A stretch of 64,000 nucleotides of DNA from Clostridia bacterium (GTDB lineage: Bacteria > Bacillota > Clostridia > RGIG6154): the NCBI GenBank assembly GCA_017409875.1, contig JAFQRW010000011.1, positions 124,001 to 188,000 of the forward strand, written 5' to 3'. Under the pieces are notes generated by a model, which saw nothing but the letters and a program-made list of their open reading frames with translations, made no database searches and was not told the origin of the DNA. The position numbers were made by a program, and so were the translations under genes. Shown here piece after piece: positions 1-64,000 of this stretch. The first letter of the stretch is position 1. The number at the start of each line of letters is the position of its first letter.

Positions 1-1
1 T

Positions 2-271
2 CCAGGTGTTGATGGCTTGATTCATATTTCACAGATTTCAAACAAAAGAATTGCAAAGCCGGCTGATGTCTTAGAACTTGGTCAAGAGGTTCAGGCTAAA
101 GTTGTTGACATTAATAATGAAACTCAAAAGATTGGTTTGAGTATGCGTGCTCTCATTGAAGATGTTGAAGTTCCTGAAGCAACTGAAGAAGTTGCTGTTG
201 AAACTGATGAAGCTCCCGTACAGGAAAGCGAAGTGGCTGAAACTGTTGAAGAGGCTGCTTCAGAAGAATAA
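2..271 (+). CDS. rpsA: S1 RNA-binding domain protein, C-terminal part (probable ribosomal protein S1 homologue)
   Basis: This is the 3' end of a gene that begins before the window; the frame is open from base 2 to the TAA at 269-271. The first ~50 residues are the end of an S1/OB-fold repeat (GVDGLIHIS at the start, then KIGLSMRAL). A low-complexity acidic Glu/Val/Ala tail of about 40 residues follows. In Clostridia such a tail is usual for the S1-like protein that helps mRNA bind the 30S subunit, often fused to IspH; the missing N-terminus prevents telling these apart. A hairpin terminator follows the stop codon. Confidence 0.75.
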   Translation, partial: PGVDGLIHISQISNKRIAKPADVLELGQEVQAKVVDINNETQKIGLSMRALIEDVEVPEATEEVAVETDEAPVQESEVAETVEEAASEE

Positions 272-286
272 TTTTTATGATAAGTA

Positions 287-317
287 TGGGTGGGTTTTGT
301 TACCCGCCCAACTTTTT
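287..317 (+). terminator. Intrinsic terminator after the S1-domain gene
   Basis: An 8-bp stem pairs TGGGTGGG (287-294) with CCCGCCCA (303-310), including one G-T pair. The loop is 8 nt and a short T-run follows. It separates the S1-domain gene from ahcY. Confidence 0.7.
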
Positions 318-347
318 AAATTATTAATTAATAAGAATGGTGATAGT

Positions 348-1586
348 ATGAGTATTATCAGAGATATAAATCTGCATGAACATGGCAGAATGAAAATTGA
401 TTGGGTCAAGAAAAATATGCCACTTTTAAACAGTATTGAGGCAGATTTTTCAAAATCCAAGTGCCTTAGTGGTATTAAGATAGCTATGTGCATTCATGTT
501 GAAGCAAAAACCGCATATTTAGCTGAAGTTTTAAAGGCAGCCGGCGCTGATGTTAGACTTACTGGATGTAATCCGCTTTCTACTCAAGACGACGTTGCTG
601 CAGCGCTCGCAAAAAACGGACTGGAAGTTTTTGCATGGCATGGTGCAACAGTAGATGAATATAACTGTCATTTAAAGAAAACTCTTGAGTTTAATCCTGA
701 TATATTTTTAGATGACGGAGGAGATGTTACAAATTTATTGCATGACGAGTTTTCATCTATGGAAGTGTGGGGGGGAAGCGAAGAAACCACCACCGGTATC
801 CATAGACTTCATTCAAGGGAAAAAGCTGGCAAATTGCGTTTCCCTGTAGTTTCTGTGAATGATGCTGATTGTAAGCACTTGTTTGACAACAGATATGGAA
901 CAGGGCAATCTGTTTGGAATGCAATCAATAAAACAACAAATCTTATTGTTGCAGGCAAAAATGTTGTAATTGCAGGCTATGGTTGGTGTGGAAAAGGTTG
1001 TGCTATGCGTGCCAAAGGGCTTGGTGCGAATGTTATTGTATGCGAAATTGATCCAATTAAGGCTATTGAGGCTGTAATGGACGGTTTTAGAGTTATGACG
1101 ATGAATGAAGCAAGCAAAATTGGAGATATATTTGTTACTGTTACAGGTTGTGAGCGTGTAATTCATAAAGAACACTACAAAAATATGAAAGACGGCGTTA
1201 TCCTTTCAAATGCAGGGCATTTTGATGTAGAAGTCAACATACCTGAACTTAAAGAAATGGCTACAGAAGTTAAATGCGTGCGTGATAATGTTATGGGATA
1301 TAAAATGCCTGACGGCAGATGGATTAATGTTTTAGCTGAAGGTCGTCTTGTTAATCTTGCATCCGGCGATGGACATCCTGCTGAAATTATGGATATGAGC
1401 TTTGCTATTCAGGCACTCACAATGAAATATATAGCAGAACATCACAATGAAATGACCAACAAAGTTTATGATGTGCCAAAAGAACTGGATAATTATGTAG
1501 CAAATCTCAAATTAGCTACAATGGGAATTACTATTGATAAACTAACTGATAAGCAGGCAGCATACTTGAATTCTGCTGCACATTAA
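348..1586 (+). CDS. ahcY: Adenosylhomocysteinase (S-adenosyl-L-homocysteine hydrolase)
   Basis: This cytosolic, NAD-dependent enzyme reversibly cleaves S-adenosylhomocysteine to adenosine and homocysteine and so removes the product inhibitor of methyltransferases. The protein is 412 aa, the shorter length class of the family. Recognisable blocks are HVEAKTAYL near the N-terminus, the DDGGD substrate region, NDADCKHLFDNRYGTGQS, the NAD Rossmann signature VVIAGYGWCGKGCA, and SNAGHFDVEV. An ATG at 348 is chosen because the frame upstream runs through the preceding terminator hairpin and has no family similarity. The lon gene follows 22 bp later on the same strand, so the two may be cotranscribed. 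Confidence 0.93.
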   Translation: MSIIRDINLHEHGRMKIDWVKKNMPLLNSIEADFSKSKCLSGIKIAMCIHVEAKTAYLAEVLKAAGADVRLTGCNPLSTQDDVAAALAKNGLEVFAWHGATVDEYNCHLKKTLEFNPDIFLDDGGDVTNLLHDEFSSMEVWGGSEETTTGIHRLHSREKAGKLRFPVVSVNDADCKHLFDNRYGTGQSVWNAINKTTNLIVAGKNVVIAGYGWCGKGCAMRAKGLGANVIVCEIDPIKAIEAVMDGFRVMTMNEASKIGDIFVTVTGCERVIHKEHYKNMKDGVILSNAGHFDVEVNIPELKEMATEVKCVRDNVMGYKMPDGRWINVLAEGRLVNLASGDGHPAEIMDMSFAIQALTMKYIAEHHNEMTNKVYDVPKELDNYVANLKLATMGITIDKLTDKQAAYLNSAAH

Positions 1587-1608
1587 TTTTGAACGGAGAA
1601 TCACTTTA

Positions 1609-3918
1609 ATGATATACAATTTACCTGTACTTCCTTTGCGTGGAATTGTAGTTTTCCCGGGTATACAGATTCACTTTGATGTTGAGAGAAAATCATCTAT
1701 TGCTGCAATTAAAGAGGCGTTTAAAAATGAACAACTTGTTTTTTTAGTTTCTCAAAAAGATGCTTCTGTTGACAAGCCAACTCCAAATGATATATATCAT
1801 CATGGAACTCTAGCAAAAATTTCTCATTTTATTAAAACATCAGAAAATACATATAGAGTTGTTGTTACAAGCAAATATAAGGCATATGCAAACGAAATTA
1901 AACCTGGTAATGGATTTATGCTATGTGACGCACAAAAGTGCGAAATTACCAATGATCTTAATTTGGATATCCCTGAGGATTTGCAGAAATACCGGGAACT
2001 AAGGGATAAAACTTATGCTTATTTTACTACTGCAAACAACAACGTTCCTGATGTTATTGTTAATTCATTCGATTTGCGCAAGCCTTTATCTGTTTTATGT
2101 GATAATATTTGTGCAAATTTGTTAATTGAACCATTTGAGCTACAACAACTACTTAAAATAAGTGATATCAGGCAGCTTTTTGTTGAATTGATTAAATTTT
2201 TAAACCGCGAAATTAAAATTATCGAAATTGATGCAGAAATTCAAGGTAAAGTTAAGCAGAAAATTGATAAAAACCAGCGCGAGTATTACTTAAACGAGCA
2301 GCTTAAAACTATTAAGAATGAATTAGGCAACAGCGATGAACCCGATGATATTTACGCTGAGTATTATGAAAAAATTCTTGCATTAAAACTTCCTGAAGTA
2401 TATGAAAAGAAACTTGTTAAAGAGGTTTCTAAACTTGAAAATATGAGTTCTCACTCTTCAGAAGCAGGTGTCATAACTTCATATCTTGATTTAGTTCTTG
2501 ATTTGCCTTGGAATACTTTTTCCGAAGACAATCTTGATGTAAAAACTGTCAACAAAGTTTTAAATGAAAATCACTTTGGACTCGATGAGGTAAAAGAAAG
2601 AATCATAGAGTATATTGCAGTGAAGCAACTTCATGGCAGAGGAAATGGCAATATTATTTGCTTATCAGGCCCTCCTGGAGTTGGAAAAACTACTATTGCT
2701 GAATCATTGGCAAATGCTATTGGCAGAAAATACATAAGAATTTCGCTTGGAGGTCTAAAAGATGAAAGCGAAATCAGGGGACATAGGAAAACTTATGTAG
2801 GTGCAATGCCGGGAAGAATTATCAATGCCTTTAAACAGGCTGAATGCCTAAATCCACTGATTTTGTTAGATGAGATTGATAAGATTGGCTCAGATTATAA
2901 AGGCGATCCCACATCAGCGTTACTCGAAGTATTAGACAACGGGCAAAATCGAGAATTTAAAGATAATTACTTAGAAATTCCTTTTGACATTTCTAATGCA
3001 ATTTATATTGCAACCGCCAATGATATGTCACAAATACCTGCTCCACTTTTTGACAGAATGGACATAATTTCAATCCCTGGATATACATTTGAAGAAAAAA
3101 TTCAAATTGCTAAAAAACACCTTATTCCAGCAGAGATAAAAAACCACGCTGTAAAGAATGTTGTGTTTTCTGATGATGCAATTAGTGAAATTATTAATTC
3201 TTACACCAGGGAAGCAGGCGTTAGAAGTCTTGACAGATTCATTCAGAAGATATGCCGTAAATGTGCTGTGAAAATTGTATCCGGCGAGCAAAAAAGTATG
3301 CGTATTACCAAAAACACCGTCACAAAATATCTTGGAACAAAGTTGTATACTGATACATTAAATAAAAAAAATAATCTACCGGGAATGGTAACAGGACTTG
3401 CATGGACACAGTACGGCGGAGATGTTCTTACTGTTGAGGTTACATTAATGGAAGGCGATGGTAAGCTTAAATTAACCGGAAATTTAGGAGATGTTATGAA
3501 AGAATCTGCAGAAATTGCATATTCTTATCTTAAATCTAATTGCAAAAAATATGGAATTGAATTTAGCAAATTTAAAAACAACGATGTTCATATTCACGTT
3601 CCGGAAGGTGCTGTTCCTAAAGATGGTCCTTCTGCGGGAGTTACCATAGTTACTGCACTTATTTCTGCTCTTACAAATAAAAAATTTAAAAGCGGATATG
3701 CAATGACAGGAGAAATTACTTTAACGGGAAGAGTTTTACCAATTGGCGGACTGCGTGTAAAGTCTCTTGCTGCTTTGCAAAATAATATTTGCACAGTATT
3801 TATCCCTGAAGAAAACAGTAAAAATATTAACGATATTTCAGAAACTGCACGGGAAAAGATTAAATTTATTACAGTTAGTGATGTTTTCGAGATTGTAAAA
3901 AATTCTTTAGACGTTTAA
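1609..3918 (+). CDS. lon: ATP-dependent Lon protease
   Basis: This is a cytosolic AAA+ serine protease of 769 aa that degrades misfolded and regulatory proteins. An N-terminal substrate domain (LPVLPLRGIVVFPG at the start) and a helical linker precede the AAA+ module with Walker A GPPGVGKTT near residue 354. The C-terminal protease domain carries the Ser-Lys dyad: Ser675 in PKDGPSAG and Lys718 in GGLRVKSL. Length and domain order are those of full-length LonA. GAACGGAGA lies upstream of the ATG. The neighbouring downstream gene is engB, a common pairing in Firmicutes. Confidence 0.96.
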   Translation: MIYNLPVLPLRGIVVFPGIQIHFDVERKSSIAAIKEAFKNEQLVFLVSQKDASVDKPTPNDIYHHGTLAKISHFIKTSENTYRVVVTSKYKAYANEIKPGNGFMLCDAQKCEITNDLNLDIPEDLQKYRELRDKTYAYFTTANNNVPDVIVNSFDLRKPLSVLCDNICANLLIEPFELQQLLKISDIRQLFVELIKFLNREIKIIEIDAEIQGKVKQKIDKNQREYYLNEQLKTIKNELGNSDEPDDIYAEYYEKILALKLPEVYEKKLVKEVSKLENMSSHSSEAGVITSYLDLVLDLPWNTFSEDNLDVKTVNKVLNENHFGLDEVKERIIEYIAVKQLHGRGNGNIICLSGPPGVGKTTIAESLANAIGRKYIRISLGGLKDESEIRGHRKTYVGAMPGRIINAFKQAECLNPLILLDEIDKIGSDYKGDPTSALLEVLDNGQNREFKDNYLEIPFDISNAIYIATANDMSQIPAPLFDRMDIISIPGYTFEEKIQIAKKHLIPAEIKNHAVKNVVFSDDAISEIINSYTREAGVRSLDRFIQKICRKCAVKIVSGEQKSMRITKNTVTKYLGTKLYTDTLNKKNNLPGMVTGLAWTQYGGDVLTVEVTLMEGDGKLKLTGNLGDVMKESAEIAYSYLKSNCKKYGIEFSKFKNNDVHIHVPEGAVPKDGPSAGVTIVTALISALTNKKFKSGYAMTGEITLTGRVLPIGGLRVKSLAALQNNICTVFIPEENSKNINDISETAREKIKFITVSDVFEIVKNSLDV

Positions 3919-3933
3919 AATAGGAGGTACATT

Positions 3934-4512
3934 ATGAATTTTCATAATGCTGAATTTGTAATTTCTGCGGTTAACGAATCGCAGTATCCAAAAGGCAATT
4001 TACCTGAAATTGCTATGGTGGGACGCTCTAATGTTGGTAAATCATCGCTTATTAATAAGGTTTTAAACAGAAAAAACTTTGCGAGAGCAAGTTCTAAACC
4101 TGGAAAAACTACAACAATTAACTTTTATAATATTGATAAAAAAATTAATATTGTAGACTTGCCAGGTTATGGTTACGCTAAAGTTTCTAAAAACGAAAAG
4201 CTTTCATGGGCAAATATGATTAATCATTATCTTGAAGGCAGGCAACAACTTAAAACTATTTTTCTTTTGATTGATGCAAGGCATACTCCAACAGAAGATG
4301 ACCTTATGATGATTGATTGGATTGAGCATTATCAGATTGATTATTATGTTATTGCTACCAAAACCGATAAGTTAAAACCGTCTTTAAGAAAGCAACAGCT
4401 TGATGAAATTCTTAATATACTTGAGATTGATGATAAAAAATTTATTACTTTTTCTGCTCAAACCGGCGAGAACAAAGACAACATTCTTAAAATATTTTCG
4501 TCATTTGAGTAA
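3934..4512 (+). CDS. engB: Ribosome biogenesis GTPase EngB/YsxC
   Basis: A 192-aa TrmE-Era-type GTPase needed for late assembly of the 50S ribosomal subunit. All G motifs are visible: G1 GRSNVGKSSL (about residues 30-39), the G2 region KPGKTTTINF, G3 DLPGYGYAKV, G4 TKTDK, and a G5-like SAQTG close to the C-terminus. Its start has a strong AGGAGG and lies 15 bp after lon, a conserved lon-engB pair. Confidence 0.95.
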   Translation: MNFHNAEFVISAVNESQYPKGNLPEIAMVGRSNVGKSSLINKVLNRKNFARASSKPGKTTTINFYNIDKKINIVDLPGYGYAKVSKNEKLSWANMINHYLEGRQQLKTIFLLIDARHTPTEDDLMMIDWIEHYQIDYYVIATKTDKLKPSLRKQQLDEILNILEIDDKKFITFSAQTGENKDNILKIFSSFE

Positions 4513-4535
4513 TCTGATTATTACAGGAGGATTAT

Positions 4536-5198
4536 ATGTCAAATTCTAATAAAGTTATTCTGTATTTTATTGGATTAATTTTTGTGATTGTTGGCACAGC
4601 GACTGCATTAGAGATGATTAATATTTCGTTATCTTCTGCTGTTTTATTGATAATTGGAATAGCTTTTTTGGTATTGTACAAAAAACTTCATAATAAGATT
4701 TTTAAATACTTGTCGAGCTTCTTTGTTCCCACAGGTATTGCATATTTTATTATAACTTCTTTTAATGTTCCTGATGTTGTGAATTTTCTTTTAATATATT
4801 TTTCTTTGGCAAGCGCGTTTTTGTGTTTGTATTTTACTACAAAACGAAAGTTGTTTTTGTACATTTCTTTTGCTGTGATTATGTTTGCTCTTCATGTTTT
4901 TACTAATGCACAACGGGCTATGAGCGAATTTTTAATTGCATACGACTGCATATATGTAGCAGTTCTTTGTGTTGTGTTGTTTGTTCTTGAACATAAAAGC
5001 TTTGGGTACATTCCACTTTACGTGGCTATAGTTTTGTATTGTGGTGCTGTTTTAAATTTCATGAATTCATACAATGTAATTTCACCAATGGTCTATAAAC
5101 TTTTACTTTCCATTGTCTTTGTGATAATCGGTGCGGTTATAATTGGTTATTGTTTTGCAAAATCGAAGAATGATAAAGAGGAGGCTTTACATGAGTAA
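4536..5198 (+). CDS. Polytopic membrane protein of unknown function
   Basis: A 220-aa protein made almost entirely of hydrophobic stretches, about seven predicted membrane segments, with short Lys/Asn-rich connecting loops and a charged C-terminal tail (KSKNDKEEALHE). I do not recognise the family and see no catalytic motif. AGGAGG precedes the ATG at good spacing. Its last 8 bp overlap hisS, and the hisS Shine-Dalgarno lies inside this gene, so the two are probably translationally coupled. Confidence 0.75.
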   Translation: MSNSNKVILYFIGLIFVIVGTATALEMINISLSSAVLLIIGIAFLVLYKKLHNKIFKYLSSFFVPTGIAYFIITSFNVPDVVNFLLIYFSLASAFLCLYFTTKRKLFLYISFAVIMFALHVFTNAQRAMSEFLIAYDCIYVAVLCVVLFVLEHKSFGYIPLYVAIVLYCGAVLNFMNSYNVISPMVYKLLLSIVFVIIGAVIIGYCFAKSKNDKEEALHE

Positions 5199-6459
5199 AC
5201 AAATTAAAATTTCTGCGCCAAAGGGTACTCACGATATATTACCAACTGATGTACATATTTGGCAGTACGTTGAAAAGAATATCTATGATATATGTCAAAA
5301 ATTTGGTTATAACGAGATAAGATTTCCTGTTTTTGAACAAACTGAGTTGTTTAACCGTGGGGTAGGCGACACCACTGATGTTGTTCAAAAGGAAATGTAC
5401 ACTTTTAACGATAAGGGTGACAGGAGTATTACACTTCGTCCAGAGGGGACAGCTTCTACTGTAAGAAGTTATCTTGAAAACAACTTGTTCAACACACCTG
5501 CGCCTGTAAAGCTGTTTTATATTATTACTTGCTACCGTTATGAGCGTCCTCAAGCCGGCAGATATCGTGAATTCAGACAGTTTGGTGTTGAAAATTTTGG
5601 AAGTAGTAATCCACTAACTGATGCTGAAGTTATATCTTTAGCAATGAATTTATTAAATAAACTTGGAATTGAGGATTTGACACTTTATATAAACTCGATT
5701 GGATGTTCGAGCTGTAGAAAAAAATATAACGAACTATTGAAATCATATCTTCAAATGCATAGCAGTGAGCTTTGTGATTTGTGTAATGACCGTGTTGGTA
5801 GAAATCCTCTTAGAGTGTTAGATTGTAAAAATCCGGAATGTCATGATGTGATTTGTGACGCTCCAACTGTTGATACAGTTTTATGTGACGATTGTAAAAA
5901 TCATTTTGAGGTTTTAAAACAAGCTTTAGATTCAATAGGAGTTAAATACACAGTTGATAACACCTTAGTTCGAGGCCTGGATTATTACACAAAAACAGTA
6001 TTTGAAATTAAATCTTCAGATCTTGGGGCGCAATCAACTGTTTGTGGTGGCGGAAGATACGATGGATTAGTAGAGCAACTTGGTGGTTCAAGTACACCCG
6101 GCATTGGCTTTTCTGTTGGTCTCGAGAGATTGATTGATATCTTAACTAAAAAGAATCTTTTACCTAAACAAAACGATAGCGTAGATTTGTTTGTTGCGTC
6201 TATTGGGGATAATGCCTCGCAAGCTGCATTTAAATTGGTAAATGATTTAAGAAATTCTGGCGTTTCAGCAGAATTTGATCATCTTGAAAGGTCTGTAAAA
6301 GCTCAGCTAAAATATGCTGATAAAACTAATGCAGGATATAGCACCGTGCTTGGCGACGATGAAATTTCTTCAGGTGTTATTTCTGTTAAAAATATGAATA
6401 GTGGCGAAGTAAGAGACATTAAAATTGAAGACTTAACTGCCGAAAATTTGAATTTTTAA
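5191..6459 (+). CDS. hisS: Histidine--tRNA ligase
   Basis: A class II aminoacyl-tRNA synthetase of 422 aa that charges tRNA-His. Motif 1/2 elements (TLRPEGTAST and CYRYERPQAGRYREFRQFG) and the histidine-binding block LVRGLDYYTKTVFE are present, as is the C-terminal anticodon-binding domain. The central insertion contains four Cys pairs (CSSC, CDLC, a CKNPEC stretch, CDDC), possibly a zinc-binding knuckle. The ATG at 5191 is preferred over an in-frame upstream codon because GAGGAGG sits 5-11 bases before it and SKQIKISAPKGTHDI is the usual beginning. Confidence 0.96.
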   Translation: MSKQIKISAPKGTHDILPTDVHIWQYVEKNIYDICQKFGYNEIRFPVFEQTELFNRGVGDTTDVVQKEMYTFNDKGDRSITLRPEGTASTVRSYLENNLFNTPAPVKLFYIITCYRYERPQAGRYREFRQFGVENFGSSNPLTDAEVISLAMNLLNKLGIEDLTLYINSIGCSSCRKKYNELLKSYLQMHSSELCDLCNDRVGRNPLRVLDCKNPECHDVICDAPTVDTVLCDDCKNHFEVLKQALDSIGVKYTVDNTLVRGLDYYTKTVFEIKSSDLGAQSTVCGGGRYDGLVEQLGGSSTPGIGFSVGLERLIDILTKKNLLPKQNDSVDLFVASIGDNASQAAFKLVNDLRNSGVSAEFDHLERSVKAQLKYADKTNAGYSTVLGDDEISSGVISVKNMNSGEVRDIKIEDLTAENLNF

Positions 6460-6476
6460 ACACAGGAGTGTGCCAT

Positions 6477-6812
6477 ATGAAAATTTCAGTTGTAAAAGAA
6501 ATACTAAATGCGGAAGTTATCTGCGGCGAAGAATTACTTGACGAAGAAGTGTTTTCTGCTTGTGGTTGTGACCTTATGAGCGACGTGCTTGCCTTTGTTA
6601 AAAATCAGGGATTACTTCTTACTGGATTAAACAACCCGCAGGTTGTAAGAACTGCTTTTATGATGGATATGAAAGCAATTGTTTTTGTGCGTGGAAAAAA
6701 TCCTGATGATGAAGTTATTCAGCTTGCTAAACTTAAAGATGTGATTATTTTAAAAACCGATGAACGACTTTATTCAGCGTGCGGCAAATTATACAGTGCC
6801 GGATTGATATAA
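6477..6812 (+). CDS. DRTGG-domain-like protein in hydrogenase regulatory cluster
   Basis: A 111-aa soluble protein resembling the small stand-alone DRTGG-type domains found beside clostridial hydrogenase genes. The domain is thought to bind a ligand or partner; its role here is not established. Features are an N-terminal KEILNAEVICGEE strand-turn, a hydrophobic LLLTGLNNPQVVRTA core and a C-terminal ILKTDERLYSACGKLY segment. ATG 6477 lies 8 bp after ACAGGAG; the in-frame GTG upstream overlaps that ribosome site. A second related protein lies at 8570. Confidence 0.7.
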   Translation: MKISVVKEILNAEVICGEELLDEEVFSACGCDLMSDVLAFVKNQGLLLTGLNNPQVVRTAFMMDMKAIVFVRGKNPDDEVIQLAKLKDVIILKTDERLYSACGKLYSAGLI

Positions 6813-6839
6813 AAATCTAATAATTGGAGATGTATTTAT

Positions 6840-7271
6840 TTGGAAAATGCAAATTTAAAATTGCACTACAATGTAGACAAAAAAGATTTCATTAACGCCG
6901 GAGAAGCATCCAGTTCTGTTAAAAAGGTACTAAGAAAATTAGGAGTTAATCCGGAGTGTATTCGCAATCTTGCTATAGCTATGTATGAGGCGGAAATCAA
7001 TATGGTTATACATGCAAATGGTGGTACAATCGATGTAGATATTTCTCCAGAATGTATCCATGTTGTTTTATCAGATAGCGGACCCGGTATTCCTGACATC
7101 CAACGTGCTATGCAAGAAGGTTACTCTACTGCCGGAGATAATGTACGTGAACTTGGATTTGGTGCAGGAATGGGTCTGCCAAACATTAAGAAATATTCGG
7201 ATGATTTGAAAATTACTTCTGAAATCGGCGTTGGAACTACTGTAGAAATTAAAGTAAATATTCCTTCTTAA
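6840..7271 (+). CDS. RsbW/SpoIIAB-like ATP-binding protein (GHKL kinase fold)
   Basis: A 143-aa stand-alone HATPase domain of the anti-sigma-factor/serine kinase type. The N box (AMYEAEINMVIHA), G1 (SDSGPGI), G2 (GFGAGMGLPN) and G3 (GVGTTVEI) boxes are all visible. No histidine phosphoacceptor domain is present, so it probably phosphorylates or sequesters a partner. The UUG start lies after TTGGAGA. Its position between a DRTGG-like protein and a HydS-like protein suggests redox or hydrogen signalling; this is inference, as no cognate sigma factor or antagonist lies in the window. Confidence 0.75.
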   Translation: MENANLKLHYNVDKKDFINAGEASSSVKKVLRKLGVNPECIRNLAIAMYEAEINMVIHANGGTIDVDISPECIHVVLSDSGPGIPDIQRAMQEGYSTAGDNVRELGFGAGMGLPNIKKYSDDLKITSEIGVGTTVEIKVNIPS

Positions 7272-7287
7272 AGAACGGAGGACCATT

Positions 7288-8559
7288 ATGGACAAATATT
7301 TTCACTCTGTTACTCTTGATAAAGATTTGTGTAAAGGTTGTACAAATTGCCTTAAACATTGTCCGACAGAGGCGATTAGAATCAGAAATTCTAAAGCTAA
7401 GATAATTAAAGAACTATGTATTGATTGCGGTGAATGCATCCGCATTTGTCCTTATCATGCTAAAAAGGCAATTACTGATGAATATGAAAAAATATTCGAT
7501 TACAAGTACAAGATTGCTTTGCCTGCACCTGCTTTTTATGCTCAATATAACGATGTTAATATTGAAATTTTACTTTATGCATTAAAACTTTTGGGTTTTG
7601 ATGAAATCAGAGAAATTACAGTTGGTGCAGATATTGTTTCAGCAAAAACTAATGAACTATTGTCAAGCAATAATATTGAAAAACCGCTTATAAGTTCTTC
7701 GTGCCCTGCAATTGTCAGGTTGATTAAAATTAGATTTCCAAGTCTTATACCTAATATTCTTCCATTTCAAAGTCCATTGGATATTATTGCTAAAAAAGCA
7801 AAGTTTGAGACTGCAGAAAAACTTAGTATCAGCCATAAGGATGTGGGTGTGTTTTTCATTTCTCCATGTGCGGCTAAAGTTACGAGCAGCAAGGTTCCAA
7901 TTGGAATTCCTGAGTCGTATGTAGATGGTGTCATTTCTATAGCAAAAATTGTCCAAGAAATTGCACCTTTTTACTCTAAACTTACTGAATCGGGTGATGA
8001 TTTTTCTCAGTCAACTGCATCAGGTATAGGTTGGGCTAAAAGCGGTGGTGAAAGTCACGAGCTTCATTCATTTAACAGTATTGCTGTTGATGGTGTTAAA
8101 AACGTAATCAAACTTTTAGAGGATTTGGAAGACGACAAAATTACTGATATTGATTTTATCGAGTGCTGTGCTTGTACTGGAGGATGTGTCGGTGGACCTC
8201 TTACTGTGAATAATACATATGTATCTCAGGCTAACATTAGAAAGTTAATAAAAAAATATCAACGAGAGCCATCCTGCTTTAATTGCAATGAAGAAGATGT
8301 TTCGCTTTCTTTATCAATTGAACGCGATACTATATTAAAGCTTGGCTCTAATATGTCGGAATCAATTAAGATGATGGAAGCTATTGATAAACTTGCTAAA
8401 AAATTACCTGGACTTGATTGCGGTTCTTGTGGAGCTCCGTCATGCAGTGCCTTAGCTGAAGATGTTGTTAAAGGTTATGCAAAAGAGTCTGATTGCATTT
8501 TCATTTATAAGGAAAAACTAAAAACCTTTATGAATGAAATGAATCTTTTGAAAGAGTAG
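7288..8559 (+). CDS. HydS-like [FeFe]-hydrogenase-domain protein, without PAS domain
   Basis: A 423-aa protein. An N-terminal pair of 4Fe-4S motifs (CKGCTNCLKHCP, CIDCGECIRICP) is followed by an [FeFe]-hydrogenase large-subunit domain. The H-cluster cysteine motifs are divergent but keep their cysteines: SSCPA near residue 136, SPCAAK near 192 and CCACTGGCVGG near 293. A C-terminal CGSCGAPSC...C 4Fe-4S domain ends the protein (about 377-405). This order matches sensory (group C, HydS) hydrogenases, which usually continue into a PAS domain; here the protein stops. It probably senses hydrogen or redox state and signals through neighbours. Confidence 0.8.
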   Translation: MDKYFHSVTLDKDLCKGCTNCLKHCPTEAIRIRNSKAKIIKELCIDCGECIRICPYHAKKAITDEYEKIFDYKYKIALPAPAFYAQYNDVNIEILLYALKLLGFDEIREITVGADIVSAKTNELLSSNNIEKPLISSSCPAIVRLIKIRFPSLIPNILPFQSPLDIIAKKAKFETAEKLSISHKDVGVFFISPCAAKVTSSKVPIGIPESYVDGVISIAKIVQEIAPFYSKLTESGDDFSQSTASGIGWAKSGGESHELHSFNSIAVDGVKNVIKLLEDLEDDKITDIDFIECCACTGGCVGGPLTVNNTYVSQANIRKLIKKYQREPSCFNCNEEDVSLSLSIERDTILKLGSNMSESIKMMEAIDKLAKKLPGLDCGSCGAPSCSALAEDVVKGYAKESDCIFIYKEKLKTFMNEMNLLKE

Positions 8560-8569
8560 GGTAGAAGAA

Positions 8570-8899
8570 ATGTTAGTTAAAGATATTGCTGAAAAATTAC
8601 AAGCTGAAATTGTAAATCCCGGTCATCATTTAAACCGCGAAATTAAAGGTTGTTATATTGGCGATTTACTTAGTTGGGTTATGTCTAACGCACAAGAGGA
8701 TGATATCTGGATTACAATTATGTCAAATGTAAATGTCGTTGCGGTTGCAACACTTACAGATGTAGCCTGTGTTTTATTATGTGAAAACGTTGATCCGGAT
8801 GATAATTGTTTAAAGCGTGCAAACGAGCAGGGGATTAGCATATTAAAAACTAAACTTACTGCTTACGAGGCAGCTGTTAAAATTGGTAATTTGTTATGA
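8570..8899 (+). CDS. Second DRTGG-domain-like protein
   Basis: A 109-aa soluble protein resembling the one at 6477 in size and plan (MLVKDIAEKLQAEIV start, ISILKTKLTAYEAAVKIG end), although sequence identity is low. The motif GCYIGDLLSWVMSNAQEDDIW is typical of DRTGG-like proteins next to clostridial hydrogenases. Its stop overlaps the next start as ATGA, so it is translationally coupled to the PHP protein. A ligand-binding or regulatory role is likely but unproven. Confidence 0.65.
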   Translation: MLVKDIAEKLQAEIVNPGHHLNREIKGCYIGDLLSWVMSNAQEDDIWITIMSNVNVVAVATLTDVACVLLCENVDPDDNCLKRANEQGISILKTKLTAYEAAVKIGNLL

Positions 8900-9588
8900 A
8901 ACTTTTCTATGATTTACATATTCATTCAGCTCTTTCTCCTTGTGGAGACGACGATATGACTCCGAACAATATTGTTAATATGTCTATCATCAAAGGATTG
9001 GATGTAATTGCTGTTTCTGATCACAATAGCATTAAAAATCTTTATGCTGTACTTGAGGTTGCAAGAAACACTGATTTAATAGTTATTCCTGCAATGGAAG
9101 TAGAAACTTCTGAGAACGTGCATATGTTAACTCTTTTTCGTGACATGAAATCAGCTGAAACTGTTTACAAGCTTGTATATGACTCACTCCCAAATATTGT
9201 TAACGAAAAGGAAATATATGGCGAGCAGCTAGTTTTGAATTCATTTGACGATATAGTTGATTACGAGGAAAAGTTGTTGGTAAACTCTGCAAATATTGAC
9301 ATGGCAGATTTGGTTAAAGTTGTTAATAGTGTTAACGGCATTGTTATTCCCGCACATATTGACAGGACATCATACAGTGTTTTAAATACTCTTGGAACTG
9401 TTCCAGATTTGGGCTTTAAGTGCGTTGAACTCTCTAAAAATGCTAACGAAAGCATGTATGAATATCTTGGTTACAAGTTTATAAGAAATTCAGATGCTCA
9501 TTATTTATATGATATTTTTGAGGCAGAAAACTTACTTGATTGTGACGATAAATCTATAAATGCAATTTTTGATTCTTTAAACAAATAG
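8896..9588 (+). CDS. PHP-domain phosphoesterase
   Basis: A 230-aa PHP-superfamily protein. The metal-binding signature YDLHIHSALSPCGDDD opens the protein, followed by VIAVSDHNS, PAMEVETSENVHM, PAHIDR and, near the C-terminus, NSDAHYL. These supply the His/Asp ligands of a trinuclear metal site. Relatives act on phosphoesters such as 3',5'-nucleoside bisphosphates; the substrate here is unknown. It overlaps the preceding gene by 4 bp. The same gene type occurs in hydrogenase regulatory clusters of other Clostridia. Confidence 0.8.
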   Translation: MKLFYDLHIHSALSPCGDDDMTPNNIVNMSIIKGLDVIAVSDHNSIKNLYAVLEVARNTDLIVIPAMEVETSENVHMLTLFRDMKSAETVYKLVYDSLPNIVNEKEIYGEQLVLNSFDDIVDYEEKLLVNSANIDMADLVKVVNSVNGIVIPAHIDRTSYSVLNTLGTVPDLGFKCVELSKNANESMYEYLGYKFIRNSDAHYLYDIFEAENLLDCDDKSINAIFDSLNK

Positions 9589-9636
9589 TAAAATGATTAT
9601 ATTTTTGTTTTTTTTGTAGATTTTTGACTAATTATG

Positions 9637-9645
9637 TGTTATAAT
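9637..9645 (+). promoter_or_regulatory. Extended -10 promoter for the hydC-hydA operon
   Basis: TGTTATAAT gives a perfect -10 with the TGn extension. No good -35 lies 17 bp upstream; a TTGACT is present but only 10 bp away. It is 47 bp before the hydC start and divides the regulatory half of the hydrogenase locus from the structural half. Confidence 0.5.
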
Positions 9646-9691
9646 TACTTTTAGATGATTATGCAAATATATTTTTTAAGGAGGCATTAAG

Positions 9692-10186
9692 ATGTCAGAT
9701 AAAAAACTGCCTGCTTTTAATGGTACAAAAGAGCAGGAAGCACAGCTTATGGAGGTTATTAATAAACATAAGCAGTCTAAGGGGGCTTTAATCCCGGTTT
9801 TACATGAAGCACAGGAAATATATGGATATCTTCCTGTTGAAGTTCAGACTATCATAGCTGAAGAGTTGGATATACCGCTTGCTGAAGTTTATGGTGTTGT
9901 TACATTCTATACTCAGTTCTCGTTGTATCCAAAGGGTAAATACAAAATTGCTGTTTGCCTTGGTACTGCATGCTATGTAAAAGGTTCAGGAGATATTTTG
10001 GATAAAATCAAGGAAATACTTGGAATTGAAGTAGGGGAATGCACTCCTGATGGAAAGTTTTCTTTAGAAGCAACCCGTTGTATTGGTGCATGTGGTCTTG
10101 CACCGGTATTAACCGTTAACGAAGATGTATACGGTAGACTGGTTGTTGATGATGTTCCTGGAATTATTGAAAAATACCAAGATTAA
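9692..10186 (+). CDS. hydC: NADH-linked [FeFe] hydrogenase, NuoE-like subunit (HydC/HndA)
   Basis: A 164-aa thioredoxin-like 2Fe-2S protein, the small subunit of trimeric electron-bifurcating or NAD(P)-linked hydrogenases. Cluster ligands are in CLGTACYVKG and TRCIGACGLAP, the usual NuoE spacing. The helical N-terminal half contains ALIPVLHEAQEIYGYLP. AAGGAGG precedes the start. It heads an operon that continues through hydB and hydA, so it is assigned to the same complex. Confidence 0.92.
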   Translation: MSDKKLPAFNGTKEQEAQLMEVINKHKQSKGALIPVLHEAQEIYGYLPVEVQTIIAEELDIPLAEVYGVVTFYTQFSLYPKGKYKIAVCLGTACYVKGSGDILDKIKEILGIEVGECTPDGKFSLEATRCIGACGLAPVLTVNEDVYGRLVVDDVPGIIEKYQD

Positions 10187-10190
10187 TTAA

Positions 10191-10733
10191 ATGAAAGAAT
10201 TATCATTAAACATACTTGATATTGCAGAAAATTCAATAGCAGCAAATGCATCTTTGGTATCTATCTGCGTTACTCAAGACTCTCATGAAAATCTTTTAAG
10301 CATTGTTATTGCTGATGATGGAAAAGGAATGGATGCAGACTTTTTGAAAATGGTTACCGATCCTTTTTCTACCACCAGAAAAACACGTAAGGTTGGAATG
10401 GGTATTTCGTTACTAAAATTGATTGCTGAACAATCTAACGGAAATCTTGAGATTATATCAGAGGTTGGCAAAGGAACTACCGTAAAGGCAACTTTTCAGT
10501 ATGATCATATTGATAGACCGCCGCTTGGCAGTGTTGAACAAACAATATCGGTTCTTGTATCGTGTAATTTAAATGTCGATTTTATTTATGAACACATTTT
10601 TAATGATAAAAGATTTAAGTTTGACACCAGGGAAATTAAAAAAATCCTCAAAGAAACACCCATGAATAATCCAGATGTTATATTATGGGTACAAGAATAT
10701 ATCAAAGAAGGAATTGCAAATATTACTTCTTAA
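10191..10733 (+). CDS. HATPase-domain protein within the hydrogenase operon
   Basis: A 180-aa GHKL ATP-binding protein. The N-box-like LNILDIAENSIAAN, G1 DDGKGMD, the TTRKTRKVGMGISLLK lid and G2, and GKGTTVKATF are present. About 60 C-terminal residues have no motif I recognise. It starts 4 bp after hydC and lies before the 2Fe-2S subunit, a place where clostridial and acetogen hyd operons commonly carry a histidine-kinase-like ORF. A regulatory or maturation-linked role is likely but unproven. Confidence 0.78.
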   Translation: MKELSLNILDIAENSIAANASLVSICVTQDSHENLLSIVIADDGKGMDADFLKMVTDPFSTTRKTRKVGMGISLLKLIAEQSNGNLEIISEVGKGTTVKATFQYDHIDRPPLGSVEQTISVLVSCNLNVDFIYEHIFNDKRFKFDTREIKKILKETPMNNPDVILWVQEYIKEGIANITS

Positions 10734-10783
10734 CAAACTTGATTATATTTTATGCTATTTATTAGCAAGATAGGAGTTTTATT

Positions 10784-11155
10784 ATGAAAAGCTTAGCAGA
10801 TTTAGAAGCAATAAGACAAAAAACTTTTAACAAAGTTAATTTAAGAAACGAATCAAAAGACGATACACGTATCGTAGTTGGTATGGCAACTTGTGGTATT
10901 GCAGCAGGAGCTCGTCCTGTTATGCAGGCTTTTGTTGAAGAAATCAATAAAAGAAATCTTTCGGACGTTTACGTTTCTCAAACCGGTTGTGTTGGACTTT
11001 GTAAATACGAACCAATTGTTGAGGTTTATGCTGCTGGAAAAGAGAAAGTTACCTATATAAAGGTTTCTCCTGAAAAAGTTGCAAAAATTGTTTCAGAGCA
11101 CATTGTTAACGGTAAAGTTGTTGACGAATACACCATAGGTGCTGTTGAAAAATAA
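10784..11155 (+). CDS. Thioredoxin-like 2Fe-2S ferredoxin subunit (HndB-like)
   Basis: A 123-aa protein with a thioredoxin-like 2Fe-2S fold. Cysteines occur in GMATCGIAAGAR and QTGCVGLCKYEP, matching the HndB-type subunit and the N-terminal domain of NuoF-like hydrogenase subunits. The first 25 residues are a charged helix (DLEAIRQKTFNKV). It is 43 bp upstream of hydB and probably carries electrons within or to the hydrogenase complex. Confidence 0.85.
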   Translation: MKSLADLEAIRQKTFNKVNLRNESKDDTRIVVGMATCGIAAGARPVMQAFVEEINKRNLSDVYVSQTGCVGLCKYEPIVEVYAAGKEKVTYIKVSPEKVAKIVSEHIVNGKVVDEYTIGAVEK

Positions 11156-11198
11156 TTACAGCTAATATTATTTGGGGTATTGAAATGGAGGATAAAAA

Positions 11199-12989
11199 AT
11201 GGAACTTGTAAGATCACATGTTTTGGTTTGTGGAGGTACCGGATGTACTTCTTCAGGATCTTCACAAATTATTGATGAATTTGAAACTCAACTTAAGAAC
11301 TTTAATATTGACAATGAAGTTAAAGTTGTAAGAACTGGTTGTTTTGGTTTGTGCGCTTTGGGCCCAATTGTTATTGTTTATCCCGAAGGTTCATTCTATA
11401 GCATGGTTCAAAAGGAAGATGTCGCTGAAATTGTTGAGCAACATTTGCTTAAAGGTAAAATTGTAAAAAGACTACTTTATAAAGAAACTGTTGAAGAAGA
11501 CAACATTAAATCATTAAATGAAGTTGATTTTTACAAAAAACAACTTCGTGTTGCGCTTAGAAATTGTGGTGTAATTAACCCTGAAGATATTGATGAATAT
11601 ATCGCTCAGGACGGTTATAAAGCTTTAGGAAAAATTCTTACAGAAATGACACCTGAAGATGTAATCAATACTGTTAAAGACTCAGGTCTTCGCGGACGTG
11701 GAGGCGGTGGCTTCCCAACAGGTGTAAAATGGAGTTTTGCAGCTCAGCAAAAAAATGAACAAAAATATGTTCTTTGTAACGCCGACGAAGGTGACCCTGG
11801 TGCGTTTATGGATAGATCTATCCTTGAAGGGGACCCTCATAGCTTAATCGAGGCAATGACAATTGCAGGTTATGCTATTGGTGCAAATCAGGGTTATGTG
11901 TATGTTAGAGCAGAGTATCCTATTGCTGTACACAGACTTACTGTTGCTATCAAACAGGCTAGAGAGTATGGCTTGCTTGGAAAAAATATTTTTGGCACTG
12001 ATTTCTCTTTTGATCTTGAAATCAGACTTGGTGCAGGTGCTTTTGTTTGCGGTGAAGAGACAGCTCTTATTACTTCAATCGAAGGTCACAGAGGCGAACC
12101 AAGACCAAGACCACCTTTCCCAGCGGTTAAAGGTCTCTGGGGCAAACCGTCAATCCTTAACAATGTTGAAACCTATGCAAATATTCCTGTTATTTTCTTA
12201 AAAGGTGTTGAGTGGTTTACTTCTATCGGCACTGAAAAGAGTAAAGGAACAAAAGTATTTGCTTTAGGTGGCAAAATCAACAATACTGGATTGGTTGAAG
12301 TTCCAATGGGTACAACTTTAAGAGAAGTTGTATATGAAATCGGTGGGGGAATACCTAATGGCAAGAAATTTAAAGCTGCTCAAACCGGTGGCCCTTCAGG
12401 TGGATGTATCCCTGCTGAACTTATAGATACACCTATTGATTACGATTCACTTATAAGCATCGGTTCTATGATGGGTTCAGGTGGACTTATTGTAATGGAC
12501 GAAGATACCTGTATGGTTGATATTGCAAAATTCTTCCTTGAATTTACTGTTGATGAATCTTGCGGAAAGTGTGTTCCTTGTCGTATCGGTACAAAGCGAA
12601 TGCTTGAAATTTTAACTAAGATTACTAACGGTCAAGGTACACTTGAGGATATTGATAAACTTGAACAGTTGTGCTTATCTGTTAAGAGCAGTGCCTTGTG
12701 CGGACTTGGTCAGACAGCACCAAACCCGATTTTAAGTACACTTAGATATTTCAGACATGAATATGAAGAACACGTTGTTGATAAAAAATGTCGTGCTGGC
12801 GTATGTAAAGCACTTCTTAGTTATAAGATTGATGCCGATAAGTGTATTGGTTGCGGAATTTGTGCTAAAAACTGCCCTGTTTCTGCAATTACCGGAAAAA
12901 TCAAAGAACCGTTTGTTATCGACACTGCTAAGTGTGTAAAATGCGGTCTTTGCGAAACAAAATGTCCTAAAAAGGCAATAAGCAAATAA
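11199..12989 (+). CDS. hydB: NADH-binding NuoF-like subunit of the [FeFe] hydrogenase (HydB/HndC)
   Basis: A 596-aa flavin iron-sulfur subunit. An N-terminal thioredoxin-like 2Fe-2S domain (CGGTGCTSSGS, RTGCFGLCALGP) comes first. The NuoF core follows with the NADH/FMN loop GRGGGGFPTGVKW and CNADEGDPGAF, then the SLBB region and the 4Fe-4S motif SCGKCVPCRIG with a distal Cys in SSALCGLG. Two C-terminal 4Fe-4S motifs (CIGCGICAKNCP, CVKCGLCETKCP) close the protein. It oxidises or reduces NAD(H) and is the site proposed for electron bifurcation with ferredoxin. GGAGG lies upstream. Confidence 0.95.
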   Translation: MELVRSHVLVCGGTGCTSSGSSQIIDEFETQLKNFNIDNEVKVVRTGCFGLCALGPIVIVYPEGSFYSMVQKEDVAEIVEQHLLKGKIVKRLLYKETVEEDNIKSLNEVDFYKKQLRVALRNCGVINPEDIDEYIAQDGYKALGKILTEMTPEDVINTVKDSGLRGRGGGGFPTGVKWSFAAQQKNEQKYVLCNADEGDPGAFMDRSILEGDPHSLIEAMTIAGYAIGANQGYVYVRAEYPIAVHRLTVAIKQAREYGLLGKNIFGTDFSFDLEIRLGAGAFVCGEETALITSIEGHRGEPRPRPPFPAVKGLWGKPSILNNVETYANIPVIFLKGVEWFTSIGTEKSKGTKVFALGGKINNTGLVEVPMGTTLREVVYEIGGGIPNGKKFKAAQTGGPSGGCIPAELIDTPIDYDSLISIGSMMGSGGLIVMDEDTCMVDIAKFFLEFTVDESCGKCVPCRIGTKRMLEILTKITNGQGTLEDIDKLEQLCLSVKSSALCGLGQTAPNPILSTLRYFRHEYEEHVVDKKCRAGVCKALLSYKIDADKCIGCGICAKNCPVSAITGKIKEPFVIDTAKCVKCGLCETKCPKKAISK

Positions 12990-13004
12990 GGAGGTAAGTT
13001 GATA

Positions 13005-14744
13005 ATGGAAAATGTTACTCTTAAAATTAATAATATAGAAGTCACAGTTCCTGCTGACTATACAATTTTACAAGCAGCAAGAAGTGCAAACATCGACATT
13101 CCTACACTTTGCTACCTTGAAGGAATGAATAAACTTGGTTCTTGTAGATTGTGTGTTGTTGAAATTAAAGGTGCGAGAGCTTTGCAGGCAGCGTGCGTAT
13201 ATCCTGTTTCAGAGGGAATAGAGGTATTTACAAATACTCCTGCTGTTAGACGTGCTAGAAAGGCTAATTTAGAACTTATTCTTTCTAACCACGACAGAAG
13301 TTGTCTCACATGTTCAAGAAACAGAAATTGTGAATTACAGGCTTTATCTGAAGAATTTGGAATTGAAGAACTTGCTTTTTCTGGTGAAAATGATCCAAAA
13401 TTAGCTATTGACGATTCTTCTACTTCATATATTCGTGATAATAACAAATGCGTTCTATGCAGACGTTGTGTGGCTGCATGTGATAATCAGGTTGTTTCAG
13501 TTATTTCTTGCATTAACAGAGGTTTTGATACTACTGTAAACACTGCTTTTGAAAAACCGGTTTCTGAAGTATCGTGTATCTTCTGCGGACAATGTATTAA
13601 CGCTTGTCCTACTGGTGCATTAACAGAAAAACCACATATTCCGAAAGTATTAGAAGCAATTGATAATCCTCAAAAACACGTAGTAGTTCAGACTGCACCT
13701 GCAGTTAGAGCTGCACTTGGAGAAGAGTTTGGTTTACCAATGGGAACACCTGTTACTGGTAAGATGGTTACAGCACTTAAGTTGCTTGGTTTTGATAAAG
13801 TGTTTGACACTGATACTGCTGCCGACCTTACAATCATGGAGGAGGGAACAGAGTTTATTGAAAGATTTACAAAACAGGAAAATCTTCCGCTTATAACATC
13901 ATGTAGTCCTGGTTGGGTTAAATTCTGTGAGCATTATTTCCCTGAATTTACAGACAATCTTTCATCTGCAAAATCTCCTATGGAAATGTTTGGTGCTGTA
14001 ATCAAGTCTTATTATGCTGAAAAGAATAATATTGACAAAAAAGATATCTATTCTGTTGCAGTTATGCCTTGTACCTCTAAGAAATACGAGGCACAGAGGG
14101 AAGAAATGTCAAGCAGTGGAACATTTGATATTGATGCATCACTTACAACTCGTGAACTTGCTAAGATGATTAAGCAAGCCGGCATTAACTTTGTTGATTT
14201 GCCAGATTCAGAGTTTGATGATCCGTTTGGAACTGCTACAGGTGCCGGTGTTATATTTGGTGCTACCGGTGGTGTTATGGAAGCTGCACTTAGAACGGTT
14301 TATGAAGTTTTAGAAGGTAAATCACTTGAAAATCTTGAACTTGCTCCGATTCGTGGTATGGATGGCATTAAAGAAGCTTCTCTTGAGATTTCAGGAAAAG
14401 AAGTAAAAGTTGCCGTTGTTCACGGCACAAAAAATGCAAAAGAGTTGCTTAATAAGATTAAAGCAGGTGAGGCTAAATACGACTTCATTGAAATTATGGC
14501 TTGTCCTGGCGGTTGTGTAAACGGCGGCGGTCAACCGATTGTATCTGCTAAAAAACGTGCTTTAGTTGATGTAAGAGTTGAAAGAGCAAAAGCACTCTAT
14601 TCTGAAGATAGAAACTCTGCGTTGAGAAAATCTCATGAAAATCCTGCGATTAAGAAGCTTTATGAAGAATACTTTGAAAAACCATGCTCACATAAAGCAC
14701 ACGAACTCTTGCATACTCATTATACAAAGAGAAGCAAGTACTAA
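13005..14744 (+). CDS. hydA: [FeFe] hydrogenase catalytic subunit (HydA/HndD)
   Basis: A 579-aa catalytic subunit that makes or uses H2. Domains in order: an N-terminal 2Fe-2S ferredoxin fold (LCYLEGMNKLGSCRLC), a His/Cys 4Fe-4S site (NHDRSCLTCSRNRNC), two 4Fe-4S motifs (CVLCRRCVAAC, CIFCGQCINACP), and an H-cluster domain with TSCSPGW (near residue 299), MPCTSKK (near 354) and MACPGGCVNGG (near 499). A small-subunit-like C-terminal extension ends in His-rich HKAHELLHTHY. ATG 13005 lies 10 bp after AAGGAGG. The maturases HydEFG are not in this window. Confidence 0.96.
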   Translation: MENVTLKINNIEVTVPADYTILQAARSANIDIPTLCYLEGMNKLGSCRLCVVEIKGARALQAACVYPVSEGIEVFTNTPAVRRARKANLELILSNHDRSCLTCSRNRNCELQALSEEFGIEELAFSGENDPKLAIDDSSTSYIRDNNKCVLCRRCVAACDNQVVSVISCINRGFDTTVNTAFEKPVSEVSCIFCGQCINACPTGALTEKPHIPKVLEAIDNPQKHVVVQTAPAVRAALGEEFGLPMGTPVTGKMVTALKLLGFDKVFDTDTAADLTIMEEGTEFIERFTKQENLPLITSCSPGWVKFCEHYFPEFTDNLSSAKSPMEMFGAVIKSYYAEKNNIDKKDIYSVAVMPCTSKKYEAQREEMSSSGTFDIDASLTTRELAKMIKQAGINFVDLPDSEFDDPFGTATGAGVIFGATGGVMEAALRTVYEVLEGKSLENLELAPIRGMDGIKEASLEISGKEVKVAVVHGTKNAKELLNKIKAGEAKYDFIEIMACPGGCVNGGGQPIVSAKKRALVDVRVERAKALYSEDRNSALRKSHENPAIKKLYEEYFEKPCSHKAHELLHTHYTKRSKY

Positions 14745-14756
14745 AATTTAAACTTT

Positions 14757-14809
14757 TTTCGGGTGAATGCTGATTATCTTAGTGTTCGCCCGAAATTTAG
14801 TATTTTTTT
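14757..14809 (+). terminator. Terminator after hydA
   Basis: An 11-bp inverted repeat pairs TTTCGGGTGAA (14757-14767) with TTCGCCCGAAA (14785-14795), with one G-T pair and a 17-nt loop. A T-rich tract ending in seven Ts follows. It ends the hydrogenase operon. Confidence 0.7.
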
Positions 14810-14820
14810 GAAAATATGTA

Positions 14821-14849
14821 TTGATTTTTTAAAACAGTTGTGTTATAAT
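14821..14849 (+). promoter_or_regulatory. SigA promoter of rpmE
   Basis: TTGATT at 14821-14826 and a perfect TATAAT at 14844-14849 are separated by 17 bp. They lie about 30 bp before the rpmE start. Confidence 0.8.
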
Positions 14850-14880
14850 ATCTCTGTTGTTAATGAAAGAGGTGAAAATC

Positions 14881-15087
14881 ATGAAGGAAGGATTGCATCC
14901 TGAATATCAGACTGCTACAGTTAGATGTGCTTGTGGTGAAACTTTTGAAACCAGATCTACCAAAAAAGATATTTCTATAGAAATTTGTTCAAAATGTCAT
15001 CCGTTCTATACAGGTAAACAAAAGATTGTTGACGCTGGTGGACGTGTTGATAAGTTTAGAAAGAAATTTAATTTGGATTCAAAATAA
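14881..15087 (+). CDS. rpmE: 50S ribosomal protein L31, zinc-binding type
   Basis: A 68-aa ribosomal protein. The zinc ligands are Cys16, Cys18, Cys36 and Cys39 (CAC and CSKC), marking the C+ (zinc) form rather than the zinc-free paralogue. The typical MKEGLHPEY start and HPFYTGKQK block are present. ATG 14881 follows AAAGAGGTG; in-frame upstream codons lie inside the leader. It is a single-gene unit with its own promoter and terminator. Confidence 0.96.
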
Positions 15088-15113
15088 TTTCATTAATTTT
15101 ATTTTGTAGCTTT

Positions 15114-15151
15114 TGCGCTTTTTTGATTTATTTCAAAAAGGCGCATTTTTT
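15114..15151 (+). terminator. Terminator after rpmE
   Basis: A 13-nt arm (15114-15126, TGCGC followed by Ts) pairs with 15133-15145 (TCAAAAAGGCGCA), with one imperfect pair. The loop is 6 nt, and seven Ts follow. Confidence 0.8.
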
Positions 15152-15152
15152 T

Positions 15153-15331
15153 ATGAAGCTTGAGGTGGGAGATAAAAACAAATCCCGCTGGAGCCAACAG
15201 AAATTTTTAAAACATATCTAAGTCGTTTTTGTAATTTCTATTTGAAAAATTTTTACGATATAAAAAACAATTTATTTTAAATCACAATTAATGTCTAAAA
15301 AATGTGTATAATCTAGTGGGAGAGAAAACTC
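15153..15331. other. Gene-free AT-rich stretch between rpmE and xerC
   Basis: No ORF with a ribosome site and no recognisable RNA fold was found. A small GGGA/TCCC hairpin lies near 15166-15190. The only clear signals in the wider gap (15088-15400) are the rpmE terminator and the xerC promoter and palindrome, listed separately. Confidence 0.5.
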
Positions 15332-15360
15332 TTGACATAATAGAAAATTCATGATATAAT
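15332..15360 (+). promoter_or_regulatory. SigA consensus promoter of xerC
   Basis: A perfect TTGACA (15332-15337) and a perfect TATAAT (15355-15360) are separated by 17 bp. Transcription would begin inside the inverted repeat at 15358-15387. Confidence 0.85.
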
Positions 15361-15387
15361 TATACAAAATAAAAATTTTGTATAATT
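15358..15387 (+). promoter_or_regulatory. Perfect 13-bp inverted repeat over the xerC start site (possible operator)
   Basis: The arms AATTATACAAAAT (15358-15370) and ATTTTGTATAATT (15375-15387) are exact reverse complements around AAAA. The left arm overlaps the last three bases of the -10 and the right arm ends just before the ribosome site. Such a consensus promoter needs restraint, so a repressor operator is plausible. A 5'-UTR hairpin blocking ribosome access is the alternative. Confidence 0.5.
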
Positions 15388-15400
15388 GAGGTGAGGGCAA

Positions 15401-16375
15401 ATGAACTTTGTAATATCAGAGCAACCCTTTGTATATAAAGAGTTTTTAATGTATATGCAAACAATTCGTGGCAAATCGTTAGGCACTATATCAGAGTACT
15501 CCTTAGACTTAAACCTTTTCTTTAAATTTATGTCAAGACATTTTAAAGTTGATAATTCTGAAAAATCTATTGATGAAATTGATATAAGTTCTCTTGACTA
15601 TAATTTTGTAAAAAAAATTCAGCTCACAGACATCTACGAGTATCTTTCTTATATGAACACCGTCAGAAAAAATTCTGCAGCAACACGAGCGCGTAAAGTT
15701 GCTTGTTTAAGAAGCTATTTTAAATACATGCATAGCAAAGCTAAATATATTGATGATAATCCTACAAAAGAGCTTGAATCACCAAAAATTAAACAATCTC
15801 TTCCTAATTATCTTACTTTAGAAGAATCCAAGCTTTTATTGGAAACTGTTTTAAAAAACTCTAACGGTTATCGCGATTATGCTATTATCACCTTGTTTTT
15901 GAATTGCGGTATGCGTTTATCTGAGTTAGTTGGAATTAACTTGTCTGATATTAAAAATGACACGTTAATTGTCACTGGCAAAGGCAACAAAGAACGAACT
16001 ATATATCTAAACAACGCTTGTATTCAAGCGATTGCAAAATATATGAAAGAACGCCCTGTGGATAATGTTAAAGATAAAAATGCTTTATTTTTAAGTGCAC
16101 GTAATCAGAGAATAAGCAACAAAACAATTCAACACTTGGTAAAAAAATATATAGAGCTTGCGGGGTTAGATACTTCCCGATTCTCTACACATAAATTAAG
16201 GCATACGGCAGCAACACTTATGTATCGTGAGGGCAATACAGATTTAAGAACACTTCAGGAAATTTTGGGTCATGAACACTTATCAACCACTCAAATTTAC
16301 ACGCACGTAAATGATGAGCAACAGAAAAACGCCGTGAGGAACAACCCTCTTGCAAATATTAACACATCTGAATAA
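15401..16375 (+). CDS. xerC: Tyrosine recombinase XerC/XerD-type
   Basis: A 324-aa site-specific tyrosine recombinase, probably resolving chromosome dimers. The N-terminal SAM-like core-binding domain covers roughly residues 8-115. The catalytic domain shows Arg in CGMRLSELVG, the beta-hairpin Lys in TGKGNKER, HKLRHTAAT (His and Arg), and GHEHLSTTQIYTHV (His and the nucleophile Tyr). There is no phage or integron context, so the housekeeping role is preferred. It is transcribed alone, from a strong promoter carrying an unusual palindrome. Confidence 0.88.
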   Translation: MNFVISEQPFVYKEFLMYMQTIRGKSLGTISEYSLDLNLFFKFMSRHFKVDNSEKSIDEIDISSLDYNFVKKIQLTDIYEYLSYMNTVRKNSAATRARKVACLRSYFKYMHSKAKYIDDNPTKELESPKIKQSLPNYLTLEESKLLLETVLKNSNGYRDYAIITLFLNCGMRLSELVGINLSDIKNDTLIVTGKGNKERTIYLNNACIQAIAKYMKERPVDNVKDKNALFLSARNQRISNKTIQHLVKKYIELAGLDTSRFSTHKLRHTAATLMYREGNTDLRTLQEILGHEHLSTTQIYTHVNDEQQKNAVRNNPLANINTSE

Positions 16376-16380
16376 TACTT

Positions 16381-16411
16381 GGGAGATGATTTATTCATCT
16401 CCCCTTTTTTA
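16381..16411 (+). terminator. Terminator after xerC
   Basis: A 9-bp perfect stem GGGAGATGA (16381-16389) / TCATCTCCC (16395-16403) with a 5-nt loop is followed by C and a run of Ts. It sits between convergent xerC (+) and the amidase (-). The minus-strand side has only a weak T-run. Confidence 0.85.
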
Positions 16412-16981
16412 AAGTCTACTATATCCAAAAAAGTTTAAAATTCCGTCGTAAATTGCAGATGCAAATCCATATTGATTATCTCGTAGTTTTTGCGCGTCGG
16501 CGGGATTGCTAATAAATGCTAACTCTATCAACATTGCAGGCATTTGTGTTCTTCGAAGCACAAAAAAAGTTCTGTTTACTTTTACACCATTGTCTTTTGT
16601 TCCAAGCTGAGTAGTAATTTGTGTGAGTATGTCTTCAGCCATATTATATATTGGCGTTCCTTCGCTATATACATATATTTCACTACCATTAAATGCTGGA
16701 TTTTCTGCCGCGTTAACGTGAATACTAATAAAATAATCTGCACCCCAAGAATTTGCCATATTAACTCTTTCTTGCAAGCTGCTTGTATTATTATATCCAA
16801 GCGAATCCGTTGGAGTGTTTCTTGAGGTAATTGCATCAAATCGATAATCACTATTTAATAAATCTCTTAAGAAAATACCAACATTATATGTTATATCTTG
16901 CTCTCTTAAACCGTTGCCCTCAGCACCGGCATTAACGTTTTCAGGGTTATGTCCCTGATCTATAAAAATTTTAATAGCCAT
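16409..16981 (-). CDS. N-acetylmuramoyl-L-alanine amidase (Amidase_3)
   Basis: A 190-aa zinc amidase that cuts the bond between N-acetylmuramic acid and L-Ala in peptidoglycan. The first zinc His is in FIDQGHNP, a Glu in the GAEGNG region, the second His in ISIHVNAA and the catalytic Glu in LIELAFISN. The catalytic domain stands alone, with no signal peptide and no wall-binding repeats. That resembles enzymes released at mother-cell lysis (CwlC-like) or phage-type lysins. With a SASP gene next to it, a late sporulation role is plausible but not shown. Confidence 0.85.
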   Translation of the reverse strand: MAIKIFIDQGHNPENVNAGAEGNGLREQDITYNVGIFLRDLLNSDYRFDAITSRNTPTDSLGYNNTSSLQERVNMANSWGADYFISIHVNAAENPAFNGSEIYVYSEGTPIYNMAEDILTQITTQLGTKDNGVKVNRTFFVLRRTQMPAMLIELAFISNPADAQKLRDNQYGFASAIYDGILNFFGYSRL

Positions 16982-17030
16982 TTTCTCACCCTTTCCCTAC
17001 TATTATATATTGTGAATTCAAAAAAGTGAG

Positions 17031-17079
17031 AAATTAAAGTTAAAAACCGGATAATCTATCCGGTTTTTAACTTTAATTT
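17031..17079. terminator. Long perfect palindrome, bidirectional terminator beside the SASP gene
   Basis: Positions 17031-17053 and 17057-17079 are exact reverse complements: 23 bp around a 3-nt ATC loop, with core AAAAACCGGATA. It lies 7 bp past the SASP stop and upstream of the amidase on the same (-) strand. The A/T-rich outer stem supplies a U-run in either direction. Confidence 0.8.
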
Positions 17080-17085
17080 TAGTTG

Positions 17086-17280
17086 TTATTTAATTGAATT
17101 TTCGTATGATTCAATCATTTTTTTAACCATCTGTCCACCAACAGAACCAGCTTGTTTTGAAGTTAAATCGCCATTGTAACCTTGCTTAAGGTTAACGCCA
17201 ACTTCATTAGCAGCTTCCATTTTGAACTGATCTAATGCAGCTCTTGCTTCAGGAACTACAACTTTGCTTCTTCTTGACAT
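17086..17280 (-). CDS. Small acid-soluble spore protein, alpha/beta type
   Basis: A 64-aa DNA-binding protein that coats forespore DNA and protects it from UV and hydrolysis. Family blocks are VVPEARAALDQFKMEAANE and the VGGQMVKKMIE end; germination-protease-type cleavage normally occurs near the KMEAA site. Two ATGs are possible: 17286 (only about 4 bp from AAGGAG) and 17280 (about 10 bp). The second gives the usual MSRRSK start. It is direct evidence that the organism forms spores. Confidence 0.93.
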   Translation of the reverse strand: MSRRSKVVVPEARAALDQFKMEAANEVGVNLKQGYNGDLTSKQAGSVGGQMVKKMIESYENSIK

Positions 17281-17390
17281 AATCATGACACTCCTTAATT
17301 AAATTAGTGATTTTCATCACGATAATATTGTTTGCAGCATCACTTTTTATATCCAAGAATGTTTTTCAAAAAGTTTAAAAAAATTCCATA

Positions 17391-17906
17391 TTAATCTTTT
17401 AAACAATAAACTTTTTCAATTTCAGCAATAAACATTGTGTGTACATCGCCATCTGGATACATTTTTTTAGAAAAATCTTTATTACAAAACAAATTTTTGT
17501 CCATATCTTGAACATAGACTTTTTTACACAAAAATGCTAGTTTTGATTCACTAAATAAAACAGAGTTTTTACAAATTTCAATAGGTGTCAATCCTGTTTC
17601 TTTTACTTTATTGTAATCTCTGCCGGATTTAGTACCGCAAAATTTCAAAACATCATCATAGCCGTTTTGCAAGAAATTTATGGTAAATTCTGAACCTTCT
17701 TTTAAAAATTGATAAGTATATCTTGATGGACGAATTACTAAAGAAACGGCATTTTTATTCCACATCACACCAAAAAAGCCCCAACTTGCCGTCATCATAT
17801 TAATCTTATCATCATTTTTAACAGTGATTAAAGCATAGTCTTTTCCTATTAAGCTTATAAAATTATCTTTAACTTCATTTACATCAATTTCCTTAAATCT
17901 ATTCAC
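17391..17906 (-). CDS. Flavin reductase-like FMN-binding protein
   Basis: A 171-aa protein of the flavin reductase/FMN-binding split-barrel family. MMTASWGFFGVMWNKNAVSLVIRPSRYT is the flavin-contacting region, and FTINFLQ with KFCGTKSGRDYNK follow, as in clostridial members. The substrate is unknown; relatives reduce flavin or transfer electrons to partner oxidoreductases. It lies 12 bp downstream of mfd on the same strand and may be the last gene of that operon. Confidence 0.82.
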   Translation of the reverse strand: MNRFKEIDVNEVKDNFISLIGKDYALITVKNDDKINMMTASWGFFGVMWNKNAVSLVIRPSRYTYQFLKEGSEFTINFLQNGYDDVLKFCGTKSGRDYNKVKETGLTPIEICKNSVLFSESKLAFLCKKVYVQDMDKNLFCNKDFSKKMYPDGDVHTMFIAEIEKVYCLKD

Positions 17907-17918
17907 AAAATCACTCCC

Positions 17919-20900
17919 TTAATTTATATTATATATATCTGTTAAGATTTTTAGTATATTTTTACATATGTTATGTTGTGTTAAACTTTTAGGTTTATAG
18001 ACTAAAAGAGGTGTTTTGACACTAGAAAGATACAATTCTATTCTGTTTTCTGATACATAGTTTATAACCTTTTCTATAGGCGTTTGCTGTGAAAGCTTAA
18101 AGTAAATCACATCGCTTTTTTGGGAAATATCTGTGATAAACAGCAGCTTTGCAGCGTTTCTTATAAGCGCACTATCAATTAAGTTTAAAACGCTTTGCGG
18201 CGGGTCACCAAATCTGTCAATTAATTCATCAATTATTTTAAAAGAATCTTCGTAGACTTCTATAGAAGCAATTGCTTTATAAATATCAACCCGTGTTTTT
18301 TGATCTTCAATATATTTTGCCGGTATAAAATTGCTTACAGTTAAATCTATCGTTACCTGAATATCTTCTGGAACATCTTTATTATTCTTCAGTTTTCTGA
18401 CTGCTGCATCCAACAGTTTGCAATATAAATCATATCCGACTTGATTCATATGTCCATGCTGTTTTTTTCCTAAAACACTTCCGGCACCTCTTATTTCTAA
18501 ATCACGCATAGCAATTTTAATACCGGAGCCAAATTCGGTAAATTCTTTTATTGCTTTTAACCTTTTTTCGGCAATCTCATCTAAAATTTTATTTTTTTTA
18601 ACAAAAAGATAAGCGAACGCCATTCTTGAAGATCTACCTACTCTGCCCCTTAATTGATATAACTGTGAAAGTCCAAATTTGTCTGCATCTTCAATTATCA
18701 TGGTGTTCATGTTAGGAATATCAAGGCCGGTTTCGATAATGGTGGTGCAGACGAGCACGTCATATTCCTTGTTAATCACCGAAGCCATAACACTTTCTAA
18801 TTCAATTTCACTCATTTTTCCATGTGCATAAACAATTCTTGCTTCCGGAAGTAAATTAGAAAGCTTTATAGCAAGTCGTTCTATCCCCTCCACCCTATTA
18901 TGCAAATAATAAACCTGACCGCCACGTGCAAGTTCTCTTTTAATTGCATTTTTTACTGCACTTTCATCATACTCCATAACATAAGTTTGTACAGGATATC
19001 TATTGCTTGGAGGATCATTTAAAACACTCATATCTCTAAGTCCAGTCATTGCCATATTAAGCGTTCTTGGTATGGGCGTTGCAGTTAAAGTTAGCACATC
19101 AACATTATTTTTAAGCTCTTTGATTTTTTCTTTATGAGTTACACCAAAGCGTTGCTCTTCGTCTACAATTAATAATCCAAGATCTTTAAAATCAACGTCT
19201 TTTTGCAAAATTCTATGGGTACCTATAATTATATCAACATGACCATTTTTTAACTCTTGGACTATTCGGTCTTGCTGCTTTTTAGAGCAAAATCTACTCA
19301 GCATTTCAACCTTAATAGGAAAATCTTTCATTCTTTGCACAAAAGTATCGTAGTGCTGTTTTGCAAGAAGTGTTGTTGGCACAAGATATGCAACTTGTTT
19401 TGAATCTAATACGGCTTTAAAAGCAGCTCGAATTGCGACTTCAGTTTTTCCATAACCTACGTCGCCGCACAATAGTCTATCCATTGGTTTAGATGACTCC
19501 ATATCTTTTTTAACTTCTTTGATTGCTTTTATCTGATCTTCGGTTTCTTGGTATATAAATGTGTCTTCAAATTCATATTGATAATCACAATCCGGCGAAA
19601 ACTTAAATCCAGTGGAATTTTCACGTTTTGCGTAAAGTTCTATTAAATCTTTTGCCAATACTTCTAACGATTCTCGAACTTTATTTTTTGTAGCATTCCA
19701 TTCGTTACCACCAAGTTTGTTTACATGTATGCCAGTCTCAGCACCAATATATTTATTTACCATATCAAGCTGATTTACAGGCACGTACAGCATATCAGCA
19801 CCTTTATACTGGATTTTAAGATAATCCTTTACTATATTATCAACTGACAGTTGGTGAATTCCTTTATAGATTCCAATACCATGTGCATAGTGCACAACAT
19901 AATCGCCAATATTAATATCTGAAATGTCTCTTATATTACTCTTACGTCTTAGTTTTAATGAGGATTTTTTCTCACCGGATAATAGTTCATTATCAGAAAA
20001 AAATGCACAGCAAGTCAAAGGATATTCAAATCCCAATCTTAGTTTTCCGCTAACTAAAGTTGCAACACCACGTTTTGCCATTCCTTTGGGATTGCATACG
20101 GTATTAATTCCACTTTCTTTTAACATTTTCTTTAATATAGATAATTTAGTCTCTGTTTCACATGGAATTATGATGCGGTATTGGTTGTCAATATAATGAT
20201 TTAAATCATCGCAAAGCAGCGCAAGATTTCCACTATACGTTGGCATAGATTTAGCGGTAATCGAAAAGATTCCTTTAGGAGAAAGACCTCTTGAACTCGT
20301 AGAAAGATTAGATAACCCTACTATTAAATTAGGTTTTATAGAGTTTAATATTTTATTATAATCTTCAAGATAAAATGAAATGTCCCCACGAGATTTAGAA
20401 AAAGAAAAACCATTTTCAACAGCATTAGCCATACTATCAGCTAAGGATTTAACAGTGCTTTTATAATATTCGTCAATACGATGCGGTTCGTCAAAAAAGG
20501 CAATATACTCATTAAGATAATCACATAATGTAACATAATCATCGCCAAAATCATCTTTTGCAGGCGGTATAAAAACGCTGTTGATTTTTTCAATAGAAAG
20601 CTGTGTATCAGGATCAAAAATTTTTATAGTATCAACTTCATTATCCCAGAATTCAATTCTAAACGGGTGACTTTCGCTGTACGAAAACACATCAACAATT
20701 CCGCCTCTGACAGAAAATTGACCTTGAAATTCAACATTTGACTCTCTTTTATACCCTAACTTAGCAAGAGTATAAGTAAGCTTTTCAATATCAAAAAATT
20801 CTCCTTCTTTTATTGATATAGAGTTATTTATAAAGCTATTTCTGCTGGCAATTTTTTGAGACAATGCTTCGATAGTTGTAACAATTATCGGCTTTTCATT

Positions 20901-21236
20901 AAAACTAACAATTTTACTCAAGACTTTAATTCTATCTTTAATATTTTGGTTGCTTTTCGCATCGACAGTGTGAAAAATAATATCTTTTGGAGGAAAAAGC
21001 ATTACATTATCCCCGGCAAAAAAACTTAAATCCTGACAAGCAAGTTTCGCTGTTAAGGCATCTGAAACTACAAACAGCATACCTTTTGATAATTCATTGC
21101 ATAAAGAAAATGCCAGATGCACTTTTTGCGTCTCGCATGTTCCTGTAATTCTTATTGGAGATTGTTCCGATTTTAAAGATTCTAAGATCAGATTATACTG
21201 TTCTTGCTCTTTAAGCAATTCGGTAAAAAAATTCAT
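17919..21236 (-). CDS. mfd: Transcription-repair-coupling factor Mfd
   Basis: A 1105-aa DNA translocase that removes RNA polymerase stalled at lesions and recruits UvrA. The N-terminal UvrB-like domains come first, then the RNAP-interaction domain (GDYVVHYAHGIGIYKG, CarD-like). The RecG-like helicase has Walker A GDVGYGKTE near residue 594, DEEQRFGVTHKEKIK, TATPIPRTL and the RGRVGRSSR motif VI. The C-terminal TRCF domain includes PAKYI and RFGDPP. It is 1 bp downstream of pth, the conserved pth-mfd arrangement. Confidence 0.96.
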   Translation of the reverse strand: MNFFTELLKEQEQYNLILESLKSEQSPIRITGTCETQKVHLAFSLCNELSKGMLFVVSDALTAKLACQDLSFFAGDNVMLFPPKDIIFHTVDAKSNQNIKDRIKVLSKIVSFNEKPIIVTTIEALSQKIASRNSFINNSISIKEGEFFDIEKLTYTLAKLGYKRESNVEFQGQFSVRGGIVDVFSYSESHPFRIEFWDNEVDTIKIFDPDTQLSIEKINSVFIPPAKDDFGDDYVTLCDYLNEYIAFFDEPHRIDEYYKSTVKSLADSMANAVENGFSFSKSRGDISFYLEDYNKILNSIKPNLIVGLSNLSTSSRGLSPKGIFSITAKSMPTYSGNLALLCDDLNHYIDNQYRIIIPCETETKLSILKKMLKESGINTVCNPKGMAKRGVATLVSGKLRLGFEYPLTCCAFFSDNELLSGEKKSSLKLRRKSNIRDISDINIGDYVVHYAHGIGIYKGIHQLSVDNIVKDYLKIQYKGADMLYVPVNQLDMVNKYIGAETGIHVNKLGGNEWNATKNKVRESLEVLAKDLIELYAKRENSTGFKFSPDCDYQYEFEDTFIYQETEDQIKAIKEVKKDMESSKPMDRLLCGDVGYGKTEVAIRAAFKAVLDSKQVAYLVPTTLLAKQHYDTFVQRMKDFPIKVEMLSRFCSKKQQDRIVQELKNGHVDIIIGTHRILQKDVDFKDLGLLIVDEEQRFGVTHKEKIKELKNNVDVLTLTATPIPRTLNMAMTGLRDMSVLNDPPSNRYPVQTYVMEYDESAVKNAIKRELARGGQVYYLHNRVEGIERLAIKLSNLLPEARIVYAHGKMSEIELESVMASVINKEYDVLVCTTIIETGLDIPNMNTMIIEDADKFGLSQLYQLRGRVGRSSRMAFAYLFVKKNKILDEIAEKRLKAIKEFTEFGSGIKIAMRDLEIRGAGSVLGKKQHGHMNQVGYDLYCKLLDAAVRKLKNNKDVPEDIQVTIDLTVSNFIPAKYIEDQKTRVDIYKAIASIEVYEDSFKIIDELIDRFGDPPQSVLNLIDSALIRNAAKLLFITDISQKSDVIYFKLSQQTPIEKVINYVSENRIELYLSSVKTPLLVYKPKSLTQHNICKNILKILTDIYNIN

Positions 21237-21237
21237 A

Positions 21238-21807
21238 TTAACTCCTGATAAAATTGTACTTATTCATAGCAGACTTAGTGCCGCTGCGGATAAGTTCTTC
21301 GATAGCCAGATTTACCTTTTCAAAAGTTTCAAACATAATCTTTTGCTGATTGTCAGAAAACTTACCGAGGACATAATCAGCTAAATCGTAACCATCCGGC
21401 TTAGCATCTACGCCAATTTTTATGCGAGTAAATTCATCGGTATTTAGATTTAAAATAATTGACTTAATACCGTTATGACCACCTGCACTCCCCTTTTCCC
21501 TGATCCTGAGGCTGCCTACAGGCATTGAAACGTCGTCATAAATAACAATCAGTTTATTAAGTTCAACTTTATACCACGAAACAAGTTGTTGAATGCTTTC
21601 TCCACTTAAATTCATAAAAGTTTGCGGCTTTACAAGTACTACTTTTTGATTTAAAATACTTCCTTCACCAATTATTGCTTTATGTTTAATTTTTTTTACA
21701 TTAATGCTTTGCTTCTGAGCAATATAATCTATTGCCAAAAAACCCGTATTATGTCTGGTAAAAGTATACTTTTCACCAGGATTTCCCAATCCTACTACTA
21801 AATACAT
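21238..21807 (-). CDS. pth: Peptidyl-tRNA hydrolase
   Basis: A 189-aa enzyme that recycles peptidyl-tRNA dropped by ribosomes. The catalytic His lies in FTRHNTGFLAID (about residues 17-28). The family signatures VVGLGNPGEKY at the N-terminus, KPQTFMNLSG, and YDDVSMPVG with GSAGGHNGIKS are all present. It sits between murG and mfd with 1-bp gaps, so it is cotranscribed and probably translationally coupled. Confidence 0.96.
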   Translation of the reverse strand: MYLVVGLGNPGEKYTFTRHNTGFLAIDYIAQKQSINVKKIKHKAIIGEGSILNQKVVLVKPQTFMNLSGESIQQLVSWYKVELNKLIVIYDDVSMPVGSLRIREKGSAGGHNGIKSIILNLNTDEFTRIKIGVDAKPDGYDLADYVLGKFSDNQQKIMFETFEKVNLAIEELIRSGTKSAMNKYNFIRS

Positions 21808-21808
21808 T

Positions 21809-22879
21809 TTATTTTCTTTCCTTTAATACTGTATTAATAACGCTAAGAATTTTATCTGTGTTTTTAAGCACATTTTCACTTGATTGGTTTAAAGTGTATC
21901 TATCTTGATTTTTATATAAATCAAAAACTTTGTCTAAAAAATTCTTAACTGTAAGGTTATCTTCTTCAACAAAATCAGCATATCCAGACTTGTAAAATGA
22001 TGTGGCATTTAAAATCTGATCTCCCCTGCTTGCTTTTTTTGAAAGCGGGATTAAGAGCATTGGTTTATTTAATGCAAGCAGTTCAAAAATCACTGTTGCC
22101 CCGGAACGCGAGACAAACAAATCTGTTGCTGCAAAGACATCATTTAACTCTTTGGAAATATACTCGTGTTGGCAATATCCTTGAACATTTAAAAGAGTTT
22201 CCTCAAGTTTGCTTTTTCCGCAAATATGACAGATATTAAATACTTGTAGTAGCTCTTTTAGATTTGCACGCACAATCTCATTTAAAAATGCTGAACCCAG
22301 GCTTCCGCCGATGATGGTCAAAACAGGCTTATCATCTTTAAAACCACAAAACTCAATTCCACTAGTTTTATTACCTTTCGTTAATTCATCACGTACCGGC
22401 ATGCCAGTGTAAATACTCTTATCAGAAGGAAGGAATTTTGCTGTTTCAGGGAATGAATAACAAATTTTTGATGCAAATGGAATACATAATTTATTTGCAA
22501 GTCCGGGGGTAAAATCTGATTCATGTAAAATAACAGGAATTTTCAGAAGTGAAGCAGCCCAGACAACAGGACATGAAACAAATCCACCTTTGCTGAAGAT
22601 CACATCTGGTTTTTCTTTTTTAAGAATTTTATATGCTTGCATGCTACCTTTAAATATTTTAGATATGTCTTTTATGTTCTCGATATCAATGTACCGTCTT
22701 AGTTTGCCGGCTTCTATTTCAAAAAAAGGAATATTTTGTTCGTTAATAAGATTGTATTCAAGACCTTTTCGTGTACCTAAATAAATTATATCAAATCCAG
22801 CTTCTTTTAGGGCAGGAAACAAGGCAATATTTGGTGTAATATGTCCGGAAGTTCCGCCGCCTGTCATAGCAATTTTCAA
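21809..22879 (-). CDS. murG: MurG, lipid II-forming GlcNAc transferase
   Basis: A 356-aa GT28 glycosyltransferase. It adds GlcNAc from UDP-GlcNAc to undecaprenyl-PP-MurNAc-pentapeptide at the inner face of the membrane. GGGTSGHITPN is the first G-loop, GGSLGSAFLN the second, and FVSRSGATVIFELLALNKPMLLIP the UDP-GlcNAc-binding region. Length is normal. It is not within a dcw cluster here; it precedes pth and mfd. Confidence 0.95.
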   Translation of the reverse strand: MKIAMTGGGTSGHITPNIALFPALKEAGFDIIYLGTRKGLEYNLINEQNIPFFEIEAGKLRRYIDIENIKDISKIFKGSMQAYKILKKEKPDVIFSKGGFVSCPVVWAASLLKIPVILHESDFTPGLANKLCIPFASKICYSFPETAKFLPSDKSIYTGMPVRDELTKGNKTSGIEFCGFKDDKPVLTIIGGSLGSAFLNEIVRANLKELLQVFNICHICGKSKLEETLLNVQGYCQHEYISKELNDVFAATDLFVSRSGATVIFELLALNKPMLLIPLSKKASRGDQILNATSFYKSGYADFVEEDNLTVKNFLDKVFDLYKNQDRYTLNQSSENVLKNTDKILSVINTVLKERK

Positions 22880-22948
22880 AAATATCGCTCCTTAATTCTT
22901 ATAAATCTATAACAAATATATGGTATTTCAATTATGTATATAACTCAT

Positions 22949-24484
22949 TTACCTGTTCCAATACTTTCTGTCGAGATTCCTATACTGTATTGCTTCAGAA
23001 ATGTGTTTGGTTTTTATGTCATCGCTTTTATCCAAATCAGCAATAGTTCTTGCAACTTTCAAAATTCTGTCATACGCCCTTGCGCTAAGTCCCAACTTTT
23101 CAAATGCAACTTTTAAAAGCAAATTTTCCTGTGTTCCTAAATTACAATATTTTTTAATATGCTTAGTTGTCATTTGCGAATTTGAAAAGATCCCATCGCT
23201 CTTAAATCTTCTTTGTTGAATTTCCCTTGCAGCATTAACTCTTTTTTTGATTTCTTTTGATGACTCAGAAACAGATTTTTCTTCAAGATCATCATATTGA
23301 ACTGGATTAATTTCAATATGCAGGTCAATTCTATCGAGCACTGGTCCGCTGATACGTGATAAATATTGATTTATCTGATGCTCTGTGCAAGTACATTCGT
23401 GATTAGGATCACCGTAATAACCACATTTGCACGGATTCATTGCTGCAATTAACATAAAGTTACAAGGGTATGTCATTGTAGACTGAACACGAGATACTGT
23501 AACCGTACAATCTTCCAGAGGCTGCCTTAAAACTTCTATGGCTTCTTTTTTATATTCCGGAAATTCATCTAAAAACAAAACACCGTGATGGGCTAAACTT
23601 ACTTCACCCGGTTTCGGAACAGATCCTCCACCAGATAAAGCTACAGTGGAAGTTGTGTGATGTGGAGACCTGAAAGGCCTCTTGGTAATAATAGGTGTTT
23701 GTTGGGGTAAAATACCTGCAACACTATGAATTTTTGTGACTTCTAACGCTTCTTCTAAAGTTAAATCAGGTAAAATTGTCGGTAGCCTTTTAGCAAGCAT
23801 TGTTTTACCGCTACCCGGACTACCAATTAAAAGGCAGTTATGTCCACCTGCTGCAGCAATTTCTAAAGCTCTTTTCACATTTTCCTGACCTTTTACCTCG
23901 GAAAAATCACACTCTAATTCTTCACTTGCGTTAAAATACTGCTTAACATCAACCTCAATCGGCGTAATAACATTCTCTTTTGTAAAATGCAAAATAATAT
24001 CTTTAATGCTGTTGCACGGAAACACACTTATACCGTCAACCATTGCAGCTTCAGCGGCATTATCTTTAGGAACAAAAACATTTTTTATCCCCTGCTTTTT
24101 TGCACATATAGCAGCAGGCAGTACACCTTTAACTTTACGAATTTCACCAGTTAAAGATAACTCTCCTAAAAACATACTTTCAGATAAATTTTCAAAACTG
24201 ACTAAACCTAAACTTGAAATTACCCCAATTGCTATTGGAACATCATATACAGCACCTTCCTTTTTTAAATCAGCCGGTGCTAAATTTACAACATACTTTT
24301 TTGCAGGCAAGTCAATCTTTGTGTTTTTCAAAGCACTTTTAATACGTTGTCTGCTTTCTTTAACAGCAATATCAGGAAGGCCAACAATCTCAAACATAGG
24401 CATACCATTACCAGCATCTACTTCAACTGTAACAATATACCCATTGATTCCATCTAATCCGAAACTGTTAATAATTGAAATCAT
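22949..24484 (-). CDS. YifB/ComM family Mg-chelatase-like AAA+ ATPase
   Basis: A 511-aa protein with an N-terminal Lon-like (ChlI) domain (PMFEIVGLPDIAVKESRQRIKSA), then AAA+ with Walker A GSPGSGKTMLAKRLP near residue 222, HSVAGILP, RPFRSPHHT, LFLDEFPEY and a C-terminal Mg_chelatase_C domain (LSARAYDRILKVARTIADL). In competent Gram-negatives the homologue ComM helps branch migration during transformation; its role in Clostridia is not settled. There is a Cys cluster CNFMLIAAMNPCKCGYYG typical of the family. Confidence 0.93.
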   Translation of the reverse strand: MISIINSFGLDGINGYIVTVEVDAGNGMPMFEIVGLPDIAVKESRQRIKSALKNTKIDLPAKKYVVNLAPADLKKEGAVYDVPIAIGVISSLGLVSFENLSESMFLGELSLTGEIRKVKGVLPAAICAKKQGIKNVFVPKDNAAEAAMVDGISVFPCNSIKDIILHFTKENVITPIEVDVKQYFNASEELECDFSEVKGQENVKRALEIAAAGGHNCLLIGSPGSGKTMLAKRLPTILPDLTLEEALEVTKIHSVAGILPQQTPIITKRPFRSPHHTTSTVALSGGGSVPKPGEVSLAHHGVLFLDEFPEYKKEAIEVLRQPLEDCTVTVSRVQSTMTYPCNFMLIAAMNPCKCGYYGDPNHECTCTEHQINQYLSRISGPVLDRIDLHIEINPVQYDDLEEKSVSESSKEIKKRVNAAREIQQRRFKSDGIFSNSQMTTKHIKKYCNLGTQENLLLKVAFEKLGLSARAYDRILKVARTIADLDKSDDIKTKHISEAIQYRNLDRKYWNR

Positions 24485-24494
24485 TTAAAAAACC

Positions 24495-25541
24495 TCACTG
24501 TGTACTCATTTTTGCTTGTGTCCAAATATCACTGTATACGTTGTTGACATCCCCTACGTCACAGATTATTTCAGAATTTAATGTATATTCTTCAGGAATG
24601 TTGATTGCTTTGTTATTTTTAAATTCATCATCAAGCAAATCAACAGCAGCTGCATTCGTTGTGCCATACTGTATTTGTGGCATAATTGCAGCGTTGATTT
24701 CTGGTCTGTTAAGAAAATCGATAAATTTATATGCACCTTCTTTGTTAGGAGCATTGAACGGAATACAAAAACTGTCGATGCCAATACCGATGCCTTCAAC
24801 CGGGTAAACAACTTCAATATCAGAATTTTCAGCGATTGCTGCTGATACTTGTGAAGAATACATAAGGCCAACAGTTGCCTCTCCTGAAAGCAAAACTTCA
24901 TGAGGCTTATCAGAATTAAATGTTAAAACGTTTGGCATAAGTTTATTTAATGCGTCTTTTGCGTCGGCAAGCTTTTGCTCATCCGTTTCATTCAAACTGT
25001 TGCCAAGCATCAAATTCATCATCCCTATTACAACACGCATTTCGTCAATACTTACAATTTGCCCTTTAAGTTTAGGATTTAGCAAATCTTTATATCCTGT
25101 AACTTTAACAGGTGAAGTTTTGGGATTGTACGCAATCAACGTACTACCAGTAGCATAAGGCACAGTATACTTATTACCAGGGTCAAAGTTTTTATTTAAA
25201 TATGACTTAGAAATGTTACTCCAGTTGGATATCTTGGTCTTATCGATCTCTGTCATAAGGCCACCATCTCTTGCCATTGTTTCAAAAATATAATCACTTG
25301 CTAAGACAACATCATATTCGCCGGCATTCACAGCTTTTAATTTTGCATACATTTCTTCGTTGGTAGAAAAATTAGTATAATTTACTTCAATTCCGGTTTC
25401 TTTAGTAAATTTTTCAATGATATCTAAAGGAACATATCCTTCCCATGTAAATAGACAAATGACTTCCTTTTCATTTGAAGAGCAGGAAGAAAAGCAAACA
25501 GTTAAAATAACAAGTAAAATTAATGATAATACTTTTTTCAT
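24495..25541 (-). CDS. potD: Spermidine/putrescine ABC transporter, substrate-binding lipoprotein PotD
   Basis: A 348-aa extracytoplasmic binding protein anchored by lipid. The signal peptide (MKKVLSLILLVILTV) ends in a slightly atypical lipobox; Cys20 in FSSC is the best lipidation site. The mature protein has the polyamine-binder blocks FTWEGYVPLDIIEKF, YDVVLASDYI, PYATGSTLIAYN and IGIDSFCIPFNAPN. It is the last gene of potABCD. Confidence 0.93.
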   Translation of the reverse strand: MKKVLSLILLVILTVCFSSCSSNEKEVICLFTWEGYVPLDIIEKFTKETGIEVNYTNFSTNEEMYAKLKAVNAGEYDVVLASDYIFETMARDGGLMTEIDKTKISNWSNISKSYLNKNFDPGNKYTVPYATGSTLIAYNPKTSPVKVTGYKDLLNPKLKGQIVSIDEMRVVIGMMNLMLGNSLNETDEQKLADAKDALNKLMPNVLTFNSDKPHEVLLSGEATVGLMYSSQVSAAIAENSDIEVVYPVEGIGIGIDSFCIPFNAPNKEGAYKFIDFLNRPEINAAIMPQIQYGTTNAAAVDLLDDEFKNNKAINIPEEYTLNSEIICDVGDVNNVYSDIWTQAKMSTQ

Positions 25542-25557
25542 ATGACATCAAACCCCT

Positions 25558-26331
25558 TTATAAAAGATTTTTTGTAGGTTTTTTAACATTTATTACTATC
25601 ACGCAAACAAAAGTTATAAGCAAAACAATAGTCGATAATGCATTTATTTCGGGACTAACCCCAACCTTCATCATTGAGTAGACTTTAACAGGAAGAGTTG
25701 TAACTGTAGCACCTGACATAAAAAAACTAATTATTACATCATCAAATGACATAATAAATGCAAGAGCAGCGCCCGAAATAATGCCTGGTAAAAGTTCGGG
25801 TATTGTTATGTGAAAAAATGCCTGCCAAACGCTTGCACCAAGATCCCTTGCAGCTTCTTCTAAGTTGTTTTGCAGGCTGTTAAGTCTTGCGGATACCACA
25901 ATCATAACAAACGGCACGCAAAAAGAAATGTGTGATAAAATTAATGTAGCTAATCCGAATTTCAAATCAAGCATTGAGAAAATTTGCAAAAAAGCAATTC
26001 CAACAATTATTTCTGGAGTTAATACCGGCAAGTAAACCAATGGAAAAAATATTTTAGTGAGCTTAGTTTTAAATCTATTCAGCGCTATACTTCCAAGAGT
26101 ACCTAAAATTACAGATAAAACTGTAACAATAACAGTTAACAAAATTGAATTTAAAAGTGCAGATATAATGCTTTTATTTGAAAAAAGTTTAATATACCAA
26201 TCAAAAGTAACTCCACCCCAAAGAGTAGTTGATTTTGTGGAGTTAAATGAATACACAGCAACAATTATTAAAGGAAAATATAAGAATAATAATATTATTG
26301 TTATATAAAGTGTTTTAAAAAACTTATTCAT
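25558..26331 (-). CDS. potC: Spermidine/putrescine ABC permease PotC
   Basis: A 257-aa integral membrane permease with six likely segments. The ABC-coupling EAA loop reads EEAARDLGASVWQAFFHITIPEL. It starts inside the end of potB (8-bp overlap), so the two permeases are translationally coupled and form the heterodimeric channel with PotB. Confidence 0.94.
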   Translation of the reverse strand: MNKFFKTLYITIILLFLYFPLIIVAVYSFNSTKSTTLWGGVTFDWYIKLFSNKSIISALLNSILLTVIVTVLSVILGTLGSIALNRFKTKLTKIFFPLVYLPVLTPEIIVGIAFLQIFSMLDLKFGLATLILSHISFCVPFVMIVVSARLNSLQNNLEEAARDLGASVWQAFFHITIPELLPGIISGAALAFIMSFDDVIISFFMSGATVTTLPVKVYSMMKVGVSPEINALSTIVLLITFVCVIVINVKKPTKNLL

Positions 26332-27190
26332 TGTTTTGTTCCCCAGTTTTAGTATTACTTAAATAAGAGGTTTTATAATATATTGCTATAAAAAATAAAG
26401 CAAAAAGCATCATTAAAACTGATAGCGCTGACCCAAATGGCAGGTTCCTTGTTGATGTAAACTGGTCTCTGATTATATTTCCCAAAAGAACAGTTTTTCC
26501 CCCACCGATAAGGTCAGAAATAAAAAACAGACCTAAACATGGAGTAAAAACTAAAATAGTTCCTGCCATAACCCCAGGAATCGTTAAGGGCAAAATTACA
26601 CTTAAAAAAGTCTGAAATTTGTTTGCGCCTAGATCATGTGAAGCTTCTACAAAAGAAAAATCAAGTTTTGTAATAGATGAATATATTGGCAGAAACATAA
26701 CCGGCAACAACAAATAAATCATTGCAAATATAACTGCTCCTTCTGTATATAACAATTGAAGAGGCTCAGTAATAGCACCAAGCATCATTAACAACTTATT
26801 TATGATTCCATCTGAGCGCAGAACAATTAAAAAAGAATATGTTCTAACAAGAGAGTTTGTCCAATATGGTAATATTATTAACATAAACAACGCCTGTTGA
26901 ATTTTTCTGCCCGTTTTAGAAATAATGTACGCAAGAGGATACGCCAGCAACAAAGCAGAGATAGTTGTTATAAAAGCGATTTTAAGGGAATTAACCATAA
27001 TGTTTAAATAAACCGGGTCAAATAGTTTTTTAAAATTTTCAAACGTAAACATTAGCTTAATATTACCTAAAGAGTCAGCTTTTAAAAAACTTACCACAAT
27101 AATAAAAAGTGTAGGAATTAAAACAAAAGCAATCAAAAACAAATACGTTGTATACGTTGAAAAAATTTTTAACGAATTACTTTTTTTCAT
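26324..27190 (-). CDS. potB: Spermidine/putrescine ABC permease PotB
   Basis: A 288-aa integral membrane permease. The EAA loop is VEASHDLGANKFQTFLSVILPL. The chosen ATG (27190) gives the family start MKKSNSLKIFSTYTTYL. It lies 1 bp after potA with AAGGA upstream. An open frame that extends further upstream overlaps the end of potA and has no family similarity. Confidence 0.93.
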   Translation of the reverse strand: MKKSNSLKIFSTYTTYLFLIAFVLIPTLFIIVVSFLKADSLGNIKLMFTFENFKKLFDPVYLNIMVNSLKIAFITTISALLLAYPLAYIISKTGRKIQQALFMLIILPYWTNSLVRTYSFLIVLRSDGIINKLLMMLGAITEPLQLLYTEGAVIFAMIYLLLPVMFLPIYSSITKLDFSFVEASHDLGANKFQTFLSVILPLTIPGVMAGTILVFTPCLGLFFISDLIGGGKTVLLGNIIRDQFTSTRNLPFGSALSVLMMLFALFFIAIYYKTSYLSNTKTGEQNNE

Positions 27191-27191
27191 C

Positions 27192-28232
27192 TTATATATC
27201 CTTTGATTTGTCAACAATATAATGCACATCTTTATTGCTACACAAAATATTGATGTTATCTCCCACAGCATAAGGTTTTGTGTCAAAGCTATGCATTCTT
27301 AAAACTGTGCCATTCTTTAAGATAACATTTGTGATGACAACCCCACCTTTTACCGACTGATCAATAACTGTGGCATTTATGCCATCGTCAGAAATTTTGA
27401 GACTTTCCGGACGTATAACTGCAAAAACTTCCTCGTTTTCTGACAAATTGAAATTTTGGATTAAAACACTAAAATCATATTGATTATCACCAATGTGTAA
27501 ACCTTTTAAAATATTAGGCTCCCCAATAAATTTTGCAGCAAACAAAGTCTTGGGAGTTTTATATATTTCATCAGGAGTTGCAATTTGTTCAATGGTTGCA
27601 TTGCTCATTAAAACAATGCGATCAGAAAGATTGAGTGCTTCATCCTGGTCATGTGTGATATATACAAAAGTAGTGTTTAATGTCATTTGAATTTTTTTCA
27701 GCTCTGTTTGCATTGATAATCTGAGTTTGTAATCAAGAGCGCCAAGCGGTTCATCTAAAAGCAAAACCTCCGGCTTCAAAACAATGGCTCTAGCTATCGC
27801 AACACGTTGCTTTTGTCCGCCGCTGAGTTGGGTAATTCTGCGATTTTCATAACCGGTTAACTTAACAAGTTCCAAAGCATCAGAAACTAAAGTTTTAATC
27901 TCATCTTTTTTGAATTTCTTAAGTTTTAATCCATAAGCAATATTTTCAAAAACATTCATATGCGGAAAAAGTGCAAAATTCTGAAAAACAGTATTTACAT
28001 TACGTTTTTCAGGTGGCAATTCCGAAATATTTATGTCATCTAAAAAAATCTGGCCGCTGTCAGGAGTCTCTAAACCTGCAATTATTCTAAGCAAAGTAGT
28101 TTTTCCACACCCCGATGGACCTAAAATTGTGATAAATTCACCTCTTTTAATATCGAGGTTAAAGTCACTAATTGCAGTGGTATTTCCAAATGTCTTTTTA
28201 ATATTTTTTATTGATAATATTGTCTCTTCCAA
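27192..28232 (-). CDS. potA: Spermidine/putrescine ABC transporter ATPase PotA
   Basis: A 346-aa cytoplasmic ATPase that energises the PotBC channel. Walker A GPSGCGKTT lies near residue 39, the Q-loop in NVNTVFQNFALFPHM, the signature is LSGGQKQRVAIARAI, Walker B LLLDEPLGALD, and the switch His is in YITHDQDEA. The C-terminal ~110 residues are a TOBE domain. It is the first gene of potABCD, behind a SigA-type promoter. Confidence 0.95.
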   Translation of the reverse strand: MEETILSIKNIKKTFGNTTAISDFNLDIKRGEFITILGPSGCGKTTLLRIIAGLETPDSGQIFLDDINISELPPEKRNVNTVFQNFALFPHMNVFENIAYGLKLKKFKKDEIKTLVSDALELVKLTGYENRRITQLSGGQKQRVAIARAIVLKPEVLLLDEPLGALDYKLRLSMQTELKKIQMTLNTTFVYITHDQDEALNLSDRIVLMSNATIEQIATPDEIYKTPKTLFAAKFIGEPNILKGLHIGDNQYDFSVLIQNFNLSENEEVFAVIRPESLKISDDGINATVIDQSVKGGVVITNVILKNGTVLRMHSFDTKPYAVGDNINILCSNKDVHYIVDKSKDI

Positions 28233-28287
28233 ATTATTTTACTTCCTTCGTATGTTTAGTAAGATACATTTATTACCTTGCAATCAT

Positions 28288-28316
28288 ATTTTATAATATT
28301 TTACCAAAAAAGTCAA
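28288..28316 (-). promoter_or_regulatory. SigA-type promoter of potABCD
   Basis: Read on the minus strand, TTGACT (28316-28311) and TAAAAT (28293-28288) are 17 bp apart. They lie 56 bp before the potA start. Confidence 0.6.
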
Positions 28317-28322
28317 TAAATA

Positions 28323-28358
28323 TAAAGGCAGATAGTGTAAAGCACTACCTGCTTAAAA
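28323..28358 (-). terminator. Terminator after the DMT permease gene
   Basis: A 10-bp stem, minus-strand GCAGGTAGTG / CACTATCTGC (28352-28343 and 28337-28328), has one G-T pair and a 5-nt loop. CTTTATATTTA follows. Confidence 0.65.
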
Positions 28359-28362
28359 ATGT

Positions 28363-29235
28363 TTAAATCTTCTTTTTGTTTACTTGTGCTAAAAGTATAC
28401 CTGCAAAAATTAACACGCATCCGGCATACCCACGAATTGTCATAGTTTCACCAAGTATCATTGCGCCTCCAATTGCACTGAACACCGCTTCAGTAGAGCA
28501 AATTATAGAAGCAAATTCAGGACTGACGCCTCGCTGTCCTAAAACTTGGAATGTATACGCAATTCCAACAGACATCACACCGCCATAAAGTATTGGTACG
28601 GCAGCATCGGCTATTTCATTAACTTTAGGGTTTTCAAAAACAAAAGCACAAGCAAGACTTAAAATTGCACACACTAAGAATTGACCCATAGAATATTTCA
28701 GCGGACTGATGTCTTCCACAAATTTATCAATCACAAGAATATGAGCTGCCCAAAAAAATGAACCTATAAAAACAATAAAGTCACCTAGATTTACAGACTC
28801 CGTGTCTGATATACTTAGAAAATATAACCCAACAACTGAAAGCGTAACACCAATCCAAGTTGCAAAACTTGCTTTTTTGCCAAAAAACATTCTGAAAACA
28901 GGAACCAAAACAATATACAAACTTGTTATAAAACCAGCTTTACCGGCACTTTGACCTATTTCTATACCTAATTGTTGTAAAGAAGAAGCCAAAAATAGTA
29001 TTGTGCCTGTGATAATAGATGCAACAGTAGTCTTTTTTAAACTAATGTAAGTCAACTTTTCTCTTTCAAACAATATAATAACAGGCAATAATGAAATTGT
29101 ACCCAAAACATATCTTACCCCGTTATATGTAAAACACCCTACATACTCCGTGCCAACACGCTGGGCTACAAAAGCAAATCCCCAGATAATTGCAGTTATT
29201 AATAAATAAATTGTAGACCTAACCTCTTTTGTCAT
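28363..29235 (-). CDS. EamA/DMT-superfamily transporter
   Basis: A 290-aa membrane protein with about ten membrane segments in two EamA repeats. Family blocks are IIWGFAFVAQRVG at the start, FTYNGVRYVLG, and a second repeat ending SPEFASIICSTEAVFSAIGGAMILGE. The substrate is unknown; such proteins export amino acids or other small metabolites. The ATG at 29235 follows AAGGTGG. It stands alone, with its own terminator. Confidence 0.85.
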   Translation of the reverse strand: MTKEVRSTIYLLITAIIWGFAFVAQRVGTEYVGCFTYNGVRYVLGTISLLPVIILFEREKLTYISLKKTTVASIITGTILFLASSLQQLGIEIGQSAGKAGFITSLYIVLVPVFRMFFGKKASFATWIGVTLSVVGLYFLSISDTESVNLGDFIVFIGSFFWAAHILVIDKFVEDISPLKYSMGQFLVCAILSLACAFVFENPKVNEIADAAVPILYGGVMSVGIAYTFQVLGQRGVSPEFASIICSTEAVFSAIGGAMILGETMTIRGYAGCVLIFAGILLAQVNKKKI

Positions 29236-29381
29236 TAGTACCACCTTAGTTAGTAATTTCCATAAAAGTTTAGCACATTCCGAATACAATGTCAAATTTT
29301 AGCTTGTAAATGAAAAGAAAGTCTAGATTTTTTTCTCAAAATATGATATTATATATATAGTATAATAAAGGAGATAAAAAA

Positions 29382-31751
29382 GTGGCTGGCAAAAAAAGAA
29401 AAAACAATAAGAAAAACAAAGTTGAAACTAACAGAAAAAGTATAATTCCTGAAATAATAGCTGTTGCATTTGTAGCAATCGCATTTTTTGTAATTGCTGC
29501 GATGTTCACCTCAAGCACAGGATACATCGGTGCTATAATTCGTGACATATTTTTAGGTCTGTTTTCTTTTTCTGCATTCTTTATTCCTTTTGTTGTGCTC
29601 GCTATTGGCACTAATTTGATAATTGAAAAACAAATCAAACGATACAGATACATATATGTAGCAGTTGGGGTTATGCTGCTTGTCATTTCTGCAATGTTTG
29701 AGTTTTTCTCCGGAATTGTTCATGAGAATGGTTTTTTTGAAACAGTTGGAGAGCTATATTTAAGTGGCAGCATTATCAGTGGCGGTGGAGTCTTTGGAGG
29801 ACTTATAAATATGGGACTTAGCGGCCTCATTGGTTCAACCGGAACTATGATTGTGTATATTGCGTGCTTGTTAATCTGTATTGTAGTAATCTTCAGAATT
29901 TCTCTTATTGACAATGCAGAAAAATGTGCTAAGGGTATAAAAAATGCTGCTGAACAACATATTAAGCAGCGCGAGATTGAACGTGAAGAAAAACGTGCGA
30001 AAAAAATACAGGCAATTAAAAACGCTCTTTCCGATGACGAAGATGAGGATGACAATCTCAATCCTAAAATTATCACAAATGATTATGACTATGATGAAAT
30101 AATTATTCCGGATGATGAGGACATCATTATTGGTCCTGATTCGCCAATAATCCCGGAAATAATTGATTCTCCGTACACTGATACAGTAATTGAGCCTGAT
30201 AATCAGGTCGCTTTAAATATTGACATGCCACTATCTCAAGAGCCAACTTATTATGAAAATGGCGATTATGAGTACATCGAAAACTACATATTCCCTTCTG
30301 TTGAAATGTTAAAACCTAACAAAAAAGGTAAAAAAGCAACTAAAGAAACTGATTTAATGAATAATGCAAGAAAACTTGTTGATACTCTCGACAGTTTTGG
30401 TGTTAAAGCTAAAATTCTCCAGGTTAGCAAAGGTCCAACTATCACCCGTTACGAATTACAACCGATGGCCGGTGTTAAAGTTAGTAAAATTGTTAATTTA
30501 GCTGATGATATTGCACTTAACTTAGCAGCACAGGGTGTAAGAATTGAAGCTCCTATTCCGGGGAAAGCCGCTATTGGAATTGAAGTACCGAATAATGATA
30601 TAGATATGGTGTCTATGCGAGAAGTTATTGATTGTGAAGAATTTCGTAATCATCCTTCAAAGCTTGCTGTTGCACTTGGTAAAGATATAAGTGGTTCCCC
30701 TATTATTATTGATCTTGCTAAAATGCCGCATCTTTTGATAGCTGGTGCTACCGGTTCAGGAAAAAGTGTTTGTATTAATTCAATAATAACAAGTATTATG
30801 TATAAAGCAAATCCCAATGAAGTAAAACTTTTACTTATTGACCCCAAAGTTGTTGAATTAAAGGTTTATGACGGTATTCCGCATCTTGATACACCGGTAG
30901 TAACTAAAGCTAAAAAAGCTGCCGGTGCACTTTCATGGGCAGTTACAGAGATGATGAAACGCTATGATATGTTTTCTGAAGCAAAAGTAAGAGATATTAA
31001 AGGCTATAATGTTTATGCGGCTGAGAATGGTTTAAGACAAATGCCACAGGTCGTTATAATAATCGACGAATTAGCTGACCTTATGATGGTCGCCCCAAAT
31101 GAAGTTGAAGACTCAATATGCCGTCTTGCTCAGCTCGCACGTGCAGCAGGAATGCACCTTGTAATTGCAACTCAAAGACCATCTGTAAACGTAATTACCG
31201 GTATTATAAAGGCAAATATTCCGTCCAGAATTGCTTTTGCGGTTTCTTCACAAGTAGACTCAAGAACAATTTTAGATATGGCAGGTGCTGAAAAACTGCT
31301 TGGCAGAGGTGATATGCTCTATCATCCGGTTGGCACATCAAAGCCAAAGCGTATACAAGGCGCGTTTGTTTCAGATTCTGAGGTTGAAAAGCTTGTAACT
31401 TTTGTTAAAAACAATGCCACCGCACATTACAACCATGATATTGATGAGCACATTGCAAAACACGAACAAACAGAAAGAGAAAAAACTGAAATAAATGATC
31501 CAGGCGACAACGACGAGCTTTTGCCAAAAGCGATTGATATTATTATGGAATTAGGACAAGCTTCAACTTCTATGATTCAGAGAAAACTAAGTGTGGGATA
31601 CGCAAGAGCCGGCAGAATAATGGATCAGATGGAAGAACGCGGAATTGTAGGACCATCTGAAGGAAGTAAACCGAGGCAGATTCTTCTTACAAAAGAGCAA
31701 TACTTGGAGTTAAAAGCAAGCGGTATTTTTGAAGAACCTAAAAAGTACTAA
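29382..31751 (+). CDS. ftsK: DNA translocase FtsK/SpoIIIE
   Basis: A 789-aa membrane-anchored DNA pump. About four or five N-terminal membrane segments (residues ~20-180) precede a coiled, acidic Asp/Glu-rich linker (~195-310). The motor has Walker [10 protein letters not shown] near residue 456, Walker [14 protein letters not shown] and [12 protein letters not shown]. The C-terminal winged-helix gamma domain ([23 protein letters not shown]) reads KOPS/SRS-type sequences. The GTG start follows AAAGGAG. In a spore-former it may move the chromosome into the forespore. Confidence 0.95.
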
Positions 31752-31783
31752 AAAGAGAGATGGCTAAAGCCATCTCTCTTTTT
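31750..31783 (+). terminator. Terminator after ftsK, shared with the 3' end of spoIVA
   Basis: A 15-bp stem runs AAAAAGAGAGATGGC / GCCATCTCTCTTTTT with loop TAAA. Arms are symmetric, so it can act for ftsK (+) and for spoIVA arriving from the minus strand. Confidence 0.85.
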
Positions 31784-32075
31784 ATAAAATTATGCAAATA
31801 AGTCCTCCGCTGCCTTCGTTAACAATTTTTTGCAAAGTTTCCTGAAGTCTAATCTGCGCATCATCAGGCATCCTGTACAACTTGTTATGCAGGCCTTCAT
31901 TGACAAGTTCATGCAAAGATTTCCCAAAAATATTTGTTTCCCATATCTTTTTTGTGTCAACTTCAAACTCCTGAAGTAAGTATTTAACCAAATCTTCAGA
32001 TTGCTTTTCTGTGCCAACTATTGGACTAACTTCAGTTTCTATATCCGCCCTTATCATATGTATATTATGTAGCAA
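31782..32075 (-). CDS. spoIVA: SpoIVA, C-terminal part (3' piece of interrupted gene)
   Basis: A 97-codon open frame matches the conserved C-terminus of stage IV sporulation protein A: IRADIETEVSPIVG, SEDLVKYLLQEFE, KIWETNIFGKSLHELV, LQETLQKIVNEGSGGLICIIL. It encodes the last 91 residues of SpoIVA (from Met400 of the restored protein) and lacks the ATPase domain. No promoter of its own is seen; the nominal UUG start lies in element sequence. It joins in frame to the 5' piece at 53893-55128 if the intervening DNA is removed at ATATGTATA. In SpoIVA this region is needed for coat basement assembly and SpoVM contact. Confidence 0.93.
   Translation of the reverse strand: MLHNIHMIRADIETEVSPIVGTEKQSEDLVKYLLQEFEVDTKKIWETNIFGKSLHELVNEGLHNKLYRMPDDAQIRLQETLQKIVNEGSGGLICIIL
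32056..32064 (+). repeat. Left 9-bp core of the spoIVA element (attachment site)
   Basis: ATATGTATA is identical and in the same orientation as 53930-53938. In spoIVA reading (minus) it covers Ile-His-Met codons. Element-side flank, after 3 nt: TGTAGCAAACCGAGGT (32068-32083). Confidence 0.88.
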
Positions 32076-32089
32076 ACCGAGGTGTTATA

Positions 32090-33742
32090 TTAAATAATAC
32101 TATAATTAATTTTTAGGTCACGCGCTTTCTTTGAATTAGCTCCTCTAGTTTTTAAAATAGTTCCTGTGGTATTTTCGTATGGCAAATATAAACGAATTTT
32201 TAACTCTATTTCAGTTTCCTCTCTGCCTTGACACACAATAATTTTATCCAGAAAAGAATCAATAAGATTTTTACTCATATTATCGCTAAAACAAAGTTCC
32301 TTTGATATATGCTCTTCCAACTCCCTGTTCCTGTCAATCTGGGCAATGTTTATTTTTTCTTCTGATTCAAGGTCTTTCTTCCTTTTATCAAGTTGGTCAA
32401 GCTGAGAATTAAGGGCATTATTTCGTTGCTCAAATTCTTCATTAGTAATCCTTGAATCCATTACCAAATCCAGAAGTTTTTCCTTTTTCGCATAAATAGC
32501 ACTTATTTCTTTTTCGATTTTATACATTGATTTTTTAATATCCAACCTATTGCCTTTGTACACCTCAATAAGCTCGTTTATAATTCCATGTTTATCCAAT
32601 AAGACACCTTTGTAAATTTCTTCCAAAACCGCATCAATTTCTTCTTTATAAACAAGCGGATTTCTGCATTTATTACCATTTCCGTACTCTTTACAAGTCC
32701 AAAGTTCCTTATTTCCGGATTTATACTTATATACAGTATGATAATAACAAGTGCCGTGCTCGCCACAAATAATCTTACCGGAGTAAAGATACTTATTCTG
32801 ATAACTTGTCTTATCATTGCTTGACATTTTTTCACTTCGTTCTTTGAGTTTGTGATTTGCCTTGTCCCACAGCCTTACAGATACAATAGGAGGCACAGTA
32901 AAATTATCTTCATAAAGAATCCAATCTTCTTCTGGGAGATATTTTATATCATCGTGCCTAAAATCGAGTTTATGAGTTTTATTTCCGCAGTAATACCCCT
33001 TATATTTGGGATTTTTCAAAATCCCACGTATAGTTGAAAAGGAAAACTCCTTACCATTAGTATTTTTGTACCCCAACTCTGATATAGCTTTTGCAATCTG
33101 TCTGATGCCCATATCACAATTTGCATAGAACTCAAAAATTTTCTTCACCATTTCGGCTTCTTTTGGAACTATAACAAGTTTTCCATTATCCTTTTGGTAT
33201 CCCCAGATGCTGTCGTTACCTAAAACAACTCCTTTTTCTATAGAACGTTTAAACCCAAAACTTACACGTTCAGAAACTTTTCGTGATTCATCCTGTGCCA
33301 TCCCGGACATAATGATAAGTCTGAGCTCACCGTCAGGCTCCAAGGTATTTAAGTTATCATTCACAAAAAAAACGCCGACACCATTTTTTAACAACTCTTG
33401 AGTGTATGTGAGGCTGTCTAAAGTGTTACGGGCAAATCTTGAAATTTCCTTTGTAAGTATTAAATCAAATTTTCGGAGCTTGGCGTCTTGTATCATTTTC
33501 AGGAACTCTTCCCTGTTTTTTACACTTGTAGCTGAAATCCCTTCATCGACGTAGCCACAAACCAATGTCCAGTTGACATTATCTTCTACCATTTTTTGAA
33601 AATATGCTTTTTGAGAAGCCAGAGAATGAAGTTGTGCATCTTTTTCAGTTGATACACGAGCATAATATACCACCCTTAAAGGAATGTCAGAAAGGCGTTT
33701 GCCATAGCGTGTCATTTGTTCTTTTATTGTGTAAATATCCAT
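32090..33742 (-). CDS. Large serine recombinase (candidate spoIVA-element excisionase/integrase)
   Basis: A 550-aa large serine recombinase. The N-terminal resolvase catalytic domain has nucleophile Ser31 in YYARVST, then GYVDEGISATS, LTKEISRFARN and the Arg-rich EISRFARNTLDS block. The Recombinase domain (~residues 195-300) contains GIRQIAKAISELGYK and STIRGILKNPKYKG. A zinc ribbon follows (IICGEHGTC, TCKEYGNGNKC), then a coiled coil (~395-480) with many Lys/Glu heptads. It ends 25 bp from the left core. It is coupled to a 53-aa ORF and driven by a SigE-like promoter. It probably catalyses integration and, in the mother cell, excision. Confidence 0.93.
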   Translation of the reverse strand: MDIYTIKEQMTRYGKRLSDIPLRVVYYARVSTEKDAQLHSLASQKAYFQKMVEDNVNWTLVCGYVDEGISATSVKNREEFLKMIQDAKLRKFDLILTKEISRFARNTLDSLTYTQELLKNGVGVFFVNDNLNTLEPDGELRLIIMSGMAQDESRKVSERVSFGFKRSIEKGVVLGNDSIWGYQKDNGKLVIVPKEAEMVKKIFEFYANCDMGIRQIAKAISELGYKNTNGKEFSFSTIRGILKNPKYKGYYCGNKTHKLDFRHDDIKYLPEEDWILYEDNFTVPPIVSVRLWDKANHKLKERSEKMSSNDKTSYQNKYLYSGKIICGEHGTCYYHTVYKYKSGNKELWTCKEYGNGNKCRNPLVYKEEIDAVLEEIYKGVLLDKHGIINELIEVYKGNRLDIKKSMYKIEKEISAIYAKKEKLLDLVMDSRITNEEFEQRNNALNSQLDQLDKRKKDLESEEKINIAQIDRNRELEEHISKELCFSDNMSKNLIDSFLDKIIVCQGREETEIELKIRLYLPYENTTGTILKTRGANSKKARDLKINYSII

Positions 33743-33744
33743 TT

Positions 33745-33906
33745 TTACCCCGCTTTGTTAATTAAAAAATCCTTTGCAAACATATACATTTCTTCGGTTA
33801 TTACTTTCTTGTCATAAAGTCTTTGGTTTACATAAATCTTTAGTTCAGTTTCAAATTTTTTCCGCCTTTCGGTATAAAAATCCTTTGCTTGTACATTTTT
33901 TGACAC
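33745..33906 (-). CDS. 53-aa basic protein coupled to the recombinase (candidate directionality factor)
   Basis: A GTG-initiated 53-aa ORF with AAGGTGG about 6 bp upstream; its TAA ends 2 bp before the recombinase ATG. The protein is highly charged (YTERRKKFE, YVNQRLYDKKVITEEMY) and probably helical; I recognise no family. Serine integrases need a recombination directionality factor to excise, and the SP-beta factor SprB is similarly small. Position and size make this the best RDF candidate, but similar small ORFs precede other clostridial recombinases, so the function is inference. Confidence 0.6.
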   Translation of the reverse strand: MSKNVQAKDFYTERRKKFETELKIYVNQRLYDKKVITEEMYMFAKDFLINKAG

Positions 33907-33936
33907 TACAATTCCACCTTTTTTAATATTTGTACA

Positions 33937-33965
33937 ATAGTATGTTTTTCAGTAATATTTTATAC
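33937..33965 (-). promoter_or_regulatory. SigE-like promoter of the 53-aa ORF and recombinase
   Basis: On the minus strand, -35 GTATAAA (33965-33959), a 14-bp spacer and -10 CATACTAT (33944-33937). The B. subtilis SigE consensus as I recall is KMATATT, 14-15 bp, CATACAMT. The start would lie about 25 bp before the GTG. Match is by eye. Confidence 0.55.
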
Positions 33966-34005
33966 CAACAAAAAAACGAGTTTAAGATAAGATCCAAACT
34001 CGTTT
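33966..34005 (-). terminator. Terminator at the end of the polysaccharide operon
   Basis: Inverted repeat AAACGAGTTT / AAACTCGTTT (minus-strand arms 34005-33996 and 33983-33974) with a 12-nt loop, followed by seven Ts on the minus strand. It separates the cargo from the recombinase unit. Confidence 0.85.
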
Positions 34006-34009
34006 ATAA

Positions 34010-35158
34010 CTATCTAAGATTAAGCCTTTTTCTCATTTCGCTTAAACTATCAACCTTTCCAGTTGAAATGGTCTGATTTTGTTTTAGCTCAACAAATGCA
34101 CTATCTTTGTTCGTAAAAATTATTCTAAACCACCTTACAATATGAAAAAACGGATACAAAACAGGTGCTCTGTCAAGGATTTTATAATATTTCTTCATTG
34201 CTTCATAAGGCATAAATACTCGATGGAAAAAGTATTTAAGTTTATTTTGTGAATGTTCATTTATTGCAACCCTGTTTTCCATTGTTCCGTATACTCCACC
34301 ACTTAAAATATACTGTTCCATCATTTTTGTGGTTTCATTATGAGGATATCCATTAGCCCAGACATTTGATAAATGTTCTAATTCCACTGCAAATTTTTCT
34401 AGGTCTGCTTCCTTTAATAATGGCAAAAGCTTCTTTGCGTCTAAATTAAGGTTGTTTTTTAAAAGCCAGATGTCAAAGATGGGTCTTATGCCACATCCAC
34501 CTCTTAAAAAATGATATGCAGCATGGGAAATAATGTGAAAATATAAAAATTCGTCGCTAAGTTGGTAGTGGTTTTCCTTATCCTCAACAGGACGCGCAAA
34601 GTCCCATACTCTTGAAAGCACTCTATTAAAAGCGTAACTACCACTTATTATGTTAAAATGTAGTTCTAAATGAACATCTCCCGGTGTATGCAGCAAAATA
34701 TCATGAGACTTTCGCTTGCCGTCACTTTTATAATTAAGCTTTTGGGTAAGTAATGCCACAATTTCTTCAACGCGTTCCTCTTGAACAAGAATATCTATAT
34801 CACAACTGTTTCTCATCCATTCTTCGGGATAATACTTGCGAATCACAGAACCTTTAAGCGGTAAAAACTTTATTTTTTCCTCTTCAAAGAATTTGCATAT
34901 TCTTTGATATTCGTAATTTTTCTGTTCGTACCTGTAAACGGCTAAAAGCATTGCTCTTGAAAACTTTTTACTTATTTCATCATTTCCAAGTTTCTGGTTT
35001 TTTGAAAGAGCAAAAGCAATGATATGGGCAATGTTGTGGGTTTCGGCAATTTTATAGATTTCTTCTAAGGTTTCATTATTTATGCTGTCTATGACTTCTT
35101 GTTGTTTCCCTGTTACTGCTGACCTTATCAGAGAAAGCATTAGTTCCACAGCCGTCAT
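34010..35158 (-). CDS. Nucleotidyltransferase family protein (NTP_transf_5-like)
   Basis: A 382-aa protein with the uncharacterised nucleotidyltransferase fold. The catalytic block is FLPLKGSVIRKYYPEEWMRNSCDIDILV, with the paired aspartates, followed by HDILLHTPGDVHLELHFN. Such proteins occur in many polysaccharide clusters, with unknown acceptor. It ends the cargo array before the terminator, 23 bp after the fucokinase-like gene. AAAGGAG precedes the start. Confidence 0.82.
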   Translation of the reverse strand: MTAVELMLSLIRSAVTGKQQEVIDSINNETLEEIYKIAETHNIAHIIAFALSKNQKLGNDEISKKFSRAMLLAVYRYEQKNYEYQRICKFFEEEKIKFLPLKGSVIRKYYPEEWMRNSCDIDILVQEERVEEIVALLTQKLNYKSDGKRKSHDILLHTPGDVHLELHFNIISGSYAFNRVLSRVWDFARPVEDKENHYQLSDEFLYFHIISHAAYHFLRGGCGIRPIFDIWLLKNNLNLDAKKLLPLLKEADLEKFAVELEHLSNVWANGYPHNETTKMMEQYILSGGVYGTMENRVAINEHSQNKLKYFFHRVFMPYEAMKKYYKILDRAPVLYPFFHIVRWFRIIFTNKDSAFVELKQNQTISTGKVDSLSEMRKRLNLR

Positions 35159-35181
35159 ATAAAAAATCTCCTTTAATTACT

Positions 35182-38079
35182 TTAAAATTCATCTACAATT
35201 TCACAGTCCCAGACATCCACACCACTATCTTGAAATACTTCATGAAGTCTGTTTTTTAAGTCATCCTTGCTAACACCTTTTTTAAGTATAACCTGTAAGA
35301 ATCCTCCGCCACCCGCACCACAAATCATCTTTCCATCAATCAATTCTTCAATGCTTAAGAAAATCTGATCGATACAAGTATTAGTGCTTCCTGCGTCTAT
35401 ACGCTGACTTTCCTGCCAATGCTCGTTAAGTAGCTTAGCAAAGCCATCAACATTACCCTTTTCTAATTCAAAACGCATCAAAACCGCAATTCTCTGAATG
35501 TTATAGTGAGCATCTACCGATACTAAGTCGTTACAGATGTATTTTGTGATAACTTCTCTTAAAAGATTTCTTGCAAGCCTTCTTTGTCCGGTATAAATTA
35601 TACAAAAACGCTCATTTAATTCCTTCAAGGTTTCTTTTGAAATTACACAAGGTGTGCAAACAATATCCTGTTTAAGTGCCGGCATGCTTGTTAGCATTTT
35701 AATACCAGGAGCAAGTCCGCCAACCTGATCCTGCCACCCTCCGCCTGTGGACATAATCTGTTCCATACAAAGAACCCTCTCGTACAGTTGTTCCCTTGTC
35801 CAACCTAAACCAAAAGCTTCATTAATAGCTTTTACACAAGCTCCTGATAAAATTGAGCTGGTACCAAGCCCACTTCCTTTTGGAATGTTGATAACACGGG
35901 TGTTCATATAAAGTCCGCCACCAAGGTTTGCTAAAATTTCGCTAAGGCAAATTTTTTCTTCCCTTGGCACAACTCCGCAAGCAATCAAAGCAGCTTTGTG
36001 AAGTGCAAATGGGTCTGAAGGGTTGTTGCAAGCCTGAATTTCCTCTATATTATCAAATTCCTTGTATGAGCCGATGTCAGTACTTTCTAAAATTATGTAT
36101 GGCTTATCTATCCTTTTAATTGTAACTTCAACAGGAAATTCACCATTTATAGAAATTGATGCATTCAAAACAGTTCCGCCATTCTCCATGCAGTATGGCG
36201 GAGTGTCACTCCAACCACCGCCCCAGTTCACACGAACAGGCAATCTTACTACAGTTTCATCTTGCGAAAAAGTCATTTCAGCATACCTGATGCCATCTTT
36301 AGATGCTAAAAGCGTTGCATCACAAATGGTTTTTAGAGCAGTTGCCCCCATTTTATCGCTTATTTCACCTTCGGTTAAGAAGCTTAAATAACTGTAAATG
36401 CGAATAAGCTCACTAAATTTACATAAATTGGTAATGTCTAACTTCTCTGCCTTTTTCAGTAAATAATCTATAGTTTTATCATCAATTTTATTGTATTTTT
36501 CTTTGATTTTCAAGGCGGGATATTTATTTCTTATGCCATCTAAAATATCTTCTGCCACCACCTGTTCATACAGGTTTTCCTGCCATGGAAGTATTGCGGT
36601 TACATCTGCCTGATTAAAGCTTTCCATAAGTGAAATCATATCTAAGCCTACTGTGTCGCCATTTACTGTGCGACTTACTGCCTCTTCAATCGAATCACAA
36701 ACAGGAAAAAGTTTTGCTGTCCATAACGGCTCGGCTATTTCATTGCCAAACCACTTATTCTCCTTAGGATTATCTCCCACTCCATACATACGAACAACAA
36801 ATCTGCCGTCACTTAACTTTAATCCGTGCAAAACTGTACCGTCAGCTATCGTTTCACCGCTTAGGGTAACTCCTGAAATAACACAATTTTTGCCAACAGT
36901 ACTTCCACGATGGATTCGGCTGTCTTCAATATAGCTCCCCTTGCCAATTACACTTCTTCTGCTTACATAGCTGTTGGAAATGGCATATTCTTTGGTATCA
37001 ATATTACTAGCAACAACTGACTTCCAACCAAGGAAACGATACTGATCCATTTCCTCTGTCATTAGAGCTAAAAGCTCTTTTGTAGTGCCAAAATGGATGA
37101 AGCTTGCAGGTGATAACTGAATAATTTTCATTTTGTATTTATGTAAAACATCCCAAAGCTTTGTACGACAAGCTGCAAGCTCAGGAGTATAATCACCCTC
37201 CGGTTTTTCGTTGTAATACTGCTCTAAGGTTGAATTTGATGCTAACGGGTATAAAAAGTCCGCATAAAACGACACCTTTGCAGTTTCATTTGCAAAAGAA
37301 TTATAGTCTTCTTCGGTTTGAACCAATTTATAAAGGTCCTCTAAAACCTCTGCATTTAAAATAACTGCACCAGTGTCTATGTCAACATTACCCCTATGAT
37401 CAACAGCTCCAACTTTTGTTAAGGTTTCGACGGTTTGCTTGTGCAAAAATCCGCCAACCATGCCGTTTTCATCCTTAAGGTAAACTCCGTGGTTTTTACC
37501 GGTTTCAACATTTTTCTTAATTGATAGTGCAGCAGCACCTACTCCGTAAAAGTCAATCTGTAATGCATTAAACAGTAGCAGCACATCGCCTGAGCAAACA
37601 AGCATACCTTCACTGATTCTCGTCGCTACCATTGACATGCCAATCATAAACTCATCAAATAAAGTGGAACGACTTCCGTCAGGCAACAAGCGTGGCACAG
37701 GTGAGAAAAGCTTTCCGCAAGCGGAATACTGTGGTACACGCTTGCTATCGCCACCTGAATGTATGCATAAAACACGCTTTCCTCTAAAGGTTTCTTCCTG
37801 TTCTTTTATGTAACGAATAACAGAAAAAGTTGCACCGCCTGAGCCTATACGCTTCCCGCCAAGGTCAGGAATTACCGCAAACTTTGTGCCTTTAGGAACC
37901 AGATTTTTCGCCTGTCTGTGCTTAATTTGCATTTCATAGGCTAAAGCCTGCGTCTCGTTGGATGCAGTCAAAATGACATAGTCCCATACCGTAAGATTGT
38001 CCTTTTTCAGTGTAGATATATAATACAAAAGAGCGTCATTGTAGGATTGTTGTTCAAACATAGTAGTATATGTGTTCAT
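35182..38079 (-). CDS. Bifunctional fucokinase / GDP-fucose pyrophosphorylase-like enzyme
   Basis: A 965-aa fusion. The N-terminal half is a fucose-1-phosphate guanylyltransferase-like domain (GSGGATFSVIRYI near 80; HSGGDSKRVPQYSACGK near 110) followed by a left-handed beta-helix-like stretch. The C-terminal half is a GHMP kinase (RVNWGGGWSDTPPY near 617, GSGLGTSSILSG near 732, CGAGGGGFLQVIL near 921). By analogy with Bacteroides Fkp it would convert L-fucose to GDP-L-fucose in two steps. A heptose pathway is possible, because HddA-type kinases share the GHMP signature. It feeds a glycosyltransferase in this locus. Confidence 0.87.
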   Translation of the reverse strand: MNTYTTMFEQQSYNDALLYYISTLKKDNLTVWDYVILTASNETQALAYEMQIKHRQAKNLVPKGTKFAVIPDLGGKRIGSGGATFSVIRYIKEQEETFRGKRVLCIHSGGDSKRVPQYSACGKLFSPVPRLLPDGSRSTLFDEFMIGMSMVATRISEGMLVCSGDVLLLFNALQIDFYGVGAAALSIKKNVETGKNHGVYLKDENGMVGGFLHKQTVETLTKVGAVDHRGNVDIDTGAVILNAEVLEDLYKLVQTEEDYNSFANETAKVSFYADFLYPLASNSTLEQYYNEKPEGDYTPELAACRTKLWDVLHKYKMKIIQLSPASFIHFGTTKELLALMTEEMDQYRFLGWKSVVASNIDTKEYAISNSYVSRRSVIGKGSYIEDSRIHRGSTVGKNCVISGVTLSGETIADGTVLHGLKLSDGRFVVRMYGVGDNPKENKWFGNEIAEPLWTAKLFPVCDSIEEAVSRTVNGDTVGLDMISLMESFNQADVTAILPWQENLYEQVVAEDILDGIRNKYPALKIKEKYNKIDDKTIDYLLKKAEKLDITNLCKFSELIRIYSYLSFLTEGEISDKMGATALKTICDATLLASKDGIRYAEMTFSQDETVVRLPVRVNWGGGWSDTPPYCMENGGTVLNASISINGEFPVEVTIKRIDKPYIILESTDIGSYKEFDNIEEIQACNNPSDPFALHKAALIACGVVPREEKICLSEILANLGGGLYMNTRVINIPKGSGLGTSSILSGACVKAINEAFGLGWTREQLYERVLCMEQIMSTGGGWQDQVGGLAPGIKMLTSMPALKQDIVCTPCVISKETLKELNERFCIIYTGQRRLARNLLREVITKYICNDLVSVDAHYNIQRIAVLMRFELEKGNVDGFAKLLNEHWQESQRIDAGSTNTCIDQIFLSIEELIDGKMICGAGGGGFLQVILKKGVSKDDLKNRLHEVFQDSGVDVWDCEIVDEF

Positions 38080-38149
38080 AGAATATTCTCCTTTAATATT
38101 TAATACGCTTTGTTAGAAAATTTCTTCTATATCTTAGGTTTTTATATTA

Positions 38150-39145
38150 TCAGACTGTCAATCCGTAAATTGCAGGCACCAAGGCAATAATAATCAAATA
38201 CATAATCAAATCCAACGGGAAAGAGTATTTAAAATAGTCATTGAATTTGTACCCAACACTCATACTCATACCCATAGTTGAACTTGCAAGTGGACAACTG
38301 CAAGCAATACCTGATGCTATGGTAATGCCAAGTGCAAATGCGTATGTATTGAGTCCCATTCTGGGTGCAATAGAAATAAGTATTGGTAGAACAATTAAAA
38401 TTGCAGTTGAATTTGACATAAATTCACTTGTGATCTGAACAAAGGCAACCAAAATGCAGAACAACACAAACGGACTTAAGCTATTACCCACAAGCATCTG
38501 GAATCCGTTTGCAATAATTTCTGTTCCACCTGCAGCTTCAAGAGCTTTTGCAAGACCAAGACATCCGGCGAGTCTTCCCACAATGTTCCAGTTTACAGCT
38601 GCAACTGCTTTTTTCTGTGTAATGCAACCTGTGATAATACAGATTAAAGCCGCAGTTGTAGAAGTAATGGCAATCGGAATCCACTCTGTGATATATAGAA
38701 CAACTGTTATTGCAAAAACAGCTGCCATAATAACCATTTTGACCTTGCTGTATACCTCTGTTTTTTCAGGCATATTGTATTCTACATCTTCATCCGCACG
38801 ATTTCCCCAGATTATTTCACCGCGTATGCGTCCGATAAACAGACAGTATAATAATCCAACAACTAATAATATTCCGGCTACTAATGTAAAGTCAAAAGTC
38901 TTGAATACTCTTAGGCCCGTCTCTTCCAAAAGTCCCTGGGCTGTCATCTGCTGGGTAGAGCCAACAAGCGTTGATGCGCCTCCAATAACACAGGCAATAG
39001 CAATAGGCATTATTAGGTTTTTCGCCTTAATCTCAGGGTTTGCCTTAGAAATTCCTATAATAATCGGTATAAAGATTGCAAGAACTGCCGAGTTTGTTAA
39101 AAATGCCGACATAAAGGCAGATACAATATACGTACCTATCATCAT
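38150..39145 (-). CDS. SLC13/DASS-type permease, C-terminal part (split gene)
   Basis: A 331-aa membrane protein with about nine segments, the larger part of a divalent-anion/Na+ symporter family permease. The frame begins MMIGTYIVSAFMSAFLTNSAVL, which in intact homologues directly follows the KISKGSE block encoded at the end of the preceding frame. The two frames overlap by 4 bp (ATGA). Length plus the upstream part (92 aa) equals a normal permease (about 423 aa). It may be a fresh -1 frameshift or a coupled two-polypeptide arrangement. Its substrate and link to polysaccharide are unknown. Confidence 0.78.
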   Translation of the reverse strand: MMIGTYIVSAFMSAFLTNSAVLAIFIPIIIGISKANPEIKAKNLIMPIAIACVIGGASTLVGSTQQMTAQGLLEETGLRVFKTFDFTLVAGILLVVGLLYCLFIGRIRGEIIWGNRADEDVEYNMPEKTEVYSKVKMVIMAAVFAITVVLYITEWIPIAITSTTAALICIITGCITQKKAVAAVNWNIVGRLAGCLGLAKALEAAGGTEIIANGFQMLVGNSLSPFVLFCILVAFVQITSEFMSNSTAILIVLPILISIAPRMGLNTYAFALGITIASGIACSCPLASSTMGMSMSVGYKFNDYFKYSFPLDLIMYLIIIALVPAIYGLTV

Positions 39146-39420
39146 TTTACTTCGGAGCCTTTTGAAATCTTTATAATCCAGTTGCCAATAGCTAGTGCAA
39201 GGCCTGTTGCTGCAATCGCAGCACCTATAATCATAACTCCGATTGTTAAAATAACCGTGCTTGACGCAAACTGCCCGAAAGCAGTTTTAAAGTCGCACAC
39301 CCCGAAAATAACCATAACTGCACAACCTAAAATTACAGTTGTTGCCATAGGTAGCTTGTCCCAAATAAATAGAACAAGAAAAACCACAAAAATAATTAGT
39401 GAAATTACGTCAATTCCCAT
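39142..39420 (-). CDS. SLC13/DASS-type permease, N-terminal part (split gene)
   Basis: A 92-aa frame with three membrane segments: MGIDVISLIIFVVFLVLFI, MATTVILGCAVMVIFG and STVILTIGVMIIGAAIAATGLAL, followed by GNWIIKISKGSE. It stops in TGA overlapping the next ATG. One extra A in the run of four As before the stop would fuse it in frame to the following protein. Treat the two as one broken gene unless coupling is shown. Confidence 0.72.
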   Translation of the reverse strand: MGIDVISLIIFVVFLVLFIWDKLPMATTVILGCAVMVIFGVCDFKTAFGQFASSTVILTIGVMIIGAAIAATGLALAIGNWIIKISKGSEVK

Positions 39421-39491
39421 TTAATTAATCTTCTTATTTAATTTATGATATTTAAACTTTAAAAAATTACTTTAAGTAAACGCTGCTATCA

Positions 39492-40979
39492 TTAGTTTAA
39501 AACTTTAGATTGTTTCCTCTTTCTATTTAACAATCCCTTAAATAAATCGAAAAGATCCGCTCTGTAAGGTCTAATGAACAGGAGTGCAGCTATACCTATT
39601 ATTGCAATTTTAATAATAAATTCAAGCAAATTAAGATTTGTTTCACTAATAAAGGAAACACACATGCCAGCAACACCTAACAAACCTGCAAAAAATATAT
39701 ACATTGACATCCTGCCTAAACCAAAATCTATATTTTCTGCTTTGTTGCTCATTATAACAGTAATGGTTGAAAGTGTAATCTTGGAAATTATTTGTGCAAC
39801 AACTATACCAAAATATCCAATGAGTCGCGACAAAATGATTGCTACACCGACATTAACAATAACTCCTGTTAACGAACAAACAAATGTAAATTTACTCCAA
39901 TTAAGGTTGTACATCAAAGATTGGACATGCGTATAATAAACAAAAGATATTAGCTGCGACAACACAAGAAATGGGACCATTTTCCACGCCTCAAAATATG
40001 TTTCTTCACACATGATGAAGATAATTTCTTCAGAAAAAACTGCAATCCCTACAGCACAAAATGAGTACAGTGCCATAATCATACAAGACATTTTTTTAAT
40101 CTCTGCACGTCCTTCTTTTCCATATCCCATCTGCTCAACAAACCATGGACGGAATGCAAGATTAATAGATGTTTGTACGAGATTAATAATTGTAGAAAAC
40201 TGAGTAGCCAAACTATATAATCCAGATAATGCATATGTAAGGTTATAGCTAATAACTAGTTTTATGCCATAATTATTTGCACTATTGGAAAGATTGTGTG
40301 GCAAAATTGGCAAAGAATATTTGACAGCCTTTTTTATCAACGCCCAATCTAGACATATTGTCATAACTTTCTTGCGAAGCATTGAAAATATCCCATATAC
40401 AGCAAACAAAAAATTGGTGGTAAACAAAGCAATAATCATACCTTTTGCACTCATCTTTAAAAAGTAAACAAACAGAACAACAGCCAGAGCATGAATTAAA
40501 AGATATATAATGCTGTTAATAGAATAACCTTTACCATTCTGCTGGGCTTGCAGGGTGCTTTGATAAATTAAATAAATTCCTTCGGTACCAAGAGCCAAAA
40601 TTCCCCAAAAAGCATATGGATAAAATGGAATATTTTTAAAAAATATATTTGTAAAAAAATCTTTTCCAAGTATAAAAATTAAGCAAAATACAAGTGCACA
40701 AATACAAGTAAATAAAACTATAGATCCTACAAAACGTTTCTTATTTTCTTTGTCATACTCATTATAAAAACGAATTAAAGCAGCACGTAAGGACAATGTA
40801 ACAACAATACTAAAAGTACTGACAAATGCAATTATTGTAGTAGCAATACCATATTCTGTTGTGCTCATACAATTAGTATATATTGGCACTAAGAAAAAGC
40901 CAACAGCTTTTGAGGCAATCGTACCTATTGAATAAAGCAAAGAATTGTTAAATATTTTTTGCGCGCTTTTATTAGCCAT
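39492..40979 (-). CDS. Polysaccharide flippase (Wzx-like, MATE/MVF superfamily)
   Basis: A 495-aa membrane protein with about 12-14 segments. The start MANKSAQKIFNNSLLYSIG and the run of repeats are those of O-antigen/teichoic-type flippases that move undecaprenyl-linked repeat units across the membrane. ATG 40979 is chosen because GGAGGA lies 7 bp upstream. It overlaps the LicD gene end by 8 bp. Confidence 0.87.
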   Translation of the reverse strand: MANKSAQKIFNNSLLYSIGTIASKAVGFFLVPIYTNCMSTTEYGIATTIIAFVSTFSIVVTLSLRAALIRFYNEYDKENKKRFVGSIVLFTCICALVFCLIFILGKDFFTNIFFKNIPFYPYAFWGILALGTEGIYLIYQSTLQAQQNGKGYSINSIIYLLIHALAVVLFVYFLKMSAKGMIIALFTTNFLFAVYGIFSMLRKKVMTICLDWALIKKAVKYSLPILPHNLSNSANNYGIKLVISYNLTYALSGLYSLATQFSTIINLVQTSINLAFRPWFVEQMGYGKEGRAEIKKMSCMIMALYSFCAVGIAVFSEEIIFIMCEETYFEAWKMVPFLVLSQLISFVYYTHVQSLMYNLNWSKFTFVCSLTGVIVNVGVAIILSRLIGYFGIVVAQIISKITLSTITVIMSNKAENIDFGLGRMSMYIFFAGLLGVAGMCVSFISETNLNLLEFIIKIAIIGIAALLFIRPYRADLFDLFKGLLNRKRKQSKVLN

Positions 40980-41817
40980 CAATTCTTCCTCCATATATTA
41001 TTCTCTCAATGCTATCCAATTCGCCATATCTCTTATCTTCCGGTGGTAATTTCATATAATCACCATACAGGCTTTTTAAATATTCCTGTGTTTTTGCCGG
41101 AACATATCTCATTTCGCCTTCAAATAGCATTTGTTTCGGCTCACCATAGATATCTTCGTTCATACATTGCTTACTATAGGCATAATGACTTGCCATACTA
41201 ACCAGCAAATTTGAACCATTACCATTATATTCCTGCATTATTTTATCCATTTTGCTATTTAAGAATTTAAAAGAAAATGGAGATAAAATAAACTGAACAA
41301 CTTTTTTCGCAAAGAGTTTTATTGGCGAAATGTTATCTTCATAAACATTTGCAAGCTTATATCTATTGATACAATAAATTCTTTTGATTTTTTTTGCCTG
41401 TTTAGCTTGTTTATCTAAGTCTACTGGTGCCTCGTCAAGAGGAAAAATATCTAAATAAATTCCATCATATTTTGTTTTATATTTCCCCTTACCTCTTGTT
41501 TTGTATATAATATGGGTATCTTTTTTTCTAAGAATAGCATGTGGACCCCAGTGATTAGGCTCAGTACTATAGTGTTCATAAAAATAAGGACTTTCTTCCT
41601 TGTCTTCCCAGTACTTACGAAACAGTTCATAATCCTTGCGTCTCATTGCAATATCAATATCTGCATCCCACGGAATAAATCCACCATGCCTAACTGCACC
41701 AAGCAAAGTTCCTGCTATCAAATAATAGACAATTCCAAGGTCTTTACAAATTTTATCAGTTTCATATAACAACTCAAGTTGTGCCAACTGATATTTTCTT
41801 ATATCTTTTTTATCCAT
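40972..41817 (-). CDS. LicD family phosphotransferase
   Basis: A 281-aa protein with the LicD signature YYLIAGTLLGAVRHGGFIPWDADIDIAM, then a catalytic region rich in Lys/Tyr and a C-terminal YMKLPPEDKRY. LicD enzymes transfer phosphocholine, or in some loci phosphoglycerol-type groups, to cell-surface glycans. ATG 41817 is chosen with AGAAAGG upstream; the frame further upstream encodes a duplicated remnant of the Wzy C-terminus. A second LicD gene is at 45829. Confidence 0.88.
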   Translation of the reverse strand: MDKKDIRKYQLAQLELLYETDKICKDLGIVYYLIAGTLLGAVRHGGFIPWDADIDIAMRRKDYELFRKYWEDKEESPYFYEHYSTEPNHWGPHAILRKKDTHIIYKTRGKGKYKTKYDGIYLDIFPLDEAPVDLDKQAKQAKKIKRIYCINRYKLANVYEDNISPIKLFAKKVVQFILSPFSFKFLNSKMDKIMQEYNGNGSNLLVSMASHYAYSKQCMNEDIYGEPKQMLFEGEMRYVPAKTQEYLKSLYGDYMKLPPEDKRYGELDSIERIIYGGRIDG

Positions 41818-41866
41818 AATATACCTTCTTTCTATATATTTATATTGTAAAGTTACAATCTCTAAA

Positions 41867-41920
41867 AAGTATTTACTTAGCCTACCATAGTAACATAGCA
41901 TTGTAACACATCGCAAGCTA
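41867..41920 (-). repeat. Remnant of a Wzy C-terminus (duplicate of 42361-42415)
   Basis: In the minus strand this encodes CVTMLCYYGRLSKYF, matching CVTMLCFYGRFSTYF at the end of the polymerase at 42351. Nucleotide similarity covers roughly 55 bp and is imperfect. A stop codon cuts it off upstream, so it is a fossil. Confidence 0.65.
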
Positions 41921-41953
41921 ATTTTTAATATTTCTCTTGCTTTAAATCCATTT

Positions 41954-42330
41954 TTATGATTTTGCCCTATCTTTTAGTAGTTTTTCATGTTCTAAAATCT
42001 GTGTTTCCGTAAATCTCTTTTTTATTAATTTTGCCGGGACTCCTCCAACAACAGCGTAAGGCTCGATATCTTTCGTTACAACGCTACCTGCCGCAACAAC
42101 CGCACCCCTACCTATAGTAACACCTTTTAATAATGATTTCCAATTTCCAATTTTGCACCAGTGGAATAAATCACAGCATTTGGCCCTATATAAACATTAT
42201 CTCCAAGTGTTATATTATTTCGTCCTGTCACAATAAAATTACTGCCAATTCTGAAATTTTGCCCTACTGAGTGTAACGCCTTAACTAGATTTTTTCTATT
42301 TAAATATCTAATCACACCGTATATATTCAT
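41954..42330 (-). pseudogene. Hexapeptide acyltransferase, internally deleted and frameshifted
   Basis: The first 67 codons (from 42330) encode a left-handed beta-helix acyltransferase start ([41 protein letters not shown]) and then stop. The next frame carries the family's C-terminus: [37 protein letters not shown]. The middle (catalytic His region) is missing, so a deletion joined the two parts out of frame. It probably once acetylated a sugar of the polymer. Confidence 0.85.
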
Positions 42331-42350
42331 ATTATTTTCTCCTTTAATGA

Positions 42351-43448
42351 TTATAAATAAAAGTATGTACTAAACCTGCCGTAAAAACATAGCATTGTAA
42401 CGCACTCCGCTAACATAAACAACTGCATTCCATTACTTTTGCTGAAAACTGCATTATTTTCTGCAAAATACATAGGTGTCATCGCTATTAAAATCTGAAA
42501 CATTCTAAAAAACATTGTGTTATTTGGAACATACGCAATGGTAAATAACAAAACTAACATATACATAATATTAAAAGCAATATACTTTTTATTTTCATAC
42601 TTGGAAATTTTTATAACAATGAATGAAATAACAATAAATGCAAGTAACTGATATGAAAACAAGCGAGTTCTATTAAACATATCTACAAAATTTTCTTCAG
42701 AGTATCTTAAAAATTTATCAACAATAAATCTATAAAGAGGAATACTTCTGAAAAATCTGTCTGTAATTGAAATAACTTTTTCAGAAAAAGCCATTAAAAA
42801 AGGAATAAAAACAGATAGTATTCTTACAGACTTAATGTGGTAAAAAATAATAAGTAACCACATTAATAGAATTATAAATCCTGATGCATGAATATAAGTG
42901 GGCACTATAATCATAAAAAGCGAAAAGGCACGTCCCAAAAAACCGGTTCCTTTTCTAAACCATATATATATCCCTGCTATTCCAATACAATATGCAATAA
43001 AATATCTCATGATTGAAAAAACTATTCCAAAGTTTAAGCAACACAAAAAAAACGAATATATCATAGCAAACTGGTGCTTTGTTAATTCAAAATTATCTGT
43101 AAAATCAAAAAATATTGCTAGCAAAACACCATAGGTACTTAGTAAGGCAACAGGAAAAAATAATGATATAGGAAGATAACTAAAAATTTTCATAATTACA
43201 AAAAAAGCTTGTGAATTTTCATATATATACGATAACCGTTCGTATGCTGCATCAGAACCAAACCGTTTCATAAAAAGTATAGATTCATGAAATCTATACA
43301 TATCTGCTTTTGGTGACGGTTCGTATATAAATGCAAATACTATTAAGGCGGTATATGTGAGTACCTTTATTTGTTTTTTAGAAAATTTACCTGTAAATGC
43401 AAGTAAGCTCAGACCGCCAAAAATAGTAATCAATATAATCCATGTCAT
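42351..43448 (-). CDS. Wzy/EpsG-like polysaccharide polymerase
   Basis: A 365-aa membrane protein with about ten segments, resembling EpsG-type O-antigen polymerases: EPSPKADMYRFHES near residue 50, MRYFIAYCIGIAGIYIWFR, ASGFIILLMWLLIIF, and a long periplasmic-type loop with FMNRTRLFSY-like content. It would join repeat units outside the membrane. Its last 15 codons are duplicated as a remnant at 41867. Confidence 0.78.
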   Translation of the reverse strand: MTWIILITIFGGLSLLAFTGKFSKKQIKVLTYTALIVFAFIYEPSPKADMYRFHESILFMKRFGSDAAYERLSYIYENSQAFFVIMKIFSYLPISLFFPVALLSTYGVLLAIFFDFTDNFELTKHQFAMIYSFFLCCLNFGIVFSIMRYFIAYCIGIAGIYIWFRKGTGFLGRAFSLFMIIVPTYIHASGFIILLMWLLIIFYHIKSVRILSVFIPFLMAFSEKVISITDRFFRSIPLYRFIVDKFLRYSEENFVDMFNRTRLFSYQLLAFIVISFIVIKISKYENKKYIAFNIMYMLVLLFTIAYVPNNTMFFRMFQILIAMTPMYFAENNAVFSKSNGMQLFMLAECVTMLCFYGRFSTYFYL

Positions 43449-43464
43449 TAAAACACTACCTCTT

Positions 43465-44529
43465 TCAATTATTGTCTAGTATTTTGTTATAAATGTCACA
43501 TAAACCCTTTTCAAACTGTTCGATGGAAAAACGTTGATTAATATTTTCCTTTGCATTTGCTCTATATTTGTCAATTCCTGTTTTTAAAATACAGTTTAAT
43601 TTATCAAAAAAGCCATCCACATCTTCAATATCAAACAACTCACCATTATACCCATTCTCAATAATTTCACCATTTCCTCCGACAGGGGTAACAATGCAAG
43701 GCAGACTGTAGTATCCTGCTTCCAGAATAGCGATTGACAAATTTTCCTTATATGTTGCAGAAATATAAACATCTGATGCTGACAAATATCTTCCAACATC
43801 TGAAACCGAACCCATAAAAACAACCTTGCCTTTAGAAATCTGTTCTGCAAGACGCTCTTTCATAGTTTTTAGATATGGTCCATCACCTAATATTAAATAT
43901 TTGTGGTTGTTATTTTTGTCATTTTCTATAATATTAGCAACAACTGCTGCTCCTTTTCCTTCAGTTACTCTTCCTACCGAAACAAGTACAATGTCATCCT
44001 TTTTAAACCCTAAATTCTCTCTCTCAGTTTCTCTCACATACTCAGGCATATCGGATACGCAGTTATGAAGATAATGCATCAAATGCTTAGTATTTTTTGA
44101 TATGTATTTTGATTTTTCTGCAGCTTCACAAACACAAAATACGCCGTCTGCATTCTTTAAGGTCCATCTTTCAAGAATATTTTTGAATAGAAATTTTTTA
44201 AATACACCTATGTTAAAAGAATCATGCTGCATACCATGGACGGTAATTAAGATTTTTGCCTTTCCAAAGATCTTGGCGCACAAAGTTCCAACGAATCCTT
44301 CACTTTGCAATCCATGAATATGAATGATATCCGGAGAATTCTTTTTGAATTCACTAACAATGCGCTTTAAATCTTTAAAACTCATACGGTATATCAATTT
44401 GTTTTGATATACACATGAAAAATTATATTTATCGCTCAAATATTGAGAATTATTTATTAAATTGATATACGTCGTCGGTCCACCAACAGCAGTTGAATTT
44501 GTGTAAAAATGCGTTATATTCCTTTTCAA
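43465..44529 (-). CDS. Glycosyltransferase family 4 (GT-B) protein
   Basis: A 354-aa GT-B glycosyltransferase. The N-terminal half contains NSTAVGGPTTYINL and HIHGLQSEGFVG. The C-terminal half has LVSVGRVTEGKGAAVVA, LILGDGPYLKTM and the donor-binding AILEAGYYSLPCIVTPVGGNGEII. A UUG start at 44529 is preferred with CAAGGG 8 bp upstream; the GTG three codons earlier overlaps that ribosome site. It adds a sugar to the lipid-linked repeat. Confidence 0.88.
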   Translation of the reverse strand: MKRNITHFYTNSTAVGGPTTYINLINNSQYLSDKYNFSCVYQNKLIYRMSFKDLKRIVSEFKKNSPDIIHIHGLQSEGFVGTLCAKIFGKAKILITVHGMQHDSFNIGVFKKFLFKNILERWTLKNADGVFCVCEAAEKSKYISKNTKHLMHYLHNCVSDMPEYVRETERENLGFKKDDIVLVSVGRVTEGKGAAVVANIIENDKNNNHKYLILGDGPYLKTMKERLAEQISKGKVVFMGSVSDVGRYLSASDVYISATYKENLSIAILEAGYYSLPCIVTPVGGNGEIIENGYNGELFDIEDVDGFFDKLNCILKTGIDKYRANAKENINQRFSIEQFEKGLCDIYNKILDNN

Positions 44530-44581
44530 TGTTATCACCCTTGATTTATCATTTAATATATTTTATTTATTAAATCAACGT

Positions 44582-45796
44582 TCAACTGCTTACTTTAGCA
44601 AAATCTAGCATTCTCTTTGTTTGCACAACATCATTTTTGTTTTCAATAACAAACTCTTGTCCATTTTCTTTGCTATTTCCGTTATCCTTAGCAAATTTTA
44701 CAGCGTTTACAATCCCTTCTGAAGAAAAATTTTCTATTGGTATCATATACTTATAATAATCTTCGGGAATTCCTGCCATTATAACAGAAGCCACTTTATT
44801 TCCTGTAGCTAAATATTCAAACACCTTTGACGGGAAACAATATGGAGCATAAGGTGCGTCAGGCACCCGGATATGAAGAAGCAAGTCTGCCTGCATTTCA
44901 AGTTCTAAAACTTCCTCTCTTGTATCAAGACAGCCTAAATATTTAATTCTGCTGTCTTCTTTTGCTGCAGCATTAACTTTTTCTACATAATTGCCTTTTC
45001 CTGTAAGCCAAAGTTCAAGGTCTCTGTCCGGCAAGTCTTTCATTGCCTGTAATAGCTGAGGCATTCCTCTTGCAACATCAACAGCTCCAGAATACATCAT
45101 AACAAAGTTCTCGTTAGGTTTCTTTTTTTCAAAATTTTTAACAAAATTAATGTCTTCATTGCTTATTGAGCCTTCCATAAGCATCCACTTTTCAGGCGAT
45201 AAACAAAAATAGTCTGCCATAGGTGCTGAATATAAAACAAATCCGTCAATGACTGGGAATAGTCTTTTCGTTTTTATTTCAGAGCGCTTTTTCAGATAGT
45301 TCCAAACCTTGCTGTTTTTCATATTAACAAACATAGGAATGTCAGGAATGATAGTATAAATTCTACAATTTGGTATGTGATTTTTAAGCCAGATGGCAGC
45401 TTTAATTTTTCCAATGCCAACACCGTACGTATAAACTACAAGCTCGTCCACATTTTTGTTGTTTTCATACCACCTTTTTACTTCTTTTTTATACGCTTTA
45501 CCCCTGAGAAATCTATTTATATATGGAAAATTACAAAATCCGCTATGTACATCATAGGTTCCGGCTTTACGTTGAAATTTTTCTTGTTTGATAAACATCT
45601 CAGCCTTAGGAAAAGAAAGGCCTGAAATGACGCCAATTGTATCCATTGTATAGTCAGTGTTTTCTATGTTTACATCTATTCCGCCTACAAGACTTCTTTC
45701 ACTAGTAAATGCAGACAACTGTCCTGTGCTTTTTGTTGGCAAATTTGCAAATTGCTCATCCGTCATATAAGAGCCAATCCAAATAATCTTTTTCAT
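44582..45796 (-). CDS. Glycosyltransferase (GT-B fold)
   Basis: A 404-aa protein with a GT4-like C-terminal half: MMYSGAVDVARGMPQLLQAM, LTGKGNYVEKV, LDTREEVLELEMQADLLLHIRVP and PSKVFEYLATGNKVAS. The N-terminal half (MKKIIWIGSYMTDEQFANLP) is the type found in capsular clusters and is less conserved. The sugar is unknown. It lies 32 bp after a LicD gene. Confidence 0.82.
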   Translation of the reverse strand: MKKIIWIGSYMTDEQFANLPTKSTGQLSAFTSERSLVGGIDVNIENTDYTMDTIGVISGLSFPKAEMFIKQEKFQRKAGTYDVHSGFCNFPYINRFLRGKAYKKEVKRWYENNKNVDELVVYTYGVGIGKIKAAIWLKNHIPNCRIYTIIPDIPMFVNMKNSKVWNYLKKRSEIKTKRLFPVIDGFVLYSAPMADYFCLSPEKWMLMEGSISNEDINFVKNFEKKKPNENFVMMYSGAVDVARGMPQLLQAMKDLPDRDLELWLTGKGNYVEKVNAAAKEDSRIKYLGCLDTREEVLELEMQADLLLHIRVPDAPYAPYCFPSKVFEYLATGNKVASVIMAGIPEDYYKYMIPIENFSSEGIVNAVKFAKDNGNSKENGQEFVIENKNDVVQTKRMLDFAKVSS

Positions 45797-45828
45797 AATC
45801 TAATATCCTTTATAATAAATAGTTAATA

Positions 45829-46665
45829 TTACCACTCTTTTGTATATTCTCTATAATCCTTGCAGCAATCATAGATATATGCGTGGACATCAGCTTTTTG
45901 TTGCTCTTTGCTTGGTAACTTCATATAATTGCCATATCGTCCGCTTAAATAATTCTTAATGTTCTGTGGACCCATAAGCATACAATCCTCAAACTGAATA
46001 TCCGCAGGTTTTTCAAAACACTCTCTTTCAAACACGCCCTGACTGAGCTTTGCCTTGGTGATATAATAACTCCAAACATAATCCTCAGTAAGATTATCAT
46101 ATTTATAAATATTCTTATAGAATTTGCGAAGTAAAATCTTGTTTGGGAGAAGTTTCATAATTCTTGCAAGAATTTCCTGTTTTATATTCTTTGGTTTCCA
46201 GCCTCTCTGGATTAATGCGAAAAGCACAACATATTTTGACATATTGTAAATTCGTTTTTGAATATTTTGTTTACCCTCTGGAAGCTTATGCAGAATCATA
46301 ATATCAACATAAATTCCAAGGTGCAAATCTTTTCGTCCCAACATAGATTTTTCAATAAAGGTAGTTCCGTTCATGCGCACTTTGGCATATTCAAGATAAT
46401 CAGGTGTTGTGCGCCATTCCTGAAGGACAAAGGTTTCGTTTTTTTCTTTATCTAAAGCTCCTTTAAATTTTTCGTACTGATCAGGGGTCATAAAGATGTC
46501 AAGGTCATCATCCCAAGGAATAAAGCCACCGTGCCTTACAGCACCAAGAGCTGTTCCTCCCATAATAAAATAGGTGATATCATTTTGTCTGCATACCTTA
46601 TCTATGTATTTCATTATTTCAAGAATTTTCATCTGTACGTCCCTTACGGCCTGTTCCTTCTCCAT
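45829..46665 (-). CDS. LicD family protein (second copy)
   Basis: A 278-aa LicD protein with YFIMGGTALGAVRHGGFIPWDDDLDIFM, FVLQEWRTTPDYLEYAKVRM and NYMKLPSKEQQ at the C-terminus. It is divergent from the LicD at 40972, so they may act on different acceptors. GGAGGAGAAAG precedes the ATG. Its role would be adding phosphocholine or a related group. Confidence 0.87.
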   Translation of the reverse strand: MEKEQAVRDVQMKILEIMKYIDKVCRQNDITYFIMGGTALGAVRHGGFIPWDDDLDIFMTPDQYEKFKGALDKEKNETFVLQEWRTTPDYLEYAKVRMNGTTFIEKSMLGRKDLHLGIYVDIMILHKLPEGKQNIQKRIYNMSKYVVLFALIQRGWKPKNIKQEILARIMKLLPNKILLRKFYKNIYKYDNLTEDYVWSYYITKAKLSQGVFERECFEKPADIQFEDCMLMGPQNIKNYLSGRYGNYMKLPSKEQQKADVHAYIYDCCKDYREYTKEW

Positions 46666-46690
46666 CTTTCTCCTCCAACGCTTTAAATTA

Positions 46691-47527
46691 TCAAAGTTTT
46701 TTTGCCACGTAATAGTATTTACTCATAAATTTTTTGATAAACGGTATTTTGCTAAGTGCTTTCACAGTTTTTCGTATAACATTAAAAATTACTTTCCGTA
46801 CTGCATGCTTGCCCTTTGAAGAAGTCCATCTATGAGGATGTGTACTAATTATAACAGAGCTTTCTCCTTTCAAAATCAGCTCCAACACCTTATCCAGTTC
46901 ACCAAGAAAAACATCCTTTTCTTTGCTTGGGACAATGTCGTTATTTATAGGATCAAATATGATCTGAAATCCAAGCCCTGCATCGGAAATATATGAATAG
47001 TCCGTATTTGCCATTTCTTTAAAGTTTACCATAATATCTGCAACATCAGGGTATTTTTCTGTAACTTTTTCTGCACGGAAAAAGTCACGATTTGATGTAT
47101 AACCTTTTCGTTCAACCACAGGGTTACCGTGCTGACAAACAGTTTTGATTTTAAAACCGCTGTTCTCGAAAATCACCTTGTTTTTTTCATACAATTCTAT
47201 TGCTTGCTCCAAATCCCCGCCTGTTGCATCCATTACATCATAGTGATAAGAGACTTCATGACCGAGATTTTTGATTTCATTCAGTATTTTTATATTCTTT
47301 TCATTGTCTAAAAGGTATGCCTGAACATAATATGATCCTTTATGTTCATACTTATTTTCAATCTGTGCTAATTTTAAAGCTTTTTCAAGGGATGTTTCCA
47401 CATCGTGCTTTAAAACAAAGTATTTATCCTCAGATTTGTCAAAAAGAGAGCGAGCTGTAATACTATGTTTTCCGTTTTTATGTAAATTTTCGCAAAATTC
47501 TTCCCATTCTGAATAAATAAAATGCAT
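46691..47527 (-). CDS. Polysaccharide-deacetylase-like (NodB-fold) protein
   Basis: A 278-aa soluble protein. KYFVLKHDVETSLEKAL, then GHEVSYHYDVMD and CQHGNPVVERKG, SVIISTHPHRW resemble a NodB-type TIM-barrel with its Asp/His metal ligands. I cannot assign a substrate. Its ATG overlaps the preceding cytidylyltransferase TAA by one base, so it is translationally coupled to it. Confidence 0.65.
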   Translation of the reverse strand: MHFIYSEWEEFCENLHKNGKHSITARSLFDKSEDKYFVLKHDVETSLEKALKLAQIENKYEHKGSYYVQAYLLDNEKNIKILNEIKNLGHEVSYHYDVMDATGGDLEQAIELYEKNKVIFENSGFKIKTVCQHGNPVVERKGYTSNRDFFRAEKVTEKYPDVADIMVNFKEMANTDYSYISDAGLGFQIIFDPINNDIVPSKEKDVFLGELDKVLELILKGESSVIISTHPHRWTSSKGKHAVRKVIFNVIRKTVKALSKIPFIKKFMSKYYYVAKKL

Positions 47528-47946
47528 TATTTTTCAGCCAGCCTTTCTCTTAAAATTGTTGAGGAAATACCATCTGTATGGTCTAAATAAACTACCTCAC
47601 AACCAATTTCAGCGAATTCTTTTTCGTATTTATTCCAGGCCTCAGTTCCCTTCCAGTCAGAACCTACAAAAACCGCATCTGCATTAGCCTTGCGCACAGC
47701 CGTTAGCTTATCCATATCGTTTTGGGGAATAACTTCATCCACATATCGTATAGCTTCCACAATAGCCATTCTTTCCTTTTCACAGATAATAGGATATTTA
47801 TTTTTTCTGATAAAACTAAGTTCGTCCGTTGTGACTCCAACAATTAGGTATTCACATTGTTCCTTTGCTCTTCTTAGAATATTTAGGTGACCAATATGAA
47901 ACATATCATATACACCGGTTGTGTAACCAATTTTATATTTTTTCAT
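47527..47946 (-). CDS. Glycerol-3-phosphate cytidylyltransferase-type enzyme, copy 1
   Basis: A 139-aa TagD-like nucleotidyltransferase. GYTTGVYDMFHIGHLNILRRA carries the HxGH motif (HIGH), and the typical RxxxxS-like end is SSTILRERL. It would make CDP-glycerol or another CDP-polyol. Its first ~36 codons and leader are nearly identical to copy 2 (48009-48428), and the rest differs. Copy 1 has PQNDMDKLTAVRKANADAVFVGSDWKGTEAW. Confidence 0.9.
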   Translation of the reverse strand: MKKYKIGYTTGVYDMFHIGHLNILRRAKEQCEYLIVGVTTDELSFIRKNKYPIICEKERMAIVEAIRYVDEVIPQNDMDKLTAVRKANADAVFVGSDWKGTEAWNKYEKEFAEIGCEVVYLDHTDGISSTILRERLAEK

Positions 47947-47977
47947 TTTTAGTTACCTCCTTAGTCGCATTTTTTAT
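47834..47977 (-). repeat. 144-bp tandem-type repeat, copy 1 (cytidylyltransferase start plus leader)
   Basis: This matches 48316-48459 at an offset of 482 bp with few differences. It includes the ATG, ribosome site and the end of the GT2-derived leader. Confidence 0.85.
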
Positions 47978-48007
47978 ATGTCTTTTTAGTCCGATAATTT
48001 TTATCAT
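47933..48007 (-). pseudogene. Remnant of GT2 3' end between the cytidylyltransferase copies
   Basis: A 24-codon frame reads IIGLKRHIKNATKEVTKNEKI. It is the GT2 C-terminus (at 48415) with the internal segment between LKRHI and KNATKEV deleted. It shows that the duplicated unit included the end of GT2. Confidence 0.8.
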
Positions 48008-48008
48008 A

Positions 48009-48428
48009 TCATTCTATTCCTGTTTTGCCTGTAAGGAGTGTAGATGACACCCCATCGGTATGTGGAAGAAACACCATATCCACTCCCACCGCTTTTAAGT
48101 CCTTTTCCGCCTTATCATATAAGTTTGAACCTTTCCAGTCATCCCCATGGAAAATCGCATCGAATTTCAGATTTTTCCATGCCTCAAACTTATCCATATT
48201 AACCTGTGGTACAACCTTATCTACGTATTTGACAGCTTCTACAATTGCTATTCTGTTTTCAAAAGGTATTGTAGGAATTTTGTTCTTATATTCCTTTACC
48301 AGTTCATCCGTAGAAACTCCAACAATTAGGTAATCACATTGTTCCTTTGCTCTCCTTAGGATATTTAGGTGACCGATGTGAAACATATCATATACACCGG
48401 TTGTGTAACCAATTTTATATTTTTTCAT
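48009..48428 (-). CDS. Glycerol-3-phosphate cytidylyltransferase-type enzyme, copy 2
   Basis: A 139-aa TagD-like enzyme with the same first 31 residues as copy 1, including the HIGH motif, then diverging (PQVNMDKFEAWKNLKFDAIFHGDDWKG). The C-terminal part keeps SSTLLTGKTG. ATG overlaps GT2 by 14 bp, so it is translated from a ribosome site inside GT2. Two diverged enzymes may make different CDP-activated polyols. Confidence 0.9.
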   Translation of the reverse strand: MKKYKIGYTTGVYDMFHIGHLNILRRAKEQCDYLIVGVSTDELVKEYKNKIPTIPFENRIAIVEAVKYVDKVVPQVNMDKFEAWKNLKFDAIFHGDDWKGSNLYDKAEKDLKAVGVDMVFLPHTDGVSSTLLTGKTGIE

Positions 48429-48459
48429 TTTTAGTTACCTCCTTAGTCGCATTTTTTAT
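48316..48459 (-). repeat. 144-bp tandem-type repeat, copy 2
   Basis: This matches 47834-47977. Here it includes the last 15 codons of GT2 and the start of the cytidylyltransferase copy 2. Confidence 0.85.
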
Positions 48460-49272
48460 TACTATGTTACGGATTTTCCCGCGCAAACTTGGTGGTAATA
48501 TCACCTGGAGTACAAAGCGTGGTGCAACATTTATAATATGTCTTTTTAGTCCAATAATTCCTTTTTTATACATGTAGTTTGAAAGCCCTGCAGTGCTTTC
48601 AAAGTACTTTAAGCCTCCGCGACGTTTATACTGATCCTGCGATGTTCTGACAGCCACAAGATTTTCGGGACAGTTATAGAAAACAGCTCCCGCTTCATAC
48701 ATTCTAATCCACAGGTAATAGTCCTCTCCACAGTACCAATCTACGTACCCGCCTGCTTTTTCATAAATCTCCTTGGTGAACATTACGCAAGCTTGAGTAA
48801 TAGGACACATTTTCTTCATCAAAGCAACAATTTCCTTATGATGTTCAGGTCTTGAACTTATTGCTATAACATTATCGGGGTTATCAATAAATTTTGTATG
48901 TGAACCACTCATAACATTAACTTCAGGATATTTTTCAAATGCTTGCATCTGCAGAGCAAACCTGTCAGGCAAATTTATATCGTCAGCATCTGCAATCGCG
49001 ATATAGTTATGAGTACACTCTTTAATTCCAGTTTTTCTTGCAACGCCATGTCCCATATTTTTTTCTAAACGAATTACCTTAAGTTCCTGATGTTGATTTT
49101 GCATATCGCAAATGACCGCATCAGTTTCTTTGGGCACAGGGCCATCTATTACAAGCACAACCTCACTCGGCATAAATGTCTGTGAAAACACACTTTCTAT
49201 TGCTGTGCGAAAATGGTCAGGATTATCTCCACCATATACACACATTGATACGGAAAACTTCATATTATTCAT
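48415..49272 (-). CDS. Glycosyltransferase family 2 protein
   Basis: A 285-aa GT-A glycosyltransferase. Features are SVSMCVYGGDNPDHFRTAIESV, VLVIDGPVPKET, IAIADADDINLPDRFALQ (DXD-type metal site), and a later EDYYLWIRM. A membrane-proximal C-terminus contains LKRHIINVAPRFV. The start codon follows AAGGGGG at 7 bp. It ends inside the next gene's start. Target sugar unknown. Confidence 0.9.
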   Translation of the reverse strand: MNNMKFSVSMCVYGGDNPDHFRTAIESVFSQTFMPSEVVLVIDGPVPKETDAVICDMQNQHQELKVIRLEKNMGHGVARKTGIKECTHNYIAIADADDINLPDRFALQMQAFEKYPEVNVMSGSHTKFIDNPDNVIAISSRPEHHKEIVALMKKMCPITQACVMFTKEIYEKAGGYVDWYCGEDYYLWIRMYEAGAVFYNCPENLVAVRTSQDQYKRRGGLKYFESTAGLSNYMYKKGIIGLKRHIINVAPRFVLQVILPPSLRGKIRNIVIKNATKEVTKNEKI

Positions 49273-49284
49273 CCCGCATCCCCC

Positions 49285-49854
49285 TTAAATACTCTTTTTA
49301 CCATATTTATTTTCTGTCTTATAAATCAAATAATCACCATATTCTATGTCGCCAAGCATAAACCTTCTCATTACACTGGTAAGCTTCATTCCATTTATAG
49401 GAACGAAACCCATTTTTTCAGTAGCTGCTCTGCTTGCAGTATTATCTTTACTTATCCAATCATAAAGTACCGCATCAAGTGGCAATTCTGCTAATACCAT
49501 TTTTAGCATTTTTGTTGAGAAACCCTTGCCTCTAAACTCTTTATTAACCGCATACGGTCCAATCATATACGAATCCTTTTCAAAAAACGAATATCTCCCA
49601 TGTCCACAAAGCTGTACCGCGCACATTCCACACACATTCATGTTCTTATCCACTAAATAATAAACTTTATAATGTGCTCTAAGAAACTCCAACATAAATC
49701 GAACTATTTGTTTTATGCTTCTTTCAAAAGGATATTCGTTTCGATAAAACAACTGAAACATGTTAGGTCTAAAGAGATATAAGCTGTGCTCCTTATCGTC
49801 TGATTCGGAAATTTTAAACATTTTTTTGTTTATATCTTTTTTTAAAAGCTTCAT
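49285..49854 (-). CDS. GNAT-family N-acetyltransferase
   Basis: A 189-aa acetyltransferase. GPYAVNKEFRGKGFSTKML carries the acetyl-CoA P-loop (R-x-x-G-x-G-like) and ASRAATEKMGFV is the motif B-like C-terminal part. It could acetylate an amino-sugar made by the DegT/PIG-L neighbours. GGGGGAAAGAA precedes the ATG. Confidence 0.82.
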   Translation of the reverse strand: MKLLKKDINKKMFKISESDDKEHSLYLFRPNMFQLFYRNEYPFERSIKQIVRFMLEFLRAHYKVYYLVDKNMNVCGMCAVQLCGHGRYSFFEKDSYMIGPYAVNKEFRGKGFSTKMLKMVLAELPLDAVLYDWISKDNTASRAATEKMGFVPINGMKLTSVMRRFMLGDIEYGDYLIYKTENKYGKKSI

Positions 49855-49903
49855 TTCTTTCCCCCATCTAAGAGATTGTTCATTTTATTGGATTTGACAC
49901 TGT

Positions 49904-51064
49904 TTACCTTTTTCGCTTTTTGATCTCCTTACCGTATTTCCCCAAAGCCTGAAGCGAAAATGAAAAAAACGGTACGGGATCATGCCAGTTCCATATCTGA
50001 TCATAGGTACTCCTGAAATCAAAAAAAGGTGGATCGGTACGAAAACGTTTTTTAGATTTAATAAACCACAATAGCTCTGTATGCATGCAACGCAAGCGTA
50101 CACCTTTATCATATTCAATATATGGTGTAACTTCTTCTCCCATTGCAAGCTGCACAATTTGTTCTACTATGTTTATCCCTGATTTAATTACAATCTTTAC
50201 ACTTCCTGATACCCTCGGATTGATTTCAATAACTTTTGCTACGTTATCTCTTGGATCCTGAATAAGATCAATATCTGCAGGACCTTTCCAGCCAATAGTT
50301 TTTAACAGCTTTGTGCAGGTTTCCACAATGTCTGGTCTTGACACACTTACATTGCACGTACTCGAACCTCCATCTACAGGAAACCATCGATTTTTTGAAA
50401 ATACCATAGCAGTTTTCACTTCGCTGTTTTCATCCATAAACATTGCGCACTCATACTGTATGTCTGTCTGAGGTATATACTCTTGAATAACAAACTCTTT
50501 TACATTTTCGCCAATGCTCTTGCAAAATCCCTTAGCAGAAGCCATATCATCAAACCTATGAAATCCGATTGAACCATAACTCTTTCTCGGTTTAATTACT
50601 ATCGGAAAGGTGATGTTCTCCCAATCCATATGCTCAACATTACTTAAATTGTGAAATGTTTTAGGACAAGGGATGTCATTGCGCATACAAATATCCATAG
50701 TTTGGAGCTTGTCATAAGCCTTAAAGAATAGCTCAGGCTCAACAATCGCAATTTTAGTATATTGTTCAAGTTCTGACTTTTTGATGGACAACGCCTCAGC
50801 AACATCATCTGAGGTGGTTATTACGATATCGTACTTTTTTGACTTAGCCAGCTCCTCAATAGCAGCAATCTGGCTATCTACACCTTCACCTTGATGTATA
50901 TAGAATTCTTTAAAGTCAGGATATTTGGAAGTTTTTCCAACATCCAAATTTGATTTATTCAGCGTAGTGACAATACAACCAAGCTTTTTTAATTCTTCCA
51001 ACAATGGCAAGGTCTGTCTATCTCCGCCATCTGCCAACAATACATGTATATTCTCATAATTCAT
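49904..51064 (-). CDS. ATP-grasp domain protein
   Basis: A 386-aa ATP-grasp ligase. N-terminal pre-ATP domain (VLLADGGDRQTLPLLEEL), then FPIVIKPRKSYGSIGFHRF, EFVIQEYIPQTDIQYECAMF and KVIEINPRVSGSVKIVIKSG, which contain ATP and Mg sites. Such proteins in polysaccharide clusters often attach an amino acid or other carboxylate to a sugar; the substrate is unknown. Confidence 0.85.
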   Translation of the reverse strand: MNYENIHVLLADGGDRQTLPLLEELKKLGCIVTTLNKSNLDVGKTSKYPDFKEFYIHQGEGVDSQIAAIEELAKSKKYDIVITTSDDVAEALSIKKSELEQYTKIAIVEPELFFKAYDKLQTMDICMRNDIPCPKTFHNLSNVEHMDWENITFPIVIKPRKSYGSIGFHRFDDMASAKGFCKSIGENVKEFVIQEYIPQTDIQYECAMFMDENSEVKTAMVFSKNRWFPVDGGSSTCNVSVSRPDIVETCTKLLKTIGWKGPADIDLIQDPRDNVAKVIEINPRVSGSVKIVIKSGINIVEQIVQLAMGEEVTPYIEYDKGVRLRCMHTELLWFIKSKKRFRTDPPFFDFRSTYDQIWNWHDPVPFFSFSLQALGKYGKEIKKRKR

Positions 51065-51081
51065 ATCGCCCTAACACCCTT

Positions 51082-51753
51082 TTACCTATTTTCTAAAATC
51101 TTATCAGAATACCCCGACAGTTCCTTTGGGGTATTAAACTTTTCTTTTCCAAAAACTATTGCAATTATTATGTATGCTGTTTCAAGTATCAGTTTAATAT
51201 CAAAAAGGAACGAACAGTTATTTACATAATAAAGCTCCAAAAACAATTTCTGTGGCAAAAACTCATTTTCGTATTCTTCAGGAGACTCAAAATTTTCACC
51301 ATGGGTATAGTCATAAAGACTGGCAAGGCTAGTTAGTCCCGGTTTTGCCTTCAAAATATTCTTATACTCTCCCACGTATATCTTATCGGCATTACTCTTA
51401 TCTTCAGGTCTTGGGCCAACCACAGACATTTGTCCAAAAAGCACATTAAGGGCTTGCGGCATTTCATCAATCTTAGCCTTTCTTATGAATTTACCGAAAG
51501 GAAAAATTCTATCGTCATTTCTTAGGGTTGTAAGTTTAACATTTCCCGAATCTATTCTCATTGAGCGGAATTTATAGCAAGTAAAAATCTTGCCGTCTTT
51601 ACCGATTCTTTCAGCTTTATAAATGGGATTTCCGGGACTCATAATCATAATCAGTACAGCTGTAATTATATACACAGGTGAAAAAACAATCAAAAATGAC
51701 AGAGCAAAAACCACGTCAAAAGCTCGTTTTAATAATGCATTAAATGTTTTCAT
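51082..51753 (-). CDS. Undecaprenyl-phosphate sugar-1-phosphate transferase (PglC-like)
   Basis: A 223-aa monotopic phosphoglycosyltransferase. One N-terminal membrane helix (VVFALSFLIVFSPVYIITAVLI) is followed by KAERIGKDGKIFTCYKFRSM, KIDEMPQALNVLFGQMSVVGPRPE and a PGLTSLASLYDYTHG block. It starts lipid-linked repeat-unit assembly at the membrane. It overlaps the PIG-L gene by 1 bp. Confidence 0.93.
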   Translation of the reverse strand: MKTFNALLKRAFDVVFALSFLIVFSPVYIITAVLIMIMSPGNPIYKAERIGKDGKIFTCYKFRSMRIDSGNVKLTTLRNDDRIFPFGKFIRKAKIDEMPQALNVLFGQMSVVGPRPEDKSNADKIYVGEYKNILKAKPGLTSLASLYDYTHGENFESPEEYENEFLPQKLFLELYYVNNCSFLFDIKLILETAYIIIAIVFGKEKFNTPKELSGYSDKILENR

Positions 51754-52436
51754 TAGATACCTAACTTTCTAAGCATTACAAAAGATTCTGCCGCTTTTAC
51801 TCCGACACGCAGTCCAACTGCCTCATCATCTTTTTTAAGGTACTCAACAGAGCGTGGATGAGGATAATCACGAAGCTCAGTTTCGTAAGCCTTCATCGCT
51901 TTGTACTTTAGCGGCGCTTCCTTGGAAATGTCCACAAAAAGGTTTGGCATAAAGGTGGTTTGTAAAACTGCAGGACTCCATTCAGTTGATGACGGAACAC
52001 TGTAACAATAAACTTCCTTTACACACTGTGACATAACAGGTCTTACTGCTACCATTGTTGAATGGTAAATACACCTGTGATCCATATTCACATCGCCCCA
52101 AAAATGTGTAAAAACAGTATCAGGCTTAATATAATCAATAGTTTTTTCAATAACCTGGTTTACATCAATATGTGGTGTCACATCAAGTTTCATATCAGGC
52201 AGCATTCCATACATAATAGATTTTATACCAAGAATATCAGAAGCTTTCTTTGTTTCCTGTTTCTTAGAATCAAGAATTTCCCCAATATTTTCACTGTCTT
52301 TATATTGAGAAGTGCTTCCATCCGTAACGATTAGCAAATGCACTTCTTTTCCTTGTGATGCAAGCTTTGCAATAGTTCCGCCCATACCTAAAACTTCGTC
52401 ATCAGGATGAGCTGCAATAACCAAAATTCGATCCAT
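51753..52436 (-). CDS. PIG-L/LmbE family deacetylase
   Basis: A 227-aa zinc deacetylase. VIAAHPDDEVLGMGGTIAKLA has the AHPDDE zinc motif, and the third ligand His is in VNMDHRCIYHS. It probably removes an N-acetyl group from a sugar intermediate, supporting an amine later changed by GNAT or ATP-grasp neighbours. AAAGGAG lies upstream. Confidence 0.9.
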   Translation of the reverse strand: MDRILVIAAHPDDEVLGMGGTIAKLASQGKEVHLLIVTDGSTSQYKDSENIGEILDSKKQETKKASDILGIKSIMYGMLPDMKLDVTPHIDVNQVIEKTIDYIKPDTVFTHFWGDVNMDHRCIYHSTMVAVRPVMSQCVKEVYCYSVPSSTEWSPAVLQTTFMPNLFVDISKEAPLKYKAMKAYETELRDYPHPRSVEYLKKDDEAVGLRVGVKAAESFVMLRKLGI

Positions 52437-52450
52437 TTACAATGCTCCTT

Positions 52451-53698
52451 TTATCTGAAACAACTCTTTATAATTTCAATAACCTTATCCTGTTCTTCAA
52501 CTGTCATCTTGTTATCGCTCGGCAAGCATAGACCTCTTTGGAAAATATCCATACCCACATCAAGAGGCTTGCCATCTTTCCCCAAGCTTCCGCCACTTAT
52601 GTATGCGTTGGTTTTTGCTCTGCCGTCACCTTCGCGGGTTACAAACCCGTTCATACGATAGATGGGTTGCATATGCATAGGTTTCCATACAGGTCTTCCC
52701 TCTGCATTATATTCAGCAAGAGTTTCAAGGATTTGGGTCGGACTTGATTTTCCAGATTTCTTAACATATAATGCCTCGCATTCGCCTCTTACTTGCTTTG
52801 TCATAGCATCCTCGTCAATTATCATGCAGGAAAGCCAGAAGTTTGGCACACTGTTTTTTTCATCATAAGGATTCATCTTAACAGGCAAGCCTTTAAAACC
52901 TTCCTTGTATCTTTCATAAATCGCCTTTTTGCTTGCAATATGCTCCGAAAGGTGTGGGATTTGCCCCCTTACAACACCTGCAATAACGTTACTCATACGG
53001 TAGTTATAGCCTACTTCCTCATGTTGATACCAGGGAGCATTTTCACGGCTTTGTGTTGACCATTTTCGAGCTTTATTTGCAGCATCCTCACTATCTGTCA
53101 AAAGCATTCCGCCGGAAGAGCCTGTAATAATCTTATTTCCGTTAAAGCTGATTGCGTTATATGTACCAAAACTACCCGTTTCCAAGCCCTTATAGGTAGC
53201 ACCCAAGGATTCCGCGGCGTCTTCAATGATTAACGCACCGTGTCTTTCGCAAACTGCCTTAATTTCATCAATTTTTCCGGGGGTTCCGTAAAGATGTGCA
53301 ACTACAACAACCTTAACCTCTGGATATAATTCAAATGCCTTTTCAAGTGCCACAGGGTCCATGTTCCATGTGTCGTATTCTGTGTCAATAAATACAGGCA
53401 CGCCACCCTCGTAAACAACAGGATTTACCGTTGCACTAAAGGTGCAATCAGAGCAAAACACCTTATCACCCGGCTTGACACCCGAAAGCTTTACCGCCAA
53501 ATGAAGTGCTGCAGTACCTGCTGAAAGTGCAACTGCATACTTGCAGCCTACGATTTCACAAATCTGCTTTTCCACTTCGTTTATGTTAGCACCCACTGTA
53601 GACATCCAGTTCGTTTCATAGGCTTCGGTAACATATTTTAGTTCATCGCCGTGCATTGTAGGTGTTGCAAGCCAAACTTTCTTTTCGAATCTTTCCAT
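52451..53698 (-). CDS. DegT/DnrJ/EryC1-family sugar aminotransferase
   Basis: A 415-aa PLP-dependent enzyme. The nucleotide-sugar aminotransferase signature AGTAALHLAVKLSGVKPGD is followed by EDAAESLGATYKGLETGSFG, the PLP-lysine in ISFNGNKIITGSSGGML and AWYQHEEVGYNYRMSN. It makes an amino-sugar nucleotide (bacillosamine or perosamine type) from a keto-sugar; the dehydratase that makes the keto-sugar is not in the window. It is the first gene of the cargo array behind the SigA promoter. Confidence 0.93.
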   Translation of the reverse strand: MERFEKKVWLATPTMHGDELKYVTEAYETNWMSTVGANINEVEKQICEIVGCKYAVALSAGTAALHLAVKLSGVKPGDKVFCSDCTFSATVNPVVYEGGVPVFIDTEYDTWNMDPVALEKAFELYPEVKVVVVAHLYGTPGKIDEIKAVCERHGALIIEDAAESLGATYKGLETGSFGTYNAISFNGNKIITGSSGGMLLTDSEDAANKARKWSTQSRENAPWYQHEEVGYNYRMSNVIAGVVRGQIPHLSEHIASKKAIYERYKEGFKGLPVKMNPYDEKNSVPNFWLSCMIIDEDAMTKQVRGECEALYVKKSGKSSPTQILETLAEYNAEGRPVWKPMHMQPIYRMNGFVTREGDGRAKTNAYISGGSLGKDGKPLDVGMDIFQRGLCLPSDNKMTVEEQDKVIEIIKSCFR

Positions 53699-53779
53699 AA
53701 AACTCCCCTCGTTTCAAACATTTTATCTTCCAACCTAATGTTTTTTGCTAAAAGTCAAAGTATATAGCTAAACACAATA

Positions 53780-53808
53780 ATTATATCACGGTTATGTTGC
53801 TTTGTCAA
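53780..53808 (-). promoter_or_regulatory. SigA consensus promoter of the polysaccharide array
   Basis: On the minus strand, perfect TTGACA (53808-53803), 17-bp spacer and perfect TATAAT (53785-53780). It lies 82 bp before the DegT gene, within the element, so the cargo is expressed independently of spoIVA. Confidence 0.85.
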
Positions 53809-53854
53809 TATAAGTATGGTGTTGCCACCTCCTTTAGCCATACATTTTTCGACA

Positions 53855-53882
53855 CAAAAGACAAGCCATTATTGGCCTGCCT
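53855..53882 (-). terminator. Hairpin terminator right after the truncated spoIVA frame
   Basis: Minus-strand stem AGGCAGGCC / GGCTTGTCT (53882-53874 and 53867-53859), two G-T pairs, 6-nt loop, then TTTTGTG. It would end SigE transcription coming from spoIVA before the cargo promoter. Confidence 0.65.
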
Positions 53883-53892
53883 TTATATATAG

Positions 53893-55128
53893 TTATGCAG
53901 TTTTTAATAACCTCTGTTTGTTACACATTATATGTATAGATGGTGCTGATGCTTTAAGACGTACGCCATACCGTCCCCCTTGCTTAACAATTTGTGGTTC
54001 TTCTAATACCAACTCATCGATTGTTGGTGATACGATGCCATACCCCTTTCTATTTACCTCCGATAAAGCAAATGAGACTTTGTCATACTCTTTTTTAACT
54101 TCTGCAAGACTGGTAATCAAACTTATTAAACTTTCTTGACCTGTTATTTCAAATCCTGATCTTTCACCTAAAATTTTATAAAACAATTCTTCTTTTACAG
54201 AAATGTTTACCACTGCGCTGCCACTACCTAAATCCATAGAAGAGATTTTACAATCAGTAATATTTTCTCCATCATAAATGTAGTTCTGAATTTTTTTAAT
54301 ATCGCGGATTCGGTTTACATTCATTAATGAATTCTTTATTAAAGCTGTTATCTCTGCACTAAACCAATGCTCATCTGGAAGGCTTTCTATCCATCCAGGA
54401 AGTTTCAGTTTGATTTCTCTGATTGGAAACTCGTGCAAAATGCTTCTTATTATTGAATTAATATCATGTTCATTTAAAGTTTGACAATTTACTGCAACAA
54501 CTGTTGAATCATACTTGGCTTCAAGTTTGTTTTTTAATTCTATAGTAGAATTCGAATCAGGATTTACACTGTTTAGCAATATTAAAAACGGTTTATTTAT
54601 TGCTTTTAATTCTTTAATTACTCTTTCTTCTGCCTCAATATATTCTTCTCTTGGTATTTCAGTTATACTACCGTCTGTTGTAACAACCAAACCGATTGTT
54701 GAATGCTCCGAAATAACTTTTTTCGTACCTATTTCTGCTGCTTCTACAAAAGGTATTTCTTCATCATACCATGGTGTTGATACCATTCTTGGAGAGTCAT
54801 TTTCGGTATGCCCCATTGCTGAATTTACTACATATCCTACACAGTCTATCATTCTGACATTCATTGTCGCATTATTATCAATTATAACTTTTACTGCTTC
54901 ATCAGGAATAAATTTTGGCTCGGTAGTCATTATTGTTTTACCGGCAGCACTTTGTGGTAATTCATCTACCGCGCGTTCTTTTTTAAATGAATCGGTTATG
55001 TTTGGCAAAACCAATTCTTCCATAAATCTCTTTATGAAAGTAGATTTTCCTGTTCTCACCGGCCCAACAACGCCAATATAGATATCTCCATTTGTCCTTG
55101 TTGAAATATCATGATAAATATTACTCAT
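53893..55128 (-). CDS. spoIVA: SpoIVA, N-terminal part (5' piece of interrupted gene)
   Basis: A 411-aa frame: 399 native SpoIVA residues followed by 12 read from the element. SpoIVA is the mother-cell ATPase that builds the basement of the spore coat. Walker A is GPVRTGKST (residues 22-30); MIDCVGYVVNSAMGHTENDSPRMV and VTTDGSITEIPREEY are conserved. The native part ends at KASAPSIH and continues as IMCNKQRLLKTA. ATG 55128 follows CGGGAGG. The intact family is about 490 aa; the truncated protein lacks the coat-anchoring C-terminus. The promoter is SigE-like. Confidence 0.95.
   Translation of the reverse strand: MSNIYHDISTRTNGDIYIGVVGPVRTGKSTFIKRFMEELVLPNITDSFKKERAVDELPQSAAGKTIMTTEPKFIPDEAVKVIIDNNATMNVRMIDCVGYVVNSAMGHTENDSPRMVSTPWYDEEIPFVEAAEIGTKKVISEHSTIGLVVTTDGSITEIPREEYIEAEERVIKELKAINKPFLILLNSVNPDSNSTIELKNKLEAKYDSTVVAVNCQTLNEHDINSIIRSILHEFPIREIKLKLPGWIESLPDEHWFSAEITALIKNSLMNVNRIRDIKKIQNYIYDGENITDCKISSMDLGSGSAVVNISVKEELFYKILGERSGFEITGQESLISLITSLAEVKKEYDKVSFALSEVNRKGYGIVSPTIDELVLEEPQIVKQGGRYGVRLKASAPSIHIMCNKQRLLKTA
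53930..53938 (+). repeat. Right 9-bp core of the spoIVA element (attachment site)
   Basis: ATATGTATA matches 32056-32064 in the same orientation. Element-side flank: ACCTCTGTTTGTTACA (53910-53925), then 4 nt to the core; it mirrors the left flank. Confidence 0.88.
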
Positions 55129-55160
55129 TTGATAATTCCTCCCGCACATTCGTTTGTAAA

Positions 55161-55189
55161 TATATATGTTTATTTTGCTGAAAATATGA
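55161..55189 (-). promoter_or_regulatory. SigE-like promoter of spoIVA
   Basis: On the minus strand, -35 TCATATT (55189-55183), 14-bp spacer, -10 CATATATA (55168-55161), 32 bp before the spoIVA start. Known spoIVA is transcribed by SigE in the mother cell. The -35 fits KMATATT exactly. Confidence 0.65.
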
Positions 55190-55211
55190 TAAGCTTAAAA
55201 GTTTTTAAGAA

Positions 55212-55240
55212 TTGACAAAAACATTGATATATATTATAAT
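55212..55240 (+). promoter_or_regulatory. SigA consensus promoter of rubrerythrin
   Basis: Perfect TTGACA (55212-55217), 17-bp spacer, perfect TATAAT (55235-55240); start codon 23 bp further. Confidence 0.8.
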
Positions 55241-55263
55241 TTATAAAAAAAGGAGTGTTGATT

Positions 55264-55806
55264 ATGAGTAAAAACCCTTATGCAGGTACAAAAACTGAAA
55301 AAAATCTTTGGGAAGCTTTCGCCGGAGAATCACAGGCAAGAAATAAATATACATATTTTGCCTCTGTTGCGAAAAAAGCAGGCTTCGAACAAATTTCTGA
55401 GTTCTTTTCTAAGACTGCTGATAACGAAAAAGAGCATGCAAAACTTTGGTTTAAAGAATTAGGCGAGCTTGGTGTTACTGCTGAAAATCTTCTACATGCT
55501 GCTGAAGGCGAAAATTTTGAGTGGACAGATATGTACGCAAGAATGGCAAAGGATGCCGAAGAAGAGGGCTTTACTTCACTTGCTGCAAAATTTAAAGGTG
55601 TAGCAGCTATAGAAAAAAGTCACGAAGAAAGATATCGCAAACTTCTCGACAATATTGAAAGTGATAAAGTGTTTGAAAAAGAATCTGAAACAGTGTGGGA
55701 ATGTAGAAACTGCGGTCACATTCACAAAGGTGCCTCTGCACCGAAAGTATGTCCTGTTTGCAATCACCCACAAAGCTATTTTGAAATAAGAAAAGAAAAT
55801 TACTAA
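55264..55806 (+). CDS. rbr: Rubrerythrin
   Basis: A 180-aa cytosolic peroxide-scavenging protein of anaerobes. An N-terminal four-helix di-iron domain with [17 protein letters not shown] and [11 protein letters not shown] is followed by a second pair with [15 protein letters not shown]. The rubredoxin-like C-terminal domain has [10 protein letters not shown] and CPVCNHP, a four-Cys iron site. ATG 55264 gives the usual [15 protein letters not shown] start and follows AAAGGAG. It is transcribed alone. Confidence 0.96.
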
Positions 55807-55843
55807 AATTAAAAGGCGAACCTTTTGGTTCGCCTTTTAATTT
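55806..55843. terminator. Bidirectional terminator between rubrerythrin and galE
   Basis: A 17-bp perfect stem, AAATTAAAAGGCGAACC / GGTTCGCCTTTTAATTT, surrounds a TTTT loop between convergent genes. Confidence 0.9.
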
Positions 55844-55844
55844 A

Positions 55845-56855
55845 TCATTTGTAGCCGTTAGGATTTTGTGTCTGCCATTTCCAAAGGTCACAGCACATAT
55901 CTTCTAATGTGTGCGTTGCAACAAAGCCTAATTCCTCTTTTGCTTTTGTTGGGTCAGCATAACAACTTGCGATATCACCGGGGCGGCGGTCAGTAATTTT
56001 ATATTTAACATCAATACCGCTTGCTTTGGAAAAAGCTTTAACCATCTCTAAAACACTATATCCGGTTCCGGTACCTAAATTATATATAACAACACCTACG
56101 TCGTTTTGAATTTTGTCTAATGCCTTTAAATGTCCGTTTGCCAAATCAACAACATGAATGTAATCACGGACACCTGTACCATCTTTTGTATTGTAGTCTC
56201 CGCCAAAAACAGATAAGCATTCAAGTTTGCCGATTGCTACCTGAGAAATATAAGGCATTAAATTATTTGGAATTCCTGATGGGTCTTCGCCTATCTTTCC
56301 GCTTTCGTGTGAACCAACAGGATTAAAATATCTTAAAATTGCAATATCCCACTCATTATCTGATTTGTAAATATCTTTAAGTATATATTCAATCATAAGT
56401 TTTGTCTGACCATAAGGATTAGTAGCAGAAAGTGGGAAATCCTCCTTAATCGGTACGGTATGTGGATCGCCGTAAACTGTAGCCGACGAACTAAAAACAA
56501 GCTTCTTAACGCCATGTTTTGACATTATATCACATAAATTAAGCGTTCCCGTAATATTATTGTGATAATATCTGATTGGAATTCTAACGCTTTCGCCAAC
56601 AGCTTTTAGTCCTGCAAAATGGATTACTGCATCAAATTTATTTTCATCAAAAACTTTATTGGTAGCTTCATAGTCAAGCAAGTCAACTTTATAAAACTTC
56701 AAGCTTTTTCCTGTGATTTCTTTAACTCTTTCAAGGGAAACCTCACAACTATTATCAAGGTTATCTAAAACAGTTACATTATGACCTGCCTCTAAAAGTA
56801 AAACACAAGTGTGGCTGCCAATATAACCTGCTCCGCCAGTAACTAAAATATTCAT
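55845..56855 (-). CDS. galE: UDP-glucose 4-epimerase
   Basis: A 336-aa short-chain dehydrogenase/reductase enzyme. It interconverts UDP-glucose and UDP-galactose (sometimes the N-acetyl forms). NAD binding [10 protein letters not shown] lies at residues 7-16, SSSATVYG holds the catalytic Ser/Thr and YGQTK the Tyr-Lys pair. It is outside the spoIVA element but may supply its sugars. It follows the cyclophilin gene by 14 bp. Confidence 0.95.
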
Positions 56856-56869
56856 AAATCTTCCTCCTA

Positions 56870-57340
56870 TTATATAACTCTAATGCTCTCAATTACCTGA
56901 TCGCTTACCGGTCTATCCATATAATTGCATTCAGTTGCAGCAATTTCATCTAAAACCTCAAAACCTTCAACAAGCTTTCCAAAAGCAGCATAATTCCCAT
57001 CTAAATGCGGTGCATCCATGTGCATAATAAAGAACTGCGAACCTGCAGAGTTCGGATTTTGCGAACGCGCCATAGATATAACACCTCTTGTGTGTTTTAA
57101 ATCGTTTTTGATACCATTAGCAGAGAATTCTCCAACAATAGAATAACCCGGGCCTCCCATTCCACTACCTTCAGGGCATCCACCCTGAATCATAAATCCT
57201 TCAATTACTCTGTGGAAAATCAAACCATCATAAAACTTTTTTTCAACCAAAGATAAAAAGTTTTCAACAGTTTTTGGAGCAATCTCAGGATAAAGTTCTA
57301 ATTTCATCTCTTTGCCATTTTTCATCTTAATGCAAATCAT
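56870..57340 (-). CDS. Cyclophilin-type peptidyl-prolyl isomerase
   Basis: A 156-aa soluble prolyl isomerase, no signal peptide. Blocks are [34 protein letters not shown], then [21 protein letters not shown] and [19 protein letters not shown] 57340 has AAAGG about 9 bp upstream; the codon three earlier is too close. It overlaps cinA by 14 bp. Confidence 0.92.
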
Positions 57341-58577
57341 TGTAAACATCCTTTCCTAATATAGTAAGCCTTGCTATATTTAAAGCATTATATGCTGCAA
57401 GTTCACGATTTTTGTTGCGATCACCTTTAAAAACAAACTTATACGCTCTTGAAATATCCATATAGGAAACCCCGATATAAGTTAAGCCGACAGGTTTTTC
57501 CTTACTTCCTCCGGTAGGTCCTGATATTCCTGTAACGGATATGCCAATATCTGAGCAAGATGCACTTCTTACGCCATTAGCCATAGCAATAGCAGTTTGG
57601 CTGCTGACTGCACCATATTCTGCAATAATTCTTTCGTCAACATCTACAAGACGATGTTTTGCCTCGTTTGAATAGGTAATATAACTTTCGCAAAAAACAT
57701 CCGACGCACCTGATATTTCTCCGATTTTAGAAGCAATCAACCCCGCCGTGCAAGATTCAGCAAAAGAAATTTTTAAACTATTTTCTTGTAAAAGCTTAAC
57801 TAAAACTGATTGCAAAGTATCATCATCTTCGCCATAAACAGCATCACCAAGTATATTATATATTTTTTCTGACATATCTGTAATTAGAGAGTCGGCCTCA
57901 TTTTCGTTGTTTGCTTTGGCTGTAATTCTAAATGTGGATTCAGTTTTTTTAGCATAAGGTGCAACAGTAGGATTCGTTTGATTTTGAATGATATCTTTTA
58001 GTAAATACTCTGCATTTGATTCGCCAATGCCGAATACGCGAATAAATTTTGACTTAATTATCCCACCGTTTTTTTTCATTATAAACGGCTTAACATAGTC
58101 TTCAAACATTGGCTGCATTTCAAACGGAGGGCCTGGTAAAATCACAACTGTCTTACCGTTCTGTTCATATAAACATCCGGGCGCAGTACCGTTATTATTC
58201 TGAAGTACAGTAGAATTTTCTAAAACATACGCTTGTTTTTCATTTGTCGGCGACATATATCTGTTTTTAAAGTACTCAACAATTCTTTCATAACTTTCTT
58301 TATGATACACAAGATTGATACTTAAAGCTTTTGCAACAGTTTCTTTGGTAATGTCGTCTTCTGTAGGACCAAGTCCACCGGTTAAAATAATCATATCAGA
58401 CCTATTATAAGAAGTTTTGATTGCTTCAATAAGTCTTTGTTCATTGTCACCAACTACACACTGATGAAAAACGCTTACACCTAGTGCGGATAATTCCCTG
58501 GAAAGATACTGAGCATTCGTGTTTAAAATGTCTCCTAATAAAATCTCAGTACCAACTGCAATAATTTCACAGTTCAA
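57327..58577 (-). CDS. cinA: CinA family protein (competence/damage-inducible; NMN amidase-like C-terminus)
   Basis: A 416-aa protein with an N-terminal molybdopterin-binding-like domain (GTEILLGDILNTNAQYL, LTGGLGPTEDDITKETV) and a C-terminal CinA/PncC-type domain (ISFAESCTAGLIASKIGEISGASDVF, SGISGPTGG). The family links nicotinamide mononucleotide recycling and ADP-ribose metabolism. It lies in the ligA-nifS-thiI-cinA set; LigA uses NAD and releases NMN, so the pairing makes sense. Confidence 0.93.
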   Translation of the reverse strand: MNCEIIAVGTEILLGDILNTNAQYLSRELSALGVSVFHQCVVGDNEQRLIEAIKTSYNRSDMIILTGGLGPTEDDITKETVAKALSINLVYHKESYERIVEYFKNRYMSPTNEKQAYVLENSTVLQNNNGTAPGCLYEQNGKTVVILPGPPFEMQPMFEDYVKPFIMKKNGGIIKSKFIRVFGIGESNAEYLLKDIIQNQTNPTVAPYAKKTESTFRITAKANNENEADSLITDMSEKIYNILGDAVYGEDDDTLQSVLVKLLQENSLKISFAESCTAGLIASKIGEISGASDVFCESYITYSNEAKHRLVDVDERIIAEYGAVSSQTAIAMANGVRSASCSDIGISVTGISGPTGGSKEKPVGLTYIGVSYMDISRAYKFVFKGDRNKNRELAAYNALNIARLTILGKDVYNDLH

Positions 58578-58590
58578 AATAATTTCCTCC

Positions 58591-59760
58591 TTATGGCTGA
58601 ATATAAATTGTCTCTAAATTATTTGTGCACTCATCAATAATATTATTCATATCAAGAACTTGCTCAGATTTTAGGATATCTTCAAGTTTAGGCTTGGTTT
58701 TTGGATGCTTTGGCACAAAAACTGTACAGCAATCCTCGTAAGGCAAAATAGAGGTGTTAAACGTGCCGATTTTATGGGCAACTGTTACAATTTCTTCCTT
58801 ATCCATACCAATAAGAGGTCTGATAACAGGAAGAGCGGTTGCCGCATCAGTAACACCAAGACTTTCTAATGTCTGACTTGCAACCTGACCAATACTTTCG
58901 CCTGTAACAAGAGCAATAGAATTTGTATCTATGGCAATTTTTTCTGTTATTTTCATCATAACACGTCGCATGATTACAGTAAGCTCATCATCAGGGCACT
59001 TTTCATATATTTCAAGCTGAGGTTTAGTAAAATGAACAATATGCAAATTAAAAGGACCTGTATATTGAGCAATTATTTTTGCAAGTTCAATAACCTTATC
59101 TTTTGCTCTTTCACTGGTGTATGGATGTGAATAAAAATGAACAGCGTTAAGTTCAACTCCACGTTTGGCAGTCATATAGCCTGCAACGGGACTGTCAATC
59201 CCGCCGGACAACAAAAGTGTTGCTTTACCGTTACTGCCAACCGGCATACCACCTGCACCTTGAATTTTACCTGTATGAACGTATGCACCATAATCGCGGA
59301 TTTCAATATTTATAATAATATCAGGATTTTCAACATTTACAGTTAAATCAGGGAAGTTATCTAAAATATACTCTCCTATCAAAGCACAAATTTCAGGTGA
59401 CTTCATCGGGAACTGCTTATCTGATCTTTTTGCAGCACATTTAAATGTTTTTGCTTTAAGCAAATCATTGGCAAAAATATCAGTTACCAGTTTTTTTACA
59501 CACTCAAGGTCTTTTTGAGTTTCGTATGCACGAACAACTGAAGCAACACCAAATATTTTTTTAAGCAGTTCAACAGTTCTGTCAATATCCATATCCATAT
59601 CCGGAGTGATATAAATAGTAGACTGGGCAAATTTCATATCAAATCCACCTAAATGCTTAAGCGAATGTCTTACATTTTTCATTAGACGTTTCTCAAACGA
59701 ACGTCTGTTTAATCCTTTTAAAACTATTTCCCCTAATTTTAGTAAAATAATCTGTTTCAT
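58591..59760 (-). CDS. thiI: tRNA 4-thiouridine synthase ThiI
   Basis: A 389-aa enzyme for tRNA 4-thiouridine (and thiamine thiazole sulfur transfer in some bacteria). The N-terminal ferredoxin-like and THUMP region is followed by the PP-loop LLSGGIDSPVAGYM and LVTGESIGQVASQTLESL. The C-terminal Cys in EDCCTVFVPKHP is the conserved one; there is no rhodanese domain, so sulfur must come from another carrier, probably the NifS-like enzyme encoded just upstream. Confidence 0.94.
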   Translation of the reverse strand: MKQIILLKLGEIVLKGLNRRSFEKRLMKNVRHSLKHLGGFDMKFAQSTIYITPDMDMDIDRTVELLKKIFGVASVVRAYETQKDLECVKKLVTDIFANDLLKAKTFKCAAKRSDKQFPMKSPEICALIGEYILDNFPDLTVNVENPDIIINIEIRDYGAYVHTGKIQGAGGMPVGSNGKATLLLSGGIDSPVAGYMTAKRGVELNAVHFYSHPYTSERAKDKVIELAKIIAQYTGPFNLHIVHFTKPQLEIYEKCPDDELTVIMRRVMMKITEKIAIDTNSIALVTGESIGQVASQTLESLGVTDAATALPVIRPLIGMDKEEIVTVAHKIGTFNTSILPYEDCCTVFVPKHPKTKPKLEDILKSEQVLDMNNIIDECTNNLETIYIQP

Positions 59761-59768
59761 TAGTTACC

Positions 59769-60899
59769 TCATCTTCTGGTGAATTTTCTTAAAAAAGCGA
59801 CACTTTCTGCAATTACCTCTACGGCATAGTCAATTTCTTCTTTCGTATTAAAAGTAGAAAAACTAATTCTTACAGAACTTTCTGCAACACTGTGTTCAAT
59901 CCCCATAGCTTTTAAAACATAACTGATTTTAGTTGACTTTGAATTGCAGGCAGAGCCAGTAGATACATATATTCCTTTTTCCTCAAGAGTGTGCAAAAGC
60001 ACCTCTCCCCTTACCCCTGAAAAAGCAACGCTGACAACGTTAACACTGTCTTGACCGTTAAATTTGACATCGGGTATTTTTGAAAGAATTAAGTCTTTAA
60101 AATATGAGCAGAGGTTATTAAGATATGAAATGCTTTTTTGCAAATCATTATATGTGATTTCAGCAGCTTTACCAAAACCTAAAATTCCTTCGGTGTTGTA
60201 TGTACCAGACCTAATCCCAGCTTCCTGACCACCACCAAAAGAAACATTTGAAAGTTTTACTTTGTTTTTAACAACCAACGCACCTATTCCTTTAGGGGCA
60301 TGAATTTTATGACCTGATACGGATATTAAGTCAACATCCAACCCACTAAAATCATACTTTCCATACGCCTGCACGGCATCAGTATGAATAATTGCATTTT
60401 TGGAAACAGACCTGATTTTTTCAACAGGTTGGAATACCCCCGTTTCGTTATTGCAGAGCATTATTGAAATCAGTATTGTATCGTCACGCACAGAATTTTT
60501 CAATTCTTCAAAATCTATAATTCCATTTTTATCAACACCAACATACGTTACTTCAAACCCAATGGTTTCAAGGTACTTAAAACAATCTAAAACAGCATGG
60601 TGTTCTATGGCAGATGTTATAATGTGTTTGCCTTTTTTTGAATAAGAATTTGTCACGCCTAAAATTGCAATATTGTCAGATTCCGTACCGCCCGAAGTAA
60701 AAATTAATTCGTCAGCATTACAATGTAGCGTAGACGCAATTTTCTTCCTGGCTTCGTTTATCAGGCGCTCTGAAGCAATACCTGCGGAATGTAGTGCCGA
60801 AGGGTTTGCATAGTTACAAGACATAGTCTGCAAAACTATGTCTTGAACTTCATCGTATGGTCTTGTTGTAGCGCAGTTATCAAAATATATTGTTGTCAA
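59769..60899 (-). CDS. Cysteine desulfurase (NifS-like)
   Basis: A 376-aa PLP enzyme that takes sulfur from cysteine. IYFDNCATTRPYDEV opens the protein, the PLP-Lys is in SVSGHKIHAPKGIGALV, and the active Cys lies in YVSTGSACNSKSTKIS. A UUG start (60899) is preferred, about 7 bp after GAGGTG; an in-frame GTG upstream overlaps the ribosome site. It is 8 bp upstream of thiI and probably feeds it sulfur for tRNA 4-thiouridine. Confidence 0.94.
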   Translation of the reverse strand: MTTIYFDNCATTRPYDEVQDIVLQTMSCNYANPSALHSAGIASERLINEARKKIASTLHCNADELIFTSGGTESDNIAILGVTNSYSKKGKHIITSAIEHHAVLDCFKYLETIGFEVTYVGVDKNGIIDFEELKNSVRDDTILISIMLCNNETGVFQPVEKIRSVSKNAIIHTDAVQAYGKYDFSGLDVDLISVSGHKIHAPKGIGALVVKNKVKLSNVSFGGGQEAGIRSGTYNTEGILGFGKAAEITYNDLQKSISYLNNLCSYFKDLILSKIPDVKFNGQDSVNVVSVAFSGVRGEVLLHTLEEKGIYVSTGSACNSKSTKISYVLKAMGIEHSVAESSVRISFSTFNTKEEIDYAVEVIAESVAFLRKFTRR

Positions 60900-60958
60900 A
60901 AAAAGCACCTCATAAATAGAATACTACATATTACCGTATTTTTCAATATTTTGGTAAA

Positions 60959-63001
<2,043 letters not shown>

Positions 63002-63048
63002 TCATTTTAAATAAATTTTGCACTACTGTAATATTTACATAAAGCCAT

Positions 63049-63867
63049 TTATGCATCTATAAAATTTTGGTAGATAAGCCATTTTGTGAGCAAGTCAATC
63101 CACTGTTTAGCATGATTCAAAACCTTTGTATCTTCTGTTGGAAGACCAATCCCATGGTTCCCGTCGGGAAAAATATGCATTTCAACCGAGGTTCCGTTTT
63201 TCCTCAAGTTTTCGGCATACTTAAGCGAATTTAGTACACTTACGCTGCTATCATCAAAATTATGCCATATAAATGTCGGTGCATCAACCTTTACCTTTGA
63301 AAATTCAAGGCTCAAAACATCTTTGTATTGCTCATATTTATCGTTAAGCAAACTGCTGGGCGACCCGTAATGTATATAGTGGTTTTCTTTATCAAGACCA
63401 ATAACGGGATAGCAAAGGATCTGATAATCAGGCACATAGTTTTCCTTATCAATTTCGTCAATGTCTTCAAAGTCAATTTTATCGTTATAAGAAAACAACG
63501 ACGCTGTAAGATGACCACCCGAGGAATATCCCATAGCAGCAATTTTGTTTTTGTTTATGCCAAATTTTTCACTGTTATATCTTATAAATCTTACCGCTCT
63601 TCTTCCGTCGAGTATCGGCAAAGGAAAATAGTCAGGCTTTACGCGATATCGAAGACAAAATACATTTATGCCCATCTCGCAGTAATACTTCGCCACTCTT
63701 TCACCCTCTTGTTTAGGACGATCAGGGTCGACCTCATAGCCACTTCCCGGCACAATAAGTAGTGCTGAATCGGTTATCGCTTTTTGGGGCGCATAATGTT
63801 CAATCCATGGCTCATAATTTGTCGTGCCTGGTATATTATCCCACAAACTGTATCTTGTAATTTCCAT
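63049..63867 (-). CDS. Alpha/beta hydrolase, carbohydrate-esterase-like
   Basis: A 272-aa serine hydrolase. The oxyanion region LLIVPGSGYEVDPDRPKQEGE, the nucleophile elbow GYSSGGH (Ser near residue 115), Asp in FIWHNFDDSSV and His in FPDGNHGIGLP form a plausible triad. No signal peptide, so it acts in the cytosol. It resembles acetylxylan-esterase-type (BD-FAE) enzymes. GGAG precedes the ATG; a near-consensus TATAAT lies ~55 bp upstream. Confidence 0.82.
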   Translation of the reverse strand: MEITRYSLWDNIPGTTNYEPWIEHYAPQKAITDSALLIVPGSGYEVDPDRPKQEGERVAKYYCEMGINVFCLRYRVKPDYFPLPILDGRRAVRFIRYNSEKFGINKNKIAAMGYSSGGHLTASLFSYNDKIDFEDIDEIDKENYVPDYQILCYPVIGLDKENHYIHYGSPSSLLNDKYEQYKDVLSLEFSKVKVDAPTFIWHNFDDSSVSVLNSLKYAENLRKNGTSVEMHIFPDGNHGIGLPTEDTKVLNHAKQWIDLLTKWLIYQNFIDA

Positions 63868-63933
63868 ATTTATTCTCCTTTAATGATGAGTTATCGTCAT
63901 AATTGACATTATAAATTTATTATACCATATTTT

Positions 63934-64000
63934 TCAATTTTCTGCAAGCTGTAAAACTGTATCGTCAAGTTTTTGAGGAGAAGTAGTAACATTTGTATAA
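63934..64000 (-). CDS. Possible C-terminal end of a gene continuing beyond the window
   Basis: On the minus strand one frame stays open from the edge to a TGA and reads TNVTTSPQKLDDTVLQLAEN. It is too short to identify and could be chance. Confidence 0.3.
   Translation of the reverse strand, partial: YTNVTTSPQKLDDTVLQLAEN

Follow-up and report, generated by a model that had tools for sequence, protein, structure and literature searches.

A large serine recombinase element within spoIVA

The DNA analysed here, a stretch of 64,000 nucleotides from a Clostridia bacterium that we refer to as the window, contains a 21,874-bp element of polysaccharide genes that splits spoIVA and has a large serine recombinase gene at one end. 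All window features described below lie on the minus strand. The 5' piece of spoIVA (53893..55149, with its ATG at 55128) encodes the ATPase domain and most of the middle domain (PF09547, 2.8e-120; PF20438, 3.3e-60), and the 3' piece (31782..32075) encodes SpoIVA_C (PF20439, 2.6e-39; TIGR02836, 2.9e-45). The same 9-bp crossover core, TATACATAT, is found at the junction with the 3' piece (32056..32064) and at the junction with the 5' piece (53930..53938), and when the flanks are joined at this core they yield an uninterrupted SpoIVA of 490 aa that contains APSIHMIRADIETEV. Inside the element, the cores are flanked by the arms ACCTCGGTTTGCTAC (32069..32083) and GTAACAAACAGAGGT (53910..53924), which form an inverted repeat, the form expected of the attP site of a serine integrase. 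Similar arms (ACTTCTGTTTG and CAAACAGAAGT) occur in relatives, ACTTCTGTTTG being present at L041, L042, L043 and L044. As far as sequence alone can establish them, the element, its cores and its attP-like arms are demonstrated. With a mother-cell gene that is split at a short repeated core and is repaired in frame on joining, the window element has the structure of a sporulation gene-intervening element of the skin, SP-beta, gin and yin kind. Elements of this kind, with an integrase and a recombination directionality factor (RDF), are already known.

The cargo (34010..53698) comprises genes for a nucleotidyltransferase, a fucose pyrophosphorylase/kinase, a citrate/sulfate-type transporter, a flippase, glycosyltransferases, a sugar transferase and an aminotransferase; it represents polysaccharide biosynthesis and not a phage. 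Precise excision (32056-53938) would leave the mother cell without any of the polysaccharide cluster. In three genomes from the family of the window organism (G001-G003), spoIVA is uninterrupted, with frames of 491-515 codons, and the insertion in the window is therefore secondary. The recombinase itself (32090..33742) is 550 aa long, with Resolvase, Recombinase and zinc-ribbon domains. Its nearest NCBIfam models are those of the SCC recombinases CcrB and CcrC, at 124.6 and 117.3 bits, each against a cut-off of 900, and so it cannot be counted as an SCC member. The window genome encodes a second serine recombinase (G000:C16:12986-14344), which has a larger protein gene upstream and no member of the small-ORF family described below.

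Immediately upstream of the recombinase gene is a 53-aa ORF with a GTG start (33745..33906; translation MSKNVQAKDFYTERRKKFETELKIYVNQRLYDKKVITEEMYMFAKDFLINKAG), which we propose to encode an RDF. A first-pass annotation had singled out this ORF as a candidate excision switch, and the features that it described are all present: the ORF has its own Shine-Dalgarno sequence (AGGTGG, 33914..33919, 7 nt 5' of the GTG), 2 bp separate its stop codon (33747-33745) from the recombinase ATG, which begins at 33742, 38% of the residues in its product are charged (9 K, 3 R, 3 D and 5 E), and there is no second sense ORF of at least 40 aa between the recombinase and the upstream gene. Since a terminator-like hairpin (33974..34005), lying between the unit and the upstream nucleotidyltransferase gene, and then a sigma-E-like promoter precede the small ORF, this ORF and the recombinase gene constitute a single unit, set apart from its surroundings. 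At the base composition of the window, the probability expected for an open frame of ~66 codons is about 0.008. Homologues upstream of related recombinases align from the same start (MTKTVQ.. versus MSKNVQ..); these homologues and the pN/pS values given below, both sequence-derived, are far stronger grounds than this length probability for stating that the ORF is more than a chance frame.

The small-ORF family and its partner recombinases

A scan with the recombinase gave 80 related loci. In the sense strand upstream of 60 of these, a hidden Markov model (HMM) detects a member of the small-ORF family (E<0.01), which bears out the conservation beside other recombinases that the first-pass annotation had suggested looking for. 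The HMM was grown from five sequences and found 37 of the 80 in its first round, before most members had served for training; in the antisense frames of the same upstream stretches it found nothing better than E=5. Approximately 20 of the 80 loci have no confident member, and several of these have a divergent small ORF. One divergent group is linked to the family by profile comparison (E 5.7e-5), while the homology of the small ORFs of L065, L082, L094, L097 and L108 to the main family is marginal (hhalign E 0.004) and their predicted fold is the same. The family, with a consensus of approximately IxxxxNKxLYxKxxIxExxYxxxxxxxxK, accompanies recombinases at spoIVA, sigK, feoB or elsewhere, in many gut and soil Clostridia. 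The coupling to the recombinase that the first-pass annotation had emphasised stands for the window, with its 2-bp gap, but strict 2-bp coupling is not general: the distance varies from -14 bp, with overlaps of -4 to -14 bp in the sigK and other groups, to ~1.5 kb with cargo between the two genes.

As estimated from a median pN/pS of 0.31 over 101 pairs (0.10 for the nearest pair, L039/L041), the small ORF is under purifying selection. Small-ORF and recombinase distances are correlated (Mantel r 0.87, n=59), which shows that the pair travels together and does not give the reason. The window protein is predicted by AlphaFold2, with a mean pLDDT of 91, to fold as a two-helix hairpin of residues 4-32 and 38-52; structure prediction was another check that had been suggested. 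Searches with the small ORF of Pfam, NCBIfam and PHROG returned only sub-threshold noise, tblastn against phage records gave no match, and PDB sequence and fold searches with the protein gave no convincing match; fold matching is uninformative here because a two-helix hairpin is too simple. A weak resemblance to SHOCT_2 was seen in nine of 45 members (best 3e-4), below the membership thresholds, and the window protein matched neither Pfam SHOCT nor SHOCT_2 and is not a member; the likeness lies in the short helical sequence that SHOCT and SHOCT_2 share with the small-ORF family.

Comparison of seven spoIVA elements, six complete and one (L040) nearly so, left the small ORF and the recombinase as the only shared genes, the remaining shared frames being alternative frames over the recombinase. 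An RDF would be expected to be retained in this way, with its integrase, in a minimal gene set; being encoded in the same element as the putative cognate recombinase (2 bp upstream in the window; 60 of the 80 loci), the small ORF also fulfils that expectation of an RDF. The smallest spoIVA element, 3.4 kb (L044), has just one other gene. The small ORF remains intact even where 218 bp or a cargo gene of 1.3 kb come between it and the recombinase. In Ruminiclostridium the intervening gene encodes a dockerin-bearing GH53 protein, and in R. papyrosolvens the small ORF lies ~1.5 kb upstream of the recombinase with this gene between. The cargo of the R. papyrosolvens spoIVA element (L042:5917-9878) consists of AgrB, a GHKL kinase and this dockerin-bearing GH53 galactanase. 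At L047, an element of ~16 kb in one split spoIVA encodes two recombinases that are each accompanied by a separate small ORF, and its 3' junction is at a different position in spoIVA than that of the window's group.

A two-piece spoIVA is present in approximately 20 further genomes that encode a related recombinase. When the genomes of 22 loci were searched for both pieces, 11 (G100, G101, G102, G103, G104, G107, G110, G111, G113, G117 and G120) had them apart on one contig, 3.4 to 109 kb from each other, and most of the remainder had them on different contigs; in G106 and G115 this search did not find the 3' piece. Cultured organisms with a two-piece spoIVA include Ruminiclostridium papyrosolvens, R. 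sufflavum, Anaerovirgula multivorans and Papillibacter cinnamivorans, the last with its pieces on different contigs. In A. multivorans (G110, C28:24162-132933) the pieces are ~109 kb apart, and the element is of prophage size. Among 391 surveyed genomes of the class, further splits were found in G158, G222, G387, G383, G329 and G197, of which G158 is a complete chromosome of 4,068,724 bp. All six have a small-ORF match, that of G197 being weak (E 0.005). Two congeners of the Ruminiclostridium group (G315 and G029) have an unbroken spoIVA and lack the small-ORF family, and three genomes (G091, G297 and G343) have short spoIVA 3' frames without small ORF or recombinase. In G118 an intact spoIVA accompanies a split copy, but we do not accept this apparent empty site: with an identity of only 74%, the two spoIVA copies come from different species in a mixed bin.

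Classified by flanking gene, the 81 modules (the 80 loci and the window) divide into 23 at spoIVA, 12 at sigK, 19 at feoB and 27 elsewhere; assignment to feoB is by proximity, without a mapped insertion point. The sigK-splitting, skin-like elements (L048, L051, L053-L058, L060, L062, L063 and L069) have recombinases of the same clade and small ORFs of the same family, and their hosts are Flavonifractor, Pseudoflavonifractor, Agathobaculum and relatives. The neighbours of feoB, which encodes a ferrous iron transporter, include L070, L074, L075, L085, L093, L096, L100, L113, L114, L117 and L118. At L052, L065, L068 and L108, and for the second L047 recombinase, the recombinase frame continues in frame into the spoIVA 3' piece, giving fused open frames of ~628-643 codons; the integrase therefore has no stop codon of its own when integrated.

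Promoters of the small ORF and the recombinase

The sigma-E consensus is KMATATT-N14-CATACAHT. Data from C. difficile agree with it on ATA at -35 (PMC3789822). The putative promoter of the window small ORF, GTATAAA-N14-CATACTAT (33937..33965), whose -10 ends 30 nt before the GTG, resembles this consensus (position weight matrix, PWM, p=0.003-0.005), and the best sigma-A match there has four mismatches. The sigma-E-like promoter of spoIVA itself, TCATATT-N14-CATATATA (55161..55189; PWM p=0.01), scores similarly.

We scanned the 100 nt upstream of each small ORF with the PWM against dinucleotide shuffles. A sigma-E-like promoter (p<=0.05) precedes the small ORF in 10 of 15 spoIVA elements and all 11 sigK elements, a strong sigK-group example being TCATAGT-N14-CATAACTT, against three of 19 feoB elements and none of 19 others. 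Elements in sporulation genes thus have such a promoter in 21 of 26 cases and those elsewhere in three of 38 (Mann-Whitney p 2e-8). Because the PWM weights were hand-set from the consensus and the loci are phylogenetically related, these p values overstate independence. At the level of sequence we consider the promoter pattern, like the conserved pair and the selection on the small ORF, to be demonstrated; expression under sigma-E in the mother cell is our inference.

In the window, this test cannot single out the small ORF because both genes share one promoter. In the Ruminiclostridium elements, the genes are separated. A perfect TTGACA-N16-TATAAT lies before the recombinase in four of these five elements (the G158 element has no sigma-A promoter there), while no small ORF of the five has a sigma-A match with fewer than three mismatches. 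A sigma-E-like match with p<0.05 precedes two of these five small ORFs (L043 and L145), and the other three matches are weak, with p 0.07-0.14.

Proposed function of the small protein

We consider it probable that the 53-aa protein acts as RDF for the large serine recombinase encoded next to it, a function that is inferred, without biochemistry or evidence of excision. The candidacy now has support from the conserved pairing, the minimal set of shared genes, purifying selection, the sigma-E pattern and the Ruminiclostridium layout, although the function itself has not been measured. We know of no sequence signature common to the RDFs of large serine integrases. The first-pass annotation had drawn its precedent from SprB, the 58-aa RDF of SP-beta. 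That SprB is also small is correct, but it has no detectable similarity to the family (hhalign E 0.33, BLASTP E 1.8), so the small ORF is not a SprB homologue, and by analogy of layout the closer precedent is Skr. This 64-aa protein is the RDF of skin in B. subtilis, and its gene immediately precedes spoIVCA within a unit under sigma-E control (PMC6957869). As in the window, the element splits a mother-cell gene, and the gene for the small protein comes just before that for a large serine recombinase and forms a single unit with it, which in the window is of putative sigma-E type; the overlapping reading frames of skr and spoIVCA recur in the sigK group of our family. The target, sigK, and the length of Skr differ.

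Other systems resemble the Ruminiclostridium elements or the window element in part. In SP-beta, a prophage that splits a spore gene, the integrase SprA is constitutive and the RDF has a mother-cell promoter (PMC4191935), as proposed for Ruminiclostridium; however, SP-beta differs in being an active phage whose sprB lies at the opposite end to sprA (NC_001884), and SprA is 24% identical to the window recombinase over part only. In the C. difficile skin element, the CD1231 recombinase is likewise constitutive and its small RDF, CD1234, is controlled by sigma-E, complex formation having been shown (PMC5025042). CD1234 differs in its length of 72 aa, in the sigK target and in not being encoded next to the recombinase. 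The gin element in gerE, with the recombinase GirC and its 42-aa RDF GirX (PMC5595907), is like the window element a non-phage insertion in a mother-cell gene, with a 9-bp shared core and inverted arms, whereas it belongs to Bacillus, has three recombinases and has girX away from its recombinase gene.

Based on these observations, we propose the following model. During sporulation, the sigma-E-type promoter would turn on the small ORF-recombinase unit in the mother cell. The helical-hairpin protein would then bind the recombinase, probably on or near the coiled-coil/zinc-ribbon region, and turn its activity from integration (attP x attB) to excision (attL x attR). A structure of the SP-beta integrase-RDF complex has been published (PDB 9DXD; PMC12412911), and in AlphaFold models several unrelated RDFs sit on one and the same region of the recombinase (PMC10747680), which makes an unrelated helical protein acting there plausible. 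The element would leave as a circle, so that spoIVA would be complete when the coat is assembled, and would stay in place in the chromosome of the forespore. Where relatives have the two genes apart, expression of the recombinase appears to be constitutive, and timing would rest with the small ORF. Several points count against the RDF reading. Three Ruminiclostridium elements have weak sigma-E matches, the G158 element has no sigma-A promoter, the protein is unlike SprB in sequence, and approximately 20 of the 80 loci are without a confident family member. The nearest curated models of the recombinase, albeit far below cut-off, are CcrB and CcrC, and CcrAB excise without an RDF (PMC5595907); in addition, the family occurs beside feoB recombinases, where excision is unknown.

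An alternative is a general partner of the recombinase, a stabiliser or co-factor needed in both directions that does not switch directionality. In its favour, the small ORF is found beside related recombinases whatever the target gene, the correlated distances fit, and obligate pairing suits a subunit as well as a switch. We nevertheless think this unlikely. Characterised large serine integrases integrate alone. Four Ruminiclostridium recombinases have their own consensus sigma-A promoter and the small ORFs have none, which is odd for an obligate subunit, and this separate-promoter layout is that of two known RDF systems (PMC4191935, PMC5025042).

The small ORF might instead be a regulator of the element, such as a transcription regulator, or an accessory factor outside recombination, and the lack of a significant match to known families or the PDB, beyond the weak SHOCT_2 likeness, leaves room for this. 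However, apart from the recombinase gene, it alone is present in every element compared, and in the literature searched all published sporulation intervening elements with a tested mechanism need an RDF for excision; we regard such a role as very improbable. Harder still to credit is a leader ORF whose sole purpose is to couple translation of the recombinase or to control its expression. The spacing in the window and the sigK-group overlaps are what such a leader would have, but selection acts at the amino-acid level, motif and fold are conserved across families, and the ORF stays intact when separated from the recombinase.

With the RDF reading preferred, we judge the small-ORF family, from its sequences, to be a new RDF family unrelated to SprB; the sequences of Skr, CD1234 and GirX were outside this comparison. 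The target also seems to be new. Literature searches, which most subscription papers were beyond the reach of, found no report of a split spoIVA, to our knowledge a universally conserved early coat morphogen. If our reading is true, spoIVA joins the spore genes that are rebuilt through DNA excision. On balance, and with some reservation, we favour a wider proposal: that the small ORF founds a large RDF family, and that one portable integrase-RDF module, through an acquired sigma-E promoter, has been wired into the splitting of spoIVA and sigK across Clostridia, with relatives at housekeeping genes such as feoB. In many spore-formers spoIVA would so have become conditional on excision, and cargo of unrelated kinds (capsule genes, agr genes and a cellulosomal galactanase) would travel with the module and be lost from the mother cell. 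RDFs in the literature searched were found singly, whereas this family would give ~60 predicted integrase-RDF pairs together, useful for reversible DNA writing and for testing the evolution of directionality control. Finally, for Clostridium cellulolyticum H10, a tractable non-pathogen, spoIVA appears among the annotation omissions (PMC3533761), which splitting of the gene may explain.
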